Positions 1 to 36,739 of a stretch of DNA of 36,739 bases are shown in pieces. The notes beneath the pieces were generated by a model. That model was not told where the DNA came from. It did not search any database and was given only the letters and a program-made list of their open reading frames with translations. The stretch's first letter is position 1. Every line of letters starts with the position of its first letter. A program made the position numbers and the translations under genes. This stretch comes from a virus, in IMG/VR virus record IMGVR_UViG_3300001349_000042, positions 1 through 36,739 of that record; one strand, given 5' to 3'.

Positions 1-1964
1 TTGATACTGATTTTTGTAAGAATAAAAGATACATGGTTGGAGACTATCTGAGAAAGAAGTACGGATACGACAGAGTGGCGAATATATCAAACTGGTCTAC
101 TATCACTCCGAAAGTTGCAATTAAAGATGTTGCAAGAAGCCTGAATATAGGTGGTGATAAATCTTCTGCATTTAAAATCGCAAACTACATTACTTCTATC
201 ATGCCAGATACAAAAACCTTAGAGGAGGCTATGGATATTTCTAGTGAGTTTAGAAAGTATATGGAAAAATATCCCAAGCTTTATGAGTATGCGACAAAAC
301 TCCAAGGACTTACTAGAAACTGGGCAACTCATGCCGCAGGTTACGTCATTGGAGACAGACCCTTGTACGAGTTGGTACCTTTGAGAATTGATAAGGATGG
401 TGTTTTAGCTACCCAATGGGAAAAAACGAGAACAGAGGATAATGGGCTTATCAAGATGGATATTTTAGGCTTAAATACTCTGACGCAGATAAATGAGGCT
501 CTTGAGATTATCGAAGAAAGGCATGGTAAGGTTATTGCGATGGATGATATACCTGTTGACGATGAGAAAACTTTTGAAAATATTTCTAACGGAAATAATA
601 TAGGTGTCTTTCAGCTGGAAAGTTCTCTAAGTCCTTTGTGCCAAAAGATCAAACCTAAGGATGTTAGAATGATTTCAGATATTAATGCTCTAGGAAGACC
701 TTCTTGTTCTGCTCAGGATAGGAAAGACTACGTAAGGAGAAGATTTGGAGTAGAGAAGGTTAAGTATAGAGATCCATCTCTAGCAGGGGCTCTGGAGTCT
801 ACGTTTGGAGTATCTTTATATGAAGAGGGAATGATGAGAATAGCAAAAGACTGTGCAGGTTGGGACCTTAATCAGGCTGATGCTTTGAGAAAAATTACCA
901 AGTTGAAGGGGAAGGATAAGGATCTTGTATTGAGAACAGAGACAAGCTTCATTAAAGATTGTATGAATGTTTCTGGGATGAAATATAAGAAAGCAAAAGA
1001 GATTTGGGACTTTGAAATTATGCCATTTGGAGAGTATGGGTTTAACTTGTCTCACTCTGTAGCGTATTCTCACATATCAGTATACACGGCTTGGCTAAAG
1101 ACTAATTACCCTACAGAATTTATGTGCTCTCTATTAAATTCAGAGAATTCAAATTCTGACAAGAGTCAGACTTATCTTTCTGCATGCAAGAAGATGGAAA
1201 TAAAAATATTGCCGCCTCATATAAATAACAGTAATGATAAATACCGTGTTAGCGATAATAGCAGTCTCTATAGTGGATTCTCATGCGTTAAGGGTGTTGG
1301 AGAGAAAGCTCTTAATGAGATAGTTAGCATGAAACCTTACGATTCCTTTTACGACTTTTTGGTTAAAGTTAATTCCAGAGTGGTAAATAAGACATCCATA
1401 CAGTCTTTGGCTAAGGCAGGAGCTTTTGATTGTTTTAACATATCAAGAAAAGAGGCTTTTGAGAATTATGCAAAGATAAGAACAAAAGCTAAGAATTATA
1501 TTAAGAAAAAAGAAACACTTGAAGGCTTACCTGAGTTTTCTGGAGATGAGTGGGATAGAAAAGATATTCTTATTGGAGAGAGAGAGGTTCTCGGAAGAAC
1601 TGTATCTGGCAATCTAAGCGAGGCTTATGAGGGTTTCTTCTCTGAGAATGCGGTAGTGGCGAAATTGTCAGAGGTTCCAACTTTCAAGGAAAAGAGGGTT
1701 GTGAAGGTTGAGGCAATTATTAAAAATAAAGTTAAAGAATTTAAAATAAAAAAGGGTAAAAATATAGGTAGGAAGTTTGCAAAATACCTTGTCGAGGATA
1801 GATGGGGAGGTACATGCGAACTTACTGTCTGGACTGAGGATTATGAGAAGTATGGAAACAAGCTTATGGACGGTATACCATTCAAAGCTATCTGTGTGGT
1901 CTCTGTTTATATGGATAATAAGGATTTGGCACTTAAAAAATTAGAAAGAGTATATGGAGGTTAA
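1..1964 (+). CDS. dnaE: DNA polymerase III alpha subunit (C-family), 5' end missing
   Basis: This is the catalytic subunit of a bacterial-type replicative polymerase, which extends DNA at the fork. The frame is open to the left edge. The first codons (from base 3) read DTDFCKNKRY, matching the catalytic DxDF motif of C-family palms, so the gene starts outside the window and the ATG at 33 is internal. Counting from that ATG, further family landmarks are THAAGYVIG (about 99-107), KMDILGL with the third palm aspartate (D143), GVFQLESS (about 193-200), and YGFNLSHSVAYSHISVYTAWLK in the fingers. Helix-hairpin-helix-like sequence lies around GVGEKALNEI. The last 100 residues look like an OB fold. 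The PHP domain, if present, is not visible. The gene ends 1 base before the ATG of the next gene. The family assignment is firm. Whether it is closer to DnaE or PolC cannot be settled from this part. Confidence 0.95.
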   Translation, partial: DTDFCKNKRYMVGDYLRKKYGYDRVANISNWSTITPKVAIKDVARSLNIGGDKSSAFKIANYITSIMPDTKTLEEAMDISSEFRKYMEKYPKLYEYATKLQGLTRNWATHAAGYVIGDRPLYELVPLRIDKDGVLATQWEKTRTEDNGLIKMDILGLNTLTQINEALEIIEERHGKVIAMDDIPVDDEKTFENISNGNNIGVFQLESSLSPLCQKIKPKDVRMISDINALGRPSCSAQDRKDYVRRRFGVEKVKYRDPSLAGALESTFGVSLYEEGMMRIAKDCAGWDLNQADALRKITKLKGKDKDLVLRTETSFIKDCMNVSGMKYKKAKEIWDFEIMPFGEYGFNLSHSVAYSHISVYTAWLKTNYPTEFMCSLLNSENSNSDKSQTYLSACKKMEIKILPPHINNSNDKYRVSDNSSLYSGFSCVKGVGEKALNEIVSMKPYDSFYDFLVKVNSRVVNKTSIQSLAKAGAFDCFNISRKEAFENYAKIRTKAKNYIKKKETLEGLPEFSGDEWDRKDILIGEREVLGRTVSGNLSEAYEGFFSENAVVAKLSEVPTFKEKRVVKVEAIIKNKVKEFKIKKGKNIGRKFAKYLVEDRWGGTCELTVWTEDYEKYGNKLMDGIPFKAICVVSVYMDNKDLALKKLERVYGG

Positions 1965-1965
1965 T

Positions 1966-2454
1966 ATGCTTGATTGTAAAAAATGCGGCTTCGGAGTTTC
2001 AAAAGAAATGGGGTTTGCGATAAGACAGAATACATGCCCTGGTTGCGGCGGAACACTTATGGATAATGAATACCTTTCGGTAGTTAAGAGAGTGAAGTTA
2101 GCGCTTCAAAGTTCTAGAATATGTAGTGGCAAGTTGTCAGAATATGATCTGGATGTTCTTAGTATATTTATAAAAAACAAGTTCATAGTTGCTGAGGAAA
2201 AGGAAGAAATCGATACCGAAGCTGCAACTGAAGGAGATGACTCTAATAAAGAAGTTGGTTCTTTGGAGGATATTAGAGCTCAGGTTCGAAGCGAGGTCTT
2301 AGCGTCATCCGAATTGGAGTTATTGCCTGACGACATAGAGCCAAGACAGACCTTGTCTCTTGAGGATGAAGTTGAAAGAAAAAAGTCAATAGCTAGAAAT
2401 AGTGGAATGGCAAGAAAATCTGGAGCAAGAGTAAATAGGCTTTCTGGAGTTTAA
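1966..2454 (+). CDS. zinc-ribbon protein of unknown function
   Basis: I do not recognise a specific family. The N-terminus has CKKC (residues 4-7) and CPGC (about 25-28), a two-knuckle zinc ribbon. A helical middle (about 35-70) and a highly charged, probably disordered second half follow. I chose ATG 1966 because GGAGG at 1957-1961 lies just upstream; an ATG at 1954 would overlap the polymerase gene and put the Shine-Dalgarno inside the coding sequence. Its place directly behind the polymerase suggests a small replication or transcription accessory protein, but that is inference. Confidence 0.75.
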   Translation: MLDCKKCGFGVSKEMGFAIRQNTCPGCGGTLMDNEYLSVVKRVKLALQSSRICSGKLSEYDLDVLSIFIKNKFIVAEEKEEIDTEAATEGDDSNKEVGSLEDIRAQVRSEVLASSELELLPDDIEPRQTLSLEDEVERKKSIARNSGMARKSGARVNRLSGV

Positions 2455-2455
2455 C

Positions 2456-2740
2456 ATGATTAGGGCAGTTGGAAATAAGAGGCTTTTTCTTTTAAAATCC
2501 GAATTTGACGTCTATAATAATATTGCAGAAGAGATTGGTAAGGAAAGTTTCATAGATACTTTTGATAGTGACAACAATGGAACACTTCTGGCTGTGTTTT
2601 CTGCAAAAAAGACTGACAGTATGGTTATTCAGTTTCTTTACAATATAATGATAAATCAAAGAGTTAGGTCTATGGACAAGAAGTTTATAGGACTTCAATC
2701 CAGAATTGAAAAAATCGAAAAGAGTATGGAGAAAGAGTGA
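2456..2740 (+). CDS. small hypothetical protein with C-terminal coiled coil
   Basis: This 94-residue protein matches nothing I recognise. It has a mixed alpha/beta N-terminal part, and its last 25 residues (roughly RSMDKKFIGLQSRIEKIEKS) have heptad character suggesting a short coiled coil and oligomerisation. The start ATG follows the previous stop by one base, with GGAG at 2446-2449. Its stop overlaps the GTG start of the next gene, so translation is probably coupled. It belongs to the polymerase-to-SSB operon. Confidence 0.7.
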   Translation: MIRAVGNKRLFLLKSEFDVYNNIAEEIGKESFIDTFDSDNNGTLLAVFSAKKTDSMVIQFLYNIMINQRVRSMDKKFIGLQSRIEKIEKSMEKE

Positions 2741-3279
2741 AGTTTGTAGATATTGTCAACACAGATGGTTTTAAAATAAAGAATCTAGACATTAAAGATG
2801 TTCTTGATATTGAGAAAAGCCTTCCTTCGAATAGATCTGCGTCTATCGATCTGAATATTGCATCAAAAGGTTTGGTTCTTACTCTAGAGGGGCAAAACAT
2901 CTGTCAGGAGAAGATTGCGCTTCTCGACAGATACTTAGGACTTCTCGACGGGAAGAAGAATCAGGCCTGGGCTTATGCTGCCCTTGAGATGGCAAAAGAA
3001 AAGGGATTTAAGACTGCTAAGGATAAGGAGTGGTATGCTCTTGCGAACAAGGATTACATTGCTGTTTGTAATGAAGTGTCCCTGACGAAGGCAGCGAAAA
3101 AGTACCTTGAGGCTAAGGCGTCATACTTTTCTGGATGGCATTACGCATTTAAAACTTTCCTATCTCGAGATTTTTCTTTAGAAATACTTGCAAATAACAA
3201 AAATGGCGACTATAATGTAAGTGTAGTTGATGAAACAGAAAGTAGTCCACAATTTGTGGACGAGGAGGATATTTGGTAG
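2737..3279 (+). CDS. helical protein with acidic tail; possible recombination mediator
   Basis: The start is GTG at 2737, overlapping the upstream TGA (GTGA), which indicates translational coupling. The protein has 180 residues. After a beta-rich first 60 residues it is strongly helical and rich in Lys, Ala and aromatic residues (SYFSGWHYAFKTFLSR near 130-145), then ends in an acidic tail with a terminal aromatic residue (FVDEEDIW). A helical body, Lys/aromatic patches and a position just before the SSB gene are what one would expect of a UvsY-like mediator that loads RecA onto SSB-coated DNA. I cannot show homology by eye, so this is a hypothesis. The SSB-like tail could instead recruit polymerase or primase. 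Confidence 0.6.
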   Translation: MKFVDIVNTDGFKIKNLDIKDVLDIEKSLPSNRSASIDLNIASKGLVLTLEGQNICQEKIALLDRYLGLLDGKKNQAWAYAALEMAKEKGFKTAKDKEWYALANKDYIAVCNEVSLTKAAKKYLEAKASYFSGWHYAFKTFLSRDFSLEILANNKNGDYNVSVVDETESSPQFVDEEDIW

Positions 3280-3370
3280 TTTGAAAAAGAGACTCATTAC
3301 GAACCTAGAGAATGAACAATAAGGCTTTTAAAGCTTAAAGTTAAATTATATAAATACAGGAAAATAAAAA

Positions 3371-4003
3371 ATGTCTAAAAAAATTGTATTCGGTGAAGTA
3401 GATTGGAACACCGCTCAAGCGACAAATAAACCAACAAATAACAATGATCTCTTCTTGCGACTGACAGAAGGTGAAAATATTGTGCGCGTTCTTGGGAACC
3501 CACATCAGTTTTACGTTCATTGGGTTGAAACTTCTCAAGGTAAGAGAAAGATTAATTCTCCGATTGAAAGTCCAGCTCTGGTCTCTCGTCTTGAAGATTC
3601 AGGATTTCGTCGACAAACAAAATGGATGATTAAAGTTCTTGATCTATCAAGCCAAACATTTAAAGTTGCAGAAATCGGATCTCAGATTTATAACGGTATT
3701 ATTGCGCTAGTCAACAATCCTCGATGGGGAAAGGTTTCCGCATATGACATCTCAATAATTAGAGGCCCTAAAGGTACTAATCCTCTCTACTCAGTAACTC
3801 CAAATCCGAAAGAAGGCATTGATCCATCTTTAAGGGAAAAGTTTAAAGAGTGGAATGCCGAACTTGACATCGAACGGTTGGTTTCTCCTGCTGATCCGAC
3901 AAAGGTTTGTGAGGTTATGGGATGGGACGCTTCTTCTTATACTGGAGATGCTCCAAAAGAAGAGACTGTTAAAGATGAAGATTTCGACTTCGATTTCGAA
4001 TAA
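3371..4003 (+). CDS. ssb: single-stranded DNA-binding protein
   Basis: This 210-residue protein probably coats single-stranded DNA during replication and recombination. The body (about 20-150) is beta-rich and aromatic-rich, with features common in phage OB-fold SSBs, such as the GENIVRVLGNPHQFYVHW strand and NPLYSVTPNPK. The last residues, DEDFDFDFE, form the acidic tail typical of gp32- and gp2.5-type proteins, which contacts partner enzymes. The start is ATG 3371 with AGG at 3358-3360. A 91-base gap precedes it, and a strong terminator follows, so it can be transcribed on its own. Seven of its ten arginines use CGN codons, unlike the AGA-dominated neighbours, which fits high expression. 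The gp32-like versus gp2.5-like subclass is not resolved. Confidence 0.8.
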   Translation: MSKKIVFGEVDWNTAQATNKPTNNNDLFLRLTEGENIVRVLGNPHQFYVHWVETSQGKRKINSPIESPALVSRLEDSGFRRQTKWMIKVLDLSSQTFKVAEIGSQIYNGIIALVNNPRWGKVSAYDISIIRGPKGTNPLYSVTPNPKEGIDPSLREKFKEWNAELDIERLVSPADPTKVCEVMGWDASSYTGDAPKEETVKDEDFDFDFE

Positions 4004-4025
4004 AGATAATTCATATTGCTCCGTT

Positions 4026-4056
4026 AAGGAGAGGCTTCGGTCTCTCCTTTTTTTTT
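4026..4056 (+). terminator. intrinsic terminator after SSB gene
   Basis: The stem GGAGAGGC/GGTCTCTCC (4028-4035 with 4040-4047, one G-T wobble) is closed by a C(TTCG)G tetraloop, an unusually stable loop, and is followed by a run of nine T's. It ends transcription of the polymerase-SSB operon. Confidence 0.93.
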
Positions 4057-4082
4057 AAAAAAAACTTTCTAATTAGTATAAT
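4054..4082 (+). promoter_or_regulatory. candidate promoter for the resolvase-chaperonin genes
   Basis: A perfect TATAAT at 4077-4082 lies just behind the SSB terminator and 26 bases before the next start codon. A weak -35 (TTTAAA, 4054-4059) is 17 bases upstream. The position after a terminator supports a real promoter. The AT-rich background limits confidence. Confidence 0.45.
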
Positions 4083-4107
4083 ATACTAAGCAGAAAGAGA
4101 GGTTTAA

Positions 4108-4626
4108 TTGAAGCAGTTAGGTTTAGACATATCCTCAGCAACAATAGGGTATGTTGTCTTAGAGGACGGAGTTATAATAGAGAAAGGACATTACAAGCCT
4201 AAAAAGTCTAAGGTTAAGAATGTCAATATCTCTATAGCGGAAAGGCTCAGCTCTACTTATTCTGATATGAAAAAGATCATAAAAAGAATAAGCCCAGAAG
4301 TTGTCTGCATTGAAGATTACGCTAGGAAGTTTTCAGCAGGCAGAAGTTCGGCCAAAACAATTATAATATTGAGTTGCTTTAATGAGGTTGTGTCGATGGC
4401 GTGTTACGACGCCACAAGTGTAGTTCCTATAAAATATACTGTTGCCGCGATAAGAAAAACTCTAGGTCTAAAGGGAAAGGTTGATAAGAAAGATGTTTTA
4501 AACGTTATTCTAAAGCACTACCCTGATTTTAAAGTAGAGTTAAATAGAATAAATAATACAAAAAAAGAGATTTACGATGAGGCAGATGCCCTAGCCGTAT
4601 TGATACATCACATTAATAAAAAATAA
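4108..4626 (+). CDS. ruvC: RuvC-like Holliday junction resolvase
   Basis: This endonuclease of the RNase H fold would cut branched recombination and replication intermediates and could debranch DNA before packaging. All four acidic residues of the RuvC active site are in place: D7 in LGLDISS, E69 in VCIEDYA, and D157 and D160 in IYDEADALAV. The length (172) matches RuvC (about 173). SSAKTIIILSCFNEVV corresponds to the family's central helix. The start is TTG at 4108, with AGAGAGG at 4096-4102; no ATG in this frame would preserve the first catalytic strand. It sits between SSB and RecA, consistent with a recombination role. Confidence 0.88.
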   Translation: MKQLGLDISSATIGYVVLEDGVIIEKGHYKPKKSKVKNVNISIAERLSSTYSDMKKIIKRISPEVVCIEDYARKFSAGRSSAKTIIILSCFNEVVSMACYDATSVVPIKYTVAAIRKTLGLKGKVDKKDVLNVILKHYPDFKVELNRINNTKKEIYDEADALAVLIHHINKK

Positions 4627-4656
4627 GAAAACTGTAAAGTTAAAGTTGGAGATTAT

Positions 4657-6285
4657 ATGTCTAAGTTGGTTGTTTTCGATGAAGAAGCGAGAGAGAAAAT
4701 TTCTTCTGGATCTAGAAAGTTAGCAAAGATTGTCGCAAAGACGATGGGACCCAGAGGTAAGAATGTCCTTTATAGTAGATTTATAGGGAATCCGTGTATT
4801 ACAAAAGATGGAGTTTCTGTAGCTAGAGAGCTTGTCCTGAAAGATCCCTTTGAAAACCAAGCTTGTCAGCTTATAAAAGAGGCGGCAGGAAGAACTGCAG
4901 ATATCGCTGGGGACGGAACAACAACGGCTACGGTTCTAAGTAATGCCATTGTGGAAGAGGGTTTTAAGCTTTTAAAAACAGACGCATCTCCTATAGATAT
5001 TAGAGAGGGTTTGCAGTATGGTCTTGAGATTTCAAAAGAGTTTATAGTAAAGAACTCAAAAGTTGTATCTGGATATGAGGATACAAAAAATATTGCCTCA
5101 ATAAGTGCGAATAATGATTATGAAATAGGAGGACTCATTGCAGACGCTTATGAGTACGCTGGATTATCTGGGACTGTTAGCGCTGAGGCGAACTCCACTA
5201 AGGATTCTCACGTGAGGTTTGTTGACGGATTGGAGATATTGTCTGGACTTAAAGATTCTAGGTTCTTATCAAAGGGAAGTAAGAATGTTATCTTAGAGAA
5301 TGCCAGAATATTATGTGTAAACAGAGAGATGACTCATTTTGATGATTGTATTGGCTTATTTACAAAGATACATGAGACTAACACCCCTGTTTTAGTTTTG
5401 GCAAGAGATATTACGAAGACTGCACTAGAAACTCTTGTTGCAAATAACAATCTTGGGAAGCTAAAGGTTTGCGCAGTAAAGATACCTCAGGCGCTTCTTG
5501 AAGAGCAGTTCTTTGAAGATTTTTGCTCTGTTCTGGGAACAAACTATTCTGTTTCTGAGAACCTATCAACCACGGAGATTGAAGATCTTGGTTTTGCTAA
5601 AAAAATAGAAGTTGGACCTCACGTCACAAAAGTTTTTGAAACAGATAAGAATGATGATTACATCTCAGAAAAAGTAAGAATTTATGAGGATGCCTTAAAA
5701 GATTCTATTAGTGATGCCTCAAGAGACAAGTTATTGGACAAGTTAAGATTTCTAAAATCAAAAGGCGCAATCGTTTCTGTGAGTTACTCTACAGAGTTAG
5801 AGCTGAGAGAGAAGGGAGATAGGATTGAGGACGCCATGTGGGCTACAAGAGCGGCCTTAGAGGAAGGAATCGTCGCTGGAGGGGGAGTTGCCCTGCTGCG
5901 ATGCTCTGAGATGCTTAGACGGCAAAATCATGATAAGCATCAGAATGTTTTAAATATGCTTTCGGATGCATGCTCTAGACCCTTTTATCAGATATGTGAA
6001 AACGCAAGCAAGGATCCTTTAAATGTTAAGACTCATGTTTTAGAAAAGGATGATTCTTATTTCGGATACAATGCCAGGACGGATAGTTTTGAAAATCTGT
6101 ACGATACTGGAGTCATAGACCCTGTAAAGGTTACCATTACAGCCTTATCGAATGCTGTAAGTATAGGTCTTCAGCTTATAAATACTGAGGCTATGATGGT
6201 AGATGATCCTGAAGAGCCGAGTGATTGGCAGCCGCCAACAACATTTAGGGTTAAGGAATCAGGAAAGGTTTCTCATCATTACTAG
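4657..6285 (+). CDS. groEL: GroEL-type chaperonin (Hsp60)
   Basis: This is a phage-encoded group I chaperonin subunit that would assemble into rings to fold phage proteins with ATP. Equatorial and hinge motifs are intact: MGPRGKNV (30-37), TKDGVSVA (49-56), AGDGTTTATVL (84-94, with the nucleotide-binding aspartate D86), EDAMWATRAA with D392 at the place of GroEL D398, EEGIVAGGG (402-410) and VIDPVKVT. Length 542 is normal. The apical domain has diverged: the stretch matching GroEL's FDRGYLSPYF substrate- and GroES-binding helix reads ILSGLKDSRF here. The C-terminus lacks a GGM-repeat tail and ends GKVSHHY. No GroES gene is visible in the window. The enzyme may use the host co-chaperonin, an unseen phage one, or none. 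It follows the resolvase by 30 bases. Confidence 0.96.
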   Translation: MSKLVVFDEEAREKISSGSRKLAKIVAKTMGPRGKNVLYSRFIGNPCITKDGVSVARELVLKDPFENQACQLIKEAAGRTADIAGDGTTTATVLSNAIVEEGFKLLKTDASPIDIREGLQYGLEISKEFIVKNSKVVSGYEDTKNIASISANNDYEIGGLIADAYEYAGLSGTVSAEANSTKDSHVRFVDGLEILSGLKDSRFLSKGSKNVILENARILCVNREMTHFDDCIGLFTKIHETNTPVLVLARDITKTALETLVANNNLGKLKVCAVKIPQALLEEQFFEDFCSVLGTNYSVSENLSTTEIEDLGFAKKIEVGPHVTKVFETDKNDDYISEKVRIYEDALKDSISDASRDKLLDKLRFLKSKGAIVSVSYSTELELREKGDRIEDAMWATRAALEEGIVAGGGVALLRCSEMLRRQNHDKHQNVLNMLSDACSRPFYQICENASKDPLNVKTHVLEKDDSYFGYNARTDSFENLYDTGVIDPVKVTITALSNAVSIGLQLINTEAMMVDDPEEPSDWQPPTTFRVKESGKVSHHY

Positions 6286-6314
6286 AATAATCTTTTATGT
6301 TTTAAAAATACGAC

Positions 6315-6320
6315 TATAAT
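6315..6320 (+). promoter_or_regulatory. candidate -10 box before recA
   Basis: TATAAT lies in the 67-base gap between the chaperonin and recA, 33 bases before the recA start. There is no convincing -35 box, so this is either a weak promoter or chance in AT-rich DNA. Confidence 0.3.
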
Positions 6321-6352
6321 AATATTGAAATCTCAAGCATTTGGAGGAATAA

Positions 6353-7483
6353 ATGGCGAGAATATCTGAGTCAGAAGCTCAAAAAGAAATGGCAAAGCAC
6401 TTTGGAGTTGACAGTTTTTTTATGTCGGGTGATAATGTCATCCTAGATAAGGTTCTTCATGTCAGAACTGGATCACCGTCATTGGACGCAGCTCTAGGGA
6501 TAGGGGGCATTCCTAGGGGTAGGATTGTTCAGTTTGCAGGCAAGGAGTCTTCAGGGAAAACAATGCTTGCCTTGTCTTGCATCAAAAGCTACTTGGACGA
6601 GAACCCTGCAAATACGGCAATGTTTATAGATGCCGAGTTTACATACGATCCAGAGTGGGCAGAGTTTTTAGGTGTTGATACTAAAAGGGTCATGGTTATT
6701 AAAACAAATGAAGCCAAGAAAATATTTGACGGACTGATCGGAATACCTAATCCGAAATCCAAAATCGGTAAGAAAAAGATGAAGGGTATCTTGGATTTTG
6801 TTCGAGAGGGCACTGATCCTAAGTTTGCAAATTTGGGCATAATTGTCTTGGACTCTGTAGCAACTCTTAGCACTCCTCAGGAGGAAGATTCTGAGGCTGG
6901 AAAGATGAATGTTGCTTCTTTGGCAAGATTCCTAACAACAGAACTTAAAAAGCTAACTCCTGTTTTGTCAGAAACAAATGTAACTTTTATTGGCATAAAT
7001 CAAATAAGAGAAACTATCGGAGTTATGTACGGACCATCAACATCTTCACCAGGAGGAAGAGCTCTTAAACATGCTTGTTCGGTTATGGTAGAAATGGCAC
7101 CTATTGGAGGGTCTGCCATTGAAGATGACTCTGGAACTAGAATAGGTCATAAAGTTAGGGCTTCAATTAGAAAGAACAAGGTGGGTAGACCATTCGGGAA
7201 AGCCGAGTATAGTATAGAATATGTTAAGGGTATGGTTAGTACAGAGTCAGAACTTTTAGATTTAGCAGTTAAGTTTGATATTGTAAAAAGACCTAACAAT
7301 GTTATGTATGATATTATGGAAGATTCCTTCCGAGGAAGGATTAAGGCCGAAGAGAGAATTTTGGAGATATCTGGCACTGTTGAATCGGCAGTAAGAGATC
7401 ACTATATAAACAAAGTAAAGACAGGTATTTCTGAAGATGATGAAGAAATATTAGAAGAAAATAGTCTTTTAGGAGAAATGTAA
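6353..7483 (+). CDS. recA: RecA-family recombinase
   Basis: This ATP-dependent strand-exchange protein forms filaments on single-stranded DNA for recombinational repair and recombination-dependent replication. Visible motifs are Walker A GKESSGKT (63-70), FIDAE with the catalytic glutamate E95, Walker B LGIIVLDS (161-168), and the L2 region NQIRETIGVMYGPSTSSPGG (216-235), very close to bacterial RecA. An insertion of about 25 mostly Lys-rich residues (around 131-158, including PNPKSKIGKKKMKG) lies just before Walker B. The C-terminus ends in an acidic tail (SEDDEEILEE), as in bacterial RecA. The start has TTGGAGG at 6341-6347. The stop overlaps the next ATG by one base. It looks closer to bacterial RecA than to T4 UvsX. 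Confidence 0.95.
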   Translation: MARISESEAQKEMAKHFGVDSFFMSGDNVILDKVLHVRTGSPSLDAALGIGGIPRGRIVQFAGKESSGKTMLALSCIKSYLDENPANTAMFIDAEFTYDPEWAEFLGVDTKRVMVIKTNEAKKIFDGLIGIPNPKSKIGKKKMKGILDFVREGTDPKFANLGIIVLDSVATLSTPQEEDSEAGKMNVASLARFLTTELKKLTPVLSETNVTFIGINQIRETIGVMYGPSTSSPGGRALKHACSVMVEMAPIGGSAIEDDSGTRIGHKVRASIRKNKVGRPFGKAEYSIEYVKGMVSTESELLDLAVKFDIVKRPNNVMYDIMEDSFRGRIKAEERILEISGTVESAVRDHYINKVKTGISEDDEEILEENSLLGEM

Positions 7484-7818
7484 TGTTAGTTCAATGTCCA
7501 AGAACTTGTAAACTTGGAAAAACAACAACAGACGCTTCGTTGGATGTACCTTCCAACAAAGCGTTCTGTAATGAGTGCGGTGAAGATGTTTTGGTGTCGA
7601 GCTTTGCGAAGAGATCCATGGAGGTCAATCGTGACGTAATCAGAGAGAGAAAGAAGGCTTTTCTTTTTGATTGCGTAAAGTGCAAAAATAAAGTTGAAGC
7701 CTCAAAGGTTTCAGGGAAAATAATTGGAAAAAGTTGTGGCACTCCTGCCGACTGTATGTTAAATATAACAAAAGCAATGACCATTGCTATTGAGAATACA
7801 ATCGATGAAGGGGATTGA
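7483..7818 (+). CDS. cysteine-rich putative zinc-binding protein
   Basis: This 111-residue protein of unknown family has cysteines in pairs: CPRTC near the N-terminus, CNEC (about 29-32), CVKC (about 65-68) and two later single cysteines, suggesting two zinc knuckles. It is wedged between recA (1-base overlap) and the primase core (3-base gap). Because that primase lacks the usual N-terminal zinc domain, this gene could supply one in trans. The cysteine spacing does not match the canonical DnaG zinc domain, so this is only a suggestion. Confidence 0.7.
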   Translation: MLVQCPRTCKLGKTTTDASLDVPSNKAFCNECGEDVLVSSFAKRSMEVNRDVIRERKKAFLFDCVKCKNKVEASKVSGKIIGKSCGTPADCMLNITKAMTIAIENTIDEGD

Positions 7819-7821
7819 AAA

Positions 7822-8604
7822 ATGAATACATCTAACATATCTGTTATTGAAGAGAAAAATTCTGTAAAATCTGAATATGATTATATGAATTTGATTGCCA
7901 AGATATGCCATGCAAACCTAAAAAATTCAGACTCTGTGTGTGATTATCTTGAAGGAAGAGGAATAACAGAAGATTGTATCGACAAGTACAAGATAGGTTT
8001 CTTTCCTCAGAGCTTGGGAACTCTCAAGAGATATGTCCCTGAAGATTATCTCTTGAGAAAGTGTATATTGAAAAGCCCATATCACAGCGATTTTAAAGAT
8101 TTTCAAAGGCTTATCATACCCATATACAATGAGCATGATGAAGCCGTAGGTATTGTTGGAAGATGTACTTCTGATATTAACTTTAAAATGTTAAATATTC
8201 CGAAATATAAAAATAGTTCTTTTAAAAAGAGCAATGTTCTGTTTGGTTTGAATTTAGCATATGAAGAAATATTAAAGAAAGATAGGGTGTTTATTGTGGA
8301 AGGATACCTGGATCACGTAGCTATGACTAAAAATGGAATAAAAGAATGTGTTGCTCTTGGTGGAACTGCCTTCTCTGGAGGGCATCTTGTAAAGCTGCTA
8401 AGACTTACTAATAATTTGTATTTTATTTATGATAGTGACGAATCTGGTCAAATAACTGCATCTAGAGTAAAAGGGAAGTATGATAGTAATATCCTGAACA
8501 TGCACTTTTTAAAAGGGCCAGATGACATAAAAGATGTTGATGAGTTTTTTAAAAAGTATAAAAGAGCGGATTTCGGAAGAAAGTTTAAAAAGTTTAATCC
8601 ATAG
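7822..8604 (+). CDS. dnaG: DnaG-type primase catalytic core (Toprim), minimal
   Basis: This would synthesise RNA primers at the phage fork. The DnaG core is recognisable: CDYLEGRGIT (the YL..RGI motif, about 40-49), RLIIPIYNEHDEAVGIVGR (96-114), PKYKNSSFKKSNVLFGL (127-143, matching KYLNSPET..LYGL), and the Toprim residues E160 (VEGYLD), D204 and D206 (IYDSDESG), then GPDDIKDVDEFF (232-243). At 260 residues it lacks both the N-terminal zinc-binding domain and the C-terminal helicase-interaction domain of cellular DnaG (about 580-600 residues). The start is ATG 7822, with GAAGGGG upstream. The upstream cysteine-rich gene may compensate for the missing zinc domain (inference). Confidence 0.88.
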   Translation: MNTSNISVIEEKNSVKSEYDYMNLIAKICHANLKNSDSVCDYLEGRGITEDCIDKYKIGFFPQSLGTLKRYVPEDYLLRKCILKSPYHSDFKDFQRLIIPIYNEHDEAVGIVGRCTSDINFKMLNIPKYKNSSFKKSNVLFGLNLAYEEILKKDRVFIVEGYLDHVAMTKNGIKECVALGGTAFSGGHLVKLLRLTNNLYFIYDSDESGQITASRVKGKYDSNILNMHFLKGPDDIKDVDEFFKKYKRADFGRKFKKFNP

Positions 8605-8616
8605 ACGGAGAGAGTT

Positions 8617-9081
8617 GTGTCTAAGTCGAAAAAATATCAATATAAAATAGTGGAAGTTAAGTTTGATCAAACATATTTAAATAACTTCCCCGAAGAAAGA
8701 GGGATGGGCCACATACTAGAAGAGTCTTCTCCTTCAGAAGAAATGGTTTTAATGAGAAAAGAGCTGGCAGATGAGTTATATAATATGATTCACAGTAATT
8801 CTTTAACCGACCACCAAAGAACCGTGCTTCTTATGAGGGTAGAGGGGCAGACTCAGAATGCAATCGCCCAACACCTGGGGATAACTCAAAGCGCGGTACA
8901 TAAAGCTTTGCACGGAAACATTGATTATAAGAATGATAAGAAGAGATATGGCGGAGTTTATAAAAAATTAAAAAAACAATGCGCTGTAAATCCCAAAATA
9001 AAAGAAATCTTAAAAAGAATAGATGAGTTTAAAAGAATTAAGCATATGGGCGATGATGACGAAGAACCCTCGCCATTATAA
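8617..9081 (+). CDS. sigma-70 region 4-like HTH protein
   Basis: This is a 154-residue DNA-binding protein. Residues about 60-95 (LTDHQRTVLLMRVEGQTQNA, then IAQHLGITQSAVHKAL) read as the region 4 helix-turn-helix of sigma factors, which binds -35 elements. There is no visible region 2 for the -10 box or core binding, so it is not a complete sigma factor. A basic helical C-terminal part ends in an acidic tail. The start is GTG 8617, with GGAGAGAG just upstream. It is the last gene before the virion block, a natural place for a late-gene transcription regulator. A terminase-small-subunit-like HTH is an alternative reading. Confidence 0.75.
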   Translation: MSKSKKYQYKIVEVKFDQTYLNNFPEERGMGHILEESSPSEEMVLMRKELADELYNMIHSNSLTDHQRTVLLMRVEGQTQNAIAQHLGITQSAVHKALHGNIDYKNDKKRYGGVYKKLKKQCAVNPKIKEILKRIDEFKRIKHMGDDDEEPSPL

Positions 9082-9151
9082 TCTATTACTTTGAGTGTTA
9101 AATATAGATGTCTATTAATAAGAAAGCAAAAACTATATAGAGGGGTGTTTT

Positions 9152-9628
9152 GTGAATGAGTTAGATAAGACTTTGGTAAAATTTTTCAAAGACAAGTCAG
9201 AGAATCTGGGTGACAAGGATAGAATTCGCGTAACAGAGGATCTCGGAATGAGAAAAGTTGCCTTTGATATGTATAAAGTATATAACGATCATTATGACTG
9301 CCTATGGAAGCTTGAGGGTGTTGGCGATGAACAGTTTTTAGTCAGAGCATCTGACCCTAAGTATGATTATTCTAATCAAGGAGACTGGAATCTCTCAAGC
9401 GACTACGAAGGTCGAAATATTACCCTTATGTACAAAAGCACTCCAATAGAGCGGTTTGCCTCTTCTGAGTTTGGTTTTGACAGAGACAATTTGAATATGT
9501 TTAAGTCTGCTCTTCAGGAGCAATTGGAAGACGAACTTTTCGTAAGAGATGTATTGGCTGGACAGCCTCAAGATAAGTTTAACTCAATAACAAGTACATA
9601 TCCAGAACTTAAAAAATATTTCAAATAG
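9152..9628 (+). CDS. hypothetical protein, first gene of the virion block
   Basis: I do not recognise a family. The protein has 158 residues, is charged, and mixes alpha and beta. A central stretch (about 60-105, GDEQFLVRASDPKYDY) looks like a small beta-rich domain, and the C-terminal third is helical. The start is GTG at 9152, preceded by GAGGGG at 9140-9145; the ATG at 9156 is in another frame. It lies 9 bases before the next gene and is probably co-transcribed with it. Confidence 0.7.
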   Translation: MNELDKTLVKFFKDKSENLGDKDRIRVTEDLGMRKVAFDMYKVYNDHYDCLWKLEGVGDEQFLVRASDPKYDYSNQGDWNLSSDYEGRNITLMYKSTPIERFASSEFGFDRDNLNMFKSALQEQLEDELFVRDVLAGQPQDKFNSITSTYPELKKYFK

Positions 9629-9637
9629 GAAAATAAG

Positions 9638-11197
9638 ATGTCATTGGAAAAATTAATTAAAAGCGCAAAAGCGCTGACCTCGAGATTAGATAGTGGTAAG
9701 GATTTCCCTACGAAATACGTAGCTGGTATTTTATCAAAGGAAGCTGATCTCAACCCTAGCGATATACTTATAAATACAATGAGAGATATTGTTATCAAGA
9801 GATCTTCTGTGCAAAACTTTATTTCTCAAAAAGAGATCGGGCAGCTGTACGGAACTCTGGTTAATTCTTGTGGCGGAGAAAACGCTACCGTTTTTAAGTC
9901 AAAGATGGCGGGTCTTCTTCTTCCGCACGAGAAAGAGCCTGTCGAGCTTAAAAGAGCGAACGCTTCTCATATAAGAGGCGGAGAGCAGCACGTAAAGACT
10001 CTTCAAGAGTACGATACTGGTCTCGAAAAGATGGCCGATGAGTTTGCTGGCGTGTTTTCTTTAAATAAAAAATCTGCATTTTCTGGATACTCGAATGATA
10101 CTGGAAGCAGGGCTGAGAAATTTGCCAAGGTTCAGCTTGATTCTTTTAGGATTTTCCCAAAGAACTTAAAAGTTGTTGCAGAGAATGAGCACTTTATATT
10201 ATGTAGAGCATCTTTTGAAACAAAATCTTTCAGAGAAGTTTCTATAGATATTCCCGTTCAAGTATCAGGAGGGGTTCCCAAACTCCCAGATCACTTTATT
10301 TCGGATAATGGACTAGAGAAGCTGTCCAAAGAAAATGTTTTGGTCGCATTAAAGTCAAAGGAAGAAGGGAAAAAGTTTGACGCCAGATCAAGATTTGCAG
10401 AAGAAAGACCTACCGACTCGATTAAGGTTGAGAATGTTACTGCCCCTAAAGAGCTTTCATATCTGACTGACATTGAAGATAGAATTATTGTTTCTAGCTC
10501 TAAATATACTTTTGATCAAGTAAATGGAGCAAGAGGTGTTCTGAACAGAGAGTTGAGCTCTGCGGGAATTACCTGTCAACTTAAAGTTGCAAATATTAAC
10601 GATAAAGGTGTTATATTTTCTTCAAAGATTGGAAATAATTCCTTTGAGTTCCCAGTTGAGTTTTCGAATGGAAGACCTTTAATGCCTTCTATTTTCATTA
10701 CAAGTAATTCGAAATATGACTTCAATAGTTCTAACATAAGAAAGGTTGCTGGTAATCAAATTACAAAGGAAGCCTCTAGAATTAATCTCAGTAAGCAATC
10801 TTACAACAATATGTCCTACCATCAGCTTATGAACGAGATGATTTGTTCTGTTTCGGACAAAAACTTTATGGGTGCTGAGGATGCATTACTCTCCATTCAG
10901 AATAAGTTTGATGATACGCAGATAGTTCATGCGGTTCAAAAATATGCAAGTCTTCTTAAGACAGCAGGCATGAATGAAGAGAAAGAGACTATGATTAAGC
11001 AAGCGGTGCAGAGAGGAGATCTGATAAGAACCCCTACATCTCTAGATCTTTACTCTCCTAGATTTGGACTTCCACTTTCAAAGTTGGCATTTGACGAAGA
11101 CGGAAGGCTAACTCCTCTATTCAGAATAAGTCAAGCTAAGAATCAAAAAGATTCAGAGGTGCTTGGCATATCCTCGTACCAAATAAAATTAACGTAA
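9638..11197 (+). CDS. hypothetical protein with internal duplicated domain
   Basis: This 519-residue protein of unknown function is probably virion-associated, judging by its place in the head block. Two similar beta-rich segments are visible: residues about 172-236 (NLKVVAENEHFILCRASFET, later IDIPVQVSGGVPKLPDHFIS) and about 309-372 (QLKVANINDKGVIFSSKIGN, then FEFPVEFSNGRPLMPSIFIT). Both share a LKV...V/ILxxxF..PV...G.P.LP..FI pattern, so they look like an ancient duplication. The C-terminus contains a short helical stretch (KYASLLKTAGMNEEKETMIK) resembling the K-A-x-x-L...G helical motif seen in other genes here. There is no signal peptide. The start has AGGAAAA upstream. Confidence 0.75.
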   Translation: MSLEKLIKSAKALTSRLDSGKDFPTKYVAGILSKEADLNPSDILINTMRDIVIKRSSVQNFISQKEIGQLYGTLVNSCGGENATVFKSKMAGLLLPHEKEPVELKRANASHIRGGEQHVKTLQEYDTGLEKMADEFAGVFSLNKKSAFSGYSNDTGSRAEKFAKVQLDSFRIFPKNLKVVAENEHFILCRASFETKSFREVSIDIPVQVSGGVPKLPDHFISDNGLEKLSKENVLVALKSKEEGKKFDARSRFAEERPTDSIKVENVTAPKELSYLTDIEDRIIVSSSKYTFDQVNGARGVLNRELSSAGITCQLKVANINDKGVIFSSKIGNNSFEFPVEFSNGRPLMPSIFITSNSKYDFNSSNIRKVAGNQITKEASRINLSKQSYNNMSYHQLMNEMICSVSDKNFMGAEDALLSIQNKFDDTQIVHAVQKYASLLKTAGMNEEKETMIKQAVQRGDLIRTPTSLDLYSPRFGLPLSKLAFDEDGRLTPLFRISQAKNQKDSEVLGISSYQIKLT

Positions 11198-11215
11198 TAT
11201 TTGGAGAAATTTAAA

Positions 11216-11695
11216 ATGAAAGAAGCTAGAATAAGAAGATTGATGAAGTTAAAAAAGTCAGCGCAACAGTCGACCGATGGAATTTTAAGTACACATCCTG
11301 TTAATCTTGAAACCAGAGATATGAAAAGAAGAACCACTATTGAAAATTCTCAGATTGACGATGGCAAGTATAATTTACAGTTTGATAATAAAAAGTATAA
11401 GCCTCCAGAAGGCTATAGAGAGTCATCTAGTTTAAGTACTCGTTATGTTCCAAATATGCCAGGAGTTCAAGCTCAAAGAGTTCCTGGAACGAGTAATGTT
11501 TTTAAAGATCCTCATAGTGGTAAAGTTTTCGACTACAATGAAGGTTTTAGCGAAGACAATGTTGTTTATAATCCTCAAGGCGTACAGTATCAAACCTCTC
11601 ATATGAATTCTCTAGCCAGTCAGGCTTCAGACAGCCTGAGAAGTAGCAAGTTGTACAAAGAATCAAGAATAATTGACGTATTATTCAAAAAATAA
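11216..11695 (+). CDS. hypothetical basic protein
   Basis: This 159-residue protein has no recognised family. It has a very basic, helical N-terminus (KEARIRRLMKLKKSAQ) and a low-complexity, Ser/Tyr/Pro/Gln-rich, probably extended body. The start at ATG 11216 is favoured by TTGGAGA at 11201-11207; a TTG at 11201 would place that site inside the gene. The basic head and flexible body suggest a DNA- or capsid-binding structural peptide, but this is inference. A strong terminator follows. Confidence 0.7.
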   Translation: MKEARIRRLMKLKKSAQQSTDGILSTHPVNLETRDMKRRTTIENSQIDDGKYNLQFDNKKYKPPEGYRESSSLSTRYVPNMPGVQAQRVPGTSNVFKDPHSGKVFDYNEGFSEDNVVYNPQGVQYQTSHMNSLASQASDSLRSSKLYKESRIIDVLFKK

Positions 11696-11718
11696 AATTG
11701 ATAGACTTATAACAAACT

Positions 11719-11754
11719 AAGCGCAAGTATTATGTACTAATACTTGCGCTTTTT
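11719..11754 (+). terminator. intrinsic terminator with perfect 14-bp stem
   Basis: The arms 11719-11732 and 11738-11751 are perfectly complementary (core GCGCAAGTATTA), with a 5-base TGTAC loop and a short T tract (11750-11754). The hairpin separates the gene ending at 11695 from the one starting at 11768. Its left arm and loop also contain the AGTATTAT motif (11726-11733), so the site may combine termination with initiation. Confidence 0.85.
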
Positions 11755-11767
11755 ATATGAGGTAAAT

Positions 11768-12460
11768 ATGTCTAAGAAAATATTAAATCATCCCGATAAA
11801 GACGAAATTGTAAAAAAGTTGGTCGAGGGTGAGAGCGTCAGATCCATAGAGGAGTGGCTTAAGAAAAGACATTCTGATTCAAAAAAACACGTTACATATA
11901 TAACTCTTCATAAGTTTAGAAAAGATTATCTCAATATCCAAGGAGAGTACCTGAGCGATATTCAAGAAATAAGAAAAGCTAGGGATGATGCGGATAAGGA
12001 AGAGGAGCGTAAAGAAATAGTTAAAAATAGTTCTCCGTATAAGGAGAAGTTAGAAGAGATTGTTGATGCGGAAATAGATGTTACAAGAAGACTCTTAGAG
12101 ATGGAGGCTTTGGTTAATTCAAGATTGGAATATTATTTCAATGTTCTTCAGTCAGGAGGTTCGTTAAGAGAGGATAAGATCTTCATAGAATATATAAACA
12201 TCTTGAGAAGCATTATGGCCGATTGGAAAAAGTTTATTGAGGGTCATTCTGACAATAAAATTGAGCACAATGTTAATGTCAATGTAATGATGCAACAGGT
12301 TACTATTATTAAAAATGTTGTAAGTGATGTTTTGCTGGAAATGGACTCTGAGAAGATTCCAGTATTTATTGATAAGTTAAACCAAAAGATGGGGCTAGTT
12401 GACTATGAAAAAGAATCAGAAAAATTATCAATTGAAAAGGTTGACGATTTCGGATCTTAA
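11768..12460 (+). CDS. HTH/coiled-coil protein, possible terminase small subunit
   Basis: This is a 230-residue helical protein. Residues 8-55 (KDEIVKKLVEGESVRSIEEW, then HVTYITLHKFRKDYL) resemble the N-terminal helix-turn-helix of small terminase or resolvase-like DNA-binding domains. A long charged coiled coil (60-160) and a helical C-terminus follow. That layout and a place about 4.4 kb ahead of the large terminase fit a small terminase subunit that recognises phage DNA for packaging. These proteins diverge fast, so the call is tentative. The start at ATG 11768 is chosen over an upstream TTG inside the terminator hairpin, because TGAGG lies at 11758-11762. Confidence 0.65.
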   Translation: MSKKILNHPDKDEIVKKLVEGESVRSIEEWLKKRHSDSKKHVTYITLHKFRKDYLNIQGEYLSDIQEIRKARDDADKEEERKEIVKNSSPYKEKLEEIVDAEIDVTRRLLEMEALVNSRLEYYFNVLQSGGSLREDKIFIEYINILRSIMADWKKFIEGHSDNKIEHNVNVNVMMQQVTIIKNVVSDVLLEMDSEKIPVFIDKLNQKMGLVDYEKESEKLSIEKVDDFGS

Positions 12461-12689
12461 TAGCTTTATTTCTTTTAGAGATTGGTGCTATGAAAACATT
12501 CCCTCTTACGAAGAAAACTATTTTAGAAATAATACCAAGAAGATCAAAATAGATGATGCCCAGAAAATACTTTCATATTTAAGAGATAGTATTATAAAGG
12601 GGAATGTTAAAGAGTTTAGAGAAAAAATAAAAGAATTGCTTAGGAGGCTTGAAGTCTATGAAAAAGATGGAAAAGAAATCATACCTTAA
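12405..12689 (+). CDS. small hypothetical helical protein
   Basis: This small basic protein of about 94 residues (KIKIDDAQKILSYLRDSIIK and following) looks fully helical. It overlaps the previous gene by 56 bases in another frame and the next by 32. ATG 12405 has GGGG at 12391-12394, but TTG codons at 12432 and 12441 are alternative starts that would shorten the overlap. No function is recognised. The double overlap argues for translational coupling. The coding call is less secure than for its neighbours. Confidence 0.55.
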   Translation: MKKNQKNYQLKRLTISDLNSFISFRDWCYENIPSYEENYFRNNTKKIKIDDAQKILSYLRDSIIKGNVKEFREKIKELLRRLEVYEKDGKEIIP

Positions 12690-13833
12690 TATGAGTTCAC
12701 CAGATGGTGAGAAAAGATACGATTTGGAAGTTTGGTATAATTGCGAACAAAAAGTTGCAATGTACATGAACGATGGTTACTCTTTTGATGATTCTGTCAA
12801 GGTTGCAGCGAAAACAAATATGACTTCAGAAGAAGAGAAGTACGATTTTTATAATTGGATCAAAAACAGATTTAACTATAAGAAGGCAAGCCTTGACAAA
12901 GAGGCGGTGCATTATTTTTCTCCAATCGCAGATCAGTCGGACTGGAGAAAAGACGATCTTTCCGAAAAGACTTATGAAGCAAAAGAAAAGTTTAATCATT
13001 CCAAAGATAGTGGTGACGCGACTTATAAAAAGCTTAGAAGATATCTCCTAGGACTAACAAGGCTTCTTTTGGAAAATGAAAATATCTCAACAGAAGATTA
13101 CGGAGAAGCTCACAAATATATTGGAATGCTGACAAAGGTGTTTAGAAGCTCCATGTCCAAATCCGCAAAATCCAATTATGCCTTTAATATTGCAAATAAA
13201 ATGTTAAAGCTCTCCAACAATCAGGTTGGAGGAGGCCTTAGGAAATTTGCACAAGAGGTTGCTGAAGATGCTGGAGTTGTTACTGACAGCTCACCGCCTG
13301 ACGCTCCAACAGCCACAGCCGCTCCCCCAAGGCCTATTAATCCTGGACAGACCGAAGACCCTATGACTGATGGAGTGGCGAGAACAGAGCCTGTTGGTCC
13401 TCAGGATGAAGCGCTAGGCGAGAGTAAAGATGAGGCTCCAAGAGAGAGTAAACCTACAGATGGAATTCCCTCTTCTGATGAAGTAAAGCCTATTAGGTTT
13501 GAGGATATAAAAGTTCCAGATCACGATGACAGGTATGACGATCTTGCAGGAGACATAAATGTAGGTGATGCTGCAAATAAACTTGATGAGATCGCAGGTA
13601 TGTTGGCTGACAGAAGAGTTATTAGGCTTTTGGCAGAGTTTGATATTATGCTTGATAGACTTGGAATCGCAAGTATGTTTCCAGAGCTTGCAGAGTCCCA
13701 ATCAAAACTTATTGATTCTTTTAGCTATGCTCTTACAAGGGTTACCAAAATGATGGGTCAGCTTGCAAATGCGCAACAGGCAATCTCCAGCACTGAAAAG
13801 GTAGTTGTTCCAGGCTCAGACGTAGAGGGATAA
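12658..13833 (+). CDS. hypothetical protein, helical with Pro/Ala-rich linker
   Basis: This 391-residue protein has no recognised family. It has a helical N-terminal domain (about 1-205), then a low-complexity linker rich in Pro, Ala, Asp, Glu and Thr (about 220-285), then a helical C-terminal domain (about 300-380). ATG 12658 is chosen because AGGAGG at 12642-12647 is 10 bases upstream; a TTG at 12649 would be too close to it. The two-domain-plus-linker build and the location fit a structural or assembly protein. An AGTATTAT motif (12588-12595) lies 62 bases before the start, inside the previous gene. Confidence 0.75.
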   Translation: MKKMEKKSYLNMSSPDGEKRYDLEVWYNCEQKVAMYMNDGYSFDDSVKVAAKTNMTSEEEKYDFYNWIKNRFNYKKASLDKEAVHYFSPIADQSDWRKDDLSEKTYEAKEKFNHSKDSGDATYKKLRRYLLGLTRLLLENENISTEDYGEAHKYIGMLTKVFRSSMSKSAKSNYAFNIANKMLKLSNNQVGGGLRKFAQEVAEDAGVVTDSSPPDAPTATAAPPRPINPGQTEDPMTDGVARTEPVGPQDEALGESKDEAPRESKPTDGIPSSDEVKPIRFEDIKVPDHDDRYDDLAGDINVGDAANKLDEIAGMLADRRVIRLLAEFDIMLDRLGIASMFPELAESQSKLIDSFSYALTRVTKMMGQLANAQQAISSTEKVVVPGSDVEG

Positions 13834-13837
13834 TGAT

Positions 13838-14584
13838 ATGTTAAACCTTAGAGAAGAAGATAGACTTGTCGTTCTTTCTATATCGGATTGCTTTAAGAAA
13901 AATAAACTGGAAAAACCATATCTTGTTGGAGGCGTGGTTAGGGATTATTTTCTAAAGAGAGAGTATGGCGACATAGATATAACAAATAATTCTGGGGGGC
14001 AAAGCTTCCTGGGTGGGTTGTTCTTCGCAAGGGAAAACCTAAAAGATTTTAAAATAAGCAAAAAAGGCTATGTTACTATAATATCCGAAGACCACTCTAA
14101 GATAGATTTCTCTTCGGGTATGCTTGCTATTAACTCTGAAGTTGATCTATCAGAGACCGAATCTAGAAACTTTACTATAAATTCAATATTATATGACATA
14201 CAGGAAGATAAAATTGTAGACGAGTTTGGAGGCCTTGACGATATAAAGAATAGGCTGATAAGAACAATTATGCCTGCAAGCGCATCCTTAATGGAGAATG
14301 AAAATAGAGTAATCAAGTGTGTTGAGCTTGCAACAAAATTTAACTTTGCTATTGACGAAGAGATAGTTTCTTTCTATAAGGATAATAAACCTTACATAAA
14401 GTATTGTTTTGAAAAAAATAAAAAATATTTATTCGGATCTTTTGCAAAAGCGATGGATCATGATGAAGATTACTTTTTAAATATTGTCTTTAACCTTGAT
14501 ATTTTTAAAATAATTCCTCTTGCGGGAAAGTATAAAGAGCTGTTAATAAGGAAAAAGCTTTTAGGTAGGTATATAAATGACTGA
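13838..14584 (+). CDS. class II CCA-adding / poly(A) polymerase-type nucleotidyltransferase
   Basis: This adds nucleotides to an RNA or other 3' end; in cells the family completes the CCA end of tRNA. The head domain is clear: LVGGVVRD (29-36), catalytic GDIDIT with D45 and D47, RNFTIN (110-115), DEFGGLDDI (128-136), and ENENRVIKCVELATKF (153-168), which matches the E.P.R..R...FA motif. Length 248 is shorter than full CCA enzymes (about 370-450), so the body and tail domains are reduced. It lies in the middle of virion genes and there is no tRNA gene in the window, which makes its substrate a puzzle. The start follows AGAGGGA. Its end overlaps the next gene by 8 bases. Confidence 0.88.
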   Translation: MLNLREEDRLVVLSISDCFKKNKLEKPYLVGGVVRDYFLKREYGDIDITNNSGGQSFLGGLFFARENLKDFKISKKGYVTIISEDHSKIDFSSGMLAINSEVDLSETESRNFTINSILYDIQEDKIVDEFGGLDDIKNRLIRTIMPASASLMENENRVIKCVELATKFNFAIDEEIVSFYKDNKPYIKYCFEKNKKYLFGSFAKAMDHDEDYFLNIVFNLDIFKIIPLAGKYKELLIRKKLLGRYIND

Positions 14585-14885
14585 TAATAGAATCACCAAA
14601 TTATACAATTATCTTAAAGACAGATTATCAGATCAAGAGAAAGAAATGTTTAGGGAAATCATGAATGATGATCCAGAAGATAAAAAAGAGGTAGAGCTAA
14701 AGCCTTTCGATCCGATCTCTTCTGGAGGAAGCAGTCCTGATTATCCTAGATTTTATGCTAATAATTTACAAGATAGTACACCCGTTTTCGAAGATGGGAA
14801 CCCATTTGACGCCTATAAGGATGACAACCATGTCAATCAGTATAGGGGATTAAACAATTTTACAAACAGCTTTACTACAAACTAA
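14577..14885 (+). CDS. small hypothetical acidic protein
   Basis: This 102-residue protein is not recognised. A short helical N-terminus (ITKLYNYLKDRLSDQEKEMF) precedes an acidic, Pro/Gly/Asn-rich, probably disordered body. It overlaps the nucleotidyltransferase by 8 bases, and AGGTAGG upstream gives a Shine-Dalgarno. It could be a small virion or assembly factor, based only on context. Confidence 0.65.
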   Translation: MTDNRITKLYNYLKDRLSDQEKEMFREIMNDDPEDKKEVELKPFDPISSGGSSPDYPRFYANNLQDSTPVFEDGNPFDAYKDDNHVNQYRGLNNFTNSFTTN

Positions 14886-14905
14886 AGTTAGAATTTGGAG
14901 CAAAC

Positions 14906-15880
14906 ATGCGAAATAAAAGAGCTTTTGATATGGCTTTACCAGAACTTGAAGCAGAATCCTTATCTTCTTTTTTTGAAGACTATAAGGATAAGTCCTTAAA
15001 AGATTTAAAAGATATGATGAACGATGATATCGACGAAATGCAAGAAGACATAGAGGAGGGTGTAGGTCAGAAAACTCCCAAGTTCGACGCTGCTCAAAAG
15101 GATCTCAACAAAGAGTTTGAAGAGATAATGGAAATGGCGGGTGATGACACAAAACTTAAAGACATCATGATTCCTGGCTCAGAAATATCCATCTCGGAAT
15201 TCGGATCTGATGATATGAAGGATGACGAGGAAAGAGAAAGAACTTATGAGGATGACAGATATCTCCCAGACTTTCCAAGATACGTAAATTTTCAATACCC
15301 TGGAAAAATACCAACTCATGACGGAAGCAGCCTTCTTGGATGTGAAAGAGCGATTGCCTGGCTTCAGAGACTTGCAAATGAAATATCTACATCTATAAGA
15401 AATGATATTGAGGGTCATTTAAATGAAAGTATTGATGATTTAAGCTCAATACAGGAGAAAGTTCTTACCGATATATTCTATCTAAAAGATCATATGAAAA
15501 AATTAAAGCAAATGTTGCCAGAAAAGACTAAATCTTCAAATCTTCTAAGAGGCTCCTTTGACATTTTAAAGACTGCGAGCACTCCAAGCAATATGGTAAT
15601 TTCCATTACTCCCTTCATAAGAGCTATATCTGGAATACTAATAAACTCAACAGTTTCTGCAGGGAAGCCCTTTGAAGATGTCTATGAGTATCTACTAAAC
15701 AAGTATGATATTAACGAAAGAGAGCAGCTTGAAATACTTCAAACATTGATGGATATGGGTCAGCCTATATTTAAAGATAGAGGTACAATGCCCTCCCTTG
15801 AGTCTGCAGATAAGAAAGAGTTAAAATCTTCTGAAGAAGAACTTCAGGGTGTTGACTTTATAACCAACTACTTCGCTTAG
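14906..15880 (+). CDS. hypothetical acidic helical protein
   Basis: This 324-residue protein of unknown family has a strongly acidic first third (many D/E around 20-120), then a helical region (about 150-215) and a hydrophobic-patched helical region (about 225-290, NMVISITPFIRAISGILINS) that could be membrane- or protein-interacting. It shows no clear signal peptide and no recognised catalytic motif. The start is ATG 14906 with TTGGAG at 14895-14900. The head-block context suggests an assembly or scaffold-like role. Confidence 0.72.
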   Translation: MRNKRAFDMALPELEAESLSSFFEDYKDKSLKDLKDMMNDDIDEMQEDIEEGVGQKTPKFDAAQKDLNKEFEEIMEMAGDDTKLKDIMIPGSEISISEFGSDDMKDDEERERTYEDDRYLPDFPRYVNFQYPGKIPTHDGSSLLGCERAIAWLQRLANEISTSIRNDIEGHLNESIDDLSSIQEKVLTDIFYLKDHMKKLKQMLPEKTKSSNLLRGSFDILKTASTPSNMVISITPFIRAISGILINSTVSAGKPFEDVYEYLLNKYDINEREQLEILQTLMDMGQPIFKDRGTMPSLESADKKELKSSEEELQGVDFITNYFA

Positions 15881-15894
15881 TTTACAGGTGCAAA

Positions 15895-16260
15895 ATGAAC
15901 ATAGATCTCGCAAAAAAAATAATAAAAATTGCAAATGAGCTTGATGCTGCTGGAAGCTCTAAGTTCGCCGACAAAATAGACTCAATTATAAAAGAGTCTA
16001 TGGAAGAGGGCGGACTTACCGAAGAGGGCTTGAAAGCCGTTGATAATGTATTTCAAGACGATGGTGACCAAGTTTTTATATTTCTACAAGAAGCAAAAAG
16101 AATCAGGTCAGAGTTTTTAAAATATGCAATCGAAGAGGGCATGGCTAGTGAGAGCTTCTCAGAAGATGAGGTTATGATGTCAATTGCAAGGAAGGGAGAT
16201 TACGGATATGAAGATGCCGTAGCTAAAGGCAACTATGTTGTAATATATTGCGCAATATAA
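15895..16260 (+). CDS. small protein with helical KIA..LD..G...AD.ID motif
   Basis: This is a 121-residue protein of unknown function. Its N-terminus, KIIKIANELDAAGSSKFADK followed by IDSII, is a helix-turn-helix-like hairpin motif that also appears twice in the gene at 28526. The rest is acidic and helical, ending in a short hydrophobic strand (YVVIYCAI). The Shine-Dalgarno is weak (AGGTG). Presence in the head block suggests a virion or assembly part. A DNA-binding reading of the motif is not supported, because it is acidic. Confidence 0.68.
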   Translation: MNIDLAKKIIKIANELDAAGSSKFADKIDSIIKESMEEGGLTEEGLKAVDNVFQDDGDQVFIFLQEAKRIRSEFLKYAIEEGMASESFSEDEVMMSIARKGDYGYEDAVAKGNYVVIYCAI

Positions 16261-16278
16261 AAATTAGGAGATTGTGAT

Positions 16279-16851
16279 ATGAAAGTAACAAGAATAGGCG
16301 AAAAAGAATCTTACAATATAACATCAGATTGGATTAGAGATTTTGCAAGCACTATAACGAAAGAAAGTAACTACTTGGATAGAGTTAAAGAAAGAAAAGA
16401 TCTTAGGGTAGAAGAAAAGTTTGCAAATATTGAAGATAAGATGCATGATATAAAAAACAGGATAGGTTTCTTGACAGGTGCGAACAATGCAATTAACAAG
16501 TCGGCATCTGATTGTGATTGCGGATCTTGTGAAGCTTGCTCTATGAAAGAAAAGTGCACTTGTGGGTCCTGCGAATCTTGCAACTCTACAAAGATTTTAG
16601 AATTTATAGTATATGTTCTTAATTACATGAAGAGTGCTCTGTCTGAGAACCCATCTATGGTTTATGAGAAACTTCTTTCTAAGTGTAGAAATGAAATACC
16701 GCAATTTTACTCTTTTGAGGGGAATATGTGCCCAGACAAGTTGAAGAAACATGTGGGAGATATGAGAAAGCCTTCTGAATTCAGACAGGTTGAGTTTATA
16801 CCTTCAGAGGGAATATATGATTTTGAAGAAGATGATAACGACAAGGGCTAA
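16279..16851 (+). CDS. protein with duplicated CxCGxCxxC metal-binding cluster
   Basis: This 190-residue protein has no recognised family. Eight cysteines sit in two copies of one pattern: C79, C81, C84, C87 (CDCGSCEAC) and C93, C95, C98, C101 (CTCGSCESC), nine residues of pattern each with five between. Such spacing could bind two zinc ions or an iron-sulfur cluster. A basic coiled-coil-like region (about 35-62) lies before it and a helical domain with two further cysteines after it. It ends 30 bases before the large terminase. The start has AGGAG at 16266-16270. Confidence 0.75.
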   Translation: MKVTRIGEKESYNITSDWIRDFASTITKESNYLDRVKERKDLRVEEKFANIEDKMHDIKNRIGFLTGANNAINKSASDCDCGSCEACSMKEKCTCGSCESCNSTKILEFIVYVLNYMKSALSENPSMVYEKLLSKCRNEIPQFYSFEGNMCPDKLKKHVGDMRKPSEFRQVEFIPSEGIYDFEEDDNDKG

Positions 16852-16881
16852 TTTTTTTTCTTCGAAGAGTAGTATGTCTGT

Positions 16882-18648
16882 ATGAGTAAAGAATTTAAAG
16901 ATGAAGTAGATTTATTTGATGAGGTATCGAAAAGATTTCAGGATTTAGATCCTGCGATGTTTATAGAAAACAATCTCACTATAGATGGAGAGCCGTTTAA
17001 AATTCTTGGTAATGGATGGCGCTTTATGGTCGATATATATAGATATATCGCCTTGCAGGCTCCGAAGGCTAACGGAAAGCCTATAGTTATAAAAAAAGGA
17101 AGACAGGTCGGAGCTTCTGTTATGGCGGGAGGTCTGGACCTTTACTTTACAAACTCTGGCCTATTCTCAAAGCCGCCAGCCAGAGTCGTCCATCTGTTTC
17201 CAGCATTAGCCCAAGTAAAGAAGTTCTCTCAAGATAAATTAGAAGGGATGATAAGAACCGCTAAAGATGACTTCATAAACGATAACAAGCTTAAATCTCA
17301 AAACGCTGTAGATAATCTTACCATGAAGCAGTTTGAAACTGGAACGCTTTGGATAGAATCTGTAGGTTCTGATGCCGACAGAATAAGAGGTATGACTGTA
17401 GACTTCGGCTTCTTTGATGAAGTTCAAGATATGAATCCGACAGCAATAGGTAATGCTACAAAAATACTTACAGCCGCAAAGTACGGGCCTGTAGGTAAGG
17501 GCGTGCAGGTTTTTTTTGGAACTCCAAAAGAGAGGGGGTCTCATTTTAATACCATATGGGAAATGTCAGATAAAAGATATTATCATCTGGGATGTGAAAA
17601 GTGTGACCAAACGTACCCCTTCTACCTTACCGAAGATGATAGGTGGAGAAAGATATGGGTTGAGAAGTTTACAATAGAGTGTCCTCTTTGTCAGCACAGG
17701 CAGCATAAAACCGTTGCAATAGAAAAAGGGAAGTGGGTTGTGACTGGATCAAAGAATGCCAAGTATGTTGGATTTCAGGTGAATCAACTATATATACCTT
17801 ACTTTTCAAAAGAAAATATTCTTGATCTAATGCCTGAAAATAACCCTGCGCAAACAGAAAGAGTTTGGAATAATGAGGTAATCGGAGAGTTTTACTCTGG
17901 ATCAGGGATGCCTCTGACAAAGGCGGACATACACGATAAGTGTAAGGATGAAGATAGATCTTTCTCTCAAACTATAGATACTAGAATAAAAACATCCTAT
18001 ATGGGCGTAGACTGGGGCGGAAAGGATGATACTAAGGGTTCTGTTGGAGGACAGTCTTATTCTTGCGTTGTTGTAATATCCGTAACTCACGATGGTATAA
18101 TTTTAGTTGAGCATGCTCATAAGTTGAGACAGAATAATTTTGAATATAAGAAAGAAACAATAAAAGAAGTGTATAGAAGATTTGGAATAAAAAGAGGAGT
18201 TTCTGACTGGTTCTTTGGTCAGGATGTTGTTCATGACATACAGCTTATGTATGGGGAAAGATTTCTTGGAGCTCAGGGTAGTGCGTCGCTAGTGAAGCCT
18301 ATGAAGTATAGAGAAGAAGAACTTATCGTGTCTTATAATAAAGACTTGATGATTGAGGAGATTTTTGATTTATTTAAGAAGGGTAAGATAAGAATGCCGT
18401 GGAAATCTTATGAGAAGATAGAGTGGCTTATAGATCACTGCACCTCTATGGAATTAAAACAAAGAGTTGTCGGTGGACAGCCAATAAAAACATATGTTAA
18501 GGGGTCATTACCTAATGATGGACTTATGGCACTTATGTATGCTTATATGGCATATAAATTTGACCTTACAAAGGGATTTACCGTAAGACCTGGTCATGTT
18601 GACAAGCCAAACTTTCCTGTTCCCGTTATAGCGAAAGTTAGACTTTAA
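16882..18648 (+). CDS. terL: terminase large subunit
   Basis: This is the ATP-driven DNA packaging motor and headful nuclease. The ATPase has a variant Walker A, KGRQVGAS (72-79), Walker B ending FFDE (177-180), and a coupling motif region GTPKERGS (213-220). A zinc-ribbon insertion has C238, C241, C267 and C270, as in GpA-like large terminases. The nuclease domain starts YMGVDWGG with D377 and ends NDGLMALMYAYMA with a further acidic residue. Length 588 is typical. The start at ATG 16882 has only a weak GAAGAG site; an ATG at 16874 is in another frame. A 64-base gap precedes the portal gene. Confidence 0.94.
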   Translation: MSKEFKDEVDLFDEVSKRFQDLDPAMFIENNLTIDGEPFKILGNGWRFMVDIYRYIALQAPKANGKPIVIKKGRQVGASVMAGGLDLYFTNSGLFSKPPARVVHLFPALAQVKKFSQDKLEGMIRTAKDDFINDNKLKSQNAVDNLTMKQFETGTLWIESVGSDADRIRGMTVDFGFFDEVQDMNPTAIGNATKILTAAKYGPVGKGVQVFFGTPKERGSHFNTIWEMSDKRYYHLGCEKCDQTYPFYLTEDDRWRKIWVEKFTIECPLCQHRQHKTVAIEKGKWVVTGSKNAKYVGFQVNQLYIPYFSKENILDLMPENNPAQTERVWNNEVIGEFYSGSGMPLTKADIHDKCKDEDRSFSQTIDTRIKTSYMGVDWGGKDDTKGSVGGQSYSCVVVISVTHDGIILVEHAHKLRQNNFEYKKETIKEVYRRFGIKRGVSDWFFGQDVVHDIQLMYGERFLGAQGSASLVKPMKYREEELIVSYNKDLMIEEIFDLFKKGKIRMPWKSYEKIEWLIDHCTSMELKQRVVGGQPIKTYVKGSLPNDGLMALMYAYMAYKFDLTKGFTVRPGHVDKPNFPVPVIAKVRL

Positions 18649-18660
18649 CTTTTTCTATAT

Positions 18661-18680
18661 AGTATTATATAGTATTATAT
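18661..18680 (+). repeat. tandem AGTATTATAT repeat, possible promoter element
   Basis: Two exact adjacent copies of AGTATTATAT lie in the short gap before the portal gene. Each holds the TATTAT box and the AG in front of it that recur in other intergenic regions of the structural block. No -35-like box is evident. Confidence 0.45.
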
Positions 18681-18712
18681 TAATTAAATGATTTAAGTTG
18701 TCGGGGAAGATT

Positions 18713-21514
18713 ATGAGAAGAACAAGTAGACCAAACAATCCTGGAAAAAAGTTTGATGCTCTATCTGATGTTAGAAGGGCTGAGATTAGTGACGCAATAA
18801 CCAAAAAGGCTGTTGCTGATGAGGATAGTATTGCGTCAAAAACTCCATCCATCGCACACTCCCCAAAGTACAGGCAGGATTCTTTAAATAAAATCGGATC
18901 TATAGTATCTCCAATGGGCCAGCCTAGTAGCTCTTCTCAGACTGATAGAATGGGTCCAGAAGTTTACTCTCCACTGTTTCAGCTGGCTAACTTAAATCTT
19001 CCTAGAGATAGAGTAACAATGAATGCGTGGAATCGCATTTACTACGATACCCATCCTATTGTTAGAAACGCTATAAATCTTCACGCCTCTTTTCCTATAT
19101 CAAAAATAAATATCTCATGCTCTTCTAAGAAAGTTCAGCAGTTTTTTGAGGATATGGCAGAAAGAATAGATCTATATTCTGTAATATATGGTGCTGGACT
19201 TGAGTTTTGGAAATTAGGTGAAACTTTCCCATATTCTGAGCTAGATGAGTCTAACGGTACTTGGTCTAGGATATCCATTTTAAATCCAGATTATGTTCAT
19301 GTCAAAAAGTCAATAATTGGCAATCAAACAATTGCATCTTTAAGACCTGATGCGTCATTGCAAAGATTGATAAATTCAACTGCCCCTTCTGATGTTGCTC
19401 TGAGAAGATATATACCAGAGCACATAATTGATAATGTAAGAAGAGGAAAAAATATCCCCCTAGATCCTTTTAATGTTTCTCATTTAAAACTTTTAAGCTC
19501 TCCTTACGATATAAGAGGAACATCAATTATAGTTTCTTGTTATAAAGATATCATGCTCTATGATAAGTTAAGAGAAAGTAAGTTTGCTCAGGCAGACGGA
19601 ATGATAAATCCACTAACCTTGGTAAAACTTGGTGGTAATGATTACAGACCATCTCAATCTGACATAGAAGCTTTTAGGCATATCTTGGAAGAAGCTCAAT
19701 ACGACAAAGATTTCAAGCTAGTAACTCATGCAGATGTTACTATCGAAAGAAATGGTGCTGGTTCGGGAGTTATGGATATAGGCTCTGACATAACTCATAT
19801 AACGGATAATCTTTACGCAGGACTTATGGTTCCAAAATCTCTAATGGACCAGGAGGGCGCTTGCGTTCCTGTTAAGAATACCGAAATACTCGTTGAGGGT
19901 AAGGGCTTTATATCTTTTGATATGTTTCAAGATGGAGATAAGATTGCAACTATTAATCCTAATAATCATGAGTTAGAGTATCAGTCACCTACAAATAAGA
20001 CAGACATCTTGTTTTCAGGACTTATGTATTCTATTACAAATGATATGAATGACTTTGAATGCACAGACTTTCATGACATTCTTTTGAGTAGAGATGGAGG
20101 ATGCACATTCGAGAAAGAAAAAGCTATTAGTGTATTCTCTGATAATGATTTACTTTCTGGTGACACCTTTAGTTCAAAGTACAGAGGCAATGTTAGATTT
20201 TTAAATTTCGCAAGCGAGTTTAATGGTGAGAAGAAAGATTTCGTCTTAATTCCAGATAAAGAGCAATACTCTAAGGTTGAGTTTATCAGAAAAGTTGGAA
20301 TTACTAACTTTTGTAAGTTTTTAGGATATTACTTATCAGAAGGTCACCTTGTCCGAAGAAGAGACCCAAAGAGAAATCATAATAACCCCTGCGCTATCAC
20401 AATTACTCAGCAAGAGAGCAGTAAAGGGTTTGAGGCGATGTCTGATCTTTTCTCTAAGTTTGAATATAAATCAACGATTAATTGTGAGAATAGCAATAAA
20501 AGATGTTGGAGAGTATCAAACACTAAGTTGTCGGAATATATTCTAAGTAACTTCGGAGAGAGAAGCGAAGGTAAGTATATTGCAGAGTGGGTTAAAAAGC
20601 TTGATAGAGCTAATTTAAGGACTCTTATTGAGGCAATGTGCCTTGGTGATGGTTCGGTCAACAAGAATAGCTCTTCTGGCTCTTTTAAGTACTTTACTGT
20701 GTCTGGTAGAATGGCAGATGACTTTCAGGAGATATGCTTTAAAGCTGGATACTCATCTAAATTAAAAAGAGTAAAGCGAGACGAAACGCGAAAAGATATT
20801 TACCATATATCTGTGTTTAAGAATGAAGAGTCAAAGAGGGGTCGTAATCGTAAGTTTAAAACTCTAGTTAGACCTAGTGATGTAAGTGTTAATTACGTAG
20901 AAAAAGAAAGAGTTTTCTGCTTTGATGTTCCGAATCATATATTTGTAACTAGAAAAGATGGAAAGATAGGTGTTCATGGTAACTCATACGCGTCTTCTTC
21001 CGTTGGATTGGAAGTTTTAAGGCAGCGCTATGATATTTTTAGAAATATGATGAAAAAATGGCTAGAGAGAAAGATTTTTGCACCTATATGCGAAATACAA
21101 GACTTTTTTGAATATAAGAATGGAGAGAAAAGACTTCTGGTTCCTCAAATTGACTTTAATCATATGAATCTTTATGATGTCGGGGAATATGTAAACTCTA
21201 TAACTCCATTCGTAAGTAACAAGCAGGTTTCCTTACAGACCGTTTATAGGTCTTTAGGCTTGTCGTATGAAGAAGAAAAGAGAAGATTAAGAGAGGAGGC
21301 TGTTAGTGAGGCTATCTTCGCAAAAGAGCAACAGATATTATCGGAAATGAGACTATCTGAACTAGAAAAACTAGACCCTAATAAGTCTATACCTGAGCCC
21401 GCACGAACAACATCTTCAGAGGATGATGATCAAGGCGGAGGAATACCAGGAGTAGATATGGGTGGCGGTCAAGGCGGACCAGACGGAAGCTCACCAGGAG
21501 GTCTTCTAGGATGA
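18713..21514 (+). CDS. portal protein containing an intein
   Basis: This makes the dodecameric portal at the capsid vertex through which DNA enters. Recognisable extein features are the N-terminal part (RVTMNAWNRIYYDTHPIVRN, then PYDIRGTSII and YDKLRESKFAQADG) and, after splicing, SLMDQEGA joined to SYASSSVGLEVLRQRYDIFR, which is the usual portal sequence. The full frame is 933 codons; removing the 374-residue intein leaves 559 residues, a normal portal size. The C-terminus is Gly-rich and low complexity. ATG 18713 is chosen because GGGGAAG at 18703-18709 is well placed; TTG 18698 lies upstream of it. The stop overlaps the next start (ATGA). Confidence 0.9.
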   Translation: MRRTSRPNNPGKKFDALSDVRRAEISDAITKKAVADEDSIASKTPSIAHSPKYRQDSLNKIGSIVSPMGQPSSSSQTDRMGPEVYSPLFQLANLNLPRDRVTMNAWNRIYYDTHPIVRNAINLHASFPISKINISCSSKKVQQFFEDMAERIDLYSVIYGAGLEFWKLGETFPYSELDESNGTWSRISILNPDYVHVKKSIIGNQTIASLRPDASLQRLINSTAPSDVALRRYIPEHIIDNVRRGKNIPLDPFNVSHLKLLSSPYDIRGTSIIVSCYKDIMLYDKLRESKFAQADGMINPLTLVKLGGNDYRPSQSDIEAFRHILEEAQYDKDFKLVTHADVTIERNGAGSGVMDIGSDITHITDNLYAGLMVPKSLMDQEGACVPVKNTEILVEGKGFISFDMFQDGDKIATINPNNHELEYQSPTNKTDILFSGLMYSITNDMNDFECTDFHDILLSRDGGCTFEKEKAISVFSDNDLLSGDTFSSKYRGNVRFLNFASEFNGEKKDFVLIPDKEQYSKVEFIRKVGITNFCKFLGYYLSEGHLVRRRDPKRNHNNPCAITITQQESSKGFEAMSDLFSKFEYKSTINCENSNKRCWRVSNTKLSEYILSNFGERSEGKYIAEWVKKLDRANLRTLIEAMCLGDGSVNKNSSSGSFKYFTVSGRMADDFQEICFKAGYSSKLKRVKRDETRKDIYHISVFKNEESKRGRNRKFKTLVRPSDVSVNYVEKERVFCFDVPNHIFVTRKDGKIGVHGNSYASSSVGLEVLRQRYDIFRNMMKKWLERKIFAPICEIQDFFEYKNGEKRLLVPQIDFNHMNLYDVGEYVNSITPFVSNKQVSLQTVYRSLGLSYEEEKRRLREEAVSEAIFAKEQQILSEMRLSELEKLDPNKSIPEPARTTSSEDDDQGGGIPGVDMGGGQGGPDGSSPGGLLG
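19862..20983 (+). mobile_element. in-frame intein with LAGLIDADG homing endonuclease
   Basis: This is a 374-residue self-splicing element within the portal, residues 384-757 from ATG 18713. It starts with Cys (CVPVKNTEILV) and ends VHGN before Ser+1, the residues needed for splicing. Block B holds T-x-x-H (CTDFHDILL). Two LAGLIDADG motifs are present: LGYYLSEG (intein residues 154-161) and LIEAMCLGDG (255-264), each with its acidic residue, so the homing endonuclease may be active. The C-terminal block FCFDVPNHIFV is present. The penultimate residue is Gly rather than His, a known but less common variant. The frame is open throughout, so this is an intein and not an intron. Confidence 0.93.
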
Positions 21515-22920
21515 AGTACGAAAAAATAATAAAAAAATCTCAAACTGCTACACCAACTACAAATATGATTAGGCTGACCAATGCTTTTTGCGGTAGCGTG
21601 ATTTTAAATAGAGCTTCGGCAGCTAACTATTCTAAGGGAAACTATAAAGTACTTGAAGAGAACTTTCCAGCAGGCGTAAGTGCTGACTTGCAAAGCTATA
21701 ATGTTGGAGAATCATCAGCTTCTAACGATAGGATCTTTAAAGATGTCAATATAGGTAAGATCTCAAGAGGTATGACTTTAGGAGATCTTTACTCTTTAAT
21801 ATCAGGAAAAGAAGGCACGCTTCTGGGTTTTGATATCGGATATATACAAGAAGAGTCGTCCAGTATCTTAAGAGTATATGATCAGTATGTTGGGGTAAAC
21901 TCCTCTTCATCTGAAGTTAAGAAGATACCTGGACTTAGCTTTCATTTAAAAGTAGATACAAGGTCTAGTCTTTTATCAGAAGCCTTTTGCAAGTATAGAC
22001 AGAAAAAAAAGAATATGCTGTCGTCTAACATGAATGCAGATCTTACGGAACAGGATGAGGTCTTTCTTATTTCTAAAAAATTAAGTTTTGAGATTAACAA
22101 ATATGTTTATGCTGTTTCAGAGCTTTTAAGAAATCTTGTAGATCTGAATGCAAACTCTTCAGAGAAAGATATATGTAATAATTATGTGATATTTCAGGCA
22201 TTGTCAAAGGTTAGATCGATAAAAAGCATGCTAACATCATGTTTTACTTCGGCCAGAAGAGAGAAACCATCTTCTGAGCCTAAAATAAAAATAGACAGTG
22301 AGGAAAGTAAAGTTTCTATAGCCGTCAAGAAAGGTCCCTTGGGCGCCAATAAGGGGTCTATAGAGAAGGGCTCTTCTTTTCAAAAAATTATAAGTCCTTT
22401 TTCTAAAATAGTAATAAAGTTTCCTGGAAACACAGAGGATGTGATTAGATCAAATCTCTCTCGGGATACTCAAGCCCGTTCTCAAGTTTTTGTCCATCCA
22501 GACGCTAAAGTTGTCATATCGGAAGGTAAAATAACTATAACGAGAGCTAGCGTTACCTTCTCAGATGGCGACACCATTTTTCATATTAAAAAGCCAGATC
22601 TTAGTGCGCACATTGGAGAAGATCTTTATACAATCTCCCCAAAGAAATATTCTTCTTCGCCCTCAGCCGATATTTCTGGGCCAGCACACTTTAAGATCTC
22701 AATTCCCTCAAAGGCTGAAGATGGGTTTTTAGAGAAGAATTCTTCTTCTACAACGCAGTCCACTTACTACCTAGTCAGCGTGGGCGGTAAAAAAATAAAA
22801 ACAACGCTTTCTGAGTATATAGGGAATAATGGATATTATTCTGTTAATGGAAAGAAAGTAAAAATAAGCTTAAAAGATGCTAAGCCTATAGGGATAAGTG
22901 ATGCCCAAAAAAGAAGTTAA
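21511..22920 (+). CDS. hypothetical protein after the portal
   Basis: This 469-residue protein has no recognised family. Its start ATG overlaps the portal stop, so translation is coupled. The first 135 residues are mixed; a helical region (about 150-245) follows, then a Ser/Lys-rich, beta-rich C-terminal half with strands such as AKVVISEGKITITRASVTF and TYYLVSVGGKKIKTT. The C-terminal beta domain suggests a structural role in the head or neck. No catalytic signature is visible. Confidence 0.73.
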   Translation: MKYEKIIKKSQTATPTTNMIRLTNAFCGSVILNRASAANYSKGNYKVLEENFPAGVSADLQSYNVGESSASNDRIFKDVNIGKISRGMTLGDLYSLISGKEGTLLGFDIGYIQEESSSILRVYDQYVGVNSSSSEVKKIPGLSFHLKVDTRSSLLSEAFCKYRQKKKNMLSSNMNADLTEQDEVFLISKKLSFEINKYVYAVSELLRNLVDLNANSSEKDICNNYVIFQALSKVRSIKSMLTSCFTSARREKPSSEPKIKIDSEESKVSIAVKKGPLGANKGSIEKGSSFQKIISPFSKIVIKFPGNTEDVIRSNLSRDTQARSQVFVHPDAKVVISEGKITITRASVTFSDGDTIFHIKKPDLSAHIGEDLYTISPKKYSSSPSADISGPAHFKISIPSKAEDGFLEKNSSSTTQSTYYLVSVGGKKIKTTLSEYIGNNGYYSVNGKKVKISLKDAKPIGISDAQKRS

Positions 22921-23584
22921 AAAGAGAAGATTTGCAGATATAAAAGAGATCCTAAATCTTCTTGAAGGAGGAGAGGCTGGTTTTTTAGAAGGAGATAACG
23001 GCTCTGCAGGCTTTTCTGCAAACAAAAACTATTTTGTTTATGAAGATTTAGAGTCTCTAGCCTCTAGAATGAACCCAAAAGGTCGAAACTTTATGTCGGA
23101 TATAGTAAAGCTCGCCATACTATATGATAATTCAGATCCATTTTATAGGGCCCAGGGCTTAATCTTGGACAGCTTCAGAGAAGATGGGTTCCTTGAAAGT
23201 CTAGATGAGATGATAGATGCGTTTAATGTTTTAATTAAAAAACATGATGCGAGAACATCTATAGAGAAGGCTATGGATTCATTTTATGTATCATACAAGA
23301 CTGCAAACTTTTCAGCGTCAGGAGATCCTCGATTTGTCGCAGAGAGGATCTTTGAGGTTATAAAGATTATATTGTCAAAGATGAAGCTTGAGTCCAGACC
23401 AAAGTCTGTACAGTCAATAAAAGAAAAGATTAAAGAATTTAACCCAATAGAACTTTCTAATAAGAAATCTCCAGGCGGAGCATCTGTTGGAGTTAGCCTT
23501 TCTTTAATTAAGAATATTCTCATCGCAAAAGATACCTATTTCATAAAAAGGGTAATAGATGAGTTAACTTTGATAATGAGGTAA
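22901..23584 (+). CDS. hypothetical helical protein
   Basis: This 227-residue, mainly helical protein has no recognised family. It overlaps the previous gene by 20 bases in another frame. ATG 22901 is preceded by a purine-rich AGGGATAAG. The basic N-terminus (PKKEVKKRRFADIKE) could bind DNA or the portal. It lies in a tightly coupled run of portal-adjacent genes and is probably a head-assembly component. Confidence 0.7.
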   Translation: MPKKEVKKRRFADIKEILNLLEGGEAGFLEGDNGSAGFSANKNYFVYEDLESLASRMNPKGRNFMSDIVKLAILYDNSDPFYRAQGLILDSFREDGFLESLDEMIDAFNVLIKKHDARTSIEKAMDSFYVSYKTANFSASGDPRFVAERIFEVIKIILSKMKLESRPKSVQSIKEKIKEFNPIELSNKKSPGGASVGVSLSLIKNILIAKDTYFIKRVIDELTLIMR

Positions 23585-23591
23585 GTATTTT

Positions 23592-25322
23592 ATGATAAGA
23601 ATAAATGAGAACACAGACTATGTGGAGAATCAAGATCCAAGCGATCACTCTTCCTTCTCCGTAATAGATCCTAATAGTAACCATCTTGTAGATTCTGACA
23701 ACGAACCTGTTCCAGATGATGAGATTATGGAGATTAACAATATTCTTTTTGCTTGTGATAACATTCCAGCAAGCATAATGAAGGATAATGTGACTGTCAT
23801 CTCAAACAGAGTTATCGCAGGTGTTAGAACTCTTAGTGATGATGTTAGATATTCGAGCAAAATTGACAGATTTGACAAGATAATAATAAATAAGGCTTTG
23901 AGGTCATCAGAAGATTACAAGATTTTAATTAAAAATTTTGAAAGAAAGGCATCAAATGATTCTGAGCTAATAATAATGTCGTCAAAGCACGATCTTTCGG
24001 TTAGAAAGTTTGCCCTAGACTTGGGTTTATATTTTAAGCAGAACGAGGACTATTCTTCAGTTTCCAGAACAGAAGATAAATTTAAGTATTATAGCATAGG
24101 TGAGAATCTTTTTAAGACTCTTATGTGCAATACCCCCGAAGAAAAGAATAGAGGCCTTCAGGCTGTAGATTTCTTGGAAGATGATGAGGCTATGTGCTTT
24201 CTGTATGATACGGAGATGCCACTTACATTTCAAATGAAGGATGTTTCTTTTCCTATAGATATTTTATTTATAACAAATGGAGTAGTAAGCAAAATATGTG
24301 AAAATGTAAAGCCTGGAGATCAAAAGTTTTACGGCGGAATGGCTGACCTGGTCATAGAGGTTAATGGCGGTACCTGTAAAGATAAAGATATTTCAGAAGG
24401 CGATGAGTGTTTTGCAGTAGAGAAAGAGGATAGAGATATCTCTAAGTTTTCTAAAATTGACGCATATTACCTATCTGATCTTATAGACGTAGATAAAACG
24501 ACAATAGTATCGTCCAGCGTCAAATCTATAATAAAAGGCTCTAGCTGTTTTTCGGAGAGAATAAATCATCTTTCTGGAAGTAGAAATTTTTTCTCAAAAA
24601 AGGCTAGTTACTTTGAACCCATAAGCGATAATTTTGTTTTGATAAATGATTCCGACCTTAACTCTATTAACACTAAAATAGCCTTCAATAAGGCTTATCC
24701 TGGCTGTTCATATAAAATAGTAAATTCGAAGTCAAGACGTATTAGCGAGGTTTCAAATATAATTTGTAGCGCACTGGCGTGTCATGAGATCAACATATTT
24801 GATTTTTCCATAGAGAAGGAAGCCGCTTTTCCCGTTTCAAACTCAGCAAAAGAAAAGGCTCTTACTGTAGACAAAGAAGTCGTTAAAAATATTAAAAGAA
24901 TAAGAGATATGGTTGCTAGTCTTGAGTACAATAGGAACATATATGAAAAGCACAAGTCAAATTATACTGCTGTGTTATCGTCAGAAGGTGTGTATAGACA
25001 GTCGATGAGAAGACAGCTTAAAAAATTTAAAGCGGTACTGTACTCCGTAAACTCTACAATCAAACTCTTAGAAGGTATCAAAGACACTACTCATGTTGAA
25101 GACATAATGGGATCTATGCTTGCAACAACAAGAAATCTTAGCAAATTCTTTAAGGAAATCTTGTCATTGCAAGGAAAAATGGATTCTAAGAACTTTTATA
25201 ACGACTTAAGTCAAAAAACAGACGATTTTTGTAAGATTTCTGAAGATTTGGAGACAGTTCTTCGAAGATGCAGGAGCTTTATCTGGGAGCATATACTGGG
25301 AAAGCCCCTTCTTACTGATTAG
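23592..25322 (+). CDS. large protein with DUF192-like domain
   Basis: This 576-residue protein has a central segment (about 173-275) that follows the DUF192 pattern: TPEEKNRGLQ (the eR..GLM motif), then a FLYDTEMPLTFQMKDVSFPI stretch matching F..W.MKNT..PLD, then DILFIT and LVIEVNGG (the vLEl.aG motif) ahead of an ISEGDEC end. DUF192 is a small, usually exported bacterial domain of unknown biochemistry. The N-terminal 165 residues and the helical, coiled-coil-rich C-terminal 200 residues are not recognised. The Shine-Dalgarno is GAGG at 23578-23581. Its place between portal and protease suggests a virion or ejected protein. Confidence 0.72.
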   Translation: MIRINENTDYVENQDPSDHSSFSVIDPNSNHLVDSDNEPVPDDEIMEINNILFACDNIPASIMKDNVTVISNRVIAGVRTLSDDVRYSSKIDRFDKIIINKALRSSEDYKILIKNFERKASNDSELIIMSSKHDLSVRKFALDLGLYFKQNEDYSSVSRTEDKFKYYSIGENLFKTLMCNTPEEKNRGLQAVDFLEDDEAMCFLYDTEMPLTFQMKDVSFPIDILFITNGVVSKICENVKPGDQKFYGGMADLVIEVNGGTCKDKDISEGDECFAVEKEDRDISKFSKIDAYYLSDLIDVDKTTIVSSSVKSIIKGSSCFSERINHLSGSRNFFSKKASYFEPISDNFVLINDSDLNSINTKIAFNKAYPGCSYKIVNSKSRRISEVSNIICSALACHEINIFDFSIEKEAAFPVSNSAKEKALTVDKEVVKNIKRIRDMVASLEYNRNIYEKHKSNYTAVLSSEGVYRQSMRRQLKKFKAVLYSVNSTIKLLEGIKDTTHVEDIMGSMLATTRNLSKFFKEILSLQGKMDSKNFYNDLSQKTDDFCKISEDLETVLRRCRSFIWEHILGKPLLTD

Positions 25323-25388
25323 AAAAGTTACACATATATGCGTCTGGCTAATTTTAGATGATTAGTTGATTTTAATAGGAAAAAAATT

Positions 25389-28300
25389 ATGATTATTAAA
25401 AAGTCAAATAACTCCCTTGGCTCAAAAGTTCTAAGTAAAGATAAGGTACGAGAAGTTCTGGCTGACGAAAATATCGTCAGAAGAATGTCTAAGGTTGCGA
25501 AATCTATAAAGAGCATTTCTCCGAGATCTGACGACTTTCTTTACTTCAGCATTATATTTATGAAGGCTGCGGAGGCAAGCATTCTTAGTGAAGGCGGGTC
25601 TATAAAGAAGCTCGCAAACGGAGAAGATGCATGGGGCTATTTTGATAATGATTGGAATTGGCATGGAAATGTCAAGCCTCACAGAAATAATAACTCAGAT
25701 ATTTTTCCAGAATCAGAACTTAAGATTGCTGCCAAGGAGTGGATCGGACTTCCTTTATGCAGGGATCACGAGTCATCTTCTGTTGATGGAATCAGAGGTA
25801 TCATCTTAGATACACACTATGATGAGAAATTCAAGCAAATTGTTGGCTTGTGTGCACTAGACAAAGCTAACTATCCTGATTTGGCAAGCAAAGTTGAGAA
25901 GGGTTTGGTTAGGTACGGAAGTATGGGTACTGCCGTAGAGACGAGTATTTGTACTGAGTGTGGAAATAAGGCGAAGATTGCAAGTGAATATTGCAATCAT
26001 GTTAAGGATAGGACGGGACACGGAGAAGTAAATGTTGGTTTGAAGCCGATAGAGTACAGTCTTGTTGTTCAGCCCGCAGAGCCTGGCGCAATACTTTTAA
26101 AATGTATTGCTTCGCTCAATGGGTACAAATCACAGTTTACAAGTGCTGGAGTATCAAACGTAGATACTAAAATTGCATCTTTGAATGTTTCTCAAGCGAA
26201 ACATTTAGAGTTGATAATGAAAACAGCATGTAAAGACGACTCCTGTTCTTTGGACAAGAGGAATGAGATAATAAATGAGTTTTTTGATAAGAATGTAAAA
26301 GTTGCGTTTAAGGCTGACGAGTCTTTTGATCAGGTTAGTGTAGATGAGTTGAGAAACATAGTAGAGTCGGCAAAAGTATTGGACGAAATGGGCAAACACT
26401 CTCTTGCTGAAGAAGTTTTAAGTAGATTAAACCTTGGTTCTGAAGGTGAAGTAAAAGTAGACTCCGAAAGTAACTATTTGAGCGATCCATCTAACTTCCA
26501 AGAGACTATTTCTAATTCTAATAGTGATACTGAAGATTACTTTAGAGAAGATTTTCCGCAGCCAGGTAGCGATACCGTTAGCTTGGCTTCTTTAAACAAA
26601 AATAATATTAAATTAAGAACTAAAAATGCGTTGGAGGAATTAATGCGTAATAGCAAATTAGAGAAGAGAGCTCAGGCAAGAAGAAAACTAGCATACATGC
26701 AAGGTGGATCTGAAGGTAGAGAGCCTAATACTTTTAAAGAAGAAAAGTACACATTTGATAATGATAAGCAAATGAAGCAAACTGGCAATCTCGGTGGAGA
26801 TAAGGGTCTTGCTCCTGGCGATGCAGAGCTTAAGGCAAAGTTGAGCAGAGCTGCCATTCAAGAAAGAGCTATGAAGAGAATGGCTTATATGCAAGGCGGA
26901 TCTGAAGGTAGAGAGCCTAATACTTTTAAAGAAGAAAAGTATACATTTGATAATGACAAGCAAATGAAGCAAACTGGTAATCTTGGCGGAGATAAGGGCC
27001 TAGCTCCTGGCGATGCAGAGCTTAAGGCAAAGTTAAGCAGAGCCGCTTTAGCAAGACCTTTATCGAAGACTTCTGCATATAGAGGCCCTAGTCTTTCAAC
27101 AAAGCTTAAGCTTATTAGAAGAGCATCTGGAGCTTTGGACAAGAAAAACTGCATATTTGAAGTTTTCGCAGGAGGAGACAGAGTTTTTGCAGAAAGAGTT
27201 GGAAGAATTTTTGGTCCAGATATTGAAAGCAATTGGGATTGGGTTTCTTCTAAAGAGTATGGGAAAGAAGTCTGCAAAACGGTTAGAGCGGAAGGTTTAA
27301 ATAAAACCATAAGCATTCTTAAGAATGCTCAAGAGCTACCAGAGATGGAAGAGCCAGAGATGGGAGAAATGGAAGATATGCCTCCTATGATGGAAGATAT
27401 GGGTGCACCCGAAGGTTCGGAACTTCCAGAAGTTCAAGATCTTGGAGAAGAAAATGATGATGGTCTTGAGCAAGAAGAATCTGAAGAACATGCGTCAACT
27501 CAAATTGATGCAAAGATCGTAACAATAGAAGAAATCTTGGCTGAGATGAAAGATTTAGTTCAAGAACTTGAGGCTGATCAGGGTAGAGACGTTACCGTTA
27601 ATGTTAATACCTTTGGAGATGAGCCTGTAGAGTCCGATGGAGAAATCGAGTCTCTTGCTAGAGATTTAGTTGGCAGAATTAAGACTTCATCGACAGAGTT
27701 GGACGAAAGTGCTGACGAAATGGCAATGGTTTCTGAGACTTACGACAATATTGGTAAAATTTCTTCTGCGGACAGAAAAAGATTCACAAAGCTTGCTGGA
27801 GAAGCGGTTGATGATTGTAACAGACTAGTCGGAGAGGCAAAAGCTCTTCTTGCTGTCGGGACACAAATCAAAACAGCTATGGCAAGAACAAGAATCAACA
27901 AGGTTGCTTCTAAAGACTCAGACGAAGGCGTTCAAGGTCTTATATCTCAGGCTATGGACTTGAGAAAGACAAGAAGAGAAGCTCTTCTTAAGCAAGCAGA
28001 GTTAAAATATAGAGCTGCATCTTACGAAGAAGAGAAGGCTGAAGACCACGCTAAAGATCATGCTGAAGACCACGCAGAAGATCACGCTGAAGATTGTGCC
28101 GAAGACCACGCTGGAGACAAAGCTGAAGATGCAATGCATCATGAAAAAGAAGCCTCCTATAAGAAAGTAATTTCAGAAAAATTTGAGCAGAAAAAAGTTG
28201 CTCAGGAAAGAGAAAATTACAAAATAAAGCTTAGACGAGCTTATGATGTTGCCTTAGAAATGCAAACAAAAGGTTTGATTAGTCAAACTAAAACTGCTTT

Positions 28301-28520
28301 GGACGATCAGGTAGATAACATTATGGGATTTGACGATAGAGCTTTTGAAAGCTTTAAAAAGAGTATTGGAAATACCAAAAACGTTTCTTATATGAAAGTA
28401 GCTTCTGACCTTGGCGGTGTTAACATTGGCCTTAAAGAAACTAATGACTTCGCATCAACTCAAACATCATCAAGAATGAATGCAAACTTGCTTTCAGGAA
28501 TGTGGGACTACAAGAGGTAA
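25389..28520 (+). CDS. prohead protease fused to scaffold-like region
   Basis: This 1043-residue protein probably cleaves and scaffolds the capsid precursor. The N-terminal domain (about 80-240) resembles gp21-type prohead serine proteases of large phages: CRDHESS (H127) in a strand context, RYGSMGTAVE (S178, the S-x-G motif), and a zinc-like insertion with C188, C191, C202 and H204, then GLKPIEYSLV. A long acidic, helical remainder looks like scaffold: two identical 55-residue repeats (435-489, 499-553), an acidic Met/Pro/Glu segment (about 660-710), coiled-coil stretches, and a His/Glu/Asp repeat (about 884-915). Protease-scaffold fusions are known in phages. Protease identity is inferred from motifs; the catalytic third residue is not clear. 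The start has AGG at 25376-25378 and a 66-base gap upstream. Confidence 0.8.
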   Translation: MIIKKSNNSLGSKVLSKDKVREVLADENIVRRMSKVAKSIKSISPRSDDFLYFSIIFMKAAEASILSEGGSIKKLANGEDAWGYFDNDWNWHGNVKPHRNNNSDIFPESELKIAAKEWIGLPLCRDHESSSVDGIRGIILDTHYDEKFKQIVGLCALDKANYPDLASKVEKGLVRYGSMGTAVETSICTECGNKAKIASEYCNHVKDRTGHGEVNVGLKPIEYSLVVQPAEPGAILLKCIASLNGYKSQFTSAGVSNVDTKIASLNVSQAKHLELIMKTACKDDSCSLDKRNEIINEFFDKNVKVAFKADESFDQVSVDELRNIVESAKVLDEMGKHSLAEEVLSRLNLGSEGEVKVDSESNYLSDPSNFQETISNSNSDTEDYFREDFPQPGSDTVSLASLNKNNIKLRTKNALEELMRNSKLEKRAQARRKLAYMQGGSEGREPNTFKEEKYTFDNDKQMKQTGNLGGDKGLAPGDAELKAKLSRAAIQERAMKRMAYMQGGSEGREPNTFKEEKYTFDNDKQMKQTGNLGGDKGLAPGDAELKAKLSRAALARPLSKTSAYRGPSLSTKLKLIRRASGALDKKNCIFEVFAGGDRVFAERVGRIFGPDIESNWDWVSSKEYGKEVCKTVRAEGLNKTISILKNAQELPEMEEPEMGEMEDMPPMMEDMGAPEGSELPEVQDLGEENDDGLEQEESEEHASTQIDAKIVTIEEILAEMKDLVQELEADQGRDVTVNVNTFGDEPVESDGEIESLARDLVGRIKTSSTELDESADEMAMVSETYDNIGKISSADRKRFTKLAGEAVDDCNRLVGEAKALLAVGTQIKTAMARTRINKVASKDSDEGVQGLISQAMDLRKTRREALLKQAELKYRAASYEEEKAEDHAKDHAEDHAEDHAEDCAEDHAGDKAEDAMHHEKEASYKKVISEKFEQKKVAQERENYKIKLRRAYDVALEMQTKGLISQTKTALDDQVDNIMGFDDRAFESFKKSIGNTKNVSYMKVASDLGGVNIGLKETNDFASTQTSSRMNANLLSGMWDYKR
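26691..27047 (+). repeat. two direct 165-bp repeats encoding identical 55 residues
   Basis: Copies at 26691-26855 and 26883-27047 (period 192 bases) encode the same 55 residues, beginning AYMQGGSEGREP and ending AKLSRAA. Codon by codon they differ at 13 places, all third positions and all silent. The 9-residue spacer after copy 1 (IQERAMKRM) resembles the sequence before it. Confidence 0.95.
28038..28133 (+). repeat. eight-fold 12-bp acidic/His repeat
   Basis: Eight imperfect copies of a 12-base unit encode A-E-D-H-like tetrapeptides (AEDHAKDHAEDHAEDH and so on) near the C-terminus of the protease-scaffold protein. The length is likely to vary by slippage. The His/Asp/Glu content suggests metal binding or charge-based packing. 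Confidence 0.85.
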
Positions 28521-28525
28521 TTAAT

Positions 28526-29032
28526 ATGTATAGAAAATTTGCAGGCGATGATATCGCTATGAAATTCCAACAGCTTATGAATAAGAAAATTGAAAAGAAG
28601 GCTGAATACCACTCTGAGGAAAATCCCGTTGCGGATAATGCCGAAGATCATGGTGATGCTATGATGGATATGGCTAAAGACATTATGGCAACTCAGGTTG
28701 ACGAAGCTATAGACGATATGGCTATGGACGACATGGCTATGGACGACATGGGTATGGATGATATGGTTATGGATGAGAACTCCAAAGAGGCCAGAATCAT
28801 GAGAGGCCTCGGAAAGATTGCAGCATCTCTTAAAGCTAAGGGTGAAGTTTTCGCATCTGATGTTGTTGAAGCTACCGCCATATCAATAAACAAAGATCTC
28901 AGAAAAGAATCTGCGAAAAAGAACTCTGTTTGCACAGAACTTCAGAAGATAGCAAGAAATATGAGAGTTAGTGGAGATAATGTTGGAGCCGATGCAATTG
29001 AGGCCTCTATGATAAGAATTAAAAACACTTAA
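28526..29032 (+). CDS. Met/Asp-repeat protein with paired helical motifs
   Basis: This 168-residue, very acidic protein belongs to no recognised family. ATG 28526 is chosen because AAGAGG lies at 28512-28517; a GTG at 28502 sits before that site. The N-terminal half is low complexity: four 15-base units (28712-28771) encode DDMAM, DDMAM, DDMGM and DDMVM. The second half holds two copies of a helical motif, GKIAASLKAKGEVFASDVVE and QKIARNMRVSGDNVGADAIE. It directly follows the protease-scaffold gene and precedes a terminator, so it is likely a capsid assembly or inner-head protein. Confidence 0.75.
   Translation: MYRKFAGDDIAMKFQQLMNKKIEKKAEYHSEENPVADNAEDHGDAMMDMAKDIMATQVDEAIDDMAMDDMAMDDMGMDDMVMDENSKEARIMRGLGKIAASLKAKGEVFASDVVEATAISINKDLRKESAKKNSVCTELQKIARNMRVSGDNVGADAIEASMIRIKNT
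28712..28771 (+). repeat. four 15-bp units encoding DDMxM
   Basis: Four in-frame tandem units encode D-D-M-(A/A/G/V)-M. They are identical in amino acids except the fourth position and vary at third bases. Confidence 0.9.
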
Positions 29033-29063
29033 TTCTTATAATCTTTCATTGAAATACTTTGAG

Positions 29064-29069
29064 TATAAT
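29064..29069 (+). promoter_or_regulatory. candidate -10 box directly before a terminator stem
   Basis: TATAAT lies in the 112-base gap before the decoration-like gene. A start about 7 bases downstream would begin inside the 5' arm of the terminator at 29074. A TTGAAA at 29049-29054 is too close to act as a standard -35. Confidence 0.3.
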
Positions 29070-29073
29070 TAAA

Positions 29074-29107
29074 GGGGTCGGTCTTTTTCTAGGGCGGTCC
29101 CTTTTTT
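29074..29107 (+). terminator. intrinsic terminator
   Basis: The stem GGGGTCG (29074-29080) with CGGTCCC (29095-29101) has seven pairs including two G-T wobbles, a 14-base loop, and six T's. It ends the portal-protease transcription unit. Confidence 0.78.
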
Positions 29108-29144
29108 ATATTAATAAAATTGTAAGTTTGTATTAAGGGAAGCT

Positions 29145-29837
29145 ATGCTAAAAATTATTCACAGTGGAAACTCAATGCCAATATCTCTGCCAGTAGATCC
29201 TACTGCAGAGTTCGAACCTGGATGTTTTGCCCAGCTTGGGTTGATAGGTAATGACATAGTCGCAACAGTATCTGATGGAACTGCGCCATTGGGCATAATT
29301 GACGACATAAGAACTGTTTCTTTTACAAAGCCGCAAATTGATGAAATAATTTTAGTTTCAGTGACAGCAACTCATACGGATGGAAATGGAGATTTGGTTA
29401 ACTCTGAAGATGTAACTGGAGTTCTTGAATTTCCAAATGTTAAATCTTCTTCTTTCACCTCTACAGTTTCCGTTGTTTTAAATTCCGTAAACGGAATAAT
29501 TACCGTTCCTGCAGGGACTCCTCTTAATTACGATTCCGATAACGATGGCATCTTTGATTCTTTCAGGATTATCGTTAATTACATATACCACGTGGCAAAT
29601 AGGCCTGGAGATGACTCCACACTGGGTAGCGGAAGAATAACGATTCACTATCAAAGAGGCATATATGCCACGGATCAGTTTGATACAACTCAGATTTATC
29701 CGATAAATGCAACATTATATGTAAATACTGAAGGCAAGCTTACTTCTAAGTCACCCAGTGATACTCATCCAGGGGTCGCGGTTGTGACTGGACCACCAAG
29801 CGCTACAAACTCTACCTTAGAGTTTATGTTATTATAA
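29145..29837 (+). CDS. putative capsid decoration or virion surface protein
   Basis: This 230-residue beta-rich protein has no recognised family by name. It opens MLKIIHSGNSMPISLPVD and has GNDIVATVSDGTAPLGIIDD (about 35-54), a pattern seen in small head-stabilising proteins, and ends with TLYVNTEGKL, then PGVAVVTG and LEFMLL, a typical beta-barrel close. DSDNDGIFDSF (about 130-140) is Asp-rich and calcium-loop-like. The start has AAGGGA at 29135-29140. Its placement before the capsid gene supports a head role. A tail or fibre part is possible. Confidence 0.7.
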   Translation: MLKIIHSGNSMPISLPVDPTAEFEPGCFAQLGLIGNDIVATVSDGTAPLGIIDDIRTVSFTKPQIDEIILVSVTATHTDGNGDLVNSEDVTGVLEFPNVKSSSFTSTVSVVLNSVNGIITVPAGTPLNYDSDNDGIFDSFRIIVNYIYHVANRPGDDSTLGSGRITIHYQRGIYATDQFDTTQIYPINATLYVNTEGKLTSKSPSDTHPGVAVVTGPPSATNSTLEFMLL

Positions 29838-29853
29838 AAAATGGAGATTACCA

Positions 29854-30255
29854 ATGTCAAAATGGTCAAAAGAAGATGTAAAATTATTTAACAATTCTGA
29901 GGTCTTTTCTCAGCTAGAGTCTAATACGATATCAAACATAATGAAGGTTTCTGAAATTATTAAAGAATCTCAGAGCTCTTCACAAAAGGTTGAAAACTTT
30001 AAAAAGGTTGTTGAAGATACAAGCAAGTCTGTGCAGGATTTCAAGCAGCAGGTTTCTGATCTTGCCGAAGATGGAGTCGCCGATGAAGTTGTTATAGTCT
30101 CTGAGGACGGTGAAGCTGAAGAGTATGAAATTAAAGTAAGATCATCCATGATTTTAGAATTGGAGAAAATGGCTGCAGTAGCTATAGATGATAGTAACTA
30201 TGCAGACCTGTACAAGATAGAAAGAACTATTCAAGAGATTAAAGATTATGAGTAA
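29854..30255 (+). CDS. hypothetical coiled-coil protein
   Basis: This 133-residue protein is not recognised. A predicted coiled coil spans about 25-72 (NIMKVSEIIKESQSSSQKVE, then NFKKVVEDTS). A small beta segment (VVIVSEDGEAEEYEIKV) and a C-terminal helix follow. The start has TGGAGA upstream. Its end overlaps the next gene by 8 bases. It could be a scaffold or chaperone for the neighbouring structural proteins. Confidence 0.7.
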   Translation: MSKWSKEDVKLFNNSEVFSQLESNTISNIMKVSEIIKESQSSSQKVENFKKVVEDTSKSVQDFKQQVSDLAEDGVADEVVIVSEDGEAEEYEIKVRSSMILELEKMAAVAIDDSNYADLYKIERTIQEIKDYE

Positions 30256-31441
30256 TCTTAGCTATTTCTACAGGGAGGCTCGAGGAAGAGGCTTTGAGAG
30301 GGATCTTAGTGTCGCTGGAAGAAGTGGAGGAGGAGTTCCTGCAGAATATGCAGACCTGTCCAAAATGAACCTTCTAAGCCCTTATACAAGAGGTTTTCTT
30401 AGATTTTTAGCAAGAGCAAGCCTTGTTATGAATTTTAAAGCGGTGGGACAGTATTTTTATGTTTTCTCAGAAAGATTTGTAGAAATAAGATCCGATAGAG
30501 TTAAAGGTATGTTTGAGCGTGTACTTAAAAAAAATAATGGTCTTTCTAAATTCATGAAAAACGTTAGTCCTAAATCTACAGCTACAGCTACAGATGGTTT
30601 TTGGGATGATATAAATACAATGAATGGACTTTCATCAGAAGGTATAAGTCTTTTTGGAAATTCCAATGATTCTAGAGATGGAATGTTAGTTTTGGCTAAG
30701 GAGGATCCTGAAAAAGTAGAAGATACAAAGGAAGACTCCGATGAAAAAAACTTTGAGAGTACAAAGAAGCTGATTTCGGAAAGATTAGTTAAGCACTTCT
30801 TAAGTACGGGGAATGTGTCGGATGCGGGTCTCACAAAGAATCAGCTATTCTTTGCTTCTCCAGATTTCGTATCTGCTTGGTGCTCAAAATCTATAATGCT
30901 TGTGGATTCATATCTGGCTGTAATGTCAGACGAAGATCGTAAGAAAGGCAAGGTTGATACTTTTAAGATTAATCTGAGTGAGTTATTAAAATCTTCTGAC
31001 GAGTCGGCAAAAGAAAAGGATAAATATTTCGAAGAATTAACGAAAATAAAGAAAGAGGGAGAAGATATGTCTAAAAAAGTAAAGAAATTTTCAAATACTA
31101 TTAATAAACAAGCAATAATACGTATGGCAGATGATTTTTCTAAAAGTTATTATAAGGACGCCTTAAAGGGTTCTAATGATGATCCACTACTGAAAGAGTT
31201 CTATAGTGGAATGAAAGATTTTTACGAGGAAAAACACCCCGTAAATGATTCCAGAACAAAAAAAGACCTTATGGGCTTTTTTTACGAAGGATCTGACATC
31301 ACATCAGACTCTCATAAAGACGAAGTATATCTTTCAAAGAGTTTGGGCAAAGGTGGTTTGGTTGAAAACGGTCATCAGAGCAAAACTAATCATGTTGACG
31401 TTGCTAGAAGTATTCCTTCTGGTAACTTTAGAAACAAATAA
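30248..31441 (+). CDS. hypothetical protein before the capsid genes
   Basis: This 397-residue protein has no recognised family. The N-terminal 100 residues hold a hydrophobic stretch (FLRFLARASLVMNFKAVGQY) with basic flanks; a charged, helical middle (about 150-290) has KEKDKYFEELTKIKKEGEDM coiled-coil character; the C-terminus is polar. It overlaps the preceding gene by 8 bases, so translation is coupled. It is probably a head component or assembly factor. No catalytic motif is visible. Confidence 0.7.
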   Translation: MSNLSYFYREARGRGFERDLSVAGRSGGGVPAEYADLSKMNLLSPYTRGFLRFLARASLVMNFKAVGQYFYVFSERFVEIRSDRVKGMFERVLKKNNGLSKFMKNVSPKSTATATDGFWDDINTMNGLSSEGISLFGNSNDSRDGMLVLAKEDPEKVEDTKEDSDEKNFESTKKLISERLVKHFLSTGNVSDAGLTKNQLFFASPDFVSAWCSKSIMLVDSYLAVMSDEDRKKGKVDTFKINLSELLKSSDESAKEKDKYFEELTKIKKEGEDMSKKVKKFSNTINKQAIIRMADDFSKSYYKDALKGSNDDPLLKEFYSGMKDFYEEKHPVNDSRTKKDLMGFFYEGSDITSDSHKDEVYLSKSLGKGGLVENGHQSKTNHVDVARSIPSGNFRNK

Positions 31442-31474
31442 CAACTAAACTAAATTAATTATGGAGATATAATT

Positions 31475-32113
31475 ATGGCTTTACATATTTTACAGCCAGG
31501 TCTTCGCCCTATTGGTCAATTTGACCTAAAAGCAGCACAAACTGTTACGGGTGGAGAAATTGGTGTATTCGAGGCAGATACAAACACTGGGAATTCAACT
31601 GAAGATCCAGCTGCTGCTGACGCACTACAAGTAGGACCACTATCTGGTGGTGACAAACTTATGGTCGCACTTGGACAACCAGCACCTGCAGTGCTAGGAA
31701 CAGGAACGGCATCACAGCTAAGATTCCTTTTGGATGACGGAACTGAAGGTTACGGAACTCTTATGGGTTCTGCGATTGGCGGAACTGCTGGTCTTGGCGT
31801 TACATACGGACGAAGTGCATCAGGAGCTGTTGTGGCTATTGGCCCAACCACTCATTTTGCATCAGGAAAAGTAACTTGTTGGCACGCACCTGGCTTGTAT
31901 GCTATCGACGGGACCGATTTGACTGGAACCGCAGTTAACACTACTCTTTACGCAACTAGCGCTGGTCTATTGTCAGCAGTTGTCTCTGAAGACTCCGTTG
32001 CTATCGCTGTTGGTGATATGAACGATGATTCATTGGTTTCTACAACTTTGGCTGCTGCTGGTGAAAGTGCCGCTGCAGAAAAATTCGCTTTTTACTTCTT
32101 AGGTCAAAAATAA
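31475..32113 (+). CDS. putative capsid decoration protein
   Basis: This 212-residue, Ala/Gly/Thr-rich beta protein lies just upstream of the capsid gene, a classic decoration or cement gene position. It begins MALHILQPGLRPIGQFDL and ends EKFAFYFLGQK, the short-strand layout of small cement proteins. It has a good Shine-Dalgarno (GGAGA), few Lys/Arg and no Cys clusters, and looks adapted for high expression. Its N-terminus recalls that of the gene at 29145 (short strand, G, PI, D), but similarity is weak. The call rests mainly on context and composition. Confidence 0.72.
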   Translation: MALHILQPGLRPIGQFDLKAAQTVTGGEIGVFEADTNTGNSTEDPAAADALQVGPLSGGDKLMVALGQPAPAVLGTGTASQLRFLLDDGTEGYGTLMGSAIGGTAGLGVTYGRSASGAVVAIGPTTHFASGKVTCWHAPGLYAIDGTDLTGTAVNTTLYATSAGLLSAVVSEDSVAIAVGDMNDDSLVSTTLAAAGESAAAEKFAFYFLGQK

Positions 32114-32128
32114 GGGAGGGTTAATACT

Positions 32129-33169
32129 ATGTCTAATATTTTTAATACAAACGGCGAATTAAACGCCTCAAACGTACAAGATGCTCTTTCTCAGATCGTA
32201 AAGTATGCTAGTATCATTGATGAGTTGAATCCTTCAAATTCAGTTCAATCTTCTGCTCCTTCGTTGAATAACGAGCAGAGAGATGAAATGATCAAGCAAG
32301 CTTTGATGACTCAAGAAGGAAAAATTGCGTTAGGTCAAGCAATGGCAACTCCTATCCGAAGAAACTTGGACTATCAAGGTGTCGGAAGAAAAGCTCTCGT
32401 TGTTGATCCTTTACCGCAAGGTGCATTGCCAGTATACGATAGAGATATCGACGTTGCTGCTGTTGTCATCTCTTCTAACGGTACTGCTCCTGAGTCTCGC
32501 GTATTCGGTGACCGTGTTACTGTTCCTGAGTTTGAAATTGTTTCAAACCCTACAGTACGCATTGCTGAAGTTAAGCGAAGACGTTTCAACGTGATTGATC
32601 GTGCTCAACAAAAAGCTCGTCAAGAAATTCAAGCGCAAGAAGATGCAAACGTATTTGCAGCTTTGGAATTTGCTGGAACTGCTGAAAACTCTTCAGTTGC
32701 TCTTGATCCGATGCAGTCAACTTCAGGAAATCTTTCATCCTCTTCTCAAGCAGGTTCTTTGCAGAAGTCAGGAATGTTGGGTCTGAAGAGAGAGATCGAC
32801 AGATGGGATCTCGTAACTTCTAAGTACTTCTTGAACATCAATGAGTTTACAGATATTTTGGATTGGGAATCTGCTGGTAACGGTGGTTCTTCTGCAATTG
32901 ATCCTGTGACTCAGAGAGAAATCATGCAAACTGGTTTGTATGGTCACATGTTCGGAGCTGACATCATTGTTTCTAAGATCGTTCCTGCAGGCTCTGCCTT
33001 TGCATGTGCTGATCCTGAGTTTGTTGGTGTTATGCCAGTAAGACAAGACATTGAAGTTCTTCCTGCTGATGAGCCTAAGCAATTAAAGCTTGGCTGGGTT
33101 GTTTCTGAGATTGTTGGAATTGGTATCGTAAACCCTCGTGGTGTTGCGACTGGTTCTGTTAGCGCATAA
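32129..33169 (+). CDS. major capsid protein, HK97-fold type
   Basis: This 346-residue capsid subunit forms the head shell. After a variable, probably helical N-terminus (1-85, a likely delta-domain or cleaved part) come LPVYDRDIDVAAVVISSNGT (beta), VTVPEFEIVSNPTVRIAEVK (E-loop/P-domain-like), the long helix RRRFNVIDRAQQKARQEIQA, the A-domain with RWDLVTSKYFLNINEFTDIL, and closing strands VGVMPVRQDIEVL and GWVVSEIVGIGIVNPRGV. This is the layout of jumbo-phage HK97-fold capsids. GGGAGGG at 32114-32120 is a very strong Shine-Dalgarno. About half of its arginines use CGN codons, consistent with very high expression. A terminator follows. Confidence 0.88.
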   Translation: MSNIFNTNGELNASNVQDALSQIVKYASIIDELNPSNSVQSSAPSLNNEQRDEMIKQALMTQEGKIALGQAMATPIRRNLDYQGVGRKALVVDPLPQGALPVYDRDIDVAAVVISSNGTAPESRVFGDRVTVPEFEIVSNPTVRIAEVKRRRFNVIDRAQQKARQEIQAQEDANVFAALEFAGTAENSSVALDPMQSTSGNLSSSSQAGSLQKSGMLGLKREIDRWDLVTSKYFLNINEFTDILDWESAGNGGSSAIDPVTQREIMQTGLYGHMFGADIIVSKIVPAGSAFACADPEFVGVMPVRQDIEVLPADEPKQLKLGWVVSEIVGIGIVNPRGVATGSVSA

Positions 33170-33195
33170 TAATCTAATTGAATTATTTGTATAGA

Positions 33196-33224
33196 AAGGG
33201 AGGCTTAGGCCTTCCTTTTTTTTT
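33196..33224 (+). terminator. intrinsic terminator after the capsid gene
   Basis: A nine-pair stem, AAGGGAGGC with GCCTTCCTT (one G-T), a TTAG tetraloop and nine T's. It would shield the capsid message and separate it from the following genes. Confidence 0.92.
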
Positions 33225-33256
33225 ACACAAACCAGATCTATGTTAATATTTTTTGT

Positions 33257-33264
33257 AGTATTAT
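33257..33264 (+). promoter_or_regulatory. AGTATTAT motif overlapping a start codon
   Basis: The motif lies directly before, and shares two bases with, the ATG at 33263. If it acts as a -10 box, the transcript would start inside the gene, so either the motif is not a promoter here or the real start is further downstream. Confidence 0.25.
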
Positions 33265-33820
33265 GAATAATAATAAATTAAGAAAGCGTCTTCACTATAT
33301 TAGTGCCAGTGCCGAAAGAAAACGAACAGTCCCTTTCTCATTCTCAAAGAGGGGAAGTAACTTCGTTAAAGATGATGATCACCCAAACGACTCTTTTATT
33401 GACTTCTTTGACTATGAAGATGACTTATCTTCAATCACACCTTCCAATGAACTTTTCGTAGAAGACAGGGTTGAGTCTGATTTTGAATTTTTCGAAGAAA
33501 AAAACCCAGTTTTGTTTTTCGAAGAAGATGTTGAAAAAATAACACAACCTCGTGGTGTTGTTCTTGAGGAAAAAGAAAGTTCAGATTCTTTTTTGATAAT
33601 GGAGCCGATTGATGGTGCGGATATTCCTTTTGAAAAAGAAGAAGATAGTGAAAGAGATCGAAACGCTTCGCTTCAAAATAATACGAAGGATGTTGATTTT
33701 TCCGAATCTTTTATAGAGATTTCTGATAATTATTGCATATATCATTTGAATAGTGGCAACAGATGTGAGCACGATAAAGAGAATGGCTCTTTGTTTTGCA
33801 AAATACACCAACAAATATAA
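33263..33820 (+). CDS. acidic protein with C-terminal C/H zinc-finger-like motif
   Basis: This 185-residue protein has a basic N-terminal 25 residues (LRKRLHYISASAERKR), a very acidic, Phe-rich, probably disordered middle (about 35-135), and a short C-terminal motif: C-x2-H (CIYH), C-x-H (CEH), then FCKIH. That Cys/His pattern looks zinc-binding. There is no Shine-Dalgarno: the bases before ATG 33263 are nearly all A/T, so the start is uncertain. It follows the capsid terminator. The function is unknown. Confidence 0.65.
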   Translation: MNNNKLRKRLHYISASAERKRTVPFSFSKRGSNFVKDDDHPNDSFIDFFDYEDDLSSITPSNELFVEDRVESDFEFFEEKNPVLFFEEDVEKITQPRGVVLEEKESSDSFLIMEPIDGADIPFEKEEDSERDRNASLQNNTKDVDFSESFIEISDNYCIYHLNSGNRCEHDKENGSLFCKIHQQI

Positions 33821-33829
33821 GGTACTAAT

Positions 33830-34051
33830 ATGAAAGAAACATATACTACGTCAGATTTGGCATTTGCAGCGTATCTTTTAACCAGTGGTTTAAGATTGAT
33901 AGTTGCAAAGAGGCTTCCTTCAGGGAAGTATCATTTCGAGTTAGAAGATAAAAATAATAAATGTGAATCTTTAAGACTTGAGTTCGTAAATTCCGAGTTT
34001 ATGAAGTATGACAATAATTTAAAAATGCTTAAAAAGATAATGTATTCCTAG
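33830..34051 (+). CDS. small protein, DUF5659-like
   Basis: This 73-residue protein has the pattern T-S-D-L-x-x-A-x-x-L-L-x-x-G near the N-terminus (TSDLAFAAYLLTSGLRLIVA), a basic hinge, then KYHFELED and a helical C-terminus. This resembles the DUF5659 family, small proteins common in phages and of unknown function. It has a weak Shine-Dalgarno. It precedes the fibre-like genes by two small genes. The family is named from memory of its pattern, so treat it as provisional. Confidence 0.65.
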   Translation: MKETYTTSDLAFAAYLLTSGLRLIVAKRLPSGKYHFELEDKNNKCESLRLEFVNSEFMKYDNNLKMLKKIMYS

Positions 34052-34076
34052 ATTTCTATTAATAACTGGAGATAGT

Positions 34077-34415
34077 ATGAGTTCTGTAAAAATTAAAAAG
34101 TTAGTTTTATGGTTTAAATCTTTTTTTGGAACGGACATAGTGGTCCAGCCAGAACAAGGTGACGTTATTGAGGATTGTAAGGGCAATAGATCTTTAGTAT
34201 CTTTTGTCGACGAAGAAGACAAGGTTCTTGTCAATTCAAAAACTGCAGTTTCTCTTAACAGAAGAGGTAGATCGTCAACCGTAATTTCTTTAGATGAAAT
34301 CGAGTGGCCTCAAGAAGGGTATTTGCTCTATAGAGGAGATAAACTTCTTTATCCTCAAAAAAACTATAAGTTGTGGTTATTAGTTTGGTTAAGCAATAAA
34401 CTATTAAAAAAATAA
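34077..34415 (+). CDS. small hypothetical protein
   Basis: This 112-residue protein is not recognised. It has a basic hydrophobic N-terminus (KIKKLVLWFKSFFG), a beta-rich middle (VIEDCKGNRSLVSFVDEEDK) and an aromatic C-terminus (YKLWLLVWLSNKLLKK) that could contact a membrane or a partner. The start follows TGGAGA. It may be a small virion part; nothing else is clear. Confidence 0.62.
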   Translation: MSSVKIKKLVLWFKSFFGTDIVVQPEQGDVIEDCKGNRSLVSFVDEEDKVLVNSKTAVSLNRRGRSSTVISLDEIEWPQEGYLLYRGDKLLYPQKNYKLWLLVWLSNKLLKK

Positions 34416-34430
34416 TAATTTGGAGGCCTC

Positions 34431-35720
34431 ATGGCTATTTTAAAAACAAGAATGACGTTGAAGCAGGTAAGAGCGGAAGACGGTCATATAATTGCGGACA
34501 AAGATGGAAATGCATTTTTGGAAGTTGGTGTTGCCAACACATACGTATCTCACCTTAAGATTCAAAACTCTGATGCTGATCAGTCACCTGCAATCATGTC
34601 TAAATCGGTAGGACAGGCTACTGTAGACCTTGCATTAATGGCAAAAGGTGAAGGTTATGTAGCAATACTTCCTGACGGAGATTACTCTGCAAAGCTTAAG
34701 CTTGCATCTGGTGCGAATAACTCTATGCAAGGTCCTGGATTGTCGGCTCACGCTTCTTCTGAAAACTTTCCTATTGTATTTCCTGATGATTTGCCTGCTT
34801 CTGATGCTTTCTTGAAGATTGACAGTGCTGGTCAGTTAGAATTTGCGACTGGTTCTGCATCTTCTTTCAACTTGACTGCAGATACTGGTGCCGCTCAACT
34901 CATTGAAGCTGGCGACACTCTGAATCTCATTGGTACTGTTGAAGAAGTAGAAACTTTGGTTTCTGGAACAGATCAGATTAAAATTGGTCTTCCTGCAACA
35001 GTTAAGATCGAAACCGCTCTTAAGGTTCCTGCAATTAAAGCGGCCGACGGCGCAGCTGCGATGACGATTGATGATACAACAGGAAAGGTTATTTTCGCTG
35101 GTGATATCCAAGTTCAGGGAACGACAACTACTGTTAATTCTCAAAACTTAGTAGTCGCTGACAAAGATATCTTGATTGCTGCTGGTGCAGATGCAGCCAG
35201 CTCTAACGGTGCTGGTATTAGAGTTTCTGAAAGTGATTATGCTACCTTGTTGTTTGATAATGCTACAAGCTCTTGGGATTCAAACCTTGATTGGAACTTG
35301 GAATCTGGAAAAGTTTACAAGATCAATGATGTTGAAGTCTTGAACGCAAACGGAGCAAAATTCTTAGCTGCTGGTTTGGGTAAAGGTATCGATGTTGATG
35401 CTGGTGGACTTCCTGAGTTAGCAATTATTGAAGAAAGAGCTGGCATGGGCAGTACTGCTGGTGGATCAGTAGGTGGAACAACTACAATCAAGGTTGAGGT
35501 TGCAAGTGTTCTTTCTGACTATCAAAATCATCACTTTCAAGTATTCCTTAACGGAATTCTTCAGAAGGGTATAGACGAAGGAAGCGCTGCGGGCTTGTTG
35601 GCATCTGGTGACGCTGACTATGCATACAACTATGATTCTGGAGCTACAAAGGCTGTATTCTACTTTGCAGATGATATGGTTTCTACAGAAGATTCCATAG
35701 CATTCTTTTATGCTGAGTAA
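34431..35720 (+). CDS. fibre-like virion protein, long paralog
   Basis: This 429-residue, beta-rich protein is probably a fibre or surface appendage. Its middle holds a pattern widespread in myophage structural proteins: IQVQGTTTTVNSQNLVVADK, then DILIAAG, then AGIRVSESDYATLLFDNATS. The N-terminus (LKQVRAEDGHIIADKDGNAF) and C-terminus (FQVFLNGILQKGIDEGSAAG to IAFFYAE) match the shorter gene at 35855, so this copy carries about 200 extra central residues. GGAGG lies just before ATG 34431. A terminator follows. Codons and Ala/Gly/Ser content suit a well-expressed virion protein. Confidence 0.8.
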   Translation: MAILKTRMTLKQVRAEDGHIIADKDGNAFLEVGVANTYVSHLKIQNSDADQSPAIMSKSVGQATVDLALMAKGEGYVAILPDGDYSAKLKLASGANNSMQGPGLSAHASSENFPIVFPDDLPASDAFLKIDSAGQLEFATGSASSFNLTADTGAAQLIEAGDTLNLIGTVEEVETLVSGTDQIKIGLPATVKIETALKVPAIKAADGAAAMTIDDTTGKVIFAGDIQVQGTTTTVNSQNLVVADKDILIAAGADAASSNGAGIRVSESDYATLLFDNATSSWDSNLDWNLESGKVYKINDVEVLNANGAKFLAAGLGKGIDVDAGGLPELAIIEERAGMGSTAGGSVGGTTTIKVEVASVLSDYQNHHFQVFLNGILQKGIDEGSAAGLLASGDADYAYNYDSGATKAVFYFADDMVSTEDSIAFFYAE

Positions 35721-35758
35721 TTGATGTTTTAGAAAATAATACATTTTTGTAAATTTTC

Positions 35759-35793
35759 AAGTTCCGCTTTCTATATGGAGGCGGAACTTTTTT
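35759..35793 (+). terminator. intrinsic terminator between fibre genes
   Basis: A nine-pair stem, AAGTTCCGC (35759-35767) with GCGGAACTT (35781-35789), a 13-base loop, and six T's (35788-35793). Confidence 0.9.
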
Positions 35794-35819
35794 ATTTGCA
35801 ATTTTCAATTAATAAAAAA

Positions 35820-35827
35820 AGTATTAT
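35820..35827 (+). promoter_or_regulatory. AGTATTAT motif before the second fibre gene
   Basis: The motif sits 27 bases after the preceding terminator and 28 bases before ATG 35855, the best placed of the copies for a promoter -10 box. No clear -35 box is present. Confidence 0.4.
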
Positions 35828-35854
35828 GTAGAATGTCAAGAGAATAATTAAATT

Positions 35855-36562
35855 ATGTCAGTATTTACAAAACTAAAATTTGGTGATGTCGTTGCGTCGG
35901 ATGGTGAAAAGATCAGAAATAGATCTGGACACACTATGATGGAGCTGAGCATGGAAAGAACCACAAACAGTCATCTTGTTTTTGGGAGCTTCAATATTGA
36001 AGATCCTATGATAAGATCTGCAGGCTCGTCTTCCGATGTTGGCATGAGAATAGAGACTAAGGGCAGTTCCTCTTTGACAATATCTTCGAGCAATTATGAT
36101 GCGAGTATTTTAATAAAAAACCAGTCAGGTTACGGGTTTGGAATAAAGCCTAGCAGTTCCTCTAATCGTGAGTTTTTTTTTATAATGCCTTCAGATTTGC
36201 CTTCGGAGCTTAGAAGTATAGGTGTAAATTCAAACGGAGAGCTCGCCTATGTTGATGTTGGAGGTACAATAACCATTTCTAGTCAGACGGTGTCTGCGAC
36301 GGGACATGTTTCGACTACGGCGATATCTGGGCTTGACTTTAGAGTTTATGAATTTGGAAGGCTAAAAGAGTTTAATAACTATCATCAAGGCTTTTTAAAC
36401 GGAATACTTCAAAATGGTATAGAGGTAGGCGATAGCTCTGCGCTATTAATTGCATCCTCTCAAGCAGACTACATGTACTCTGAGGATAGATCTTTTTATT
36501 TTTACGAAGAGCATATGTCCGATGATGATACAATCACGGCCTATGCGAAGTTCGACGATTAA
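35855..36562 (+). CDS. fibre-like virion protein, short paralog
   Basis: This 235-residue, Ser-rich beta protein is clearly related to the one at 34431: both have a start-proximal DG..I.D/N..G repeat-like segment, a PSDLPSELRSIGVNSNGELA stretch (compare PDDLPASDAFLKIDSAGQLE) and an FLNGILQNGIEVGDSSALLI C-terminus (compare FLNGILQKGIDEGSAAGLLA). It lacks the central VQGTTTTVNSQ domain. A fibre or adhesin tip is possible. The Shine-Dalgarno is weak (AAGAGA). Confidence 0.77.
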   Translation: MSVFTKLKFGDVVASDGEKIRNRSGHTMMELSMERTTNSHLVFGSFNIEDPMIRSAGSSSDVGMRIETKGSSSLTISSSNYDASILIKNQSGYGFGIKPSSSSNREFFFIMPSDLPSELRSIGVNSNGELAYVDVGGTITISSQTVSATGHVSTTAISGLDFRVYEFGRLKEFNNYHQGFLNGILQNGIEVGDSSALLIASSQADYMYSEDRSFYFYEEHMSDDDTITAYAKFDD

Positions 36563-36638
36563 TATGCTAATAATTAGGGTCAAGTATCGATGATAGTGTT
36601 TTTAGAAGTAAAGTTAAGTAAAAGTACGGGAGTATAAA

Positions 36639-36739
36639 ATGGCGACAGCAGTTCTAAGCAGATTACCTGTATACGATTCACAAAAAAACAAATATGAGAA
36701 AACAGAGAGGGCATTGGACGAGAATGGTAATCTAATATT
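36639..36739 (+). CDS. start of a further gene, cut by the right edge
   Basis: ATG 36639 is preceded by GGGAG (36628-36632) and the frame is open to the window end. The 33 visible residues begin MATAVLSRLPVYDSQKNKYE and end with ENGNLI. By position it is another structural or appendage gene, but too little is visible to name it. Confidence 0.65.
   Translation, partial: MATAVLSRLPVYDSQKNKYEKTERALDENGNLI

Follow-up and report, generated by a model that had tools for sequence, protein, structure and literature searches.

The portal gene of this virus raises a question of identity: what is the 374-residue insert that interrupts it, and what would it do there? The window, by which we mean the whole 36,739-nucleotide stretch analysed, contains on its plus strand a reading frame (18698..21514) that no stop interrupts, insert included. 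We place its likely start at the ATG of position 18713 rather than at the TTG that the ORF list gives (18698), and this start yields a precursor of 933 residues, from which removal of the 374 would leave a spliced portal of 559 (383+176). The precursor gene, assigned through PHROG portal families, occupies 18713..21514 (+) and consists of an N-extein of 383 aa (18713..19861, +), the insert in frame (19862..20983, +) and a C-extein of 176 aa plus stop (20984..21514, +). We propose that the insert is very probably a class 1 intein with a LAGLIDADG homing endonuclease, spliced from the portal precursor and copied into empty portal genes.

The exteins are homologous to phage portals, and the gene adjoins that of the terminase large subunit (TerL), which lies immediately upstream (16882..18648, +; PF05876, PHROG 675) and carries no intein. 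The N-extein matched portal PHROG 16240 in a profile search (E=1e-41) and was 36% identical to the Bacillus phage G portal by tblastn. When the portal alignment was searched against the PDB, the sole match was SPbeta YonE (E=0.06), and megablast of window positions 1-20000 matched no phage records. Elsewhere in the window, positions 4657-6285 encode a phage GroEL-like chaperonin (PHROG 5725, E 4e-113) beside UvsX-like recombinase and primase genes, and positions 25389-28520 form an ORF of 1043 aa whose residues 107-208 match a head-maturation-protease PHROG and which also contains a tandem repeat of ~50 residues (MQGGSEGREPNTFKEEKYTFDNDKQMKQTGNLGGDKGLAPGDAELKAKLSRAA, two copies) and a EDHAEDHAEDHAED run.

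Scanning viral contigs with the N-extein, we obtained 80 portal loci. In 70 of these homologues, C-extein residue 1 follows N-extein residue 383 without any insert, and the N-extein aligns with them in one piece. They are contiguous at exactly the junction that the initial annotation had predicted, MDQEGA/SYASSS (the slash marks the insertion point), and most of them read PKALMDQE[AGS]A/TYASSSVGLE. The junction falls within a nearly invariant portal stretch and other alleles sit at the same codon, in agreement with the earlier view that a homing target lies in a highly conserved segment. Six distinct viruses have this codon occupied: that of the window, those with four other full-length types (L017; L018/L021/L023, of which L021 and L023 are identical; L029; L031) and one with a mini-intein (L037, identical to L038 and L043). 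The full-length alleles of the other viruses measure 380-381 aa and are 45-48% identical to the window intein; the mini-intein, of 172 aa, has kept the splicing halves and lost the endonuclease domain. The initial annotation had set against its own reading any homologues in which the insert lacks the Cys and Asn-Ser junctions; none turned up, as every allele at the site starts with Cys and ends in HGN before Ser or Thr.

All the motifs named at the outset are indeed present in the insert. Cys1 (TGC, 19862..19864, +), the first splicing nucleophile, and block B T-D-F-H (residues 68-71, with Thr68 and His71; 20063..20074, +) are the same in all alleles at the site. Block F (RVFCFDVPNHIFVT; 20909..20950, +) supplies Cys353 at F:4 and His359, equivalent to the block F His; the roles of these residues are assigned following PMC4031507. 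Block G, KIGVHGN (20963..20983, +), contains His372, the penultimate Gly373 and the terminal Asn374, whose AAC codon (20981-20983) is followed, in VHGN/S, by the TCA of Ser +1 (20984..20986, +), the C-extein nucleophile, which is Thr or Ser in homologues. Comparison of the alleles revealed that Cys1, Thr68, His71, Cys353, His359, His372, Gly373, Asn374 and Ser/Thr +1 are all invariant. The homing-endonuclease domain covers approximately residues ~125-335 (20234..20866, +), the part absent from the mini-intein in the alignment with L037, and is also supported by PF14528 and by Foldseek matches to I-DmoI and intein endonucleases. Its first LAGLIDADG motif, FLGYYLSEGH (20318..20347, +; LGYYLSEG within it), carries the catalytic Glu160, and its second, LIEAMCLGDGSV (20624..20659, +; including AMCLGDG), the catalytic Asp263, both acids being invariant in the full-length alleles. 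The insert matched Pfam LAGLIDADG_3 (PF14528, E=2e-8), exceeding the curated cut-off, and tblastn recovered phage relatives spanning residues 1-374 or 4-374 with E values down to 8e-20; this match and these relatives argue that the intein motifs are not there by chance. Pfam Hint/intein profiles gave no match, and a scan of genome contigs returned only weak archaeal LAGLIDADG/intein matches.

Cys1, the terminal Asn374, Ser +1, the T-x-x-H of block B and the empty homologues with exact junctions all fit class 1; the penultimate His, usual but not obligatory in that class, is Gly373 in every allele. A class 3 mechanism was ruled out by Cys1 and by the absence of the W-C-T triplet (B:12, F:4, G:5): the residue two positions past His71 is Ile/Met, and G:5 is His372. 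This anatomy gives a predicted class 1 pathway, and we infer both splicing in the cell and DNA cutting. The portal would be made as the full precursor, in which Cys1 would attack the Ala-Cys bond and the N-extein would be passed to Ser +1; cyclisation of Asn374 would then release the intein, and ligation of the exteins would give the 559-residue portal. With no penultimate His to help it, the cyclisation may be assisted by one of two other histidines, the invariant His359 of block F or His372. Splicing would let the virus retain a working portal despite the interruption of its most conserved segment. The freed intein would act as a site-specific DNA endonuclease on portal genes that lack the intein in related, co-infecting viruses; repair of the cut gene would then copy the intein in.

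An AF2 model of the intein, built on an alignment of ten relatives (six close alleles and four distant relatives), reached a mean pLDDT of 85.7 and a pTM of 0.88. An earlier model from the six close alleles only had been poor (pLDDT 63), and addition of the four distant relatives raised it to pLDDT 86. The best PDB matches of the model by Foldseek were the TliVMA intein (E 5e-16), PI-PkoII, PI-PfuI and PI-SceI, and I-DmoI was also among the matches. These full-length matches to intein structures place the model in the Hint/intein splicing fold, and the insert is predicted to share with the four best matches an overall architecture of Hint splicing domain plus LAGLIDADG endonuclease, although sequence identity in the structural alignments is just 9-14%. 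Their host genes are standard ones such as VMA, polymerase and RNR. Taken together, the alleles, the model, its structural matches and the PHROG 16240 assignment bear out the proposal of a full-length LAGLIDADG intein inside a portal gene.

To follow the intein across viruses, its state was placed on a portal tree of 65 rows, six of them occupied. At least 5 changes (gains or losses) are needed on this tree, and occupied and empty portals are close neighbours on it (L031 beside L025, L017 beside L026), with flanks of about 71-84% nucleotide identity. In the intein tree L017 pairs with L031 (96/95); the portal tree instead unites L017, L018 and L029 and leaves L031 outside (96/97). The scattered states and the conflict between the two trees indicate that the intein moves laterally, as predicted by homing; repeated loss accounts for at most part of the distribution. 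Among the full-length alleles, pN is 0.07-0.23 and pS 0.45-0.90 in both the splicing and the endonuclease parts, values that, with synonymous sites near saturation, do not translate into an exact dN/dS. Since pN is low while pS is near saturation, both parts have been under purifying selection. The only 100% copy of the window intein is in L002/L005, and L002 was rejected as an independent identical allele because, at 99.97% identity to the window over 11,122 bp, it represents the same virus; among the viral contigs scanned, we found no near-identical copy in a different virus. We therefore saw no recent homing of the window allele, and its identity of only 45-48% to the other alleles suggests that its endonuclease specificity may have drifted.

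It is conceivable, though unlikely, that the intein still splices while its endonuclease is dead, leaving it to vertical inheritance only. Endonuclease loss is known at this very site from the L037 mini-intein, and the window allele is without a near-identical copy elsewhere; however, the window allele has kept its two catalytic acids and its LAGLIDADG helices intact, the endonuclease domain is under purifying selection among full-length alleles, and the scattered distribution and tree conflict also argue against a purely vertical history.

Conditional splicing is established for some inteins, and an element that interrupts an essential segment might gate portal maturation according to redox, temperature or assembly state. 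Variants of the penultimate residue do alter splicing rates (PMC5050341), but the sole assayed phage intein of the Gly type, the RDF intein of mycobacteriophage Bethlehem, splices completely, and changing its Gly to His impairs it (PMC5050341); moreover, 70 related portal loci manage without the element, and we consider such gating improbable. Nor does the penultimate Gly, initially read as a sign of altered chemistry, by itself point to it: besides the Bethlehem result, a His at that position is missing from about 5% of functional inteins (PMC4031507), and Gly is common to every allele here and to the nearest relatives in nucleotidyltransferase genes. That the insert is a permanent extra portal domain, never removed, is hardly credible and was rejected on the empty sites and conserved junction residues: a single uninterrupted reading frame and the lineage-specific extensions that do occur in portal families would suit it, but the 70 loci without insert, joined exactly within a segment that hardly varies, the retention of Cys1, Asn374 and +1 Ser/Thr in all alleles, and the survival of precisely the splicing halves in the mini-intein do not.

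Relatives of this class 1 homing intein, found with the intein alignment, also reside in a second portal family (PF04860-type). Its site FGITATELGF/TEDAKG is occupied in five contigs (L112-L114, L133, L153), by an intein 28% identical to that of the window, and empty in 32 others; in L148, L151 and L152 a related intein sits ~ten residues before that point in the same type of portal (KMVWA/CYDD..SGN/SFGMTATELGF). L148, L151, L152 and L100-L104 carry related inteins in a PF04860-type portal, at two points close to each other. Motif comparison appears to put the sites of the window, L100 and L148 in one conserved portal segment, the insertion points of the window and L100 being seemingly about 3-4 residues out of register; no usable match came from a profile alignment between the portal families of the window and of L100. 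Further relatives were observed in an SU10-type portal (L107), ending in Gln rather than Asn (VQGQ/S), and, with host genes judged by eye, in an apparent terminase (L003, ending CGQ/S) and a ThyX-like gene on a euryarchaeal MAG contig (L154, ending CGN/C).

A second portal intein, of 405 aa, was found at GE/../CFPYAELDE (L047:3609-4823), also in L161, L162 and L163, and its C-terminal end in L029/L164; with a further intein at the window's site, beside that end at the second site, the L029 portal has two. It starts with Lys (KLSKNSMLAMSDG), ends AVHN/C, has Asp at F:4, matches PF14528 and PF14890, and lacks the WCT triplet; it falls outside the three intein classes as reviewed in PMC4031507. 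Of 1155 intein bases, just 1 distinguishes L047 from L163, against about 71-87% identity in 150-base bins of the flanks. This contrast suggests that the Lys1 intein was very recently transferred, although the L163 contig, which stops within the intein, could instead be a chimeric assembly. We put forward, as a tentative idea with somewhat long chances, that the GLMVPKSL..EGA/SYASSS segment and its counterpart FGITATELGF/TEDAKG form a recurrent homing hotspot across portal families, and that the spreading Lys1 intein of the same phage group splices outside the Cys/Ser (class 1), KlbA-type Ala1 (class 2) and WCT (class 3) schemes.

The class of phage homing inteins is known, and so is the portal gene as a host. 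The initial annotation had called a portal host less usual; the intein does lie in a portal, but portal inteins are already listed for six cluster C1 mycobacteriophages (PMC5050341). A search of the open-licence literature for the phrase 'portal protein intein' found no paper. What is new is the insertion site, the allelic series, the presence of related inteins close by in another portal family, and the Lys1 portal intein with its apparently recent transfer. The site is a third one in portals, beside the two mycobacteriophage sites inspected, and belongs to a different phage group. The natural series at one codon, with empty, full-length, diverged and endonuclease-free alleles, displays how a phage intein passes through its homing cycle. 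As splicing tools, mini-inteins that combine a penultimate Gly with portal-derived junctions could prove useful, and metagenomic portal genes with an intein can be mistaken for oversized ones.

Among known systems, the PORT inteins of cluster C1 mycobacteriophages (ET08, Cane17, JayJay) are likewise of class 1 type and lie in a phage portal gene, and by tblastn of the N-extein their host portals are distant homologues of that of the window. However, they are not in the YASSS segment: the JayJay-type intein follows Norm-portal residue 115 (HW/C..N/CRLFY), and those of ET08 and Cane17 follow residue 504 (KFS/C..HN/TLNL). The closest relatives in named phages are mostly in nucleotidyltransferase genes (Mycobacterium phage BeanWater, Pectobacterium phage DU_PP_I), with 24-26% identity over almost the whole length, and a similar insert is also present in Escherichia virus TH47 and Prevotella phages Lak. 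The nucleotidyltransferase-gene inteins resemble the window intein in Cys1, the Cys at F:4 and a terminal H-G-N/S, T or C, but differ in host gene and site and lack the block F His of the window family. The Bethlehem gp51 RDF intein is also a class 1 phage intein with a penultimate Gly like that of the window, in a different host protein (PMC5050341).
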